Assembly: GCA_963971425.1 (NCBI GenBank)
Contig: OZ020518.1
Location: 11,166,190 to 11,230,189 of the forward strand
Source of the DNA: Bryoerythrophyllum caledonicum
Taxonomy: Eukaryota; Streptophyta; Bryopsida; Pottiales; Pottiaceae
Reading direction: 5' to 3'
Length of the DNA stretch: 64,000 bases
The position numbers and the translations under genes are program-made. Under the pieces are notes generated by a model, which was not told the DNA's origin, ran no database searches, and worked only from the letters and a program-made list of their open reading frames with translations. Numbering within the stretch: the first letter of the stretch is position 1; every line of letters starts with the position of its first letter. This document shows positions 1 through 64,000 of this stretch, piece after piece.

Positions 1-1492
1 GTAACGGTGCATCACTAGGGCGCACAGTACTAGGGTCCGACGGCTTTGAACGTGTAGGAACCCTCTTTCTCATCTCCTTTGCAGGCTCATTCTGCACCGG
101 AGATCTTCTCTTTGCTTCTGGCTCAACACCATCATCAGCATCAAGTCTTACACGTTTTTCTTCAACAGAGGCCTCGCGGAGCTCATCAATGTCCTTTTCT
201 TGATACATAAATGCCCTGATGCTATTTGCATCAACTGGATCTTCCCATCCAGTTGCATTTCTGATGGCTTGAGCTCCTCTCTTCATTAATATTTGAGTTT
301 GAACAGATAAAACTTTATCTGAATGGTGCTCGACTTGAATGTGGTAAGTATCAGCTTCATGCACTTGTACGTAGCTGGATCTTGCCATCTTCTCTTCCAT
401 GAGCTTCCTCATTCCTCCTCTTCCAAAATTGGTCCCCAATGGAGAGTTTGTTGTGGCATCGTGAATCTTCCCATCTTTGTAGTAGACATGAACATTCTTG
501 AGTGCCTCTTCATACGATTCACAGCCTCTGAGATTGTGCTCAGTCTCCTCATCACACCAAACACACCTCCTTGAATATTTTCTCGCACCTTCGGATGGTT
601 GGGAAGAAGAAGCTCCTCTAGCCTTCTTCAACTCAGTAAATTCCATCCTTAGCTCTCGAAAACCCTTAATAAGTTCTTCGAGGGCATTTCCTTCGATGGT
701 CTTGGTGGTCTTCGAGGTAGACCCCAGGTTTATCGATGGTGTTGGAGCAAAAGACACCTTCAAAGACTTTGGTGTTTGAATAGGCTCAGCATCAAATCTC
801 CCTTCGACTCCTCTTGACCTCACGCGTTGTTGTTTGGCCAAAAGAATCACGGTCTCTTCAACCCTCCTCCAGTCATTGGTAAAGCCACCTTCTGTGGTCC
901 GGTCTCCTAGAAGTAGAAGAAGTTTGTCCTCCAATGCAACATCAGTTGCTTGGAGAAAAAGCTCTGCCTTCCTTGACTCAAGAAGGCGCCTCTCTGCCAA
1001 AGGCAATTGGATAAATTTCTTCTCGAAGTCTCTCAACAGCTCGTTGGGACCCATAGAGTTCCCTGGCCGTTGCTCCACCCACTCAAGAAAAGATCTCTTT
1101 GTCATTCTCTCCAAATCTTCATCGAAATACTCATCCCGCAGTCGTTCAGCAAACTCCGCCCACGAGGTGACCAACTCGCGAATCTCTTGCACCCGGTCAC
1201 GAATCTCAAGTACAACCGCCATGTCAAAAGTCCGCATCATCTTATTGTCTTCAACTTGATGCACCTCCATCTCGCAAACATAGGTTCGCAAGAACTTGGA
1301 GATATTCTTGCCGTTGAACCTTCCAATCTTGGAAACAACAGCCTTCAGAGCCTTCGTGGCACCTTGACCACCTTGGTTCGCCCTATGTTGTTCCATAAAC
1401 AAGGCCAATGCCCCTACAATGTCCTCCATGGGAAATTGAACTCCACCGGTGCGTCTCCCACCACCACCAGCAGCTCCTTCAGAGTCTCCCAT
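1..1492 (-). CDS. Gag-Pro polyprotein of gypsy copy 1 (C-terminus off window)
   Basis: The minus-strand frame starts at the ATG at 1492-1490, 51 bp inside the LTR end, the same place as in the complete copy. About 497 codons are present; the protease part lies outside the window. The segment is nearly identical to residues 1-497 of the complete Gag-Pro, including the short zinc knuckle-like motif (C-x2-C-x5-H-x4-C). One difference is a Leu in place of Pro in the N-terminal third. I saw no break within the window. Confidence 0.85.
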   Translation of the reverse strand, partial: MGDSEGAAGGGGRRTGGVQFPMEDIVGALALFMEQHRANQGGQGATKALKAVVSKIGRFNGKNISKFLRTYVCEMEVHQVEDNKMMRTFDMAVVLEIRDRVQEIRELVTSWAEFAERLRDEYFDEDLERMTKRSFLEWVEQRPGNSMGPNELLRDFEKKFIQLPLAERRLLESRKAELFLQATDVALEDKLLLLLGDRTTEGGFTNDWRRVEETVILLAKQQRVRSRGVEGRFDAEPIQTPKSLKVSFAPTPSINLGSTSKTTKTIEGNALEELIKGFRELRMEFTELKKARGASSSQPSEGARKYSRRCVWCDEETEHNLRGCESYEEALKNVHVYYKDGKIHDATTNSPLGTNFGRGGMRKLMEEKMARSSYVQVHEADTYHIQVEHHSDKVLSVQTQILMKRGAQAIRNATGWEDPVDANSIRAFMYQEKDIDELREASVEEKRVRLDADDGVEPEAKRRSPVQNEPAKEMRKRVPTRSKPSDPSTVRPSDAPL

Positions 1493-1542
1493 AGCAAAAA
1501 TCACACCAGTCGCCTCAAAGCTCTCTCAGTGGAAGCACCAAA

Positions 1543-3289
1543 TGTCGTGTAGAGAGGGGAGCGCCTTGAGAATTCGCAGGGAATCTGGCTGCGACTGGAG
1601 ATTGTTTGCTCGGGAATCCAATCGTATCTTCAAATCTTCAGGTCTTCGGTCTCTAGTCTTCAGTCTTCTGTCTTCAAACTCCTCCCCGTTGGCCTATCCT
1701 GTGGTGGCTCTAAAGGGTTAAGGGTAAAGGTGGGTGATAAGAAACCACGGCCTCGGACGGGTAAAACGGGACGGCCAGACCACAAGCTGAAACCGTCCGA
1801 AAGATTGGCTCCTAAAATTCAAACCCACGGTGACCAGCAAACGTGCCTCACCGGTGGGAACAACATAAACACGACCGTGTGGGCAATTAACCCCACTTCG
1901 CCGCAACAGAGTTTACAAGAACAGAATTGAAATACAACTAGCCTCCAAAGCTGGCTTGGAATCACAAAAAAAGAAATCGGACCACAAGCTACAACACACT
2001 TGTCTCCATCTTCTCTTCTCTTCAAGCCTCAAGTCTTCAATTCCTCCATCCTTCAACTCCAAAGTCTTCAAGTGTTCAAAAACACTAAGAAACTCAAAAG
2101 AAGTGTTCAAAAACACAATGGAAAAGTTTCACCAAGGCTGTAACCTTCAAACAAGTGACACAGATGACTCAAAACTTCAAATACTAAGTATAATAGCTCT
2201 CTGGAAAGCTAATTTAGACAACTAACACTCCTCCAAATTTCAAGTCAATCTAAACTACTGTCCGAAAGTTATGGACAATCAAAGTTCTGCCTACCCCTAT
2301 TCATTCAGATCTCTATAACTTCTTGCTCACAACTCCAAATTTCAATTGTGATATCTTTCTAGAAAGCTAAGATAGAGACGCATACACCCTCCAAATCTCA
2401 AATCAAATTGAGAACTACAGAAAAAGTTGTGGCTCCTCGAAACCTCTGCCTCTCAATGGATGGCCTCGAGTTTTTACAGAATTAAAACCTCAATAACTTT
2501 TTCTCTACAACTCCGAATTCAAAATTTAAAACGAGTATAGAAAGCTCTCAAAACAAGGAACAAGATCACAAATTTTCAATTCCATATCGTTCAAGCTCAA
2601 CGAGTTACACACAGTCAAAGTTCTGCTCCAAACCCTTCCTCTCTCACCCGCACACACACACACACACACTAAAAAAAATCTTTTCCAACTTTTTCACCTC
2701 AAGTGGACGTGGGTACTCCAGCCCATGTCACCCTATCCAAAGTACCCCACAAGGTACTTTGCTACTTTCTTATCCTTTCCACTTTCAACCACATAAATCC
2801 CCTAGTCTTTTATTTATTGGAAGACTAAAAATTTAGACCTTCCAACCAACAAGATAAGTAAAATAAAAAAAATAACTAAAAAAAAAAATTAAAAAAAAAA
2901 ACTTATCGAAAGTTAGCTGATGGAACGGACGTATAAAGGTGTTGATTCGCACAACCTGATCGCCAAGTCGTGGACTTGGTTGGCTGGAAATGTCGTGGTC
3001 AGTGGCCGCCGCCAGTCCGGGTTCGAACCCGATCGAGCCCGTCGAGTGGTTGAGCGGCCCACGGCTTGGCTCGCTAGTGAGGCAGGAAAAATACCAGTCA
3101 ACCCGCTACCTACCCCCCTGAGCAGTGACAAGAGCGGTGCAGCACCTACATGCTAACACTTGCCCAAATCCTCAAACCGTGGTTCTCACCACGACCAAAC
3201 CTTTTTATCCCAACTCTTTACTTATTAAAATCCACACATATAAAGACTAATACTTGTATGTACATGATGGAAGAATTTCCATCAGGACA
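1543..3289 (-). repeat. 5' LTR of gypsy copy 1
   Basis: Read on the minus strand it begins TGTC and ends GACA, a 4-bp terminal inverted repeat with canonical TG...CA ends. Its length is 1747 bp, exactly that of both LTRs of the complete copy. It contains a short CA/GT run near 2650, A/T-rich tracts, and a tRNA-like segment with a perfect GGGTTCGAACCC box at 3019-3030. At all five positions where the two LTRs of the complete copy differ, this LTR matches the 3' LTR. Confidence 0.95.
2930..3165 (+). repeat. tRNA/SINE-like segment inside the LTR
   Basis: This part of the LTR, antisense to the retrotransposon, carries GGGTTCGAACCC (3019-3030), a perfect match to the pol III B-box core, with weak A-box-like sequence ahead of it (about 2978-3005). 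Farther on, a CCCTGAGC-AGTGACAAGA block (about 3117-3134) resembles the tail of the SINE at 11600-11870 (about 11757-11780). I infer that a SINE was captured by the ancestral LTR. The same segment occurs in both LTRs of the complete copy (B box at 32468-32479 and 40340-40351). Confidence 0.5.
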
Positions 3290-4521
3290 ACGCAAGGGGA
3301 GCAAAGGGCTTGGGGGTTACCCCTGGAGAGAGGCTCATTCGTGCAAGGACGGTGAGAGAGGAGACCGGGGAATGAAGGAGAGTGAACTGAAGAGGAGCCG
3401 GAAGCCCCGGCTGTAGACTGAATTCTTAGGTAGCCAGTAGAAAAGAAGATCACGACCAGGAGGACGAGTTGAACAGGGCGAGCACAAGAGGAAGAACACG
3501 AAGATCACGACCAGGAGGACGAGCTGAATAGGGCGAGCATAGGAGGAAGAACATGAAGATCACGACCAGGAGGACGAGTTGAACAAGGCGAGCATAAGAG
3601 GAAGAACACGAAGATCACGACGAGGAGGACAAGCTGAACAGGGCGAGCACAAGAGGAAGAACACGAAGATCACGACCAAGGGCAAAGGGTGAACTGAGCG
3701 GAATCAGGGAGCCCTTCCTCTCCCTCAGACTAGTTCATCAATTTTTTGTGCATGTAATTGAAAGGAATCCTAATTTTGCTATCTACAACCGTCGCACGGA
3801 AGCGCTGCCCAATTTTTACTAGAATTAGGATTTTCTATCAACCTAACAAAACACTCGATTTTAAGATAAAATAGTAAGTAAACGTAGCTGGAGGTGCATG
3901 CATAGTATGATGTTCGAGTAGGACTCCTTGTGTGAATGTACATGATTTGCACGTGATGTATGGTGCATGGTTTTAAATAAACGTATAAGTTGAGGGCTGC
4001 ACTGCTGGTTGCTGGGTTGCGAGTCCCAGGTTAAGTTGGAGGGGTAATTGAATGCTGCCATTGCATTAAGTACGAAAAAACAATAAGGATACAAAAAAAA
4101 AACAAACATAAAAAACGGAGCTATAACCAAAGAGATAATGGGAATATAAATTCTGGATAAAAAAAAAAGCCTGTCTGCTGTCCGCTGCTGTCAGGGTCGC
4201 ACCTTGGTTTGGAAGAAGTCTTTGAGGGTCTAATCAAGTCCATTAGGCCAAGCTGAACCCATCTAAGCTTTAAAATGTTGAAAACACAGTCCTAGGGCAA
4301 AACTTAGGTGTGTTTGAAGTTTGGAACCAACTTAAGGCTGAATTCAGTCATCACCACCCCTTGGTCCACCAAAACATCAAGTAACCACAAGCTAACCACT
4401 ATGACCTGATTGTAGCATGTATGGTTAGTTCCAATGATGATTGCTCACGGGGTTGTATCCCGGTTTTAGGAGCTTGTGTTCAAGATAGGCCACCCGTTAG
4501 GGGCGGTTTATTTGGCTCACA
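3290..4521. mobile_element. Repeat B, copy 1 (right part)
   Basis: This stretch is co-linear with the right-hand part of 13951-16754. Shared blocks include the GGAGCAAAGGGCTTGG-like start, the stretch around 3720-3900 (GGGAGCCC...TCCCTC, then a short conserved AT-rich block), and the terminal GGCGGTTTATTTGGCTCACA ending at 4521. The left part is separated by the gypsy insertion at 3289/3290 and lies outside the window. Internal tandem repeats differ from copy 2 (55-bp units here). No protein-coding gene was recognised. Confidence 0.8.
3445..3690. repeat. 55-bp minisatellite in repeat B copy 1
   Basis: GAAGATCACGA recurs at 3445, 3500, 3555, 3610 and 3665, an exact 55-bp period over about 4.5 units with few differences. 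Each unit has two halves that share words (AAGATCACGA, GAGC, AAGAGGA) with the 26-bp repeat of copy 2, so the 55-mer looks like a dimer of a diverged ~27-bp unit. Confidence 0.93.
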
Positions 4522-4867
4522 CCTGGCTTCCAATTTCTCCGTCGTAAAGCACTCACGTGTTTCAACAGAGTTTGTGGAAACCGAAGTAAATTCAAAGGGG
4601 TGCGAACCTGATAGTGGAGACGTAGGATTGAGAGGCGTCACAGTTAATGCCGGGCAGGCAGACGACAGTGTACATGTTGGGCATGGACACAATGGTACAA
4701 AGATTGGACAGGGAGGCAACAGTACTGACGCTTGGCACGGACTTAGCGTTGGAGGCTCCAGGCTTGGACTTGACGAGGGACGTATTTGTGAAGGCGTAGA
4801 GGATCATGAAGTTCGGGAGGCCGAAGAAAGCGTTGACGAATATATAGAGGTTTTTCTGGTTGACTAG
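4522..4867. other. Unassigned interval between repeats B and A
   Basis: This is single-copy in the window. An open frame runs across it but overlaps repeat B and shows no recognisable domain, so I do not call a gene. Its last five bases (ACTAG, 4863-4867) are the left target-site duplication of repeat A copy 1. Confidence 0.5.
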
Positions 4868-6158
4868 TGTTGCAGTTTGTAGAAATAGTATTCCTCCGGA
4901 ATGCACTTAATCGTCACTAAATGCTTTTAAATTAACCGCTCTGGTTTCGTTCCCATAGCGACCTAATGTTCTTTTCCTAATATTCCCAATATCTAATCTA
5001 CTATAACAATCGTTCAAGAGGTTAGCTATACTCTTTATCTACGTATTATGGATCCGGATCTGTCCGGAGTCTGGATTTTATACAGTGGCTTTCATAAATA
5101 GTTTCCGGAAGTCTAGAGGGTAGTTTGATTTGTCTCTATTCTTCCTCAGAGAGTCTTCTGGAGTTTTTAAGCAAGTGGCCAAAGTCCACCAATCATGTTT
5201 CGTGTAAGTGGTTGGATTTTCCACTGCCTTGTGACTTAAAGTGGCTAGACACCCATTGCCCGGAACTTATAGTGACCAAACACCACTCTCCCTACTCTGC
5301 TAACCAGTAATTTGATTGCTGCTGCTAGACTTAGACTCTCACGATACCCCGAGGGCCTTCCGGATGCGGTCACACAGAGTCAAATCTGGACTACAATGAC
5401 ATTCCGGTAAGTACGATTGTAATTTTCCGAAGCGGGTGTTACCACGCACCAGGGGTATTCCGTCTAGACCTACGCATCAGGTTTTTTCCTATCTTAGGGG
5501 AGAATTCCGGCCTTAACCGGAACCCAGGTTAACACGGATACTTCCGTGCCCTAGAGATACCAGGAACACCTCTGCAATTCATCTTTTCCCCTCCTGGCTA
5601 CTAACGGACCCTGGAGTCTACTAGGCACACCTCTGCAATAGCCCTCCAGCTCTCCCAGGCGATCTCCCGACATGGATTCTGACCGGTTTTCCCTCTAGCG
5701 AACAAGGTTACCACCCACTTCAGCAAGAATCCTCACACGATCACACCTACAAGAATGGATCTCTTTCACACAATGTCTACACTCCATACCAAAGTTACGA
5801 GAAAGCAAGTCTTGCAAGAAGATTCGAAGTGTCTTCAAAGTGAGAAGTACAAGATAAAAGGTTTTTCCCAAAACCTCACTACTAAGTACAAAGTAAGTCC
5901 CTTCTAAACTTAGCCTTCCACCCAGCTTCACTACTGGAATTCCGCTAGATCTTATCTAAAAGATCCAAGAAATCCGGAAAAGTCCCTGATCCGATCTCAG
6001 ATCCTATAATCTCGGAACAGTTTCCGACTCCGGAATTCCTATTCTAATTACAAAAATTGGCAATCGACTCCGTTAGCAGTCGGGTGCATTTGGAGCCCTA
6101 TCGTTAATCGCTGCTGGTCCGGAATCTAAACCCAAAATTACTACTCCTAAACACTAAC

Positions 6159-8226
6159 CTAAGTTGGGGCACCCGGTCCACAGTTTCTCCCACTTCTGCG
6201 TGAGGGGGAGATATCTATTGGAGCCCGCTGCTTGCCCTTCGCCTTCTTCGCTGTTGCAGGCAAAATGTTGGTCTTTCGGGTCGACGATCTGGCCGTTGAA
6301 GAAACCCTAGCCACTGGAGTTCCGGAATCCGGCGGTGGAGGTAGCTGTTCCGGTGAACCTTTCGGAACTCGCGGTGTTGGCTGCTCCGGTTCGGGAGCAG
6401 TGTTGGTCTCCCGGACCAAGTCCCTGTAGCTTCCGGAGGGACTCCCTGGTCCAGGCGCCAACCTCCGGGATACAGACTTTGGGGGTGCCTGGGGTCGACT
6501 TCGGCCAGAGGATCTGGCAGGCGCATGGTCGGTGGCGTCAACAAATCCGGGAGGTTCTTCAGTATCTTACCCATACTAGGGTTGGGAGATACGATACCCT
6601 TCGCCGGTGTCCGAGGTGACGGAATATCAACGGACTCCGGATTTGTTGAGGTACCCGGAGCTGGAGTTGACTTGGCCTATGGGGGTTCCGAAGGGGCCGT
6701 GGTCTGTTCCGGGGTCGTAACATCCTCCGGTACTAGGGCTGCCTCGTCTTCCGGAAACACCTAGGTAATGGTGTCGACCAAGAGCCACATCTGCTCCCAA
6801 GTATCGCCCATCTTCTCTATTTGATCTAGGAGAAACCGGATGTTGTTGGCCCTGGTCACCTTCTCCTCCTTCTCCACCAGTTCGGTGAAGAGTTGGTTCC
6901 AGTTGACCACGTCTACTGGAAACTCCAGGGCCTTCTGGACCTCCATCAGGGCAGCCACGGATGCATTGGCCTTTGCCTCCGCCTGTTTCTGGGCCACCAC
7001 CGCTAGCGCTGTCTCCTGAAGAAGGTGCGCTACATTCTTCTCCATTTCCGTGTTGGCCTTGTACATAGTAGAGATTTGAAGGTGCAACGCCTTCGTGTCA
7101 CCCTCCCTTCTCCACAGATCCTCCACTCTGTTGATGGCGTCCTCCAACCGGCTGACTCCCAGACTCTGGAAGACCTGCTCTACGCCGGTGGTGATGATGA
7201 AGTTGGTCTCCTTGAGGACGGCCACTCTCCAGCCGACCTCGCATAGGAGATTGTCCATTTCCTTGAGCTGAGCCTTGGAGTCCTCCGGATCAACCTTCCT
7301 CCTCTTCTGGCTGGCTTCTGCTGAAGGTCCATACTCGTCTTCTCTGGATGATGCGGAGGAGCCGTGGATGTCCGGACTCTCCGGCACTGGCTCCTTCCCT
7401 CGAGGCCTCTTTTGAGCCCTCCGGTCTCCTTCCGGAGTATCCACGGTTGTTGCTTCCGGCACGGGTTCCGCTACCCCTCCGGATTCTTCCTGCAACTCTT
7501 CACCTCCATACTTCTGGAGGCTGAGCACTTCGTCATACAGCCTTACCTCCGCCGGAGTAAGTTGTTGGTGGTGACAGTAGAGGTGCACCACATAGGAAGC
7601 CAGTGGGATTGCCGATTTCTTCACCTTCTGGAGGTTGGCCACGAGACGGTTGATCATCTCGCTCATGAGCGTCCCCCAATCCACGACGATCTTCCCACGG
7701 AGTGCTCCGAGGAAAGTGCAGGCCCATTTTGCCACTACCCGCTTTGGCTTTTCCGGATGGAAAATAGAGTTTAGAAACCCTAGCACCACTTAGGCATTCC
7801 GTTGAAGTAGGTCTTGCAGGCTGTAGCCTTCTATCTGATTAGCTTTCCTACCAAATTCCTCCATCAGAAATTCGTCTTGCCGTTCCACCACCTTGGTGCG
7901 ACCGGCCCAGAAATCGTATGCCTATGTCCACTCCGAACTCCTCAGAGTTCCGGATGGACTCGTAGCAACCTTTTGTACTTTGGATCCAGAGTGCCAATCA
8001 ACTCTCGGACGTATCTCTCCTCCCAAATGCCCCATGCGACTTCGAAAAAGCCTTCACACTCCATCATCTTCAAGCTTTCTTTCAGCACGTCGTACTCGTC
8101 CGGGTCCGTAGGGATCTCCGGAAACACCCACGTCAAGGGCAAAAGCGCCACATCCGGCTCTTCATCTCGCCATCCGCGCCTATCTCTATCAGTTCTTTTC
8201 TTCTTGGCCATGGAGACCGTCTTCAT
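6159..8226 (-). pseudogene. Gag-like protein gene of repeat A copy 1, degenerate
   Basis: The minus-strand reading begins at the ATG at 8226-8224 with a lysine/arginine-rich N-terminus (MKTVSMAKKKRTDRD), continues to a stop at 7942, and resumes in another frame at 7789-6761 (342 codons), followed by proline-rich C-terminal pieces (6574-6159). Conserved against copy 2 are a tryptophan-containing block around WACTFLGALRGKIVVDWG, a basic region with KRPRGK, a charged coiled-coil-like stretch and a Pro/Thr-rich tail. No zinc knuckle is visible. I do not recognise a named family. At least one frameshift and several stops make it inactive. A CACTA element inserted exactly at the start codon. Confidence 0.65.
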
Positions 8227-9619
8227 ACTATAAGAAACCCGTGTTTTTTGTGACAGGGCAACTAACGTGCAATTATGTTTTGTGCAGCATCCGGCACGTC
8301 AACATTGACGTCCAAAAAAATCCGATATAATTGACATGCGAAAAACATGCCAAAATCTCAAAAAACAGGCCCACGTTTTTTAAAACGTCACAAAAACTTG
8401 GGGGTTGAAGGTGTTAAAAATGTGCCATGTGGCTGCCACGTCGCGTCCACATCATCGCCACATGGACGGGCAGTGCCACATCCCCAAATTTTTCATCCGG
8501 GCCCTTGGTAATGTGGCCCATGATGTGGCGCATGACGTGGCATACGATTGTGACTAGGCTTGCATACGTGGACCCGCCATTTTATGACGTGGCACCTTTA
8601 AAATATGACGTGTCATTTTAAAAATATGACGTGGCATATCCAATCAGCATAGTTTAATGCATAATTAATTGTAGACAGTGTAAATTGGGACGTCATTTCT
8701 AACATGGTATGTTTTCTGTGACGTTCGTTTTGACGTTTTCTGTGACGTTCGTTATGACGTTTTCTGTGGCGTTCGTTGAGATGGAGGTCACCAAAAGTAA
8801 GCACCAGGTCAGCAAAAGCAAGTGCCATGTCACCAAAAAGAAGCGCCATGTCATCAAAAAGTACCATATGACTTTAAGTTTCAAGGGTAATTCAAATTCA
8901 TCCAAATAGATGGATGAAAGTGAATCACTCTTGATTCAAGTGTGATGAGATAGGAGAGAAGGCCTTACATATATATACAATGGGATGCACAAGTGGTGAC
9001 AATCCATATGGGATTATTGGATTTGTCATGGTGTTAGCCTCGTGTTAGCATAAACATTAAAATGTCACAGTAGACGTCCATCCAGACGTCTGTTCCAACA
9101 TCCTCTTTGCCTACGTGGCAGCTGATTTCAACCTTGCCTACGTGGCACTAACATTTTTGAAAGAATCCAATTTCTACCTTGCCTACGTGGCTCAAACATG
9201 TTTTTTGTGATGTCAGTAAGGACATCCACGTTTTTTGTGACGTCAGTAACGACATCCACATTTTTTTTTTGGTAGGGGTCAGCCCATATCCATTGTGTTT
9301 TAACCGTTGGGCAGTGTTTTACGGGAGGTTGCAGTAACAATCTCGAAGTTACTCGCAGTAAAGTTGAAACCCCCCTACCGACGTGGCATTGTCACCTTTC
9401 TGAGGACGTTGTCTAAAACATGACTATATTCACTAGCACGTCCCGCAAAACAAAGACGTTTATGCTAACATCTCTGCGTTTTTCCGCCAATTTTTCCATG
9501 TTTGGTGCAACATCCACCAGAATCCGAGAGTCCAAGGCTTGGCCCGTTTGCAAAAACATGTTTTGAAAAACACACTCGATCACAGCTAACGTCACAAAAA
9601 TCACGGGTTTCTTATAGTG
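8226..9619. mobile_element. Non-autonomous CACTA (EnSpm) element, 1394 bp
   Basis: The right end, reverse-complemented, reads CACTATAAGAAACCCGTG; the left end reads the same with one change (TACTATAAGAAACCCGTG). The 3-bp target duplication TCA lies at 8223-8225 and 9620-9622. The terminal repeats continue as TTTTTGTGAC. The interior has no transposase but is full of short direct and inverted motifs (TGACGT, CTACGTGGCA, TTTTCTGTGACGTTCGT), the dense subterminal repeats typical of CACTA elements, where the element's own DNA-binding protein attaches. It must be mobilised in trans. Its insertion split repeat A copy 1. Confidence 0.92.
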
Positions 9620-9756
9620 TCATCGAGTGTGCCTAATACCTCACTTTCCCTCGATGTTGTCCCTGCACTCACCAACCTCACACAAACCCTCCCTAACGGA
9701 CGCACGTCCGTTCTAACGGTCTTACTAATCAAACCCTAACGGCTAGCGGTCAGAAA

Positions 9757-9760
<4 letters not shown>

Positions 9761-9798
<38 letters not shown>
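9761..9798. repeat. (AG)n microsatellite
   Basis: An uninterrupted AG run of 38 bp lies within repeat A. Copy 2 has a purine-rich but interrupted version at about 22526-22560, so the run expanded after the copies separated. Confidence 0.95.
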
Positions 9799-9802
<4 letters not shown>

Positions 9803-10148
9803 CTAGAGTGGAACACCCGAAGAAGGAAGCAAAAAAAAGAGTTTTTCCTCGCATCGCAGCCATTTGTAGTCTGGCCGTTAGTACGGCTCATGATGACTGC
9901 GGATGGTGACAACTCCGGTCGACAGTTCCGAATGACAGACTATTCCAAACTTCCGTTAACTACTCCAGCTATCCTTTTCGCAGCTTTAGGCGCAATTAGG
10001 GATTTCAGCCGGGTCCATCCGTCTTTCTTCTTACAAACTGACTATAGGTTTTATTCTAGCACAAACTATCGTAATTACTTAACTAATTTTTTTGTTTTTG
10101 CCAGATTTTTAGGTTAACTTCTGGCACCAAGTGAGAACGGAGCCCACA

Positions 10149-11599
10149 ACTAGAGCTTTAGATCTGGTCCCAGTGAGTTGGTTTACGTTGTCGTCATAGA
10201 GAGTTTCTGTTCCAAGAAAAACTGGATTTCTGGCTGCCACTTTTACTCAATCATGTTCTTGATAAGAGAAACTTCAAATATACATGAAGATTGTCTTTTT
10301 CAAGAGACAATCACTTCATTACACAAGTCCTTATAGGACAAAGGAACCCAACTATCTAAAAAAACTATATAATTTTACAAGCCTTAGAAAAGGAAACTAA
10401 CCCGAATCCTAAGAGCTTGTATCTCTTAATTCAACCGTCTAAATAGATCCAAATTTTAGCACTAGAATTGATATACTATTAAAAACAGTTATTCAAAGTT
10501 TCAACCGTAGATACCTCACGGATCTTGAGATATCTCCAAAATACATACAGCCTCTCTAAAACCTTGTTTACAAACACTCGTGCACTAAAATCTTCATAAC
10601 TCCCAAGAAAATGCTCCAAACGCTACCAAACTTAAGATATAGCTTGACAGCATTATAAACCACCTTCTTGAGAAATCTTAGCCAAAAACTCGTCTAGAAG
10701 CCAAAGATATGGCCAAAACCGCCACCAAAATCAAAGTGATATACGTACAGCCGTCAAAAATATTTGTGCGTTGTTCAGCTCCAAATATCTCCTGCATAAA
10801 AGCTCCAAATCCTTCAATTCTTCCACGCAAAAGGTAGAACTTGAAAACACCTTTGCAATCGCTCCTCCTGATCTTCAAAAACTTTCTTGAAACTCCCGGG
10901 ATGCTCAAAAGAGTGGTAGTAGGTTCCTAAATCGCCCCCTAACTTCTAACGCTCATAACTTCTTAACCCCAACTCCAAATCCTATGTTTTTTGTACCCAA
11001 AGTATAGCCCGAAATCCAATCTACTCGAATATGGCCTTCCTCGTTCGAATGTCTACTTCAAAGTTGCTGAAACGCTTGATAAGGCCGCGGACAGCCCCCT
11101 TGATTCTCATTGGACACGAGAATCGGCGAATGGGAGGAGGACATTTCATCCAAAACCCATCCCCCTCGATCCCTTGCCACCTATTCCTATCCTTTGCCAC
11201 CTCCTCCTATTCTTTGTCACCTCCTTCTTATCCTTTGCCACCTCCTTCTTATCCTTCTATCCCTTGCCATATCATTCTATGTTTTTTTTACACTATCTTT
11301 TGCATATTCAATTCTATCTTTTTTTATTTAAACATTTAGAACTAAACTCTAAACTTTGAGGCCAAATTTTATCTAAAAGCTTAACTTCAAACATTTAAGT
11401 CCTAAATAATCTAAAGACTTCAACTAATTTAACAAAAACGTACGAAATAACCCTTTCATATCAACTTTCAAACTAATTTATCAACTATTATAACAAATCC
11501 CAAACTTATAAACATACTACCAATCGTGATTGATTTTTTACATATTTTGGGTAATCCAAATGTTACAAACGCTTATATACTACTGGATGATATCTTTGC
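10149..11599. other. AT-rich degenerate sequence, no gene
   Basis: No supportable coding region. Around 10880-11000 there are phrases resembling the gypsy LTR (ATAACTTCTTAAC, AACTCCAAAT), so an old LTR remnant is possible. At about 11165-11275 a ~22-bp imperfect pyrimidine-rich tandem repeat (TTATCCTTTGCCACCTCCTTC type) occurs about five times. Confidence 0.5.
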
Positions 11600-11870
11600 A
11601 CATCGATCACGGCTCAGCGGGCTGGCTGAGCGTTCCGCCACGCTAAACTGGTTCAGAGTTCGATTCCCGTAGACTCCCTGAACGGTTAGTGTGACGCGTG
11701 GTCTTGGGGGCTGCTGAAACTTTAGCACTGTAACAGCCGGTTGATGCTCTTGAACCCTGAGCTAGTGACAAGATGCAGGAATAATTTCCGAGATAAGGCT
11801 CGCACCGGTAAAGTATGACCGTGTGATTGAGGATGAATCCACTAGTCATATCTTCACTGTTGGCCTAGAC
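11600..11870 (+). repeat. tRNA-derived SINE
   Basis: TGGCTGAGCG at 11623-11632 matches the pol III A box, and GAGTTCGATTCCC at 11656-11668 matches the B box; the 33-bp spacing is that of a tRNA promoter. The downstream body (about 11670-11860) shares a CCCTGAGC...AGTGACAAGA block with a segment embedded in the gypsy LTRs. The anticodon region is not tRNA-like, so this is a SINE head and not a functional tRNA gene. The 3' end and any target duplication are unclear. Confidence 0.6.
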
Positions 11871-12735
11871 CATTCAATACCCCATATTTTTTTATATTAA
11901 TATATGTTTTCACAGCATGTACTCATTTACTTCACGACAACGTTCGAGTTTTTGATAAGACATCAATTTTTTTTCACTGCATATAGAGGTTCAGTTACTT
12001 GAGGATGGAGGATGAGATTACGGCAAACACATTTTTACAAGACTAATTCAAATGATGACCAATCAGAACGGACTATTATTTTTAACTTTCACATATATGT
12101 GAAGTTTTTCACTTGGAATATTATCAGATTTATGGAAAGAAAAAAATGCAAATAAAATAAACGATTTTAATACAACGGTTCTTACATATTAAATTCTTTT
12201 TATATTTAGCTAGTGGAGTATTTATCTGACTTGTGTAAAAATTGTATGGTGGATTTGAAAATAATATAAAAAAGATGTGAAACAAATAAAATGTGAAACC
12301 AAATAAAGACAAGAAAAAATAAAAATAAAACGTTGTGAAACATTTCAAGTTCTCCATCTCCAGTTTAATTTTCTGTTTTAAAGGCAAGAACATTAGAACT
12401 GTCTCTAAACCAAACGCCTTGAACTTCTTTTTTCCCAACCCTCTTCTTCCCTTTTCAAATCCACACCGTTCTTCCATTCCCCCTTTTTTTCCCTCTATAG
12501 CTCTATCCTCATTCTCCATTTTTCCATCCCTCTTTTTATTTTTGGTTTCGAAGGCAAAAACATTAAAAGTATCCCCCACCAAATGCCTTTGACTCCTTTA
12601 CTCTATACCCATACTTTTCCCTTGGCATTGTCCAATTTCTTTCTTGCTTGTCCAGTTACTTTCTCTTTCTCCCTATTTTTATTTCAATTTTCCATATGTC
12701 TCTCAACCTAACATTTCAAACTTATATGCATTAAA
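11871..12735. other. AT-rich interval without recognised gene
   Basis: Reading frames here are low-complexity and match nothing I know. Two similar pyrimidine-rich stretches (about 12375-12425 and 12550-12600, sharing ACATTA and AAACCAAACGCC/CACCAAATGCC phrases) look like an old local duplication. Confidence 0.4.
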
Positions 12736-12965
12736 ATGAATAGAAATAGAAGGGAAGAAGAAAAGAAATAGAACTAGATGAAGTAGAGGAAATAGAGGTA
12801 GAAGAAGGAGAAGTGAAAAGAAAAAGAAGAAAAAAAGAAAAAAAGACAAAGAAAAAATGAAGGAAATGCGAAGGAAGAAGGAAAAGAGAAAAGAAAAAGA
12901 AGAAGTAAAGGATAAGAAAAAGGAAAGGAAACGAGAAGGAAGAAGGCGAAGAAGGGAAGTGGAGA
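12736..12965 (+). repeat. Polypurine tract, ~230 bp
   Basis: The plus strand is almost only A and G for about 230 bases, with scattered T/C interruptions. There is no exact period. Such tracts can form triplex or slipped structures. Confidence 0.85.
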
Positions 12966-13950
12966 ACGGCTAGCCATAGCGGGTATGGCTGGCCATGGCC
13001 AGCCATGGCCGATTGATAGTGGGGTGTGGCCATAGCGGTCATGATCACGTAGTACTCCAGGACGGTATCAATTCCAAGGAGGAGCTGGATCCAGCGTCGG
13101 AGGAGAGGGGGAAGTCAGGCGCGCAGCCAAGAATGGGAGAGGACGTGCGTGGACAGTTTGGAAAACGCGGAGCGACGGGCGCGGAGACGTGGAGCGTGCG
13201 CGGAAGTGTGTGAAAATAGGGAGGAACAACTGTGGACGGTGGTGGGGAGACTCGGCGGCACGTGCAGCATAGCGATCGCTGGATTGTTGGAGTGCTAGGT
13301 GGAGAGTTTGGATTGCGCGCGGGACGTGTGGGAGTTGTGTGGTATGTTGAGAAGTGGAGAGCGGCGTGTGAGGTGTAGGGGATAGTGTGTGTGTATGAGC
13401 GTGCGGTTTTGCGTTCGTGCTGTAGTGGAGAGAGAGTGTGGGCTGAGTCTGGATTGTGCGCGGAAAGAGTGGATTGTGAGGAGTTCGGTGGCATTGCATT
13501 TTGCACTTGGTTTGGTTGTTGTGTCGTGTTGGTGGCGGTTGGTTGAGGGTTTCTGGTGCGATGCAATGGCAAGAAGGATCGAGATCGAGCATAAGCGGTA
13601 CTGCATTGTGTAAGGAGCGGGAGTAGCTCATCATTCTGCGACTCTTTCAATTCCATACTTGCTTCGAGATCACCTTATTAGCGTTAGTCATCAATCAACT
13701 TTATCGTGCTTTGTTTTTCTAGTTCTTGGAGGGCGCGTTCGTTAGTTTCATGAAACCTCTTTCACTATCTCGATAAAGGAGAGAAAGAGTCACTTGCGGT
13801 GGGGACTGGATTTTGACCACAAGGTCAGGAGTTGTGTAGGAGTTCGACCTGGGCGTTGGGTGTGTGTAGAGATGGGGTTAGTGCTAGGGTTGTGTCTGTG
13901 AGGGTGGAGGCAGAGTAAAGCGATTCGGATTTGCGAGTACACAAGGTGGA
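12966..13950. other. GT-rich interval left of repeat B copy 2
   Basis: G and T strongly exceed C and A on the plus strand from about 13080 to 13950, and the minus strand therefore stays open in long frames with Pro/Ser/Thr/His-rich translations that look like noise. The same composition resumes at 16755, so the two parts were contiguous before repeat B inserted. The last five bases (GTGGA, 13946-13950) are the left target duplication. Confidence 0.5.
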
Positions 13951-14110
13951 TGTGAGCCGCAAAAACGGCTCACGGTGATGAATGGACCTCACGTCGGGTC
14001 CATTAAGGCTAATGAGTGGTGAAAATGGGTTATCCCATGGACTAGCTCGTGGTTTTTTGATTAAAATGGCCAAGTGGCCTTTCTCCTCACTAAAAGAGGA
14101 GCCATTTAGG
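13951..14110. repeat. Cluster of consecutive short hairpins
   Basis: Several inverted repeats lie head to tail: GTGAGCCG-CAAAAA-CGGCTCAC (13952-13973), AATGGACC...GGTCCATT (about 13980-14004), ATGGG-TTAT-CCCAT (about 14025-14038), GGCCA-AGT-GGCC (about 14068-14079) and CTCC...GGAG (about 14083-14101). They occupy the subterminal region of repeat B copy 2. Confidence 0.75.
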
Positions 14111-14920
14111 GGCAATCGCGGAATTTATGTAGTTAGCCAAAAAGGAAGAAAAAAAAAGGGAATAAACCAGAAAAGAAAAGCAAAGAGAGAAGGGAAAAAA
14201 GACAAAAGAAAATTAGAAAAGAATTAAAATGAATAGTGGTGGAGAAGAATTTACCTCCTATCGAGTTGTAGACCGTATTCGGTCACGATGAAGAAATCAC
14301 GAAACAAAAAAAATGGGAGAAGAAGAAGGAGGATGGTGAGGAGAAAAGAAAAAAGAATGGGGCGTTAAAAGCCCTTAAAAAAAATAGTCAGAAGGGTCCA
14401 AAAAGAAGTGGAAAAGAATCCTCATCAATCACTAAGTAAATTAGGAATTACCCCAAGCAAGGGGAATTCAATTTAGGTAGGTTAAATTAGATTTTTGCAC
14501 CTTTGAAAATTAGCTAGTAGCTCACTTATTGAGATCATGCACACACATGTGGCATGGAGTCAAAGTTTAGATTTAGATATTCCTTGGTTAGTGGGACATC
14601 CACTTGTGTTAAATGCAAGGGTGGCTAGTGATTTATTAGCTTTTAGTTACTAGTTGTTTAGTGTGACCATTAATGTGCCCACCAAAAATGGCGGCTGTGA
14701 ACGACGAAGGGAACGACCTTGGGAACAAAGAAGGGAGCAAGGGCCTTGGGGTTACCCCCTTGGAGGGCGCTCATTCGAAGTGTGGGAGGTAGGAGTGAGA
14801 GAGGTGTGTGGTAGGAGCTAAGAAACCGAGAGAGGTGTGTGGAAGGAGAGAGAGAGGTAGGGTTTAGATTTCCCCCTCCTGTGGGCTCGAATGTGATTCA
14901 ATCGTTGCGAAAATAGGAGA

Positions 14921-15745
14921 GTAGATAGATTAGAACGTTGGCTTTCCAACAAGCTCAAGAACACGCGGATCGGAGCTGTGACGACGAAGATACGGGTGGC
15001 GGAGTGAGGACGACCAGCTGGAGGATCGGTGGCGGATCTCACACGGCCTCAGGTTTTCCCTTGTCAGTAGCGGAGTTCTCGTCCAATCGGGCTAAGAGTT
15101 CAGGAGTAGATAGATTAGAACGTTGGCTTTCCAACAAGCTCAAGAACACGCGGATCGGAGCTGTGACGACGAAGATACGGGCGGCGGAGTGAGGACGACC
15201 AGCTGGAGGATCGGTGGCGGATCTCATACGGCCTCAGGTTTTCCCTCGTCAGTAGTGGAGTTCTTGTCCAATCGGGCTAAGATTTTAGGAGTAGATAGAT
15301 TAGAACGTTGGCTTTCTAACAAGCTCAAAAACTCGGGGATCGGAGCTGTGACGACGAAGATACGGGCGGCGGAGTGAGGACGACCAGCTGGAGGATCGGT
15401 GGCGGATCTCATACGGCCTCAGGTTTTCCCTCGTCAGTAGCGGAGTTCTTGTCCAATCGGGCTAAGATTTTAGGAGTAGATAGATTAGAACGTTGGCTTT
15501 CCAACAAGCTCAAACACGTGCGGATCGGAGCTGTGACGACGAAGATACGGGCGGCAGAGTGAGGACGACCAGCTGGAGGATCGGTGGCGGATCTCATACG
15601 GTCTCAGGTTTTCCCTCGTCAGTAGCGGAGTTCTTGTCCAATCGAGCTAAGATTTTAGGAGTAGATAGATTAGAACGTTGGCTTTTCAACAAGCTCAAGA
15701 ACAAGCGGATCGAAGCTATGACAACGAAGATACGGGCTACAGAGT
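14921..15745. repeat. 185-bp tandem array
   Basis: GTAGATAGATTAGAACG recurs at 14921, 15106, 15291, 15476 and 15661, an exact 185-bp period over about 4.5 units with only scattered substitutions. Short open frames recur on both strands with the same period and are by-products of the repeat. Confidence 0.96.
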
Positions 15746-15912
15746 GAAGAGCACCAACAAGAGGAGCAAGATCACGAGCTGAACAAGAGGAGCAAGATCA
15801 CGAGCTGAACAAGAGGAGCAAGATCACGAGCTGAACAAGAGGAGCAAGATCACGAGCTGAACAAGAGGAGCAAGATCACGAGCTGAACAAGAGGAGCAAG
15901 ATCACGAGCTGA
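15746..15912. repeat. 26-bp tandem array
   Basis: About six near-perfect copies of a 26-bp unit (ACAAGAGGAGCAAGATCACG plus AGCTGA) directly follow the 185-bp array. The words AAGATCACGA and AAGAGGA link it to the 55-bp repeat of copy 1. Confidence 0.95.
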
Positions 15913-16754
15913 CAAAGCAAGTCGAAGGCTAAGGATGGAGGGTGAACCGAATTAACTCAGGGAGCCCCTTTTCTTTTCTCCCTCGAACCTCTTCAATTCC
16001 ATGTGTATGACTTGAACCCTAATTTTCTAAATACAAAAACCACGCGGAAGCGCTGCCAATTTTTCGGTAGAATTAGGGTTTGCTATATATTCAACTAAAT
16101 AACCGATTAGAGCGCCATTAGTAAGTGAACACAGCTGGAGGCTCACTCTTAGTAAGGCTGGGGTGGATTCTTGTGTGAATGAATGTGATACATGCATAGG
16201 AATGTGGTGCATGATCTTGAATAAAGTCATATGTTGAAGGTGCACTGCTGGTCGCTGGCTGGGAGGTCCAGGGTCGAGTCAAATGATCAATTGAAGGCTG
16301 CCATCGTGTTAAGCAAGAAAAACTAGTAAGAGTGCAAAAAACAAACGTAAAAAACGGAGTCATAATCATGAAGATAATGAAGAATTAAACTTTTAACATA
16401 AAAAGAGGAGCCTGTCTGCTGGTTGCTGCTGTTAGGGTCGCACTTGGGCCTGGAATTGGTGGTTAAGGTGCTAATCAAGTTCACAAGGCAAAATTGAACC
16501 TAGTGGAGCTTTAAAACATTGGAAACAAAGCTTTGAGGCGGAATTTACGCTTGTCCAAAGGTTGGATTCAACCTAAGGCTCAATTCAGCCATCACATCAC
16601 TAATTATTAACGAACCCTCTTAAGTGACCACGCCTTGGGTCATCATGCTTGTATGAATGGTTAAAGTATGTTTGCACAAGGGGCTGCATCCCATATGTAG
16701 GATCTTGTGTTCAAGATAAGCCACCCCATTAGGGGGCGGTTTATTTGGCTCACA

Positions 16755-18637
16755 GTGGAAAAAGAGAAGTCAGTGAGGGTTGAGGAGCGCGACGTGGAGG
16801 GCGCTGGGGTTTTGTGACTGGTTGGGGTTGATAGTTGATGTCCTGGAAGGAGAGCAGAATGTCAGTAGGAGCGAAGTGTGTGTGCCGTCGGAAGAGGAGG
16901 TGCTCAAAAGCAGCTATAAGAGGCACCGAAGTTGTCGAGGAGTCTACGTAGGGTCCGTGGCAGAGAGTGCGCGGCGATCTGGTGGAGAGCTGTCGTGTGA
17001 GTTCGGGTGCAAGTAGGCACGCGCGCTGGTCAAGAGAGGGGGGATTTTAGGCTTGCGGTGGTAGAGTGTTGTGTCGTGAGGTTGTATGGAGCGCGTAAGG
17101 GTTTTGTGTCAGTTTCTGTGAGCTGCTACATGCGAGAGAGGGTGCCGGCTGAATGTGCGAAGGTAGAGGCAGTAAGTGCAACAGAGGAGAGACGTGGCGC
17201 ACGCGGGGGCTGTACCAAGGTCGGAGGTGGTGTGAGACATGGTGGAAGTAAGTAAGTGTGTGTACGTGAGTGTGGCTCGGTGAGTTGCGTGCTGGGCCGG
17301 GAGTTGCACGCGATGGTCGCGCAAGAGCAAGTCGTCTCGGTTGTCCGCGTGGAGGGAAGTGGTGTCGGTGCTCGTACATTGATCAAGCTGCAATCAGCAA
17401 AGGGCTGAGATAAACGCGATCGCTGGAGCGGTGCAAGTTCAGGTGGAACCTGCTAGTGTGAGCATCGACGAGGAGATGGTGATTGAAGGAGTGTGTTGCA
17501 ACCAAGTGCTAGTCGTGGCTGCGCATGTTGGCTCACTGTTGGTCGTTCCTATTGAGAGTTGTCCTTGAGGTTGATCTGGATTCTTGGTGTGTATTCAAGT
17601 TGGTCATGACAAGTTAATAACGTTAGGTGTCGTAGTCTAGTAGTTCGTAATTCTCAAAGTTAACCAAAATTAACCTTAAGCAAGCCCACCTTACCAGATT
17701 GTTTCCTGGGATATTTATCGTGCATCAAACCCTTTAAATTTTAACAACAATTCACACTTAGTACCTCAGCACATCCCGGACGATGGCTTCCCCGGTACCT
17801 TAGTAACGAGTAACAAGTAACCATAAGTGTTTCAATTAAACTCTATTGAGCGTCAGAGTAGTTTTCCAGTAAATTTTTTACAGTGCCTAGAAAGTCACTG
17901 CCCTCCGTTTTCGCAGTCCAGAGGCCACAATATCCACACTCTAACCCTACACCTTGAAAGAGTTAAAAAGGTCGCAGGCGGTTTACCGGTCTTCACAGTC
18001 TACCGGGAACTTATTCCAGTAAACCGGTCACGCAATTCCGGGTTCCAACTACAACCACACCCAATGAATCAAACCAAGAAGATACAAGACTCACAACAAG
18101 TTAGTACTAAGCAAATCAGATGAGCAAGACAATCTTCCACGGGGATCATCGGAACTCATCCATTGTAAGGATAACAACCCCGAAATTCTTCGGACTCAGG
18201 CTTAGCCGGGACCTCTCCCGGTGAACCGAGATGGGGGATACCACCCCTCATCCCCACCAATCCAAACACTTCTCACTTAAGGGAGGCTATTATAAATAGC
18301 CATTGGCTTTCCGGATCCCATCCGATAAAACAACTCTTCCCGGTCCCATCGGTGAAGGGTCTAGAGCATAGATCCCGGATCTCACTCCACTTATCTAACC
18401 TGGATATCCTACACCCTAGGGATGTCTCTACTAACACTCAATCACATAGCACACAACAAGTCATAACCTTGCACACCTAGCAAAGACACACTAAGAGGAC
18501 TCAACTCTCTCCTGATCTACTCACACAAGCTCAACAAAGACTCTAGACAAGCAATGAAGGCAAGACACGAGCACATCAACAAAGAGAAGAGTACTTAACT
18601 CAAGAGCCCAAGGCCCTTATGTACACAAAGGCTACTC
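16755..18637. other. GT-rich flank and unclassified sequence
   Basis: 16755-17580 continues the GT-rich sequence seen before repeat B copy 2. From about 17600 the sequence is of ordinary composition with many CCGGT/ACCGG words (for example 17990-18030 and 18200-18360). No gene or domain was recognised. Confidence 0.4.
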
Positions 18638-18825
18638 GCTACCCTCCAAAACTAGATCCTCAAAAGGAGGAAATGGCATCTAAAGAGTGTACTAAAGTCA
18701 ATAGCTACCCTCCAAACTAGATCCTCAAAAGGACAAAACGGCATCTAGAGAGCGCACTAAAGTCAATAGCTACCCTCCAAAAGTAGATCCACTGAAGCAC
18801 AAAACGGCATTTAGATCCTAAAATC
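18638..18825. repeat. ~65-bp tandem repeat, three units
   Basis: GCTACCCTCCAA recurs at 18638, 18704 and 18769 in units that also share ACTAGATCC(T)CAAAAGGA and GGCATCTA; the unit length is 65-66 bp with moderate divergence. Confidence 0.85.
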
Positions 18826-19003
18826 AAGGGTAGCCTAGTCACTAGCGGATTACCGGTAGATCGGTAAACCGGAAGACTCCCGGTCCCGGGACCGGTGAAC
18901 CTTTCCCTAACAAAAGTAGGTAGTCGGAGAAACCACTCAAGTAGTAGTGACTGGGTGCACAATGGGCCCCATCAATATCACTACTCACACTTTTGTGTAT
19001 AAG

Positions 19004-22000
19004 TGTTGCAGTTTGTAGAGACAGTATTCCTCCCGAATGCACCCAATCGTCACTAAGTGCTTCCAAAGTAACCGCTCGGTTTCGTTCCCACAGAGACCTA
19101 ATGTTCTTTTCCATTTATTCCTATTTATTTTACTTATGACAACAATCGTTTACAAGTTAGCTATCTTCTTAACTTACGTATGGTAGATCCGGATCCTTCC
19201 AGAGTCCGGATTATATACCACGATTTCCGGAAAGTAATTTCCGGAAGTCGGGAGGGTAGTTTGATTTGTCTCTGTTCCTCCTCAGAGAGGCTCTTAGAGT
19301 TTTTAAGCGAGTGGCCGGAGTCCACTGATCCTATTTTGTGTAAGTGGCTGGATTTCCTACTGCCCTGTGACTAGGCTAGGCACCGACTGTCTAGGCACCC
19401 ATTGTCTAGGCACCCACTGTCCGGAACTTATAGTGACCGAACACCACTCTCCTACTTTGCTAACCTGATGAGTTGGTTGTTGTTGCTAGACTTAGACCCT
19501 CACGACATCCGGAAGGCCTTCCGAATGCGGTCACACAAAGTCAAGTCCAGACTACAACGACATTCCAGTGAGCACAATTGTGATCCTCAGGGGGTGATGG
19601 TACTATCTCGACAGAGTGTTCTGTCTAGACCTACGCATCGGGCTTTTTCCTATCTTGGGGGAAAACTCCGGCTTTGACCGGAATCTAGATTAACACAGAT
19701 TTCTCCGTTTCCTAGAGACTACCAAGAACACCTCTACAGTTTGTCCCCTCCCCTCCTGGCTACTTCCGGACCTTGGAGTCTACCAGGCACACCTCTGCAA
19801 TAGCTGCCAGCTCTCCTAGGCGATCTCTTGACACGGACCTTGACCGGTTTCTCTCTGAACGAACTAACTATCACCACACTCCGGAAAAATACTGACACAA
19901 CCTCTTCCACTGGAATGGATCCGCTACTCACAAAGTATACACCTCACACCAAGAGTACAAGAGAGCAAGTCTAATACGAAGGCGTGTTGTATATTTACCA
20001 AATGCGAAAGACAAGATGAAAGGTTTTTGCACAAAACCTCACTACTAAGTACTAACTAAGTTCCTTCTAAACTTAGCTTTCTTCCTAGCTATCCTCCGGG
20101 AAGTCCGGTAGATCTTATCTAGAAGATCCGAGAAAACCGGAAAAGTTCCAGATCGGATCTCAAATCCTAAAATCTCGGAACAGTTCCGTCTCCGGAATTC
20201 CTACTCTAATTACAAAACCGGCAGTCGATTCCGTCAGCAGCCGGGTGCACTTGGAGCCCCATCGTTAATTGCTGCTGATCCGGAATCTAAAACCAAACAA
20301 AAAAAGACATATTAACCTAACTAATCTAAGTCAGAGCACCTGGTCCCCGGTTTCTCCCACTCCTGCGGGAGGGGGAGATCTCCAACGGAGCGTGCTGCTT
20401 GCCCTTCGCCTTCTTCGACGTTGCAGGCGAAAGGTTGGTCTTCCGGGTTGATAGTTCGGTCGCTAGAGAAACACCAGCCACCGGAGTCCTGGAGTCCGGC
20501 GGTGGAGGCGGCTGTTACGGTGATCCTTCCGGGACCGGAGGTACTAGTGGTTCCATCTCGGAAATTGACCTGGTCTCCCGGACCAAGTCTTTGTAGCTTC
20601 CGGAAGGACTCCTTGGCCCACGCGCCAATCTCCGGGACACGGATTTTGGTGGTGTCGGAAGGTCGCCTTCCGCTGGAGGATCTGGCAGACGCATGTTGGG
20701 TGGCGACAGTAGATCCGGAAGCTTCTGTAGGATCTCACTCGTACTCGGATTGGGAGGTAAGATACCCTCCGTTAGTATCTGAGGTGACGGAGTGTCGAGA
20801 GACTCCGGATTCGCTGAGATGCTCGGAGCTGGAGTTGTCTTGGTCGGTGGTTCCGGAGAGGCCGTAGTTTGTGTTGGGGTCGTGGTGCCTTCCGATCCAC
20901 GTGCTGCTGGGTCTTCCGGAAGCACCTGGGTGATGTTGTCGACCAGCAGCTTCATCTGCTCCCAGGTCCGCCCCATCTTCTCCGCTTGATCTAGGAGCAA
21001 CCGGATGATGTTGGTGACCTTCTCCTTCTTCTCCACCAGTTCGGTGAAGAGCCGGCTTCGGTTGATCACGTCAACCGGGAATTCCAAGGCCGTTTGGACC
21101 TCTATCAAGGCAGCTACGGAAGCATTGGCCTTTGCCTCAGCCAGTTTTCGGGCCGTCAATGCCAGAGCTGCCTCTTGAAGGTAGTGCTTTACCTTCTTCT
21201 CCATCTCCGTGGTGGCCTTGTACATGGAGGAGATTTGGATATGCAGCACCTTCGTGTCCGTCTCCCTGCTCCGGAGTTCCTCCACCCTGTTGATAGCATC
21301 CTCCAGCTGGTCGACGTCCTGACTCCGGAAGATCTGGTCTACACTGGTGGTGATGACGTAGTTGGTCTCCTTAAGGAGACCAACTCTCCACCCAATCTTG
21401 TGGGTGAGCTCGTCCATTTGTTTGAGCTGACCCTTGGAGTCCTTCTTGTCGACCTTCCTCCTCTTCGGGCTGGTCTCCGCTGAGGGTCCGGACTCGTCTT
21501 CTCCGGACGACGCGGAGGAGCTGCGGATGTCCGGACTCTCCGGCTCGGGCCCCTTCCCTCGAGGTCTCTTTGGAGCCCTCTGGCCTTCCGGAGTGCCTGT
21601 GGTTGTTGCTTCCGGCACAGGCTCTTTCCCTTCCGATTCTTCCTCCTCCGACTCGTCCCCTCCATATTTCTGGAAGTTGAGAATCTCGTCGTACTACCTA
21701 ACCTCCGCCGGAGTTAGCTGCTGGTGGTGACAGTAGAGGTGCATCACATATGAGGCAAGGATGTTGCCGATTTCTTCACCTTCTGGAGATTGGCCACGAG
21801 ACGGTTGATCATCTCGGTCATGAGCGTCCCCCAGTCTACGACTATCTTCTCCCGGAGCGCTCCGAGGAAAGTGCAGGCCCACTTTGCCACCACTCGTCTC
21901 GGGTTTTCCCGATGGAAAATAGGGTTTAAAAACCCTAACACCAGCTTGGCGTCTTGGTGTCGAAGGTCTTGCAGGTTGTAGCCATCCTTTGGGTCCGTTG

Positions 22001-22913
22001 GTCCCTCGAATTCGTCCGTCAGGAACTCGTCCCGCCGTTCCACCACCTTGGTGCGGCCGGCCCGGAAGTCGTACACCTAAGACCATTCCATAACTCCCCA
22101 GAGTTCCGGATGGGCTCTCATCAACCCCTTGAACTTCTTGTCCGGGGTGCCTACAAGTTCCCGGACGTAGACCTCCTCCCGGATGCCCTAGGCAACTTTG
22201 AGCAAACTCTCGCACCCCATTGTCTTCAGGCTCGCCTTCAGCAGGTTATACTCAATTTGGTCGTCTCGGATGTCCGGAATAACGCGGGTCAAGGGGGGGA
22301 GCACAATTGCCGGCTCTTCGTCTCTCCAGCCGCGCCCATCTCTATCCGTCTTCTTCTTCTTCGCCATCGGTACCGACTTCATGAGGCCTCCCTATTACCT
22401 CACAGTCTCTCAAGGTTGTCCCTGCACGCACCAACCTCACAAAAACCCTCCCTAACGGACGCACGTCCATTCTAACCGTCTAAGCTTCAAACCCTAACGG
22501 CATGCGGTTCGGAAAATCGTAACAGTGAGAGAAAAAGAGAGAGAAAGAAAGAGAGAGAGCTGGAGCAAAAACCTCGACACGCAAAGGCGAAGTGAAAAGA
22601 AAGAGTCTCCCACCGAACCCCAGCCATTTGTAGTCTAGCCGTTAGTACGGCTCATGATGACAGTTGATGGTGACATCTCCGGCTGACGGTTCCTGATAAC
22701 TGACTGACCCGGAATTCCGGTAACTACTCCGGCTCCGCTTATAGCAACTTTAGGCTCAATTAGGGTTTGAAGTCAGGTCCATCCAACTTTATTCTTACAT
22801 GAAAACTATAGGCTGTATTTCAGCACGAACTATCGTAACCAGTTAACTAATTTTTTTGTTTTGGCCGGAATTTAAGGTTAACTTCCGGCACCATGTGGGA
22901 ACGGAGTCCCACA
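19004..22913 (-). mobile_element. Repeat A, copy 2
   Basis: It is co-linear with 4868-10148 without the CACTA insertion: the same TGTTGCAGTTTGTAGA start, the same CCGTTAGCAG/CCGTCAGCAG block ahead of the gag-like gene, a TGGTGCCGGAAG primer-site-like sequence on the minus strand (22893-22882) and a 20-bp palindromic right end (TGTGGGAACGGAGTCCCACA, 22894-22913). The flanks (ATAAG and CCAAA) do not match, so this copy lacks a visible target duplication, perhaps through later rearrangement with the adjoining Penelope-like remnant. Confidence 0.75.
20515..22382 (-). pseudogene. Gag-like protein gene of repeat A copy 2, degenerate
   Basis: It starts at the ATG at 22382-22380 (MKSVPMAKKKKTDRD). 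In-frame TAG stops fall at 22190-22188 and about 22079-22077; the first replaces a TGG of copy 1. A 1-nt frameshift near 21755 precedes another TAG near 21695, and the C-terminal part (21618-20515, 367 codons) is open. That part has a KRPRGK-type basic stretch, SSASSGEDE-like acidic serine patches, a ~150-residue charged alpha-helical region likely to form a coiled coil, and a Pro/Thr-rich tail. The order matches copy 1. A structural (gag-like) role is inferred from position after a primer-site-like sequence; no named domain was recognised. Confidence 0.62.
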
Positions 22914-22949
22914 CCAAACCATGCTCACAGCTCCGTAATCCATTGCCTG

Positions 22950-24615
22950 CTCACCAGCGCTTCACTGAAACCTCAACGTCTCGCCTTGGTTCTCGTCCCA
23001 ACCGTGCACCTCTCAAAGGATGTTTCTTGGACTGGGACAACGTTGGCTTCTAAATCAATCCCCGTACGTGCACAGATCCTCCTATTTGGATACTGACTAA
23101 GGACCCTTATGGCCGCATTCTCCTCCACCGACTCATAGATACTGAACACATTCAGTACCGTCCAGTGTTGTACTGCAGCCGTGCACTGGAGTGGCTCAAC
23201 CTCCGGCAAATTTTCGAGGACATTCTCTTCAACTTTGGACTCGAAGAGCAGGTTTCCCTTGATCTCATTGCTTTTTCGTGGTCATACAAAAGCAATTTGA
23301 GCTATAGGATGTACAGTACAAGCCATCGGATGTCTTCAAGCATTTTTCGTTTATATTTTTTTTGGATCCAGAAGCTTCTTGCATGTGTTCATCTATAGCT
23401 CGGTTTCGTAATTTTATTGATCCTCTTACCACATACGAATAATCAGATTTCATGAAATCTGCCCCCCATGTTCGAACAATGGATCTGAATATTATTCAGC
23501 ATCCCAAACTACGTGCTGCTGTGAAAATGGGCTTGAACCATATTCCTCTTGCATTCACGGATTGCCGACAAGCCGTCGATATAACAACCAACGCGTTTGT
23601 GAGGTTATACCATATACTTAAACTACAAGCTTTTGGCTTAGACCTGGAGGTGGCAATACAATATTTTTGAAGCGTGTGCTTTGAAAAACTCAGATCAACC
23701 TCCAGATCTAATCGTTTTGGATTCAAGTGCTCCAACCTACCACTATTTGATATAAAAGCTGTGTCTAAAGAGCTAAATTGGCTGTTATCACACTTTTTCA
23801 TTTCCGGGCTTTACAAAGCCTGTAGCAATCCTTGTTTTATTTGTATGAAGCACATCTGCCTCCAGGCGCTCCAGAGACTCATGAGTGCGGATTTCACTCC
23901 GTGCATGAGCAATAAACTATCGGTATTAAACACCGCAGTCTTTGACAGTGTTAAAAGCTGACATCCTCCAGCTCTTGCCTAAGGCTCCTCCTCAGTTTGC
24001 AAAACTTTCATTTCTAATGGCATCATTCAAACAGCACAAGCATACGTATCGATGGATAACAAGCGCTTTCCAAATTGTGTATACAAATATTGCCACTCTC
24101 TTAACTCTAGCTACCATGGCAGTTCTAGATCAGTTTCGAGCATAGGCAAAAAAGAAAGTCTCCAGCTTTCAATCTTTTCTCAAAACCAAAACATCGTTGT
24201 TTTGGATGGTGGACTCAATTTTACACGTATCGCTAAACCTTCCTGAGCACGTCAATGACGTCTTCGTTGCAGACGTTACTAAATGCTTCAAATCCATCCG
24301 GCTCGAAGGACCTCACAACCTTCTTGACGCTATTACCTCCATTATCTGTATCGGCTTCAAAGAAGCCAACTCATCACACCCTAAGGCTGTGAACTCACTT
24401 TGGATCAAAATTGCATCAGACGAGACCCCAATAATGGTTAGATGGGCTACCACCAAACCGTGATCTGGTATATGGATTCACATGCCACAAGCCAGACTTT
24501 TGAAACTCCACAAACGGCTTGTGCTTAATTGCTTCGTCAGCCTTGGTGACAAAGTATGGAGGCAAACAAAAGGTATACCTATGGGCTTCAGTTGTCCATC
24601 GTTATGGTGAAACGT
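22950..24615 (+). pseudogene. Penelope-like reverse transcriptase remnant, cut by the gap
   Basis: Pieces of one protein lie in shifting frames: 22982-23398 (one TAA at 23051), 23452-23670, 23674-23961, 23942-24145, 24197-24463 and the last ~150 bp before the gap. Reverse-transcriptase hallmarks are a D-x3-C-F-x-S-I motif A-like block (FVADVTKCFKSI, about 24260-24296) and GIPMGFSC (about 24572-24595), the GIPMG motif B form typical of Penelope-like elements. The catalytic [YF]-x-D-D region would fall in or beyond the gap. No GIY-YIG endonuclease could be seen. Stops and frameshifts show it is dead. The family assignment rests on the GIPMG block and remembered similarity to related algal sequences. 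Confidence 0.6.
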
Positions 24616-24815
24616 NNNNNNNNNNNNNNNNNNNNNNNNNNNNNNNNNNNNNNNNNNNNNNNNNNNNNNNNNNNNNNNNNNNNNNNNNNNNNNNNNNNNN
24701 NNNNNNNNNNNNNNNNNNNNNNNNNNNNNNNNNNNNNNNNNNNNNNNNNNNNNNNNNNNNNNNNNNNNNNNNNNNNNNNNNNNNNNNNNNNNNNNNNNNN
24801 NNNNNNNNNNNNNNN
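24616..24815. other. Assembly gap (200 N)
   Basis: There are exactly 200 N. It truncates the reverse-transcriptase remnant, and open frames drawn through it have no meaning. A round length suggests a placeholder and not a measured size. Confidence 1.
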
Positions 24816-25440
24816 GTTGTATGACGATTTCTTAAATTCATCTTCACCATGGCATTTTTCCAATCTTAATTAGCAGATAATGATTTAATTCTTCATCTAT
24901 TGTATCATCTTTTTCTGATTTTTTTATTTTATTTTTCCTTTTTTCTTATGTCATGTTTTATGTGTTGTTTAATGTTTTAATGTTTCATGTTTTGGTTTAG
25001 GGTCTTTATATGGATTGTTTTGAACATTTTAAACATCCATCTTCTCCTTTATCTTTATGATTCTGTGTACGAGTAACCTCGTTGAATGTAATTATTTCCA
25101 ACAATAATGTCTACATTAACTTGTGAGTATCCAAGCCTGGCCAGTCCACTTCTAATGAAGGCGCCTCCTCGTTGTACAAATGATAAATAATTTCAGACAT
25201 GTCTAATGAATATAATAAATACAGTCATGTGTTTTGCGGCTGGGATCATCAGTGGTTATCATTTTGCGCCTGGGTTCTACTTGTTGTTCACTCTCCTACA
25301 ATGTCAACATGGTGATCCATCTGCAGCATTTTCTTTCAGCACTGTATCGTTGTTCAGTGGTAGTGGAAAGTGAGAAAGTTTACTGCGAAGTATTAGTTAC
25401 CAAGTGTTCAAAGGTGAAGGGGGACTTCTGAGGGGGTGGC
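24816..25440. other. AT-rich interval, nothing recognised
   Basis: T-rich sequence follows the gap (24890-25010), then mixed sequence up to the RING-like gene. No terminal inverted repeat matching the right side of the 25-45 kb region was found by eye. Confidence 0.4.
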
Positions 25441-25458
25441 TCTGTGATAGATAAGAAG

Positions 25459-26952
25459 ATGACGTCGAAGAGGAAGAAGGCGAGCAAGCAGCACAGAACT
25501 AGACACCGAAGTTCTGTGCAGGGTGCTTCTGATGTCCAAGAAGTTAGTGACGATAACACTGGAATTCGAAGTGATGGAGAGGGCAGAAGTGATCGAGTAT
25601 TCAGCACAGAGGAGTTTGGCGACCCATTTGAACTCGGTGACATCGAAGAGGGGGTGCGTCAGCGGATGCTTATTGCAGCGCCAATGCTCATGGGGCGAGA
25701 TGCAGAGTATGGTAGCAAGTTCTTTACTGATGTTGTTGGGCTTTGTGATCAAGGGCCGCTTTTAAGGGATGTTTCCAAGTGCTACAGTTTCATCACAGAT
25801 GAAGAAGTAACTGTTGTGTGGAAGGAGGGAGTCTCAAAGGGGCGTTACGAGTTCTCAAGGTGCGAAGATGAGGAGCAGCTGAAGATGTTTGATCAGCAGT
25901 ACTTCAAGGTGTACGGTAACAGGCCCCATAACAACTACTTCTGTCTTCGTTTTCTAAAGGCTTGCTTTGCAACTTTTATTTATGGAAAGCTAGTGAATTG
26001 GTGTGCTGAGGCATTGGACCGACACGAAGCTCGCCTAAAGAACGCATGGCGAAATCCAACAAAACTAGGCCCAGTTGCAACTAGATGCCAAGTAGAGGGC
26101 CTGTGCACGATAATCAAGGAATTATGTGGTATAAGTAGAGGTGAAGCGAGACCTGATCCTCTAGTTCATGAGCTCCAAGCAGCACCAGAACTGGAGCGCC
26201 AAAGGGCTGACGTAGTGAAGGCTGTGGAGGAGCACCTTCACGAGATACGACAGAGGTACAACGCTAGTCTTTAAAGGATGCGGGTTGAATCCTCTGAAAT
26301 TGCAGAAGAAGATTTAAATGAGAAAAACGTTTCAAAACTTAAGGAGGCCCGGCAAATTCTACGTAGAGAGGGTCCCACAGTACAATACAAGGCAACTGTT
26401 GCAGAGTCTGAGGCATTGTACAAGGAACTGGCTGACATGCGGGAGACTGATGCTCAAATCTGAGAGAATGTTGTTCAGTTGGAATTTGAGTTGGGTAATG
26501 AAGCTAACGTAATGGAGGATGCCAATGCAGAGTTACTAACATGTAAGGCAACAGTTTCGACTGCAAGGGGGTAGATGCTTACTCTAAAAACACCAAGAGT
26601 GTTTGAATATCCCAAGGTCCAATCTGTTCCACCTTTGGGTTATCCACGTAAAGATGCTTGTGCTTACTGTGGCTTGGGATTCGTTTGGAAAGCAGCTGTA
26701 CTCTCCTCATGTGGTTGTTTTTTGCACCCTCCCTGTGTTGCAGAAATGATTTCATGCCAGAGTTATCGATGCAAGATTTGCAAGGATGTCCTCCTAGCCT
26801 CGTATCCAATCCACCTTGCAGAACCATGGGTTGCCCAGTTTGGTGGCGAGTTAAACCCCCAACAAGAAATTGAGTGTACAAGCTTCTCGGTAGTTTTGAA
26901 GGCAGCTAGTGATAGTATCAACGCACCCAAAATTACTGGAAGCAAGAGTTGA
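25459..26952 (+). pseudogene. RING-like zinc finger protein gene with three in-frame stops
   Basis: A single plus-strand frame runs from the first ATG (25459) to 26952 and is interrupted only by TAA (26272-26274), TGA (26461-26463) and TAG (26572-26574); no frameshift was seen. The N-terminus is lysine-rich (TSKRKKASKQHRTRHR), then acidic. A central domain (about residues 60-230) is unrecognised. A charged helical stretch follows. The C-terminal part has a cysteine/histidine cluster C-x2-C...C-G-C-F-L-H-x2-C...C-x2-C (about 26659-26785) that resembles a RING or SP-RING fold, so a ubiquitin/SUMO-ligase-like or DNA-binding role is possible. I think it is transposon cargo because of the methyltransferase-like and transposase genes downstream. 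Confidence 0.55.
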
Positions 26953-27436
26953 CATGACCACCACAGATTACTATATAGCACTAAGGAGGCCAAGTGCTAA
27001 CGGCACTTGTAACAACAGACATATTTTATTTTTTCCTTATATCTGAGCTTTATTCTTGAAGAAATGTCATGGGCGTACTTCAGACATAATTTGTTGTTTC
27101 ACTGACTAGGGTCTCGTTAGGAATTGGAGGGAACGAAGAAAATCAAGTTAAGTGAGTTGCAAGGTTTTGAGAAGGTCCAGAGGTCAGAAAATACTTCAAA
27201 GACAATGGGTTAGGTGTTGAGGCTGATAAATTGAAATTTGAGATATACTTTATGTTTGTCTTAGCCTTGTCGTTGGTAAATTCAACAACAACATTCAAAC
27301 TTCTGTGAAGAGAGTAATGCACCATATGATATATTAGGAAGACAGGATCCATAGAAGAACAATGGCCCAAGCATTCAACCAAATTATATAGTAGAGGACT
27401 ATACAAAGAAGTCCAAATCCATATAACTGTAAAGTC
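26953..27436. other. Spacer between convergent genes
   Basis: This separates the 3' ends of the RING-like (plus) and methyltransferase-like (minus) genes. It is AT-rich and contains no recognised element. Confidence 0.5.
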
Positions 27437-28790
27437 TCATGGTACAAACTCGTCTTCACTCTCTGAGGCACTCACATCTAAGAAAACTCGGGCCCTAGGA
27501 TCGAATCTCTCACGGGGAGAGGAGGACGCGCTAGAGCTTTGGGAAGATTCTTCAACCATTCGGGTTGCCAAACTTTCTGCATAACATGGAAGCAGTAGGT
27601 CTGAGGTAGTGGGTGACATGTATCCTCCCCAAGAGCTCATCGGACTCAGACTGCAAAACAAGGTAATGATTAGTTCTAAATCGGATTATGGAATGACAGA
27701 CAGGAACCATGAGACTTTGACAAAAAATGACTTACTTACAGAGGTCAATTCGATCCACGTCGGGCAAGGGTTCTTCATCGTCCAACATGACAGCATCAGA
27801 AGCAGTCGGGGCCGGGGCAATCTAGAGAGGCTTGAGTTCCTCCTCGTAGATTTCTGTGTCAACCTCGAGGGCAAGAATCTGCCTGCCAGCATTCATGGCC
27901 GCTCGAATAGAAGCTCCTAAAAACAACAAACCAATGATGAAATCACATGAGAACCATATGAAAGAGCGGTATCAGATCATGGAATAAAGTATATGCAATA
28001 CTTGTTCCAGCATTGAGGTCGATGACTATGCCCTCGTTGGGGCAAAGGCCAATAATTAGCAAGTAGAGGAAAGCCACTGCTTTCTCCTTCGGACCCCTCC
28101 ACAGCGTCCCATCCTTCTTCACCTTGAGAGCTGAATCCTCGGTGACAACATTGTGATGCAATCATCTTTTACAAGATTTACTTTTCCAAAACGTGGATCG
28201 TGTCTAATGACCAAATCCTTCGGCTACCTCAGTGATCTAAGGATCGAACCAGCAGTATTGCTTTGAACATTAGAGTCTGAAATGCAAGGAAAACAAATGA
28301 TCAGTTAATATTGGCTTTGCAATAAAAGCAGAGGTGAAGGGACTAATGGAAAGATTTGGTTGGCTTACGAATTTGGAGTGCGTGGTGGGATGAGTTAAAT
28401 GCATGGAATTCACGATTGTCCAGTCATCCTTGACCTTCAGACTGTTGTTGTTAAGGTAACTCTGGATCTCCCTCTTGACCTGCGGGTTGACTGGATGAAA
28501 CAAGAGGAGTGCCCCGTTGTCATGCAAGTACCCCCCGCAAAAGCCAATAACAGTTTTCAAGAAATATAGAGATTCTCCTTGAGCATCTCTGGAGCTTCAA
28601 ATTTTTCGTAGTGGACTTTGATCTCCTCAAGGAAAGTCGGCATGAGATCTGGATCTGCAATTGGAAGCAACTTCTTTAGCTCCGACTATTGACTGTCCTC
28701 CACCCTTTTCACCGCCGTAGAGACCCAGTCATCAACCGATTTTTTGGTCCATTGACGCTCCTCATAATATTTATCGTAAAATTTTTGCGA
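27437..28790 (-). pseudogene. Beta-class DNA methyltransferase-like gene, multi-exon, degenerate
   Basis: Reading minus: exon 1 (about 28790-28369) contains GGYLHDNGALLLFHP; exon 2 (28276-28002) contains RGPKEKAVAFL and GIVIDLNAGT; exon 3 (27916-27740) continues with ASIRAAMNAGRQILALEVD; exon 4 (27650-27437) is an acidic Ser-rich tail ending SESEDEFVP. Boundaries are GT/AG-like (GTAAGC, TTTCAG, GTATTG, TTTTTAG, GTAAGT, TTTTGCAG). The VIDLNAGT...AAMNAGRQILALE block fits SAM-binding motif I (usual DPFAGTG). A catalytic-side segment lying before it is the order of beta-class N6-adenine/N4-cytosine enzymes. The DPPY-type motif is not visible; it may lie upstream, lost at the palindrome array. TAG stops (28688-28686, 27824-27822), a frameshift near 28565 and another in exon 2 inactivate it. 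Confidence 0.55.
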
Positions 28791-29520
28791 GACTATGGGG
28801 GTGACACTATGCCATAGTGACACTATTTGCGCGCCACTATCGGGGTGTGCCGCCGGCGGCACACCTCCCATCACTCAAACCTTGGTTCCAAAAAAGTGCC
28901 AAGGTATGAGCGATGAGAGGTGTGCCGCTGGCGGCACACCCCCGCAGCGTCGTGCTTATGAATGATTTTCAGAGATAAGGTGTGAGCGATGGGAGCTATG
29001 CCGCTGGCGGCACACCACCATAGCGTCGCGCAATCACTCATAAGCACGACGTTGCAGGGGTGTGCCGCCAGCGGCACACCTCCCATCGTTCATACCTTGG
29101 CACCTTTTAGGAACCAAGGTGTGAGTGATGGGAGGTGTGCCGCTGGCGGCACACCACCATAGTGTCGCACAATCATTCATAAGCACGACGTTGCGGGGGT
29201 GTACCGCCAGCGGCACAACTTCCATCGCTCATACCTTGGCACCTTTTAGGAACCAAGGTTTGAGTGATGGAAGGTGTGCCGCTCGCGGGAGACCCCCATA
29301 GTGTCGTGCAATCATTCATAAGCACGACGTTGCGGGGGTGTGCCGCCAGCGGCACACCTCCCATCGTTCATACCTTGGCACCTTTTAGGAACCAAGGTTT
29401 GAGTGATGGAAGGTGTGCCGCTGGCGGGAGACCCCCATAGAGTCGCGCAATCATTCATAAGCATGACGTTACGGGGGTGTGCCGCTAGTGGCACACCCGC
29501 ATAGCGTCGTGCAATCACTC
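28791..29520. repeat. 139-bp tandem array of nested palindromes
   Basis: About four to five units with a 139-bp period (GGTGTGCCGCTGGCGGCA-type cores near 29132, 29271 and 29410). Each unit has two 20-bp palindromes, GTGTGCCGC-CA-GCGGCACAC, and between them a second inverted repeat (CATCG-TCATACCTTGG...CCAAGGT-TGAGTGATG) around a CACCTTTTAGGAA loop, so a whole unit can fold into one long hairpin. A further small palindrome (CACTATG-C-CATAGTG) lies near 28805. The array adjoins the 5' end of the methyltransferase-like gene. Confidence 0.92.
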
Positions 29521-29750
29521 ATACTTTTTCAATCTTCACTTTTTTGTAATTTTTTTTCACTTTGTTTTTATCTTTTTGTCACTTTTTTCTCTCTTTTTCC
29601 TCTTTTTTGTTTGTTTTTCATAGTTTCTGTCCGCGGTCATGTACATGAAATTGTCTTGCTCCTTTCCCGGTCATAAGGCTGTCTTGGAATCCTTATTTTA
29701 GATTATTTTTGGTAACATAAGTTTCAGTTCCTGTAGTCTGATTACTATCG

Positions 29751-29831
29751 TATAGTTAAAAAATTACTTTTGTATAGTAAAAAAGTAACTTTCATATAGT
29801 GAAAAAGTAACTTTTATATAGTAAAAAGTGA
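29751..29831. repeat. 22-bp AT-rich tandem repeat
   Basis: TATAGT-AAAAA-GTAACTTTT-type units of 22 bp occur about 3.7 times. Confidence 0.9.
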
Positions 29832-29865
29832 CAATTTTCAAAAACTTTTTACCAACTTTTTCCTG

Positions 29866-29930
29866 ACCGCTCACCGTTCACCGCTCATGCCTCACCGCTC
29901 ACCGCTCACACCTCACCGCACCCAAGATAG
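29866..29930. repeat. CACCGCT-type heptamer repeat
   Basis: Degenerate (C)TCACCGC units of about 7 bp (for example CTCACCGCTCACCGCTCA). A related CCGCTCT heptamer array lies at 44816-44886, at the other side of the large transposase region. Confidence 0.8.
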
Positions 29931-30313
29931 CTTCGTCCGGTATACAATATCAAAGTAGTTGCTGTCACCCTAATGTAGCTTCTAGCTCTACACCCTATAT
30001 TTTATAGAATGGACACTTGCCAGGATGTCTTGTCATAAATAATAATGATTTACTTCCATTTCAAAACAATCACCTATTTCTAACTAGCAAAGACGGCTGA
30101 TACTAATCTCAGAGAATTTTATGGACAAGTAGAATTTGCAGCATGATGTAGTAATGAGAAATGGCGGCTACCTGATAAAATTAAACTACATGCCAGGTAG
30201 CCAACAAGATTACGTTCGTTCATTGAAGTATCGTCGAGAATGCATTCAGAACTGCCTGATCTATTGGATCGCATAAATTGATGATCGTCGATGCAACATT
30301 CCTCTCATTCTAG

Positions 30314-32208
30314 GTTATCAAATTCCTTACGCAATTTCCATTCGCGCCCCACTATCAGTGATGGCGCAGCTCCTTGCAGAGAGAGTGTTAGGTATGGCCG
30401 TACTCCGAGCTCAAGGCGTTGGCATCCCACTTACAGTACGTGTAGATGATGATGGGTTGGCAACAGTTACGGTGCTTCGCCACAGCCTTAGATTCCACTT
30501 CAGAGAGGATACTATTAGTATTGAGGAGGAGATATACGACGATGAGACCTCAGAGGTTATACATACAGATGATCAGGTTTCAAAGAGAGACGATGACAAT
30601 ACTGTGTTTTGGAATCTCTATCCCGGTAGGTATAGAGTATACGGTCTCACAGATTCTCAGATGCAGGCATCCACGGAGATTCTAACTCCCCGTCGTTCCT
30701 CTACATGTACTGTTCAAACTTCACTTCCTCGTGACGTGAAGGTTAAAGTAGAGCCTGGCCTGGAAACTCCTGTTGCAATGCCAGTCATCTCTCTCTCCTA
30801 AGATGAGGAAACTAGTCCTATGAAATCAACCCCTCATGTTCCAAAACAAACTGTAGATTCCAGGCCGCCGGTTGCGCTTCCAGTTAAATGTCCCACTCCC
30901 TTTCAATCTTCAAAGGTGGAGACTGTTAGTCTAGTCCCATTGCTTCGCAAACTTGCCGAGAGACCAGGAAAGAAAAACATTCTGAAAAAAATAGACTACT
31001 GATTCATTAGATACGAGAGAGTTGAGTACTTGCCTGCAGTGTTCGATGGTGCAGTTATTTTTGAGTTGCCCCCAGCTGGTGAAGGAGCCTCAAGGTCGCA
31101 AGCAAAGTCTATGCAAGGAATGGACAAGCGATACGATGGCCACATGTGGACCAAGACCATCACCACCAACATCACAAACGACTTTGGCCTCTCTTTTCGC
31201 TATTGCAGCTGCGTTGGATGGCTGCGTTGCAACAACAAGGAGTGCCCATTTCTGGAACACCAACCTCGCATGTATCAAGTTAACGAGACTGAGTTTGAAG
31301 GTTGTACCCTCCAAGCTTTTACAGTGGACCAGCCACCCCCATCCGAATCTACACTTGTATGCAAGGTATGCAAAGAACCCCCAGCATGCATCGCTACATG
31401 TGGAGCTAAAATTTATTATGTGGCTGGCAAAGTCAACCAGACCAGAGCGTGTATCCATCTAGGATCTCACGATCACCCAGTCAAGGTTGGCGACTACAGA
31501 GACACAAAGGCCGAGATCAGTAGCTTGATAGAAGAACAGGTTGAGAAGACTCCCCAAGCAACGAAGAGTTCAGTGGTGTTGGAAGCGAGCAAGGTTCTAA
31601 TCGGCAACTACCTACTGCAGCCTGAGGACGCACCTCCAAAGAAGCTGAGCATGGAGGAGCTTGTTCCTGTACTTGATCGTTGCAAGGACATGGCATCCCC
31701 AAACATCCGCAACAAGGTAATGACTTTCCGGCGGTTGAGAATGTACGATGTCATGGATGCTATCACTAAGCTACGTGGAATCAATTTATGGGCCTTCGTC
31801 CAGGAGAACAAATTTCCAGGTCAAGGGGCTGATCGCGACAAGGTATTTGTATTCAAAATGTCGGAAGTCGGGTCAGGTAGTGGGGTCGACTTGGTGAGAA
31901 GAATGCAGCCCGGCGGAGATCTCGAGAATGCCTGGCTGATGTTCGACCATGTCAAACGGGTAAGACAGTGGACCACGATGGCATGCCATGTGTACGACTC
32001 AACCTACTGCCGTGTCATGACCATTGTTAGCTGTGATATGCAATCTGAGGACTGTGAGGCCCAAATCGTTTTCTGGAAAAACCTTAATCTTGTCATGGAG
32101 AATAATGGCGTTGTAGCGCCAAACTTCAAGGGATCCACGGCCGACAGCGCTCAGGCCAACTGGAATGCAGTTCGGATCATCTACGGCAATGGGAAGAAGG
32201 AAGACCGT
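30314..32208 (+). pseudogene. Mutator-like transposase gene, 5' part (split by gypsy)
   Basis: The frame can be read from a TAG acceptor at 30311-30313 (first ATG 30361) to the gypsy insertion at 32208, with only two in-frame stops: TAA 30799-30801 and TGA 31000-31002. The N-terminal part is acidic and has a V-K-V-E SUMO-consensus-like site before the first stop. A zinc cluster follows (C-x-C-x5-C-x4-C near 31204-31248, with H-x-H in SHDHPV near 31470), resembling the WRKY-GCM1 type that occurs in some Mutator-like transposases. Then come SCDMQSED and TADSAQANWNA, which I take as the first two catalytic Asp positions (tentative). The same frame continues after the retrotransposon at 41832. 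Confidence 0.65.
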
Positions 32209-33955
32209 TGTCCTGATGGAAATTCTTCCATCATGTACATACAAGTATTAGTCTTTATATGTGTGGATTTTAATAAGTAAGGAGTTGGGATAAAAAGGTT
32301 TGGTCGTGGTGAGAACCACGGTTTGAGGATTTGGGCAAGTGTTAGCATGTAGGTGCTGCACCGCTCTTGTCACTGCTCAGGGGGGTAGGTAGCGGGTTGA
32401 CTGGTATTTTTCCTGCCTCACTAGCGAGCCAAGCCGTGGGCCGCTCAACCACTCGACGGGCTCGATCGGGTTCGAACCCGGACTGGCGGCGGCCACTGAC
32501 CACGACATTTCCAGCCAACCAAGTCCACGACTTGGCGATCAGGTTGTGCGAATCAACACCTTTATACGTCCGTTCCATCAGCTAACTTTCGATAAGTTTT
32601 TTTTTTTAATTTTTTTTTTTAGTTATTTTTTTTATTTTACTTATCTTGTTGGTTGGAAGGTCTAAATTTTTAGTCTTCCAATAAATAAAAGACTAGGGGA
32701 TTTATGTGGTTGAAAGTGGAAAGGATAAGAAAGTAGCAAAGTACCTTGTGGGGTACTTTGGATAGGGTGACATGGGCTGGAGTACCCACGTCCACTTGAG
32801 GTGAAAAAGTTGGAAAAGATTTTTTTTAGTGTGTGTGTGTGTGTGTGCGGGTGAGAGAGGAAGGGTTTGGAGCAGAACTTTGACTGTGTGTAACTCGTTG
32901 AGCTTGAACGATATGGAATTGAAAACTTGTGATCTTGTTCCTTGTTTTGAGAGCTTTCTATACTCGTTTTAAATTTTGAATTCGGAGTTGTAGAGAAAAA
33001 GTTATTGAGGTTTTAATTCTGTGAAAACTCGAGGCCATCCATTGAGAGGCAGAGGTTTCGAGGAGCCACAACTTTTTCTGTAGTTCTCAATTTGATTTGA
33101 GATTTGGAAGGTGTATGCGTCTCTATCTTAGCTTTCTAGAAAGATATCACAATTGAAATTTGGAGTTGTGAGCAAGAAGTTATAGAGATCTGAATGAATA
33201 GGGGTAGGCAGAACTTTGATTGTCCATAACTTTCGGACAGTAGTTTAGATTGACTTGAAATTTGGAGGAGTGTTAGTTGTCTAAATTAGCTTTCCAGAGA
33301 GCTATTATACTTAGTATTTGAAGTTTTGAGTCATCTGTGTCACTTGTTTGAAGGTTACAGCCTTGGTGAAACTTTTCCATTGTGTTTTTGAACACTTCTT
33401 TTGAGTTTCTTAGTGTTTTTGAACACTTGAAGACTTTGGAGTTGAAGGATGGAGGAATTGAAGACTTGAGGCTTGAAGAGAAGAGAAGATGGAGACAAGT
33501 GTGTTGTAGCTTGTGGTCCGATTTCTTTTTTTGTGATTCCAAGCCAGCTTTGGAGGCTAGTTGTATTTCAATTCTGTTCTTGTAAACTCTGTTGCGGCGA
33601 AGTGGGGTTAATTGCCCACACGGTCGTGTTTATGTTGTTCCCACCGGTGAGGCACGTTTGCTGGTCACCGTGGGTTTGAATTTTAGGAGCCAATCTTTCG
33701 GACGGTTTCAGCTTGTGGTCTGGCCGTCCCGTTTTACCCGTCCGAGGCCGTGGTTTCTTATCACCCACCTTTACCCTTAACCCTTTAGAGCCACCACAGG
33801 ATAGGCCAACGGGGAGGAGTTTGAAGACAGAAGACTGAAGACTAGAGACCGAAGACCTGAAGATTTGAAGATACGATTGGATTCCCGAGCAAACAATCTC
33901 CAGACGCAGCCAGATTCCCTGCGAATTCTCAAGGCGCTCCCCTCTCTACACGACA
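32209..33955 (+). repeat. 5' LTR
   Basis: TGTC...GACA ends. Five substitutions relative to the 3' LTR lie at 32281 (A to G), 32926 (T to C), 33023 (A to G), 33109 (G to A) and 33904 (T to A); all are private to this LTR because copy 1 agrees with the 3' LTR. Transcription start and polyadenylation sites cannot be fixed by reading alone. A tRNA-like box lies at 32468-32479. Confidence 0.97.
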
Positions 33956-33957
33956 TT

Positions 33958-33975
33958 TGGTGCTTCCACTGAGAG
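33958..33975 (+). promoter_or_regulatory. Primer binding site (minus-strand priming)
   Basis: TGGTGCTTCCACTGAGAG starts 2 nt after the LTR end and begins with TGG, the complement of a tRNA 3' CCA. I could not assign the tRNA species. The same sequence follows the LTR in copy 1. Confidence 0.7.
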
Positions 33976-34005
33976 AGCTTTGAGGCGACTGGTGTGATTT
34001 TTGCT

Positions 34006-36375
34006 ATGGGAGACTCTGAAGGAGCTGCTGGTGGTGGTGGGAGACGCACCGGTGGAGTTCAATTTCCCATGGAGGACATTGTAGGGGCATTGGCCTTGTT
34101 TATGGAACAACATAGGGCGAACCAAGGTGGTCAAGGTGCCACGAAGGCTCTGAAGGCTGTTGTTTCCAAGATTGGAAGGTTCAACGGCAAGAATATCTCC
34201 AAGTTCTTGCGAACCTATGTTTGCGAGATGGAGGTGCATCAAGTTGAAGACAATAAGATGATGCGGACTTTTGACATGGCGGTTGTACCTGAGATTCGTG
34301 ACCGGGTGCAAGAGATTCGCGAGTTGGTCACCTCGTGGGCGGAGTTTGCTGAACGACTGCGGGATGAGTATTTCGATGAAGATTTGGAGAGAATGACAAA
34401 GAGATCTTTTCTTGAGTGGGTGGAGCAACGGCCAGGGAACTCTATGGGTCCCAACGAGCTGTTGAGAGACTTCGAGAAGAAATTTATCCAATTGCCTTTG
34501 GCAGAGAGGCGCCTTCTTGAGTCAAGGAAGGCAGAGCTTTTTCTCCAAGCAACTGATGTTGCATTGGAGGACAAACTTCTTCTACTTCTAGGAGACCGGA
34601 CCACAGAAGGTGGCTTTACCAATGACTGGAGGAGGGTTGAAGAGACCGTGATTCTTTTGGCCAAACAACAACGCGTGAGGTCAAGAGGAGTCGAAGGGAG
34701 ATTTGATGCTGAGCCTATTCAAACACCAAAGTCTTTGAAGGTGTCTTTTGCTCCAACACCATCGATAAACCTGGGGTCTACCTCGAAGACCACCAAGACC
34801 ATCGAAGGAAATGCCCTCGAAGAACTTATTAAGGGTTTTCGAGAGCTAAGGATGGAATTTACTGAGTTGAAGAAGGCTAGAGGAGCTTCTTCTTCCCAAC
34901 CATCCGAAGGTGCGAGAAAATATTCAAGGAGGTGTGTTTGGTGTGATGAGGAGACTGAGCACAATCTCAGAGGCTGTGAATCGTATGAAGAGGCACTCAA
35001 GAATGTTCATGTCTACTACAAAGATGGGAAGATTCACGATGCCACAACAAACTCTCCATTGGGGACCAATTTTGGAAGAGGAGGAATGAGGAAGCTCATG
35101 GAAGAGAAGATGGCAAGATCCAGCTACGTACAAGTGCATGAAGCTGATACTTACCACATTCAAGTCGAGCACCATTCAGATAAAGTTTTATCTGTTCAAA
35201 CTCAAATATTAATGAAGAGAGGAGCTCAAGCCATCAGAAATGCAACTGGATGGGAAGATCCAGTTGATGCAAATAGCATCAGGGCATTTATGTATCAAGA
35301 AAAGGACATTGATGAGCTCCGCGAGGCCTCTGTTGAAGAAAAACGTGTAAGACTTGATGCTGATGATGGTGTTGAGCCAGAAGCAAAGAGAAGATCTCCG
35401 GTGCAGAATGAGCCTGCAAAGGAGATGAGAAAGAGGGTTCCTACACGTTCAAAGCCGTCGGACCCTAGTACTGTGCGCCCTAGTGATGCACCGTTACCAA
35501 AGGAATGGTGGGAGAAGAATAAAGAGAATGAGAAGGATGGACCAAGCAAACAATCCAGTGATAGCAAAAGAGGAGAAGAGAAAGGAGACACTACGAAAGT
35601 CAAGGGAAAAATGCCTACTTACAAGCTCCAGTCAGACATTGAGACCTCTATCGACCTGAAAGGGGTATTGGAGGAAAGAATCTTGGATGCCAAGATCGAA
35701 TTTACATTGAGAGAAGCGCTTGGCATAGCCAAGAAAGATTTCCATGAGTTAATCATTGACATTATCAAGAGGAAGAGGCAGATGACAGCTGAGGCTGTGA
35801 TGATCAGAGCTTTAGACACTCACATGACCCAAGATGAAGAGACAGAGATTGGCGAGGTATTTGCTATGATGGGTGAGCCAATAAGTCAAGAAGAAGAAGT
35901 TTCAAAGGAGGAAGCACGAACCTTTCAATTCTCTTATGATCTTCCCAACATGAAAGAAAATGAAGAGAAGATTGAGTTTGATCTACCATTTTGGGCTAGG
36001 GCCACTACTGAAACGAAGATAAAGCTCGGAGGGATCGATGACCATGTTTTAGCCCTTGTTGATCATGGTTCAGAGATTAACATAATATCTCGAAATGTCT
36101 ATGAGAAGGGCAAATGGCCAATCGACACGGACCATGGCTGGGTCATGAGAGCAGCTAATAGTGGACGGACTCGGTTGCATGGTGCTTGCCCTGCAGTACT
36201 CACAAAGATTGGAGATGTAGAGGTTGAACAAAATTTCTTTGATCAAAATGTTAGCGCCTATCCGATAATTTTGGGCCAACCATTTATCACCGCTTCACGA
36301 ATGGAGACCAAAGTGTTGGATGACGGGTCTCATTATGCCCGTATCCGAAGTGTTGATGGAAAGAGGTCAGTGTAG
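34006..36375 (+). CDS. gag-pro: Gag-Pro polyprotein
   Basis: The ORF encodes 789 residues from the ATG at 34006. The N-terminal third is the capsid-like region, rich in charged helices. A short zinc knuckle-like motif C-x2-C-x5-H-x4-C (CVWCDEETEHNLRGC, about residues 310-325) binds nucleic acid in related proteins; its spacing differs by one residue from the usual C-x2-C-x4-H-x4-C. A basic/acidic linker follows. The aspartic protease is at the C-terminus, with the active-site block ALVDHGSEINII (about residue 682), where D-H-G-S replaces the usual D-[ST]-G, and the ILGQPF flap-side motif further on. The pol ORF is in another frame, so Gag-Pro and Pol need frameshifting, re-initiation or separate translation. 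Confidence 0.93.
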   Translation: MGDSEGAAGGGGRRTGGVQFPMEDIVGALALFMEQHRANQGGQGATKALKAVVSKIGRFNGKNISKFLRTYVCEMEVHQVEDNKMMRTFDMAVVPEIRDRVQEIRELVTSWAEFAERLRDEYFDEDLERMTKRSFLEWVEQRPGNSMGPNELLRDFEKKFIQLPLAERRLLESRKAELFLQATDVALEDKLLLLLGDRTTEGGFTNDWRRVEETVILLAKQQRVRSRGVEGRFDAEPIQTPKSLKVSFAPTPSINLGSTSKTTKTIEGNALEELIKGFRELRMEFTELKKARGASSSQPSEGARKYSRRCVWCDEETEHNLRGCESYEEALKNVHVYYKDGKIHDATTNSPLGTNFGRGGMRKLMEEKMARSSYVQVHEADTYHIQVEHHSDKVLSVQTQILMKRGAQAIRNATGWEDPVDANSIRAFMYQEKDIDELREASVEEKRVRLDADDGVEPEAKRRSPVQNEPAKEMRKRVPTRSKPSDPSTVRPSDAPLPKEWWEKNKENEKDGPSKQSSDSKRGEEKGDTTKVKGKMPTYKLQSDIETSIDLKGVLEERILDAKIEFTLREALGIAKKDFHELIIDIIKRKRQMTAEAVMIRALDTHMTQDEETEIGEVFAMMGEPISQEEEVSKEEARTFQFSYDLPNMKENEEKIEFDLPFWARATTETKIKLGGIDDHVLALVDHGSEINIISRNVYEKGKWPIDTDHGWVMRAANSGRTRLHGACPAVLTKIGDVEVEQNFFDQNVSAYPIILGQPFITASRMETKVLDDGSHYARIRSVDGKRSV

Positions 36376-36479
36376 TTCTTAACGGTGAGGCCTGACAATG
36401 AGAGGCATCGACTTCAACTCAGAGAGATTCCTCTACCAACTTCTACGAGCTTCTCGGATTTCTAGAGGGCACACGTGGG

Positions 36480-39400
36480 ATGTGGGGATCCACGGGTGCT
36501 AAGGGAACTAAGACTGGTAGATTCCCCAATGTACATACTAGTGTTAAGTGTGGATTTTTAAGTGTGACAAGGTGTGGCTTTGAAAGATTTACGGGTGTCA
36601 AAGACTTAGACCCCGTATGTAGAAAGCTCGTGAAAAAAATGGAGAAAAATCTTAAAAATATGAAGGTTGTAGAGGAAGATGAAAGCATTTCTGGTATTTA
36701 CGAAGAAAATGGAATGCCAGATGATATCTTGCAGACTTTGCAAGATCTAGAGGCAGATAAGGATGAAGAGAAGATTACTCATTGCATTGTCAATGTCCAT
36801 ACAAGTTCAATGTATCATGAGATTTCAATGGCAATGACAAGGCTGTGTGACTTCAAAATTGATGAACACATGCCGGAGGCTGCAGTTTATACAAAATACA
36901 AAACTATGGCCAAGAAAGTGAAGCCAGTGGCTACTCAGCTACCATCTGACACTGATGATCATATCAGACAAGCTGAGAAAGAGCCGAGTTTGAGAGAAGC
37001 AAGAAGGATTGGACACAAGTTCACCAAAGATACTTTGGCAAACTTGAAGATTGGTGGAGATGAATTTTTAACTGAGCCGGAGAAGAAGAAATTTCAAGAT
37101 ATGCTTTCGAAGCATGGAAAGGCCTTTGCTTCTTCGCCAGATGAGATTGGATGTGTACACCCAAGTGTTGTGGCACCAATGGTTATTTTCACGGTACCGC
37201 ATGTACCATGGGATTTGAAGCCTATACCAGTGCCTAGAGCTCTACTTCCAAAGCTTGTAGAGTTGCTCAAAGAAAAGACACGCATGGGCATACTTGAACC
37301 TTCGATGGCTCCATATTCAAATCGATGGTTCACAGTGCCAAAGAAATCGGGAGCATTGAGGTTCATTCAAGATATGCAGCCAGCAAACGGAGTGACAATC
37401 AGAAACAAAGGCTCAGGGCCTATTGTTGATGAAGTAGCTGAAGCATTTGCGGGGCATGCAATTTATTCCATTGGAGATCTATACTCTGGTTATGACCAGT
37501 TTCAACTAGCGGCTGAGAGCAGAGATTTAACAACCATGAAGACTCCGCTTGGATTAGTACGCATGTGTACATTACCTCAAGGTGCTACCAACTCGGTGGC
37601 ACATATGCAGAGCGCCATGAATCAAATCCTAAGAGACTTTGTGCCTCAGAAAACCATACCTTTTGTGGATGACATTCCCATGAAGGGGTGTGAGGAGAAA
37701 GATAAAGACCTAACCATCCAAGATGATGGTTGCAGAGCCTTTGTGAGTAATCATATTGAGGATGTGGCCAAAATCTTGAGCAAATTGGAGGAGGTCAATT
37801 TGACTCTCTCCATTGAGAAGTCCAAGTTTGGGGTTGATGAGATTTTGGTGGTTGGACACTTGTGTGGTTCTTATGGAAGAAAACCTAACCCTGAGAAGGT
37901 GGATGCTATTGGAAGAATGAAGGCCTGTAGCAATGTCACTGAAGTAAGGAGGTTTTTAGGAGCCTGTGTCTTCTACCAAATTTGGATCCCTCATTTTGCT
38001 CATATATCAGAACCTCTTTACAAGCTATTGCGCAAGAGGAACAAATTCGTTTGGCAATATGAGCAAGATCAAGCTATGATAGAGCTGAAGAGAATCTTGG
38101 AGTCACCATCGGTTCTTAAACAAGTGAGTTATACTTGTGGAAGACCGGTGATTGTAACTGTCGATACAAGTCCAATTGCAATTGGATGGGCTGTTGGACA
38201 AGATGATGAAGAAGGGAAGCGATTTGCTATCCGATTTGGAGCAAGGATCTTGACAGAGAGACAGAGGGCTTATCCACAAGTTAAAAGAGAACTTTGGGGT
38301 GCCCTTACAACTCTAAAAGCGGACAGAAACTACTTGATTGGTGCGGAGGTAGTTTTAGAAACTGACTGCTTGCCTTTGCTGGGGATGATAGCAAATTGTT
38401 CTTCACCGGACATTGCAATGTTGCGTTGGATAGCCTACATCAAGTCTTTGAATCCTGTTTTAGTTCACATTGAAGGCAAAAAGAATTCAGTTGCCGATAT
38501 GTTGTCTAGAGCAAGGTATTTCAAAGAAGATGAGATGATGGCTCACGAACATGGTGAAGAATTGTTACACGGAGGCTATGTGATGAACATAGATGGTGAA
38601 AGCACGTCCACTAGAGTATTGCCTTTCAAGGATGAGCTGTACGAAGGAAAGCTGAGAGATATTGGGCTCTACTTGAGCACAATGGAACGGCAAAGAAGTT
38701 GGATGGACAAGACATTCAAAGACATCAGACATCAGTCTTATGGATATCTGCTGAAAGATGGATTTCTATGGAAGAGGGCAAAAAGAGCTGGTGATGTGCC
38801 TTTAAGAGTGGTGGGAGACTCTGGAACCAAGACCCAAGTCCTACAAGAGCTTCATGATACACTCTGGGCCGGTCACAGAGGAGTGTGGGCCACTTATACA
38901 AAAATCAAGGAGAGATATTGGTGGAAGGGGCTGTACAAAGATGTTGAGGAGTTTGTAGCTTCTTGTGTAGTATGCCAATTACAATCCAAGGTGCGACACA
39001 GAGACGAATTGCATCCAACTTATCCCATTGCAATCCATTTTCAATGGATGATCGATTTGGTTGCTATGCCAAGTGCAATGTGGGGAATGAAGTACCTTGT
39101 TTTGGCCCGAGAAGAACTCTCAAACTTTGTTGAGGGAAGAGTATTGAGGACCAAGGCCACGGAGAATGTATGCCGATTTATACTTGAAGATATTTTTAGT
39201 CGGTATGGGAGTATTGGCCGAATGAGAGCTGACAGAGGAGAGTTGAATGCTACGGAAGCCAAAGAATTTTTCAAGCGATATGGTGTGCAGTTGAAACTGA
39301 CAACTGCTTACAATCCTGAGGCAAACGGCAAGATCGAGAGGGGACATCCTTCAATCATTCATGCTCTAGTCAAAGCTTGCAAAGGGAAGCCTAGTTCATG

Positions 39401-40037
39401 GCCAAAATTGCTACCGTTTGCACTATGGGCTGATAGAACAACACATAGTACGGTTACCGGTTACATGCCTGTAGAACTTATGTATGGGCAGAAACCTATC
39501 ATGCCGGTGGAGAACGATATTCCCACATGGGTGTTTCTTTCATGGGAAGATGGCATCAGTAGGGAAAGACTGTTGGAACTTCGTATTCAGCAGTTGGCAA
39601 GATTGCCTGAGGACCTTGAGATAGCCTTGGAGAAGATGAAAACTGCTAGATTGGGCAACAAAGAACGCTTCGACAAAACACATCGATTGAGGAGAAAGAA
39701 GATCAGAGAGGGTGATTGGGTCCTTGTATTTGATAGTACATTGGAGCATCAACACAGCACGATACGGAAATTTGCAAAGAGATGGATTGGACCCTATGTA
39801 GTGATTAAAGTGCACCTCAATGGCACTTATTCACTTCGAGAGTTAGATGGAGTTCCTCTTCGTGTACCAGTGGCTGGAAAACGCATCAAAGTCTTTCGAA
39901 GGAGTGACAGGTTTCATCTTGAAGATTTAGAGGACATTCTCGATCCACAACAATTTGATGACACTGATCAACCTGAAGATGAAGATGAAGATTTAGAAGA
40001 TGCAGTTCGGGACAACCAAGATAGTGAGGATGACTAA
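36480..40037 (+). CDS. pol: Pol polyprotein (reverse transcriptase, RNase H, integrase)
   Basis: The ORF encodes 1185 residues from the ATG at 36480; the frame is open some way upstream, so the true start may come from a frameshift out of gag-pro. The reverse transcriptase has IGDLYSGYDQ (Asp near 333), LPQGATNS and PFVDDI (Asp pair near 396). RNase H has VTVDTS (near 558), KREL and ETDCLPL. The integrase has an HHCC zinc domain (H-x3-4-H near 791-799, C-x2-C near 829), catalytic Asp in QWMIDL (~856) and ADRGELN (~917), and Glu in GKIERG (~951). A GPY/F-type module (RWIGPYVV, ~1103) follows. The C-terminus is acidic (EDEDED) with no chromodomain. All catalytic positions are present. Confidence 0.95.
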   Translation: MWGSTGAKGTKTGRFPNVHTSVKCGFLSVTRCGFERFTGVKDLDPVCRKLVKKMEKNLKNMKVVEEDESISGIYEENGMPDDILQTLQDLEADKDEEKITHCIVNVHTSSMYHEISMAMTRLCDFKIDEHMPEAAVYTKYKTMAKKVKPVATQLPSDTDDHIRQAEKEPSLREARRIGHKFTKDTLANLKIGGDEFLTEPEKKKFQDMLSKHGKAFASSPDEIGCVHPSVVAPMVIFTVPHVPWDLKPIPVPRALLPKLVELLKEKTRMGILEPSMAPYSNRWFTVPKKSGALRFIQDMQPANGVTIRNKGSGPIVDEVAEAFAGHAIYSIGDLYSGYDQFQLAAESRDLTTMKTPLGLVRMCTLPQGATNSVAHMQSAMNQILRDFVPQKTIPFVDDIPMKGCEEKDKDLTIQDDGCRAFVSNHIEDVAKILSKLEEVNLTLSIEKSKFGVDEILVVGHLCGSYGRKPNPEKVDAIGRMKACSNVTEVRRFLGACVFYQIWIPHFAHISEPLYKLLRKRNKFVWQYEQDQAMIELKRILESPSVLKQVSYTCGRPVIVTVDTSPIAIGWAVGQDDEEGKRFAIRFGARILTERQRAYPQVKRELWGALTTLKADRNYLIGAEVVLETDCLPLLGMIANCSSPDIAMLRWIAYIKSLNPVLVHIEGKKNSVADMLSRARYFKEDEMMAHEHGEELLHGGYVMNIDGESTSTRVLPFKDELYEGKLRDIGLYLSTMERQRSWMDKTFKDIRHQSYGYLLKDGFLWKRAKRAGDVPLRVVGDSGTKTQVLQELHDTLWAGHRGVWATYTKIKERYWWKGLYKDVEEFVASCVVCQLQSKVRHRDELHPTYPIAIHFQWMIDLVAMPSAMWGMKYLVLAREELSNFVEGRVLRTKATENVCRFILEDIFSRYGSIGRMRADRGELNATEAKEFFKRYGVQLKLTTAYNPEANGKIERGHPSIIHALVKACKGKPSSWPKLLPFALWADRTTHSTVTGYMPVELMYGQKPIMPVENDIPTWVFLSWEDGISRERLLELRIQQLARLPEDLEIALEKMKTARLGNKERFDKTHRLRRKKIREGDWVLVFDSTLEHQHSTIRKFAKRWIGPYVVIKVHLNGTYSLRELDGVPLRVPVAGKRIKVFRRSDRFHLEDLEDILDPQQFDDTDQPEDEDEDLEDAVRDNQDSEDD

Positions 40038-40068
40038 GTTTGGCACATACCAGAGGATGTGCAGGTTT

Positions 40069-40080
40069 AGAGAGGGTGAA
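40069..40080 (+). promoter_or_regulatory. Polypurine tract before the 3' LTR
   Basis: AGAGAGGGTGAA lies directly upstream of the 3' LTR start (40081), the expected place for plus-strand priming. It contains one T. Confidence 0.7.
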
Positions 40081-41827
40081 TGTCCTGATGGAAATTCTTC
40101 CATCATGTACATACAAGTATTAGTCTTTATATGTGTGGATTTTAATAAGTAAAGAGTTGGGATAAAAAGGTTTGGTCGTGGTGAGAACCACGGTTTGAGG
40201 ATTTGGGCAAGTGTTAGCATGTAGGTGCTGCACCGCTCTTGTCACTGCTCAGGGGGGTAGGTAGCGGGTTGACTGGTATTTTTCCTGCCTCACTAGCGAG
40301 CCAAGCCGTGGGCCGCTCAACCACTCGACGGGCTCGATCGGGTTCGAACCCGGACTGGCGGCGGCCACTGACCACGACATTTCCAGCCAACCAAGTCCAC
40401 GACTTGGCGATCAGGTTGTGCGAATCAACACCTTTATACGTCCGTTCCATCAGCTAACTTTCGATAAGTTTTTTTTTTTAATTTTTTTTTTTAGTTATTT
40501 TTTTTATTTTACTTATCTTGTTGGTTGGAAGGTCTAAATTTTTAGTCTTCCAATAAATAAAAGACTAGGGGATTTATGTGGTTGAAAGTGGAAAGGATAA
40601 GAAAGTAGCAAAGTACCTTGTGGGGTACTTTGGATAGGGTGACATGGGCTGGAGTACCCACGTCCACTTGAGGTGAAAAAGTTGGAAAAGATTTTTTTTA
40701 GTGTGTGTGTGTGTGTGTGCGGGTGAGAGAGGAAGGGTTTGGAGCAGAACTTTGACTGTGTGTAACTCGTTGAGCTTGAACGATATGGAATTGAAAATTT
40801 GTGATCTTGTTCCTTGTTTTGAGAGCTTTCTATACTCGTTTTAAATTTTGAATTCGGAGTTGTAGAGAAAAAGTTATTGAGGTTTTAATTCTGTAAAAAC
40901 TCGAGGCCATCCATTGAGAGGCAGAGGTTTCGAGGAGCCACAACTTTTTCTGTAGTTCTCAATTTGATTTGAGATTTGGAGGGTGTATGCGTCTCTATCT
41001 TAGCTTTCTAGAAAGATATCACAATTGAAATTTGGAGTTGTGAGCAAGAAGTTATAGAGATCTGAATGAATAGGGGTAGGCAGAACTTTGATTGTCCATA
41101 ACTTTCGGACAGTAGTTTAGATTGACTTGAAATTTGGAGGAGTGTTAGTTGTCTAAATTAGCTTTCCAGAGAGCTATTATACTTAGTATTTGAAGTTTTG
41201 AGTCATCTGTGTCACTTGTTTGAAGGTTACAGCCTTGGTGAAACTTTTCCATTGTGTTTTTGAACACTTCTTTTGAGTTTCTTAGTGTTTTTGAACACTT
41301 GAAGACTTTGGAGTTGAAGGATGGAGGAATTGAAGACTTGAGGCTTGAAGAGAAGAGAAGATGGAGACAAGTGTGTTGTAGCTTGTGGTCCGATTTCTTT
41401 TTTTGTGATTCCAAGCCAGCTTTGGAGGCTAGTTGTATTTCAATTCTGTTCTTGTAAACTCTGTTGCGGCGAAGTGGGGTTAATTGCCCACACGGTCGTG
41501 TTTATGTTGTTCCCACCGGTGAGGCACGTTTGCTGGTCACCGTGGGTTTGAATTTTAGGAGCCAATCTTTCGGACGGTTTCAGCTTGTGGTCTGGCCGTC
41601 CCGTTTTACCCGTCCGAGGCCGTGGTTTCTTATCACCCACCTTTACCCTTAACCCTTTAGAGCCACCACAGGATAGGCCAACGGGGAGGAGTTTGAAGAC
41701 AGAAGACTGAAGACTAGAGACCGAAGACCTGAAGATTTGAAGATACGATTGGATTCCCGAGCAAACAATCTCCAGTCGCAGCCAGATTCCCTGCGAATTC
41801 TCAAGGCGCTCCCCTCTCTACACGACA
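40081..41827 (+). repeat. 3' LTR
   Basis: 1747 bp, TGTC...GACA, followed by the target duplication CCGT. It agrees with the copy-1 LTR at all five sites where the 5' LTR differs, so it carries the family's ancestral bases there. Confidence 0.97.
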
Positions 41828-43693
41828 CCGTATGGAGGACCGGGAGAGGACCTGCCAGTTTCGCCGGACGCAATCGATGGTCAAGTATACGGAGAAGTAC
41901 ATCCCCAAAGAGCTTTGGGAACAACACAAAAAAATGTGCCACCAATATAGGACAGCGAAGACTATGGACGAAGCGGATAGTCTGTACCACGGGTTGCAAG
42001 CGTGGTGGGTTCTCGCTGGAGCTGTCACTGAGAAGGCCCTAAGAAAACTGGAGCTCTGGCTTGCATTCTGGCACTTCCGCTATCGCCAATGGGGAGGATT
42101 CATGACTGGGGTATGATATTTTCTAACTCATTTAACTTTTTTTTTTTCCTAGCAAATCCGACCCTAAATAAAGTTGTAACAGATCTAACCGGTTCACCCT
42201 AGTACTTTGCAGAAATTTACTGATGAAGAACTTGCAGAAATGCCTTCATGTAACCTTGCGGAAACGATTCACAACAAGTCGCTTCAAGCTTCTGGAAACA
42301 AGGGCGGCGACCTCTACGTGGCTACAGTGGACGACTTTGTTCGGGGATTTCTACAAGTTGTCAATTTCTACCAGTTTCTGAAAGGTGACGTAGGAGGAAC
42401 GGGTCCATCAAAGAAGGAACAAAAACTAAGATGGCAGAACGAAGGGCAAAGCTCACGGGGAATCCTATAGTGCTTGAAGACCCCATATTAGAGATGCCTG
42501 GAGCAAAAGAGTTCTGCACGCGTCAGCCTCGCATGGCTGGAGAAGAAGTTTTTGGGTCCATCAAGCGGAAGGCCGACCTACCCCTTGGAGCTGAGGAAGA
42601 GTCGAATCGTCCGGATAAGGTAAACTTCTCTTATCCAAGAGGTACAGGACGTGCTGTGAGGGCTCGCACTGTGCAGATGCCCATCATTTTGGAAGATGAT
42701 ACTGAGGTACAAGAAGATCTTCCTGTAGCATCGGAGGCTGTGACTACCCCGGTGTCCCCAACAAACGAGATGGGAATTTGCCATGTGAATGCAGTTGAAG
42801 AGACCAAGGTAAACGTCAAGGAGTGGCACATTTCAAGACTTCCCAAGACTTCTGCGAAGTGCTGTTGGGCCCAGAGAGCTGTCACCAAGAAGAAGTGTAC
42901 TGAGAGAATTGTCAGGGGCGCTAATTCTACCGCAGCACCTACCTACACTGGAGTTTGGACTAACATACGCAGGAACATATCAGAGAGGACGGAATTCTTC
43001 TTCTGCTCCGATGACATCAAGAGGTGCGTGAAGGGCTTCAGACGCAAGTGGATTGCTCGGTACTCAAAGGACCAGAAGATGCCTCCGATTCCAGACGTTT
43101 GGCCAGTGAAGCTAGGAACAAACCTGAAGCTCACAGAAATCCTTGCACTTGAAGCGGCTGGATTCCAACTCCCACAGAAGAAGCCGGTCTCCCCAAGACG
43201 CCTCTTCTCCTTTGCCCCGCCACCTGCAAATCTGAGTTCGCTGCCAGTCCCTGCAGAGGCTGACCGCTACCCTGGTAAGAGAGACGGCAAGATGGTCAAA
43301 CGCACTGCAACTCGCCCTAATCCGGCTCATCGACTCTCCATGGGCTCCTCCGACTCCCTCAAAGCTCGCCTCCGTTCTGTCACCATGATCCCTCATCCAG
43401 GCCATGGTTGTATCATCGGGCTAGATTCAGGCGTTGCTCCTACCATCACACAGTATCATATCACCATCAGCTCTTACCCTGGTTGCACTTGCCCTGCATT
43501 TAGGAAGACTATGACTAAGTTCCGAGGGAGGACTCAATTCTCCTACTGCAAGCATGTGTACTTCATCCTCTTGAAGGTCTGCAACCGTGATCCCGACGCC
43601 GACCTTTTCATCCACGCGCCTACCTTTAGCTTCAACGAGGTCAAGCTAGTCCTAGAAAGCGGAATCTTGACTCACCCTTTGGCGAAAAAGTAG
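41828..43693 (+). pseudogene. Mutator-like transposase gene, 3' part (SWIM domain)
   Basis: The upstream frame resumes after the retrotransposon (41832-42110; AWWVLAGA and FWHFRYRQWGGF are conspicuous aromatic blocks), crosses a 102-bp GT-AG intron (42111-42212, phase 0) and continues at 42213, where NLAETIHN may hold the catalytic Glu (tentative). The frame changes once between about 42430 and 42470. The rest is open to 43693. Near the C-terminus is a SWIM-type zinc finger, C-x-C-x18-C-x-H (CTCP...CKHVYF, about 43488-43560), as in Mutator-like transposases though with a longer spacer than in the gene at 57 kb. Acidic and basic linkers lie between. Besides the insertion, two stops and the frameshift inactivate the gene. 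Confidence 0.65.
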
Positions 43694-43953
43694 GAGGCAG
43701 ACTACTTTCCAGTCACGGTTTTTCACAGTGGACGGTGGTCACTGGGGTTGCTTAGTCATTGGTTTTTGAATTATTCCTTGTACTGAGTCAGCAGTACAAA
43801 TTTCGTATTGTCTTTTTCAATATAAAGGTTTTATCATTCACATTGATTGCATTGTGTAAGAATAGCTTCCACCTAGGACAAGTGCACTGTGAACCTCGTA
43901 TCCACTGACGGATGCACTTTATTACTGCCAATTTATACTAGTTAATAGTCATT
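43694..43953. other. Spacer between convergent ORFs
   Basis: This contains the probable 3' region of the transposase gene, an AT-rich stretch with AATATAAAGG-like sequence, and nothing else recognised. Confidence 0.4.
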
Positions 43954-44406
43954 TTATTGTTTGAACTTAATGCGTTTAGGTTTGCCCCTTGCATTTTCAG
44001 CATAACTACCAACCCCCGGCTGTACTACAGGACAAGCTACATTCACGTCCATTTTTGGTCCCACACTTGGCATTTGTCCTAGGTGGGAACGTTTCAACAA
44101 TGGCCCACCTCCACTCATCCCTCTAAGTGCTTTCCTAGAATAAGTTCCTGATGGGATCTTTCCAACCTTGGAGTATGCATGCAGTGGCAGCGGCACATCC
44201 GCCTCGTCGTCAAGCACTATGATCTCACTTGAATCTTCTACAGCTGAAGGGTCTCCTCTCAAATCTGATCTTACATCTACGTCCACCATCACAGTAAGCC
44301 CTTGGCTGCAGGCCTTCACCTCCTCCTCCTCCTCGACCTCCAGATATGGTTGAAATAGGCCAACAACGTCACCAAGTGATACAGCAATAACCCCGACGTC
44401 CTCCAT
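43954..44406 (-). CDS. Small acidic ORF with SUMO-interaction-like motif
   Basis: The frame encodes 150 residues from the ATG at 44406-44404 to a stop at 43954, unbroken. The N-terminal half has a run of Glu (LEVEEEEEV). In the middle SSEIIVLDDEADV has the hydrophobic core followed by acidic residues expected of a SUMO-interacting motif. The C-terminus is basic (KPKRIKFKQ) and could serve as a nuclear signal. I do not recognise a family. It is convergent with the SWIM transposase gene and may be part of the same element; a TAG lies upstream in frame, which supports this start. A splice acceptor-like TTTGAAACAG just upstream means a 5' exon is possible. Confidence 0.45.
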   Translation of the reverse strand: MEDVGVIAVSLGDVVGLFQPYLEVEEEEEVKACSQGLTVMVDVDVRSDLRGDPSAVEDSSEIIVLDDEADVPLPLHAYSKVGKIPSGTYSRKALRGMSGGGPLLKRSHLGQMPSVGPKMDVNVACPVVQPGVGSYAENARGKPKRIKFKQ

Positions 44407-44815
44407 AATCGTAGCCCGCTTCTACAGAGACCTGTTTCAAAAAAAAAAAATCGAAAAAAAAGAAGAGACTGTCCATAGCCCAAGCTTAAATATCCGTAAA
44501 GAAGGTGCTTGGCGCCCTTGAAAACCGGCCATTAAACTCGTAAATAGCTTTTATCCTGCAGAAGAGAATGAAAATCTATATGAACTATTTTATATTACGT
44601 CAACCTATTCTACTGGAACAGCAATATTGAAAAAAATAGCAAGGTAATAGGAAAAAAATATAGCTTATTTCCACTATAGTATCTAAAAGGTCCACGGTTA
44701 TAGGCCCACAATAAATTACTAAAAAAGTAAAATTCCAAGAATATTCTAAGAATATTTGAATCTTCTAATTTTAGTTTCTAATTTTAGTAAAAAAAGTCTA
44801 TATTTGAATTCAGGT

Positions 44816-44886
44816 CTCTTTTCTCTGCTCCCCGCTCTCCAAATCTCCGTTCACCGCTCTCCGCTCTCCGCTCTCCGCTCTCTGCT
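44816..44886. repeat. CCGCTCT heptamer microsatellite
   Basis: About eight CCGCTCT-type units, the central ones perfect. Compare the CACCGCT units at 29866-29930. A perfect 8-bp hairpin (CCACGGAC-GATG-GTCCGTGG, 44974-44993) follows 90 bp later. Confidence 0.9.
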
Positions 44887-45039
44887 CGCATACAAATCTC
44901 GTCCGTAATTATACACCCATGTACAGTATGGACATCCGGAGTACATGAATACCCGGAAGGGAGGGTTATATCACCACGGACGATGGTCCGTGGACTCACA
45001 GAGATTTTAGTATGGACACAAGTAACGTCTATCATTCCT

Positions 45040-45923
45040 CACCTATTCTCTCTCTATTTCTATTCACTCACTTGGATGTTTATGATTTCATTGAGATCCC
45101 CTCTAAAGGGGAGTTAGGCCCAAGATACTGAAACTAAGAGAGACGTAAAGTAAGTGAGAAGGGGGCCTACCCGCCCACTATCCGGACCCCTCTAAGTCTC
45201 CCTCCACATCTGATGCGGCTGGAGGTAAGATGCTTCCGGGAACGACACTAGTCTTCACAACCGACACCAATCTGATGCTCGAAGGTCACTCAAGACTCGC
45301 TATGACCCTTCTACGTCCGTCATCCCCCCCTTGTCCTTCCCTAAACACTTATAATCTCACTTCTTATTCCCATCCATACGGACTAATTCTATTTGATGGA
45401 ACAAAGAAACAACTGCAAATGTCAGAGTTAGAGTCACACCCGACTAACAATCCAAGTTCCAACCATCTCACCTGTTATTCCCATCCACCCGGACTAACTC
45501 TACGTGATGGAACAAGGAAAAAATTACTTCGACGGTTAGTACGGACTTGAGGAGTGGACTACTTGAAATGGCACTCACAGTCATGTATAGAATCCAAGCT
45601 CTCCGACCATAGAAGGTTTTCTGAGAGCATAGGTTTAGAATTAAACTGAAAGCAAATACACACATCAACCGGTGAAGAGAGGTGCTCAGAGGCTCTCCAC
45701 TTATACTACTGCAAACACACACAAACGTTCAAAGCAAAGGATGCCTTCCAACTAAACATGGCGGCATTAACTCCCCATGACGATGCAGCCGCCATCCTAC
45801 CAACTCTACGTGCCAATTCAAGAGGCATCTAAACACAAATCCCAAGGCAAACCAAGTCAAATCCAAGGTCAAACCGGGGCCTAGTCCGCTAATGAACAGT
45901 GACCTACAAACAAGATTCTGACC
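45040..45923. other. Unclassified sequence with a ~112-bp duplication
   Basis: No gene recognised. TTATTCCCATCCA-CCGGACTAA-type blocks at about 45365 and 45477 show a tandem duplication of about 112 bp with notable divergence. A CCCCTCTAAAGGGG hairpin lies near 45100. Confidence 0.5.
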
Positions 45924-46373
45924 CTAGTTCCTAGTCAACTCCTCAAGTCTTCTCTCCTCTTCCTTCCTCTTTCGCTTCTTGGCACTCCGGCTCGAGGTCG
46001 ACTTGGAAGCGGCCTTTGCGAGAGTCGCCAAGGGAAATAGCAAATCAGCGGATAAGGAGGAAGCCGGTCCTGACATGGACGCACGAGAAAGGGTCTTCCT
46101 CGAAGTCAAAAAGGCATCAGGGCCACCCGGAGTGAGTAGCACGGAAGTAGTGCTCTGGTGAAGTTCGAGTCGGGTCGGGAAGGCCGGTACCGGACTTGGA
46201 GTCACAATGAAGACCTCCTCACCTGTGATGTGCCCGAACTTGTCCTTCGTTGATATTGGAAGGAGCAAATACGCGGAGCTCTCACTCGTGGTTCCACCTC
46301 GTTGCTCCCTCGTCTGTTGGTGCAGCTGCTCCCTCGTCTTTGCTAGTGCAGCTGCTTCCACGAGGTCCACCAT
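45924..46373 (-). CDS. Unrecognised 149-codon ORF, low confidence
   Basis: The frame is minus-strand and open. The C-terminus is basic (KKRKRKEEERR), the middle Ser/Thr/Pro-rich, and the N-terminus is formed by the tandem repeat array that follows on the plus strand. No domain was recognised; it could be the tail of a gag-like protein or chance. Confidence 0.2.
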   Translation of the reverse strand: MVDLVEAAALAKTREQLHQQTREQRGGTTSESSAYLLLPISTKDKFGHITGEEVFIVTPSPVPAFPTRLELHQSTTSVLLTPGGPDAFLTSRKTLSRASMSGPASSLSADLLFPLATLAKAASKSTSSRSAKKRKRKEEERRLEELTRN

Positions 46374-47045
46374 GCAGTCTTGCTCTTGTTACGTTGGGCA
46401 ATCGCTGGTGGGGTGTCGTTCTGCGCGGCTCCGCCTCGCTGCTTCCTCGGGGTCCGCCGTTTGGGATTCCGCCTTGTTGCTCCCTCATCTTTGCTAGTAC
46501 AGTTGCTCCCACAAGGTCCGCACTTCGGGTTTCCGCCCTGTTGCTCCCTTATATGTTGGTGCAAGTGCTCCCATTCTTGTTTGGCTAGTGCAACTACTCC
46601 ATCGGCATCCGCCCTGTTGGTCTTGTTGTTTCTTTGCTAGTGTAGCTGCTCCCACGAGGTCCGCCCGTCGGGATTCCGCCTTGCTGCTCTCTCTTCTCCG
46701 CCTTGCTGCTCTCTCTTCTCCGGTGCAGCTGCTCCCTCGTCTGCTGGTGCAGCTGCCCCCTCGTCTTAGCTAGTGCAACTGCTTCCACTAGGTCCACCAT
46801 GCGGTATTGCTCTTGCTTCGCTGGGCAGTCGCTGATGGAATGTCGTTCTACGCGGTTCCGCCTCGCTACTTCCTCGGGGTCCACCCTTCGCGGTTTCGCC
46901 TCGCTGCTTACCCGGGGTCCGCCCTTTGTGGTTCCGCCTCGCTGCTTACTCGGGGTCCGCCCTTCGTGATTCCACCTCGCTGCTCCCTTGGCGTCCGCCC
47001 TTTGCGATTCCGCCTTGTTGGTCTTGTGGTTCCCTCGGGCTTGAG
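46280..47045. repeat. Degenerate ~39-bp tandem repeat array
   Basis: The last part (46850-47020) shows about four clear 39-bp units (GGTTCCGCCTCGCTGCTT-CTCGGGGTCCGCCCTTCGT type). Upstream the units are more diverged and mixed with GCAGCTGCTCCCTCGTCT-type words. Because 39 is a multiple of three, the minus strand keeps a 13-residue pattern (GGPRGSSEAEPRR type) in frame. Confidence 0.8.
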
Positions 47046-47707
47046 GTCGGGTGATAGTCGACTAAGGTGGTACGAATATACTGTCACAAACCGGTTTTTT
47101 CAATGTCACAACTTCTCCTTCGCGTCACATGCCCAATTTGCCTTGGATTTCAGATGGTGGTCTGCAAAATGTGATTCCTGACTTCCATGCCATCGCACAC
47201 ATCAAAAAATTTAACTAAACCGGACTACAGTTCAATGGGAAGAAGTATATTTGTAATTACTACATACTTGTCACAGTTTTTAAAAAGTTACAAATATACT
47301 TCTTGTGGGAGACCTGAAGTTGACAATTCTACAAAACTTTCAGTTAACATGGAAAACTGGTTCTTTTCAATCATTCCAATTGAAAAATTATGATCGTCCA
47401 CTTTAATTTCCGTGTAACAGCCAGAAAAGGGCTGATTTTTTAGAGCACTTATAATGGAGGTTAATGTAGGCTTTTAAAATTAAAAAATTGGGGCTCTACA
47501 CCCTACACAAACTCTAATATTGACCCATTTCTTATTTGTTAAAAAACTTTGAAATTCCATCATTTACTTTAAAATTAAGGAAACGGTGTCTTGACTAAAC
47601 GAATATACTGCAAAGTATATTTGGTATCTTAGCAGCCTCCATAGTATCCCAATATACGACTGTTGTGTCAGAATCGTGCCAATAATCATTCAACACGTGT
47701 TGTTCTC
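47046..47707. other. Interval without recognised feature
   Basis: AT-rich, with a pair of similar phrases around 47210-47300 (AAGTATATTTGTAA-TAC and CAAATATACTTCTTGTG, partly inverted). No gene supported. Confidence 0.4.
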
Positions 47708-48672
47708 ATGTCACTCCATATTTATCGGCGCCTTTTCCCAGAATCTGTACAGCACAACTTCCAATGGATGAAGGTGATGTGCAGCCGCCGGCCTGAAGTT
47801 CCGAGATCTGTGAACGTTGAGAACTTGAGTCGCCAATCTTTGTTCATTATTGCGTCAGAACTCATCAATGCGACTGTAGCTCAGAGATGTACTCGCTGTA
47901 ACTGGTACAGGGTCGTCTTCTCCACTTTGCAGACCTTCGAGCTCTGTAGATTACAACCTCGCCGGGATCTGCATCGACGTCTTCTTCCAGTGCAGGTTTA
48001 CACCATCTTCTTCTCCTACCTAGTGATAAAATTATTCCTGATAAGATATACCGAGTCCTTCATACTAACGTGGTTTTTTGCAATCTAAACAATTTAGGGA
48101 ATCTTCGAAGAAGTTCGAGATCCAAGCGCCAATGTAATACTTGGAATTGATCGAACTCTAGAAAACCGCAGGCAACAACATACCTTCATGGCTACAAGAA
48201 AGAGGGTTTTGCAGATATCTGGTCGACATATGCAAACCCAGTTCTTCAAGGTATGACTCTATATTGCATTCTGCCATGTTTTGATAGATACAATGAGTGT
48301 GTGGAACTTAGCTGCAGATCCCCATTCCGAAATTTATCGTTGTTTTGAATATTGATAGCTAAAACCGAGCATGCAGTCAGTTTGCAGTGCTCATGAGTAA
48401 ATAGAGACATGTGTTTCTACAATAAACATGCTCTAAATCACTTGGTAAATGTAACTCTACCAAAACATTATGAGAACGACTGTGAGAAATTAAAGTCCAT
48501 ATTCCTGATCAATGACATGCCAGTCGTGAGTGACCGTAGCTCATATTGAACACTGTTCGGGGTAGCATAGTTGTTGCTATATAGTTTGGGAAGTTCCTGC
48601 TTCATCATTGGGTCTCTCTTTTCCTTTGCAACAGATGAATTTTTGTCTGGTATGGAACAATCAGGGATTCAG
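47708..48672 (+). CDS. Candidate multi-exon gene, unknown product
   Basis: Three open segments join at GT-AG sites with phase kept: exon 1 47708-47995 (from an ATG, ends GTGCAG|GTTTAC), exon 2 48098-48250 (after AATTTAG, 51 codons, ends TTCAAG|GTATGA) and exon 3 48635-48672 (after TTTGCAACAG, ends CAG|GTTAAC). Introns are 102 and 384 bp. No stop interrupts the exons. The product is rich in Arg, Leu and Gln with a Cys pair (QRCTRCNW); I recognise no family. The gene model beyond exon 3 is unclear. It could be a true host gene, a fragment, or chance. Confidence 0.33.
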
Positions 48673-48741
48673 GTTAACTCTACTGGTGGAATCGATTATG
48701 TGGCATGAGTATGTCCAAGAGTATTTTTTGGTTCACTCAAT

Positions 48742-48815
48742 TGATGCACATGCCATGGTTATCATCTAATGCACATGCCATGGTTATCACCTAATGCACA
48801 TGCCAATGTGAGTGT
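48742..48815. repeat. 25-bp direct repeat, ~3 units
   Basis: TGCACATGCCATGGTTATC-CTAA recurs at 25-bp spacing, followed by a variant (GTACATGCCATAAGC) near 48841. It lies upstream of the Tc1-like gene. Confidence 0.8.
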
Positions 48816-48970
48816 TATGTTGTTGATTGATTTATTTAGTGTACATGCCATAAGCTGAGTCCTTCGTGTTTACTGAATTATATAATCCAATTGCCATAGG
48901 TTGAGTGTTATATTGATTACTTATTGAAGAGCATTTAGTATTGTATCAACATCATAAAAAATAGTCTATA

Positions 48971-49975
48971 ATGGCAATTTCAGATGAAATCCGTGCTCGC
49001 ATTATAGGTTTGAGTGAGGGAGGAAATACAGGAGTTCAAATTACAGCCATTACTGGAGTTTCTGTTAGAACAGTTCAGAGGTTAGTATAAACGTTTAAAG
49101 AAGATGGAACTTATAAGCGCAAACCTTGCGGTGGAAGTCACGCTAAAAAACTTAGTGAGAGAGATGTGAATAATATTGTGCGTTATGCAAAAACTCATCG
49201 TCGTTCCTCGGTCTCAGAGATTACTAATATGTGCCGTACTCAAGTGTGTAGACGTACTATTCAAAGGGTATTACATAAAAGTGGTATTTTTAGTCGAATT
49301 GCAGTCAAAAAACCTTTCTTGACATCCCATCACATGTCTCAACGGTTAGCTTTTGCTTAGAAGTACCATAGATGGAGTCCAAAAGAGTGGGAGCGTATTG
49401 TTTGGACAAATGAATCTACTTTTGAGATTGGAAAAAGTTCTCGGCAAATTCATGTTTGGAGAAGTGCATATGAGCGTTATTCATCAAGTTGTATAGTTCC
49501 TACTTTCAAAAGTGGACAAACATCTTTGATGATTTGGGGTGCATTTGCTAGAAGACAAAAGTCACAACTTGTCTTTATGCCAAAAACTCAACGTTCTGCT
49601 AAAGATTTTATTGAAGTGGTCTACGATGGCGAATTGATTCATTTCTTGAGTAGACTTCCAGAAGGAGTGCTAATGGAAGATGGTGCACCTGTTCATCGTA
49701 GCAAAACATGTGAAGAATGGAGACAAACCCACCAACTCGAAAAGCTCAATTGGCCTGCAAACTCTCCCAATCTCAATCCAATCGAGAATGTCTGGAGGAT
49801 GCTAAAAGATGTTGTGCAACATGGCAAGGAATGCCCTAGAAACTTAGAAGTGATGAAGGTAGTTCTTGAAAAAGAGTGGAATTTGGTTAGTGGTACAAAG
49901 CTCCTTCAACTATGTCATTCTATGCCCTCAAGGTTACGAGCGGTGATTGATGCTGATGGACGACATACACGTTGA
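48971..49975 (+). pseudogene. Tc1/mariner (DD34E) transposase, inactive
   Basis: A single frame from the ATG at 48971 runs to the stop at 49973-49975, with TAA at 49088-49090 and TAG at 49358-49360 inside. The N-terminal part has a helix-turn-helix-like paired domain (ARIIGLSEGGNTGVQI, then VSVRTVQRL). The catalytic triad region shows WTNEST, where the first Asp is replaced by Asn (codon 147, 49409-49411), MEDGAPVH (second Asp) and NPIENVW (Glu), with 34 residues between the last two, the Tc1 spacing. Length (~335 codons) is normal. No terminal inverted repeats or TA duplication were found by eye. It is dead by two stops and loss of a catalytic residue. Confidence 0.9.
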
Positions 49976-50039
49976 TAGATATGGAATAATTTTTTTTTGT
50001 ATATACATCTTTTAGCTTTGAAATCTATCTTATATGTTA

Positions 50040-50900
50040 CCAATATAGAGATGATCTTGTGGCCAAAATTTCATTACGTATCAACAAAAACTCAATCCTA
50101 GGAAGGGTGTTGAAGTTGGAAGTAGTGGTAAACTTTCCCCTTTGTTTGTCACAACAATACATGTTGGTAGACTTGGTATATGTTTTTTGTGTAAATCTTT
50201 TGGATTTTGAAATTTTCCACACTTGTATTTGACGTGAAGGTGACTTCATACCCAAAATTTCATGGACAAATAAATTTTTTTGAATTCTTGGGAGGGTGTC
50301 AAAGTGGGCAGCTGTGAAACTTTTCTCACAACTAACCCCCATGTTAGTAGATTTTGAATATCTTCTTTTGAATACATTTTTTGGCCTTGAAAATTTTCCC
50401 ACATGTTATCAACATAAAGGTTACCATGTGTCAAAAATTTCATGTTGAAATAACAAACCCTCAATCCTAGGGAGGGTGTCAAAGTTGGAAGTAGTAAAAT
50501 GGTTTTTCCCTTTTTTTCTCACAATTACACATGTTGGTAGATTTGGGATGTGATTTTTTTTGTGCATTTTTTGGACTTAAAAATTTCTACACATGTAATC
50601 AACATAAAGGTGTTCTCACTCCAAAAATTCCATGGGCAAAAAAAATTTCCTCAATCCTTGGGATGGTGTCAAAGTTGGCGGTTGAGAAACTTTTCTCACA
50701 GCTACCCGATCGTGGTTAATTTTTAATATCTTTTGTTTTATAAGTCCTCTGGACTTGAAATTTGGTATGCATGTTTTTAACATAGAGGTGATGCTGTTCC
50801 CAAAATTTCAGGGTAAAAGAACAATTTTTCAGCCCTGTGGAGGGCGTCAAAGTTGGCAGCAGTGTGGGACACCATCCCTGGAATTGCCCAAACGCCAATT
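50040..50900. repeat. ~183-bp satellite with two alternating subtypes
   Basis: ACATGTTGGTAGA-TT-type starts occur at about 50159, 50340, 50527 and (diverged) 50707. Each unit ends with a CCTAGG(A/G)AGGGTGT-AAAGT-GG block. Units alternate: type A has GGAAGTAGT with CCCTTT before the next start (50090, 50460), type B has GCAGCTGTGAAACTTTTCTCACA (50290, 50650). The basic unit is therefore arranged in ~370-bp dimers. Five units are visible, the last truncated. Confidence 0.82.
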
Positions 50901-51765
50901 TGAATGTCACCCTACTGTACAATCTTGCAGGCGACCGACCTATCCATATTATTTACTCTACATGACTTGGTCTTTACTCCAAAGCATAATGTCACGTCTT
51001 TTTAGGTGTATAGAGGGCACGGCGTTAGCTCTGAGATTATGACATACCAATTGGATATTCCTTGGGATTGTAGTTTTGTTAGGTTGTAAAGAAACATACT
51101 TTTTGTATCACTGTCACCAAATTTTTCCCGCCTTCTCAAAAATTAATGATAATTATTATGGATGAAAAGAAGCTTCTATACAATCATGAAGTAAAATAAT
51201 GCCATTAAAGATGCATCTCCATGCTCTTTGTTTGATCTCATAGATATTAGAAATGAACTTCAAAGATGAAGAATTTCATCAAAAATTGTAATAGGTTTAC
51301 AATTAGCTCTAATATTTGGATTCAAATACCATCTTCACTTTGAGCTTTATCAAAATCCTCATCATTCCCTAAGCTTGTCCCCATCTCAACAATAACACAA
51401 CTTAGGCCAACTTTTCCACTTTTAGCAATTTCTTATAATATCAATTTGGTCATGAGGTTTTGAATTTATTATGAAGATGTGACACAATAATAGGTTTTTG
51501 AGACTCAATTTTTTTTCGCATTGGACATTAAAAAATTCTAGGCTATTCTCATCACAACTTAGTCAATGCCGGGTAGCTCTACAGTAATACCACAAATTTG
51601 AATTAAATTTAGATTTTTCATATACCGGTGGATAAAGCATACTATTTTCATCAAGATTGTCAAAAAATATATTGTCTGTAAAGTAAATATTCCACTTTCA
51701 TGCACATCAGGCATTTTCACACCATGTTAGATAGGGTAAAAAGAAAACCTCTTCCATCCTACATA
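50901..51765. other. AT-rich interval, no gene
   Basis: Nothing recognisable: no long frame, no clear repeats. Confidence 0.4.
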
Positions 51766-52035
51766 AAATATTTAATGAGATTTGAATGAGTTTTTAATGT
51801 ATACTTTAAGACGGTTTAATGTGTTTTTGTAATTTTAATGAATATTCAATGAATTTTTAATGTATTTTTAATGTATTTTTACATATTTGATATATATTTT
51901 ATATTTAATGAATATTTATTGAATATTTAATAAATTTCTAATGTATATTTAATGTTTATTTGAATGTTTAATGCATATTTAATGCATATTTAATGAATAT
52001 CTAATAAATATTTGATGTATACTTCTATATTTGTT
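51766..52035. repeat. AT-rich ~12-bp degenerate repeat
   Basis: ATATTTAATG(A/C/T)-type words recur about every 12 bases for some 260 bp (TTTAATGAATAT, TTTAATGCATAT, TTTAATGTATAT). Confidence 0.8.
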
Positions 52036-52329
52036 GTATATTTATTGTATATTTCTGTTTTTTTCCTTTTCCAATATTCCTTTCTTTTCTCACTTTCCTT
52101 CAAAATCCAAATTCTTATTTTTTCAATCTTGTACTTGCAGTTATATTTTCCTTCCATATGTACATTCTACTTTGACCAATTTTTGGGATTTGCCTTCTGT
52201 TCCATATCTAAGTTCTATTTCTTCCAATCTTTCTTTTGAAAATTTATGTTTTTCTAAATGCACTCAAAATCTTTTTTACTTTGATGCTCAATATGTACCC
52301 ATAATCATTTTCTAGGTTTCATACACTAA

Positions 52330-52510
52330 ATGCCCACGAACTATAAAAAAACTTATGTTCCACTATTTATTGGAATTGACATTTAATAGTGTAGTTGTTG
52401 ACATTTAGTGTACAGTTTTGTCACTACGCTAATTGCAAACTTTACAATTAGTGTTTAAGTTCCCATTTAGTGTCCACTACACTAAATGTCATCTTTAGTG
52501 TACCAAGTGA
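52330..52510. repeat. Short inverted-repeat element
   Basis: TGACATTTAGTGTA near 52400 and its exact reverse complement TACACTAAATGTCA near 52480 are separated by about 70 bp; further TTTAGTGT words lie inside and beside them. It could be a small MITE relic; no target duplication is clear. Confidence 0.6.
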
Positions 52511-52960
52511 GTGACCAAAAATACAAACTAAAGTTTTGTTATTTGCATGATCATGTTGAGAACCTTGTCGAAGGTGTTCCTTTCCCTGCTCTTCTTTCAC
52601 CTTCTTTTTCTTCTACATTGCTTTGTTTCTTCACACCAAAGTAGCCCTACAACAATGTAAACTGTCTTTGAAAATTGGAATGGTTTGTGAGAGTTTAACC
52701 CCCAATGGATCAAGTGCCTCCTTTGGATACAATTTTTTTCACTTTGAGTGCAATTATCTTTCAACCCGTACAGCCAAAGTCTACAAAATGTTTATGACAT
52801 CATCTCATAGAAGTTTAAAAGAATATCCTATGATTACATTCTCAAAAGGTTCATTGTATGAAATTTTTTAATCAATGGAGTAAAGATTTTTCTAAAATGC
52901 CTTGGTCCTTTAGGAATTAATGAAGGTGAGGATAGTTTAAATGTTTACCAGATTAACCCT
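52511..52960. other. Interval without recognised feature
   Basis: AT-rich; a short open frame at 52623-52871 has no recognisable content. Confidence 0.4.
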
Positions 52961-52998
52961 TATACGCCAGAAAGTGCCACTGGTGGCCACAATATTCT

Positions 52999-53352
52999 AC
53001 ATGTATGGTGTTGTATTTGAACATGATAAAGTTGAGATATTGAAATGACCTTCGAATGAAAGATGTTGGTTGAATAATCTTGAGTCCAAAGGCGTAATCT
53101 TGCTAAACTTGAATACATTTGTTTAATTCTATAAAGCAAATTATGTGCATGTATCTACGGTTCTTGATTGATGTTTTGGGGTTAAAGGTTTGGTGGAGAC
53201 CATATATATGATCACATATTTTAATCTTAGTTTAAAAAATGTCCCAAAATTTGGGAAGACCTTTGGATTGGAAATTCTTCAACTATCATCTTTCACTTGG
53301 AGGTCATTTCAATATCTGAACCTTATCATGCTCAAATACAATACCATACATG
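52999..53352. repeat. Foldback element with ~80-bp arms
   Basis: The left arm 52999-53078 (ACATGTATGGTGTTGTATTT...) is the imperfect reverse complement of the right arm 53271-53352, roughly 85-90% identical by eye, around a ~190-bp loop that itself contains CCCAAAATTTGGGA (about 53243-53256). The sequence beyond the arms (52960-52998 and 53353-53400) is less similar. No coding capacity. Confidence 0.8.
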
Positions 53353-53499
53353 TCCATTTTGCAACATGTAGTAGGTGCAATAATGATCCAAGTTTGAAAT
53401 GCCAAGTGTAATTGGATTGAGCTCAACACAAATACGAACTTATATTAATTACTATTGTATACATTAATTTTTACAACCATGTATGTCAAGTAGTACACT

Positions 53500-53860
53500 G
53501 AAAACTTCACGTTGCAACCCAAATGTGGCTTGTCAGACGGATCACATTATTGATCCTGGTCGAGCGTTGCACCAAACGTGAGGTCTGGTGGCGCTCCTGG
53601 CTCGATCCTGTCGCTGTCTCTCTCCCGTAGACCCGGCCCACCCCGTCGCAACACCACGTCCGCGCTGCGCCATGTCGGACGACGGTCAGGTTGGCGCTGC
53701 GCCACGATGGCGCCCGCCCGGTGTTGCTCTCGAGTCTCACCCGCCCGCCCTGTCCAATCCCCGCGGGAGAACTCCATCCATGTGCGTTCTCATCCTAACC
53801 GCCTCCCACTTCAATGTCCCTGACTCTACTTCGCTCAACTACCTCCACCTTTAAGATTCG
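53500..53860. other. GC-rich island in AT-rich surroundings
   Basis: The stretch 53560-53790 is markedly rich in G, C and CpG compared with both flanks. Frames on both strands are Arg/Pro/Ala-rich and overlap each other, so I do not call a gene. It may be a promoter-proximal CpG-rich region of the transposase gene that starts about 500 bp downstream. Confidence 0.45.
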
Positions 53861-54357
53861 CAGCCAATAATTCGTATAGGGACTAATACAGAATCACATG
53901 GTTTAGGGTTTCAGGTTTATTTCTTCTCAATGTTCTTGGTGTGCTTTATGTAGATGTTTTCTCATGCTCTGGTTTCTTCCAAAACTTCTTTCGTACGTTT
54001 CATGTGCACTTTTATGATTGTTGTTTTCTTAATATGTATACTAGATTACTTTTTTTCCTGATGTGCAATGTTCCTTGCCCGGTAATGTTTACAGTTTAGG
54101 GATAGATCTTGGTGTACAGTGACTTCTATTTCCAACAGTTTATTGTCCCCTTGCATTAGGAACAGGTTTCATTGAAAAAACTGCAATCGGTTTAGGGTCA
54201 AAGAGGGATGCTTGTACTGGCCGGACTATTCAGGAAAGCGACATAATCTTGATGGGTTCCGGTCAGGGTTTGGGGTGTCGATTTGGGCTAGTGTAGGGTT
54301 TTCCGTGTTAAGACAGGTCCTCACGGGTCTGGCGGAATTAGGGTTTTCTTTCCTCAT

Positions 54358-57300
54358 GGACGGTTCACAGAGCCCTGTAGACCTAAGCACTGACGACGAA
54401 GTGTACGCCTAGATTTACGAGGATGACAGCCCAAACGAATGTGAAGGTGACGAGGCTGCCTGCCGAAGTGTCAACATTGCCCTACCCAAGCAGCAAATGT
54501 GACCCGATGCATGATCGTACCTTCGCAAACAGGTCGTTCAATTTTGACCTAAACTGGGTAGCAGAGGAGGTATGTTGCTCCCCATTGTCGGCCAATGTCT
54601 CCTTTCCTGGGAATGTGTCGTTGTCGGACGCTGGCCAGGTTGCTGGCAATGACCCTCACGAAGCACCAGTGGATGATGCAGCCAATGCACTCCTGCATGA
54701 GAATAACGTGAAAACATATATTTTTAACCCCTCCTCGCAATTTGGCAGTCATTTGCAACAGAAGTTCAAGCGGAAATCATGGAGGAAAGTACCAAAAAAA
54801 ATACGTGAATCTGTCTAGCAGCCGGCACCTGCCGCTTTTGACCAAACAGACCTTAAATGGGAAGATAAGGTCAATCAGGGAGGAGGCAGACAAAAAGTTA
54901 TTAAGAAGGCTACCATACCCTGGGACCGTCTAGATGACTTCCTGGAGGGGAAAATGACCACTAGACAATTTCCATGCCTATTTGTAGAAGAAAGCACCGG
55001 TTGTTATCGTGGCAAGGAAAATTGCACACAAACGCGAGTTGAGTCAGCCATCCAAGAGATTAGGTTAGTGAGTTATATTTTTATTTTACTGCTTTACTAA
55101 GTTGTCATAGTATCGTAATTTTTGATGGATATTGAAAAAACCGGACATACTGAGATATTCTTGCCAATACGGCCCAACTGACTATACCAAACAACATAAG
55201 GTAGAAGTTCAGAAGGCCTTCGAGCACACGCTCACTAATCGGTCGAGGTCCACTAACAAGAAGAAGATAGTGCTCAGAGCCAAGAAGACTATCAAGCAAG
55301 CTCACCGAGCTGCTGCTATGGCAACTATCCGAGCTTCAAAACGGACCCGGACAGAGCTACCCCAAAATGTTCAGCCCGTGGAAGAGGACCCTGAAGAAAT
55401 TGTGTTGGTTCAAGAGGCGCAAGATAGGCTACGGAAGGCTCAAGAGCTCATCGACACAACCAAGACTACAAAGCGGACGACACGGATAGGAAAAATTACT
55501 ACTGGTATGTCCATTAAAAGAGGGTGTCAGTGTTGTTTTGTTGCTAAACAACTGTTAATTGATGATACCTTATATACTTTACACTTCCATGAGATGAGCC
55601 ATGTCAATAGGGAGGAAAAACCGTACCATGGTGTAGAATTTGGGCAGCAATGGGCAAGTCTGTCTGGCAGACCATCCCAGGCCACGAAAGACTGGATTCA
55701 GGACTCCTTGAGGAATGGAAAGTCTCCAGCCCAGGTAATGGCTGATCACAAGGCGGAGGTCCTTAGATGTGCCCGGTTGAACCTAGCACCTACTCGTGAC
55801 ACATTTGTGCTTCCTACTGATGTGCACAATATTGCGAACAAGCTTGCAAAGGAGCTGTGGCAGAAGGACCCTATCAATGCGGTCAGTGTCCACATGTGGA
55901 CTACCATGAACCCGGACGCATATTATCACTACAAGGAATGTGGAGTCATCGAGCCCAATTCACTGCTACCAACAGAGGACTCCTTCTCTCTTGCTATACA
56001 AACTGATTGGCAGCTTGATATGATGGTGAAACATGGGAATAGACGTGCTCTCGCCATAGATGCAACGTTTGGAAAGAATGAGCCTAAGGTACGTCATTCC
56101 ACGTGATTGAAGTTGTAATTTATTGGAGATATATTCCTAGTTCGGGATATCTTTGTGTACCTGCCCAGCAGTACCCACTTTTCAGTGTCATGGTCTTCGA
56201 TGAATGGGAACAAGGCATTCCTGTTGCTTTCACCATCTAGGGGAGGTCAAGGGAGGAAGACATTCTCGCATGGTTGGAGAAATTGAGGGATGGGTGCATG
56301 AAGATCGAGCCGGACTCACGGCCAAATGTTGTTGTGACCGATATCGATCAAGCTGAGATAAATGCAATTAGGTAACTGTCTTTCTAGAATAAGAATCACT
56401 ATAGCCCCTCCCCTCCAATATGTTTTTAGGTTTAGGTGGTGTAGGTCATGAATTTGCCTATCATATCATTCTTGAACACTAATGTTTTTTCCTTGAGTAG
56501 GAAGGTTTGGCCGGACGAAGACAACGTCAGAATCTTCTTGTGCCTCTGGCATGTCCGGAAGGCGTGGATGGAGCAGGCCACTGAAAAAATCAAAGCAGCC
56601 TACCTTAGAACACTTGTTCTCCAAGATTATGCAGATTTAATATATGGGAGTGGAATCCTTGAGGGAGACGCCGCAGTTCGCGTGTCTTTTGATAGGTTTC
56701 AGCACATGCATACAAAGTACCCATGGGCAAAGACATTCCTCAACTATTTCAACAAGATCTGGATTCTGAAGTTGGAGATGTGGGTAACCGGATACCGAAA
56801 CATCCCTCATGCCAACCAGGACACCAACGCAGCTGTGGAGAGCTACTACGCAAATCTGAAGTCAATATTGTCTAGCTCCAGGGCGAGGTTTGACAGAAGG
56901 CGGGTGGATTGGCTTGTATATCATCTCGCAAAGGATGTGCTCACACATTATTGGTATGATGTGCAGTGTAAGTTGTATGGGTTCATCAAGAATGGCAACG
57001 CCAAAGGAGTTGTGGCAAGCGCAATAATCCGGGTGAGGGAGATTCCGAACGAGCACATCTGGATTGACCACATAAAGGACGTTGTGTACGTGGCTAGCCA
57101 GACATATTTTCCCACAATTTGGGCTGTCACTAATCCGGGCACAGACTGGGGCCATTGTACATGTCCACTAGGGTTGCGTGGCAACATGTGCAAGCATTGG
57201 GTGAAGGTTTTTAAGATGCTTAACCCCACTGCTGAAGATGCCCCCATTATCCGTTTTGTTGGATCACTACGTGGTACAATGGTCGTAGGGGCGGAGCCAA

Positions 57301-57683
57301 CTCATCTAGACATTGGCGCCGCATGCCCTGCACAGTAGAACCCCCTTCCCCCTATTGACAGTCAAAGAAGAAAGGAAGAGGTCGACATTGCAGAGAAGCA
57401 GTTGGTTGAGTTGAAGAACGAGTTCACTGAAATGGTGAATTTGGCCACAACAAGTATTGAATGTCTACCGCATGTCCTGGCGGGTGCGCGCGAGCTCAAG
57501 GGAAAATTTCTAAATATCAAGGTTTGGGCAGTTGCTCGAGTGCTTCACTCGTTGTCACAGCCATCCTTCAATATGAACGACAGCAATCGAAGCAAGAGGT
57601 GTTTGAAAGCTTGTAGTGAATTGGGAGGTCATGGGAGAGTGTCTTCCAGGAGGGGAGGAAGAGGGTGGGGTGCTACATTGTAG
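54358..57683 (+). pseudogene. Mutator-like (MULE) transposase gene with introns and SWIM domain
   Basis: The proposed start is the ATG at 54358; a TAG (54410-54412) and a frame change follow in the N-terminal part. The main frame then runs through 54423-55073 (TAG 54816-54818), 55132-56088, 56172-56371 (TAG 56238-56240) and 56501-57683 (TAG 57336-57338). Introns 56089-56171 (GTACGT...CAG) and 56372-56500 (GTAACT...TAG) rejoin conserved blocks in frame; another probable intron lies about 55074-55130. A Cys/His block (KRGCQCCF...HFHEMSH) is followed by catalytic Asp in LAIDATFG (56059), Asp in VVTDIDQAEIN (56340), CLWHVRKAW, and Glu in NAAVESYY (56838). The SWIM finger is C-x-C-x8-C-x-H (near 57156-57197). 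The triad is complete, but the stops inactivate it. No terminal inverted repeats were found. Confidence 0.85.
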
Positions 57684-57699
57684 GGATGTTACTTCCCAT

Positions 57700-58660
57700 G
57701 AGTGGGCTTCCGTGTGAAGTACATGTTGTTACACCAAATATCCCCTCTTGCATTTGCAGATTTCATCACTCTTAAAGTTTGGTATCGCAAATGAATATTT
57801 TTGGAAGTTTTTACCCTTTCAACAATTTACTTTTTAAAGTTCCTACTTGTCATATGTTTTTCTTTCTTCTTTTAACGGTTTTCTTACTTTTCCTATTTTT
57901 TACTTTTTTCAACTTTGTACTTTTTAGGCTTCCTTCTCGTTCAACTTTTTACTCTTCAACTTTCATCTTTTTATATTTTTCTTACTTTTTCAACTTTTAT
58001 TTGTTCAAATTCTTACTTTTTACAACTTTTTAGTTTTACAAACCTTTTTTGCAAACCTTTTTAGCATTTACTTTTTCAATTTCCTACTTTTCAAATATTT
58101 ACTTTTTATAACCTTTACTTTTGCAATCCATTACCCTACTATTCCTAGCCTTTATTTTGTTAACCCCTTACTTTCTCTAACCCTTACTTTTCGAACTTTT
58201 ACTTTGCCAATCTCTTATTTTTTCTAACCCTTACTTTTCAAATCCCTCACTTTTTCTAACCTTTACTTTTAAAAACCCTTACCTTTTCAATCCCTTACTT
58301 TTCATACTTTTAATTTTTTATTCTTTTATTTTTTCAATCTCTTATTTTTTTTAAGCCTTTTTTTTTCAATGCTTTCTTTTTTCAACCCTTACTTTTCCAA
58401 ATCCCTTCTTTTTTCAGAAATTTTGTTTTTCAAATATCTCTTTTTTCAAATGTTATCTTCTTAAATCTTTTACCTTTTTCGTACTTTAAATCTTAAGCAC
58501 CTTTTCAAAAAAATACTTTTGAAAAATGTTAATTTTTTCAATGTTTACTTTTCCAAATGTTTCATATTTCTAAAGGTATATTTGTCAAACAAATACTTTG
58601 TAAAATGTTTCATGTTTCTATTGTTTATTTTTCCAATTGAATTTTTTTTGAATGTCTCCT
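57700..58660 (+). repeat. Pyrimidine-rich degenerate repeat (CTTACTTTT-type)
   Basis: For nearly 1 kb the plus strand consists of C/T-rich words such as CCCTTACTTTTTCTAAC at irregular 15-20 bp spacing. The open frame at 57779-58033 is an artefact of composition. Confidence 0.75.
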
Positions 58661-58983
58661 TTTAAATGTACACTACAAGCTGAATACATGTTGAACTATA
58701 TTCAGAGTAATGCTAATAGAACTTGTATACTTCAACTTAAATACATATACTAAATTTCTAAGTCTAAGCCCTAAGCTGGACTAGTTATTACAACAAATTC
58801 AATACTGCATCTATTCCTAAATTCTGTTCCAATCAATGAACAAGCTCCTCCTACTTTGGATTATACTTGTAACTTTACTATCACCGTCTTGCAACACATG
58901 ACCTAGGTGAGAACGACCACTCTATCACATATGCACTTAAAAAATATTAAAAAAGCCACAGCTTGTTCTATGATCAGAGGTGT
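58661..58983. other. Spacer downstream of the Tet-like gene
   Basis: AT-rich; no feature recognised. Confidence 0.4.
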
Positions 58984-60493
58984 TCATACAAATATGAAAT
59001 ACAAGTATGAGATACAAATATTAAGATCTACTATAAGATATGATTGCATGCTACAAAAGGATTCATGATGCAGATTAGCTATTATAAATGAAGTGTAGTT
59101 CAAAATAATTTGGAGCAAACCTTCACCATGCCATCTCGTTGCGTCGACACCGCCTCTAACACCTCCTCCACACATTCCATTCAAAGACCATTTGAATTTG
59201 AATTTTTCTAGTTTTTCGGTAACAATTTCCTTTAATCTTTTATTTATAGTACTAATGTTTAGACCTTTTTCTTTATCTTTCATTAAATTTTTTATCCTAC
59301 ATACAAGACTTTCACTAATTTGTACCGAGCTACCAATCATACTAAAGTTAGAATTGAATTTTGATAGAATGGTGCCATGGTAATCCATATTAGCCCTCCA
59401 GATCAGTTCCACAACCCCATCCAAAGCACAAAAATCAACGTTACATTTAAAGTTGGAATAATAAATTGACCTCTGGTTGAAGGAAAATCCCTCCTGAACT
59501 GTTGCTAATTTTTCCGTGTATTTGAAAATAGGTAAGAAAATACCAAAAGCATTTGTGCTAGCATCATTATCTTTGTGTATAAGATTTGAGAAACTATCAA
59601 CGGTAAAAATCAATTTATTTACAAATGGACATTCAGATTCTAAATTTTGAAACTCAGAATCTAAAATATTTGGAATATTATTTTGTTTAGCTTCTTTTAA
59701 CATAACTTCACTTAAAGAAGGTGCAAGTACATTAAACCTTTTTTTGTAGAAATCTGAAATCCATTTTAACCTGGTTTTTAGATCCGCCTCCCGTTCTTCA
59801 ATTCTTAAAATTCTTTGTTGTATGAATGCATTTGGAGCATAACGTCCTAAACTCTTCCTTTTTTCCATTCCTCTAAAACAATACACATTGGTCAATCTTA
59901 TGTAAAATAAAATTAACCAATATTAAAATTAACTAAAACAAAATTTAATGAAATAAAATAACAACTTACCTCCTCTCCATCTGAGCGCATACACCTTCCC
60001 ATCAGTTTTAGCGGAATTAGTTTTAATTTCTGTCGGACCATCTTTTAAATGAATTAAATTTGTGCTTAATTGATTAAATTCGTTTCTAAGATCTCCAGAC
60101 ATTGAAGAATAAATTAAAATTTGCTACGAGGATTATATCTTCATTATTTTGATCAATAATTAAAATTTTATTTTCATGAGCTTTAAAGTAACCCCCGGGA
60201 ACTATTTCAATGATATTGTCATCGAAATTTTTACTATCTCGCTTTTGCCGCACCAGAAATGGTGTATCTATTTCAAAATAAAAACAAGAAGTTAGACTAG
60301 AGCTTAAATTAATAAAAAAAAAATTATTTAAAAAAAAAACGTACCTGAGATGATACTATGAAATTTTGTAAATGTTTTTTTTTCTTCATGCTCGCATGTT
60401 TTGCTTTCGTATTCTTTTTCTAACTAACGGTAGAAACGATGATGCAGATGATGGATTGAATCATCATAACAATAATCACCACTTTCATAAAAT
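58984..60493 (-). pseudogene. Tet-like 2OG-Fe(II) oxygenase gene, three exons, broken
   Basis: Minus-strand exons 60493-60345, 60267-59970 and 59870-58984 join at GT-AG sites (CTTGCAG, GTACGT, ATTTCAAAATAG-type acceptor, GTAAGT, TTTTAGAG). The first holds one TAG (60426-60424). A 1-nt shift near 60105 separates the ILIIDQNNEDIILVANF part from MSGDLRNEF. The long last exon is open. The family pattern is visible: YALRWRGG and GRYAPN; then the iron-binding H-x-D in LIHKDNDAS followed by FGIFLPI; then GVVELIWRANMDYHGT, whose His is the likely third ligand. This order matches the Tet-like 2OG-Fe(II) oxygenase family that is abundant in rust and other basidiomycete genomes and related to TET/JBP enzymes; function of that family is unproven. 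The tail from about 59190 is unrelated low-complexity. The codons are very AT-rich. Confidence 0.62.
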
Positions 60494-62590
60494 CTGCAAG
60501 ATAAATCAATAAGTATAAGAATTTTATAAGGAATGTTCGAAATTCTGATTATTGACACTATTTCCTTTTAAGTCCTCAAAATATATGTTATTATAAATGA
60601 AAAAATCAATCGCCTGATGACTAATTGTTTTCAGGCCAAAATCTTTTCTCACATTTTACTGTAACATTCATTTTGAAGACGAAACAATAATAATATTAGT
60701 AAATTTGTAAAATCCAAGTAAACTAGAAGGTCCTAACCTTCAAACTTTGAAAGAAACTTATTCTTTGGCAAAAGCATCCTCATAGTTAGTACAACCTGAC
60801 CACACTCAAAAGAATAAAAAAATCAATAGAAATATGTTAAAAGATATGGTAAATATACTGTGCAAAAATGTATTCTTTCACCATAATCATGTTATTCCAT
60901 ATAATCAACATCCACAAAATTCATCACTCTACAGTAACAATCAAGACAACTATGAGATGAACTATACTATATAATGATATATAAGTATTGTCAATCCAAA
61001 TTTGCATCAGAATCCTGTAACATTTCATTTTAGATGGAAAATTAAATGAATAAAAATACCATAAAGGTAGTAGAAAATATATGTAAATCCAACTCTCCAA
61101 ACACACTCAAGTCACAATTGTCTTTACATGTGAAAAAATGATTAAAAACACCACAAGAATAATCAACTTGTTGCAATCTTCTCCTAAGCTTGAAGATCCG
61201 CAGTGAACTTGTTGCAACCTTCTTCTGGACTTTTGGGTTTGTCCACCCTTGAGGTTGTGGTAGAAATTGAAGCCGCACAGTATGTCAATTATCACCCAAA
61301 ACCCTGACGAAACATAAAAAAGTAGCAAAACAAAACTTGTCAATTTTCCACACCAGCCAACAACACAGTAAACATACACACAGAGACATAAATATGCACA
61401 TAGGACATACACAGAGGAGAGAGCTACGGCGTAGGTTGTAACCCTAAATTCAACCCCTTTTAAATGCGTTATGTAGTCAGGGCTTGAACTCAAAGTTACA
61501 TGACGTTGTTAACCCACGACCTACTTGCGTGATCTAGGATGATATGACTTGTAGTAAAATCACAGTTGAACTCACCTTTGCAACCCTTTACTCCTTTCTC
61601 TCTCTTCTTTTCTTAAATTTGCCTTCCTTTTGTTTGTCCATTTTCTGCCTTTCTCCTTTTTTTCTCTTACCTTCGATGTCCTTAGGTGTTTTAATTATTT
61701 CTTTTTATTTTACATTTATTTATTTATTTCTTCTAATTTTACTTCCAGCAGCGCACTTATTGATTCTAGAATTAAAATGTCCGTGGTTCGATGGTTATAG
61801 ACCCAAATTGATTCCTTCGCCTAATGCTACTAGAATGTTGTAATGAATACAATGGGACGATAAAATTGAAGTTAAAAAATTCACGGACCACCTTTAACCG
61901 CGATGACCAGCAGTGATGAGGTAATGCAGCTTTTGAACAACCCTAACTTTTAATTCATACGTCAGAATTGGACGTTTTTTCCGCCTAATATTACCGACTT
62001 TGCAAGGTGACATATGAATAAGTACTCTGACTTTAGATCAAAGCATCGACACATCCTTAATCAGCACGATCAACAATCATTCAAATCATGCAACTTCACT
62101 TATATATTTTCTACCATACATTGGAATTGAGTGTTTGTTTCGCCTAATGTGGGAGTCTTAAACTCCTACTTGGTTGCCCCTACCAAAAAGATTAATTAAA
62201 TTAGTATTTTAGTTCTAGTTAAGTAGAAAAGTAGATAGAGTTGGATAGAATTAGATTAGATAGTGATTAGCATAATTAGGAAATACTTAAGTAGTTAATT
62301 AGGTTTATTATGGTGATAAGAGCGGGTCTTAATTTCACTAAATAAGTCCCGGAAAAAAAAATCTTAAACACTCTGGAAGAGATTCCGGGATGCATTTCTA
62401 AAATCACCATAATCCTAATAGATTAAGTTAAGTCTAGAAGATAGTTAGACTAGATAGAAGTTAGTTAGATATTTCTTTTGTTGTTGTTGTAGCATAAATT
62501 CTTATTAAAAAAAATAAGGGTTTAACTATATGGAACAAAATACAAAAAGGAGAAAAAAAATAAAATAAAGAAAAATATAAAACTTCAATG
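60494..62590. other. AT-rich interval, possibly with a SINE-like head
   Basis: No coding gene supported. On the minus strand at 61545-61430 an A-box-like AGTAGGTCGTGG and a B-box-like GAGTTCAAGCC occur about 45 bp apart, so a SINE relic is possible. 62200-62480 is built of TTAGAT/TAGTTAG words. A TGTGGGAGTCTTAAACTCC-type start near 62150 recalls an LTR end, without a partner in the window. Confidence 0.3.
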
Positions 62591-62743
62591 GTTGGTACCG
62601 AGTACCAACTGGGTACCGGGTATTACCAGGGTACCGGCATCAATCGGATACTAAGCAAGGAGATGAACAGACAACGGAGAAGTCGACCGCGAGGATGGAA
62701 GTGACGAGCTCGGATGAAATGACAAGAAGGTGGAGTGTACTTC

Positions 62744-62850
62744 GAGCACAAGACCCATCGTTTTCGAGGGTCTTGTGGGAAGAATTCGTGGCCATGAGTT
62801 GTGGAGGGTATTGTGAGCACAAGATCCTCCATTATTGGGGGTCTTGTGAT
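62744..62850. repeat. Two tandem hairpins
   Basis: CACAAGACCC-ATCGTTTTCGA-GGGTCTTGTG (about 62747-62777) is a perfect 10-bp inverted repeat. About 68 bp on, CACAAGATCC...GGGTCTTGTG repeats it with one mismatch. The intervening sequence is not duplicated as clearly. Confidence 0.8.
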
Positions 62851-62959
62851 ATTAGAGTTTTGTCCATACCTTTTGAATTGTCTGAGGTTGCTCCATAGTG
62901 CTTGTGTACAAGAGAGGAGCTCTTGTTGGGTCATTTTGATTGTTGGATTTTAGGGGAGT

Positions 62960-63180
62960 TGGGGTTTGAAGTAGAAGGAGAGGAGTTGGGATCTTGTGCA
63001 AAGAAGAGGAAGCTGGGGTTTTGTGCAAAGAAGAAGAGGTGGACGTGAAGAAGAAGAAGATGTGGACTTGTGGTGAAGAAAAAGAGGCGGACAATTAGGA
63101 AGAAGAAAAAGAAGAGGTGGTGTACATCAAGGAGGATGTAGGGTTTTTGGAGGAAGAGGTGCGCGCAAGCTAGGGTTTGA
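62960..63180 (+). repeat. Purine-rich GAAGAAG-type tract
   Basis: The plus strand is rich in GAAGAAG and GAGGTGGA words over about 220 bp. The opposite strand keeps Leu/Phe/Ser-rich frames open by composition. Confidence 0.7.
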
Positions 63181-64000
63181 AGGAAGAGGTGCGCGTGTCG
63201 TACCACGGATTTCAAAAAAAATTAGTTAGGTAGTTTAGGGTGTTAAAGTTAAACCAAATAGTTAAGTTTGGGGATTAGTCTGAACTAGGATTAAACTCTA
63301 GGTAGAATTAAGGTAGGAGGAATAAGGGATAAACGTAAAGTCTTTACAAGGGATAAAGGAGGGCCTAGACCCAAACCTAGCCCCGATCTTAAAAAAACAG
63401 ACCGGGTGAAAGTATGCTAAGGGGGGTACAAAATGGGCAAAATAAAATACTGTGTAGTATATTTGAGTTGGGGTCCTTTGCAAAAACGGGAATCAATGAC
63501 AGCCGTCTATTTGAATCCAGGAGTTCAATCGTGGCCGTAGAATCCATTCTCTAATCTGACACCAAAGACACGACGGCACATTGAATTCAACAAGTGGCGC
63601 GTAGCCACATGGGTCAGCCTTTAATTCCATGCCGCCGCTCGTTTTCAGGGGTTCGTTCAGCTGGCCAGTTTTACAACTCTTTTTTCAGTCTGTACATGAA
63701 AATTTAGGGAGTTTGCGCTGCTGGATGCTACGCAATCTATGAGCTTCACAACGTGCGTGAGTAGAGAGGTTTGTGTTAGAGACGTGCAACATTCAGGGTT
63801 TAGGGTGAACGTAGATTCTCAGCGCGTTGGATTGGACGCCTCGCCACGCACACGTGAGTTGTTTCGTGGCCAGAGGCTGTTTGCGCGCGCGAATTGCATA
63901 TACAATACCTCCTTCTGCATTTAGCCGCACAACAGGGATTTCTGCTTGATGACGACCAAACTTCACGGTGATGAGGTCGCGGAGGAAGCGGGGGGTTGAA
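63181..64000. other. Right end of window, no gene supported
   Basis: Mixed composition, becoming GC- and CpG-richer after 63530. The last ATG frame (from about 63950) closes within 20 codons. A promoter or 5' region of a gene to the right of the window is possible but not shown. Confidence 0.35.

Follow-up and report, generated by a model that had tools for sequence, protein, structure and literature searches.

Among the Mutator-like elements (MULEs) tabulated in PMC6446971, target site duplications (TSDs) measure 8–11 bp, a SWIM domain is present, accessory domains are of the PMD, SET and ovarian-tumour types, and a RING finger is given for two elements. The word "methyltransferase" is absent from the main text of that paper, and a search of titles and abstract openings in the open-licence literature turned up no methyltransferase or ParB-like gene in a MULE. 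Fusions of the ParB-CTPase fold to an N6_N4 methyltransferase are described in phages and prophages in PMC12704722, whose main text does not contain the words "transposon", "plant" or "algae". Other transposons with methyltransferase genes are reported as retrotransposons of dinoflagellates and Klebsormidium that encode C5 cytosine methyltransferases, as DIRS elements with Dam-like genes (PMC5890265) and, in algal viruses, as Mariner elements bearing methyltransferase and endonuclease genes (PMC3627910).

The window, a stretch of 64,000 nucleotides from a green plant or alga, probably holds one broken copy of a large DNA transposon of the Mutator-like type (Table 1). Like MuDR, Jittery, VANDAL and other MULEs, the element has 10-bp target duplications, inverted ends and a transposase with a putative C-terminal SWIM-like motif, and it shares with them antisense accessory ORFs. 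It differs from them in having, in its lineage, a methyltransferase gene that includes a ParB-like part, and in a transposase that no Pfam transposase model matched. As in the phage fusions outlined in PMC12704722, an N-terminal ParB-like motif and a C-terminal PF01555-type domain are apparently combined in one gene of a mobile element; here, however, the setting is eukaryotic, the gene is split into exons inside a putative DDE-type transposon, and the N-terminal homology to ParB is putative. With the C5 and DIRS elements described in PMC5890265 it has in common a transposon's own DNA methyltransferase gene, but there the carriers are retroelements and the C5 enzymes differ in kind, whereas the present element is a DNA transposon whose domain is of the N6/N4 type. 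The algal-virus Mariner elements likewise are DNA transposons with a transposase and a methyltransferase, yet they belong to another superfamily and to viral genomes, and the passages on them in PMC3627910 name Methyltransf_26 and C5 types and mention no ParB-like part.

Table 1 Features of the element copy in the window (positions are those of the window).
Feature	Position	Strand	Remarks
200-N assembly gap	24616..24815	.	conceals the left end and ~1.4 kb of the element (judged from copy c09)
MULE-like element, window copy	24816..44904	+	collinear with three end-to-end copies, ~97% identity; extends left past the assembly gap
RING-like gene, upstream exon	25459..26274	+	stop-to-stop ORF of 280 aa, starting at 25432
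RING-like gene, C/H-rich exon	26575..26949	+	125 aa; stop-free in the window
Methyltransferase-gene remnant	27741..28784	-	retains the linker, the strands that precede motif I and the motif I region; lacks motif IV and the ParB-like N-terminus
Array of palindromic 139-bp units	28827..29523	.	units at 28977-29497
Internal sequence like the element's own right end	29866..29938	+	CCGCTCACCGCTC...CTTCGTCC; sequence common with L018 restarts at 29939
Transposase first exon, part before Gypsy	30277..32208	+	two in-frame stops, before 30802 and 31003
Gypsy-like LTR retrotransposon within transposase gene	32209..41826	+	LTRs 32209-33954 and 40081-41826; 5-bp duplication ACCGT
Transposase first exon, remainder	41827..42112	+	3' boundary inferred
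Transposase second exon	42213..43693	+	5' boundary inferred; C-terminal SWIM-like C-x-C...C-x-H
Small ORF with SUMO-interaction-like motif (SIM)	43954..44406	-	IIVLDDE
Right terminus	44856..44904	+	GAGCGGA-type repeats, ...CGCATACAAATCTCGTCC; last position of the element 44904

The preliminary description had proposed that one transposon carries the RING-like, methyltransferase-like, transposase and SIM genes, and this core claim holds: the genes form a single DNA transposon with common ends, 10-bp duplications and a shared gene order across copies. It had suggested aligning copies to look for common ends and target duplications of 8–11 bp. All three copies in which both ends were read are flanked by perfect 10-bp duplications, and they share their outer ends while their flanks and target duplications differ. 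The inverted ends, imperfect over the 45 bp aligned, contain GAGCGGA repeats (copy c09). These complete elements measure 11.7–12.7 kb; the ~9.3 kb given earlier is correct as the span of the genes without Gypsy. In a fourth extended copy (c23) homology to the window ends left of 26107. Gene order and strand are fixed among the 23 listed transposase copies of at least 93% identity, and rather than consistently lacking the neighbouring genes these copies have the methyltransferase exon in 23/23, the SIM ORF in 23/23, the RING exon in 21/23 and all three in 21/23. The right-end motif CCGCTCRCATACAAG matched 94 times genome-wide (reversed-pattern control, 0). At a distance of up to 8 kb downstream, it follows 18 of the 23 own-family transposases and 15 of the 78 listed cousin transposases, which are 61–66% identical, and 61 of the 94 motifs have no adjoining listed transposase. 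An Rfam search of the element gave 0 matches.

That the neighbouring genes are separate nested transposons or host genes instead of cargo is highly improbable. The internal end-like sequence does suggest that two elements were once joined, and relatives of the RING exon occur away from the cousin transposases listed (a single pair lies within 20 kb, for 79 and 78 places); against this stand the same order and strand of all genes in 21 of the 23 listed copies and the common outer ends of the three complete copies amid different flanks, which contradict separate elements, and a search around the internal end-like site revealed no target duplication. Two units of the palindromic array fold more stably than shuffled sequences (z -10.0 and -9.0).

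All the pieces named in the preliminary description are present, although the methyltransferase is partial and the RING, WRKY-GCM1 and SWIM labels carry reservations. The SWIM signal is weak (Pfam E 0.034, 14.2 bits, under the 19.6 cut-off, in the window; E 0.24 in copy c15), and the WRKY-GCM1 and DDE readings, the acidic residues and C-x2-H were recognised by eye. Pfam transposase models did not match the transposase, and MULE membership therefore rests on the TSD length, the ends and eye-read motifs. Single-sequence structure prediction of the transposase core yielded no usable fold (mean pLDDT 31). The Gypsy insertion that splits the window copy is young, its LTRs being 99.7% identical.

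Since a Pfam search of the RING-like gene gave no match, "RING" stands as a label at the motif level, taken by eye from the pattern C-x2-C...C-x2-H-x2-C-x6-C...C-x2-C, in which the C-x6-C ligand spacing is atypical. A single-sequence fold of the exon gave no usable structure (mean pLDDT 42). Searching with the C/H-rich exon returned 109 rows: 22 near-full own-family copies, 2 halves of one more and 85 relatives (37–71%), whose co-localisation with transposases, ParB-like exons or methyltransferase relatives was not above chance. The SIM pattern was matched in 2.5% of shuffles of the SIM ORF, for which 4 weak relatives were among the matches listed. Both genes, RING-like and SIM, would be further additions to the element that plausibly act on the host ubiquitin/SUMO machinery, the evidence for the element's proposed use of this system consisting of short motifs.

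The methyltransferase remnant matches Pfam PF01555 with E 3.3e-5 and 24.4 bits, below the 26.7-bit cut-off (profile 133–217 of 221), and a PHROGs "DNA methyltransferase" entry with E 9.8e-8. The match to the beta-class (N6/N4) profile covers the motif I region, motif I standing late in the domain. Motif IV, [DNS]PP[YWFH], is absent in any frame from the methyltransferase region of the window and of three complete copies, and one copy of the sister subfamily (subfamily 2) has ELPD, aligned by eye, in place of [DNS]PP[YFW]. A candidate remnant of the cousins' ParB-like gene in the window family was rejected (best tblastx E 0.17, elsewhere than in the corresponding region). Judged from these readings, the methyltransferase gene of the window family has lost parts that an active enzyme would need.

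In the related families a ParB-like exon lies divergently 2.0–8.3 kb upstream of 34 of the 78 listed cousin transposases (against 0.64 pairs expected when any orientation is counted), the other 44 having no listed divergent ParB-like exon. Such an exon also lies upstream on the same strand in 39 of 50 listed relatives of methyltransferase exon A (0.27 expected), with 11 lacking a listed ParB-like exon of the compared type. A motif-I exon follows the cousin ParB-like exon on the same strand, 3.4–3.9 kb downstream, in 21 of 125 listed relatives (0.69 expected; 104 without a partner of the compared type), and both exons occur in this order in 13 of the 78 listed cousins. The motif-I matches in cousins are individually weak (E 4.8e-5 to about 0.006), so that their weight is carried by their position. 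The PF01555 cut-off was exceeded at 8 loci, none within 15 kb of the listed cousin-type ParB-like exons. Frames in these families are open for up to 569–575 aa (methyltransferase exon) and for 292–295 aa and more (ParB-like exon). At three cousin loci (L024-L026), of which 10 kb were compared with copy c15 over its first 5.5 kb, no RING or methyltransferase homology appeared (filtered tblastx, E 0.01), and the SIM search listed no match; their methyltransferase exons may lie further left than the 10 kb compared.

Searches with the ParB-like exon gave 0 ParB family matches in Pfam, PHROGs, NCBIfam, PADLOC and a PDB single-sequence search, one irrelevant match (E 1.7) in a PDB profile search and no convincing relative in phages (4 records, best E 4). 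The stretch DGNHRxxAW, which we take to be the only one resembling ParB, gives the exon its name, and "ParB-like" is accordingly worded here as a putative, motif-only label without database support.

The preliminary description held that all the genes but the SIM ORF are degenerate to a similar degree, which was not established. Stops were found in 7/18 compared copies of transposase exon 1, 6/18 of exon 2, 1/18 of the SIM ORF, 0/5 of the RING exon and 7/14 of the methyltransferase piece, which takes in some intron. The pN/pS values are 0.57 and 0.64 for the transposase (18 copies each), 0.59 for the methyltransferase piece (14 copies, with ~30 codons of putative intron included), 0.79 for SIM (18), 0.83 (5) and 0.63 (4) for RING and 7.56 (3) for the 5' ORF. 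Own-family pN/pS is inseparable from neutral decay.

We consider it likely that the broken Mutator-like copy descends from elements with an ancestral ParB-like and methyltransferase gene, which was cut down in the window family, and that the RING-like and SIM genes were added. The transposase moves the whole 12-kb unit as a block and leaves 10-bp target duplications, as seen in all three copies with both ends read. The basic kit of the lineage would be the transposase gene and a divergent gene joining a ParB-like domain to a DNA-methyltransferase-like domain of the beta class (N6/N4 type); gene order and strand, conserved in the related families, show this kit, the ParB label and a single joined transcript being what we infer. 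The divergent gene probably served at first to bind the DNA of the transposon itself and perhaps to methylate it, which would aid transposition or resist host silencing. In the window family the N-terminal part appears to have been replaced by the palindromic array and the transposon-end-like sequence, with the loss of motif IV. Since this family nevertheless reached at least 23 copies by amplification, what remains of the gene would be passive baggage or, less likely, a non-methylating SAM-binding or DNA-binding helper.

The earlier suggestion that the element could mark its own DNA by an active methyltransferase is unlikely to be right. The motif I region is present and related families keep long open frames at both exons, where self-marking is possible, but in the window family motif IV is missing from all four copies read and the N-terminus is gone, and the sister copy has ELPD. 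A similarly doubtful account is Pack-MULE-like capture, by which the methyltransferase, RING and SIM genes would be random host-gene fragments functionless for the transposon. The truncation of the methyltransferase gene and the lack of clear selection in pN/pS fit capture, as does the description of MULEs as gene capturers in PMC6431247, and RING and SIM could be captures, the latter given its few listed relatives. The ParB-like/methyltransferase gene, however, keeps its divergent position even though the transposases of the families have diverged by a third, a sign of old inheritance, and the methyltransferase gene of the lineage looks ancestral.

An extension of the favoured reading, a Mutator-like copy with a cut-down ancestral gene, is offered tentatively, as possible but not probable: a green plant or alga MULE clade would have a phage-like ParB-like and N6/N4-methyltransferase core gene that, where intact, loads on transposon DNA and writes 6mA/4mC, steering the transposase or evading silencing, and the window family would have lost the enzyme and kept amplifying. 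The usual view is that methylation is how plants keep transposons silent. If true, a plant transposon lineage that carries a bacterial-type methyltransferase gene of its own, apparently fused to a domain resembling the one in the phage fusions, would reverse this picture and supply a plant genome with N6/N4 methylation. The idea is directly testable, for the position of the genes is conserved across families that differ by a third in their transposases, the genes occur in large numbers and many of the listed frames are open.

The window element is real, and the elements of its family transpose as one block with conserved gene order. The 437-Mb host genome, of which the window is C6:11166190–11230189, has 58 matches to the chlorophyll a/b-binding family, which marks the host as a green plant or alga. 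Of 2636 first-look candidates for the transposase ORF in this genome, 101 were scored as matches, comprising 23 at 93–100% amino-acid identity, the window included (own family), and 78 at 61–66% (cousins). When 10 kb was taken around 20 matches (17 own-family copies and three cousins), all 17 own-family copies proved to share the part of the window to the right of the Gypsy insertion and, on the insertion's left, the sequence down to at least 30029; 15 of the 17 (10 kb each) also share the sequence left of the palindromic array. Within the 10 kb compared, homology of the copies L018 and L021 to the window starts only at 29939 and 30029, respectively. Leftward extension of four copies, and then of three of them further, yielded three complete elements (12,741, 12,105 and 11,696 bp), each flanked by a perfect 10-bp target duplication (GGTCTAGGAC, CTGATATTGC and CTCCCCGCTC). 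The element ends are imperfect, GAGCGGA-rich inverted repeats. The window copy ends on the right at 44904, and its left end lies behind 200 N. The target duplication expected for it, GTAATTATAC, lacks its left copy in the window. Mean pairwise DNA divergence per copy is 1.8–3.7% over 2.8 kb (18 copies). The right-end motif CCGCTCRCATACAAG was found at 94 genome places, 61 of which have no adjoining transposase among the matches listed; we read these as other families or non-autonomous copies.

Cargo was counted from position lists as genes within 20 kb of an own-family transposase. The motif-I exon of the methyltransferase-like gene (upstream) and the SIM ORF (downstream), both on the opposite strand, accompany all 23 transposases; the RING exon lies upstream on the same strand of 21, and all three genes occur together within 20 kb in 21 of 23. 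In three copies the RING exon is 15–19 kb away, presumably because of insertions. Two more cargo loci (C14:17199923 and C10:24527391) have no transposase among the scored matches. The preliminary description had proposed a single multi-gene transposon, and the block copies, 10-bp duplications and cargo order bear this out; the genes that it listed are present in the window, some under labels that call for reservations.

The spliced methyltransferase fragment matches PF01555 (E 3.3e-5; 24.4 bits, under the cut-off of 26.7), PHROGs methyltransferases (E 9.8e-8) and PADLOC type II methyltransferases (E 4e-6). NCBIfam models match only far under their cut-offs, and phage DNA methylases match by tblastn at 25–30% identity (E 0.01–2, best 10 rows). 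No catalytic motif IV, [DNS]PP[YWFH], was found in the methyltransferase region of the three complete copies or the window. With this motif missing, the suggestion that the element marks its own DNA is unsupported for the window family, and DNA methylation by its gene is unlikely; self-marking by related families may occur. Subfamily 2, two copies on C1 (50.70 and 43.75 Mb), has an extra 2.2 kb at the junction expected for motif IV. In the one copy read, AADLVIAELPDG precedes the conserved strand and, judged by eye, ELPD would occupy the motif-IV place instead of the canonical residues; adding this sequence to profile searches did not lengthen the methyltransferase match. In the window, 29866–29938 resembles the element's own right end (for the last 26 bases, the alignment score was reached in 1 of 1000 shuffles), and homology to L018, a subfamily-2 copy, picks up again at 29939, directly past it. 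Another MULE end, arriving by insertion or gap repair, would explain this end-like sequence, and may be how the methyltransferase gene came to be shortened in the window family; no target duplication was found around it. Eight places elsewhere in the genome (e.g. C9:14278932 and C3:25317) exceed the PF01555 cut-off, with the motif-I end only, in 153-aa frames. They are not near the cousin-type ParB-like matches listed, and may represent another multi-copy methyltransferase-like gene.

In the cousin L024, the gene divergent from the transposase contains FIYDGNHRHEAW. A related stretch, FMVWDGNHRLQAW (35% alignment identity), is present in L018 at the place taken in the window family by the palindromic array; the repeats that L018 has at this place differ from that array (two pieces, with fold z of −3.5 and −3.8). 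We take the DGNHR motif to be reminiscent of ParB/sulfiredoxin proteins; the label found no support in any database search run, and "ParB-like" is therefore a lead. L024 also has a 129-bp tandem repeat (1–263) on the side of this gene and a long GAA-rich array (8336–9440) downstream of the transposase.

The transposase, too, contains SIM-like motifs, VISLSSD and IILEDD, as does the cousin transposase, with VVILSSD. Since 2–8% of the respective shuffles hold such a motif, and the RING gene yielded none, their presence across the element's proteins is suggestive only. pN/pS among copies gave no clear selection on any gene.

Other features are collected in the table. The first two ORFs are possibly another MULE-like element, and the DDE_3 ORF reads as Tc1/mariner-like. 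Methylated DNA can serve as a substrate of Tet-like oxygenases. RING-exon relatives form inverted pairs with a spacing of 8–15 kb, the minus-strand exon coming first, as though a single element had two facing-away RING genes.

Other features in the window and inverted RING-exon pairs in the host genome
Feature	Position	Strand	Remark
ORF	55126–56106	+	beside next ORF
ORF with weak SWIM match	56445–57338	+	E 0.034, under cut-off
Tet-like 2OG-Fe(II) oxygenase ORF	58984–59922	−	PF20515, E 3e-32
DDE_3 ORF	49361–49975	+	PF13358, E 2.4e-15
RING-exon pair	C3:9860509/9875110
RING-exon pair	C11:6843128/6856874
RING-exon pair	C10:23623847/23633386
RING-exon pair	C4:6527181/6535757
RING-exon pair	C7:14333391/14341708

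Gene order in relatives was compared genome-wide from position lists of the best 100–150 matches, with expected pair numbers that assume uniform placement. A cousin-type ParB-like exon lies divergently 2.0–8.3 kb upstream of at least 34 of 78 cousin transposases (0.64 pairs expected); for one more, the exon is on the same strand and 11.5 kb downstream. Among the matches listed, no such exon falls within 20 kb of any of the 23 own-family transposases. The same exon is found 3.4–3.9 kb upstream of at least 21 of 125 motif-I relatives, on the same strand in 21 of 21 (0.69 expected). A motif-I exon lies no more than 12 kb from at least 15 of the 78 cousin transposases, divergent upstream in 14, and at least 13 of the 78 are accompanied by both exons. 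The L018-type exon lies 0.8–4.8 kb upstream, on the same strand, of at least 39 of 50 relatives of exon A of the methyltransferase-like gene (0.27 expected); the cousin transposases listed are not neighbours of these loci (2 pairs at up to 15 kb, against 0.80 expected). Copies within one family are non-independent events in these counts, and the cousin motif-I matches are individually weak (E 4.8e-5 to about 0.006); the stronger point is the order conserved across families with 61–66% identical transposases.

MULEs with accessory genes (PMC6446971), transposons with other methyltransferases (PMC5890265, PMC3627910) and phage fusions of ParB-fold and N6N4-methyltransferase domains (PMC12704722) have already been described. 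In the literature searched, at the level of titles and abstracts, no report of a MULE carrying a ParB-like/N6N4-methyltransferase gene was found. The accessory methyltransferase/ParB-like gene would act on transposon DNA. Given the order conserved across families, the methyltransferase gene would appear to be a gene of the transposon lineage, of which the window family has a shortened form.
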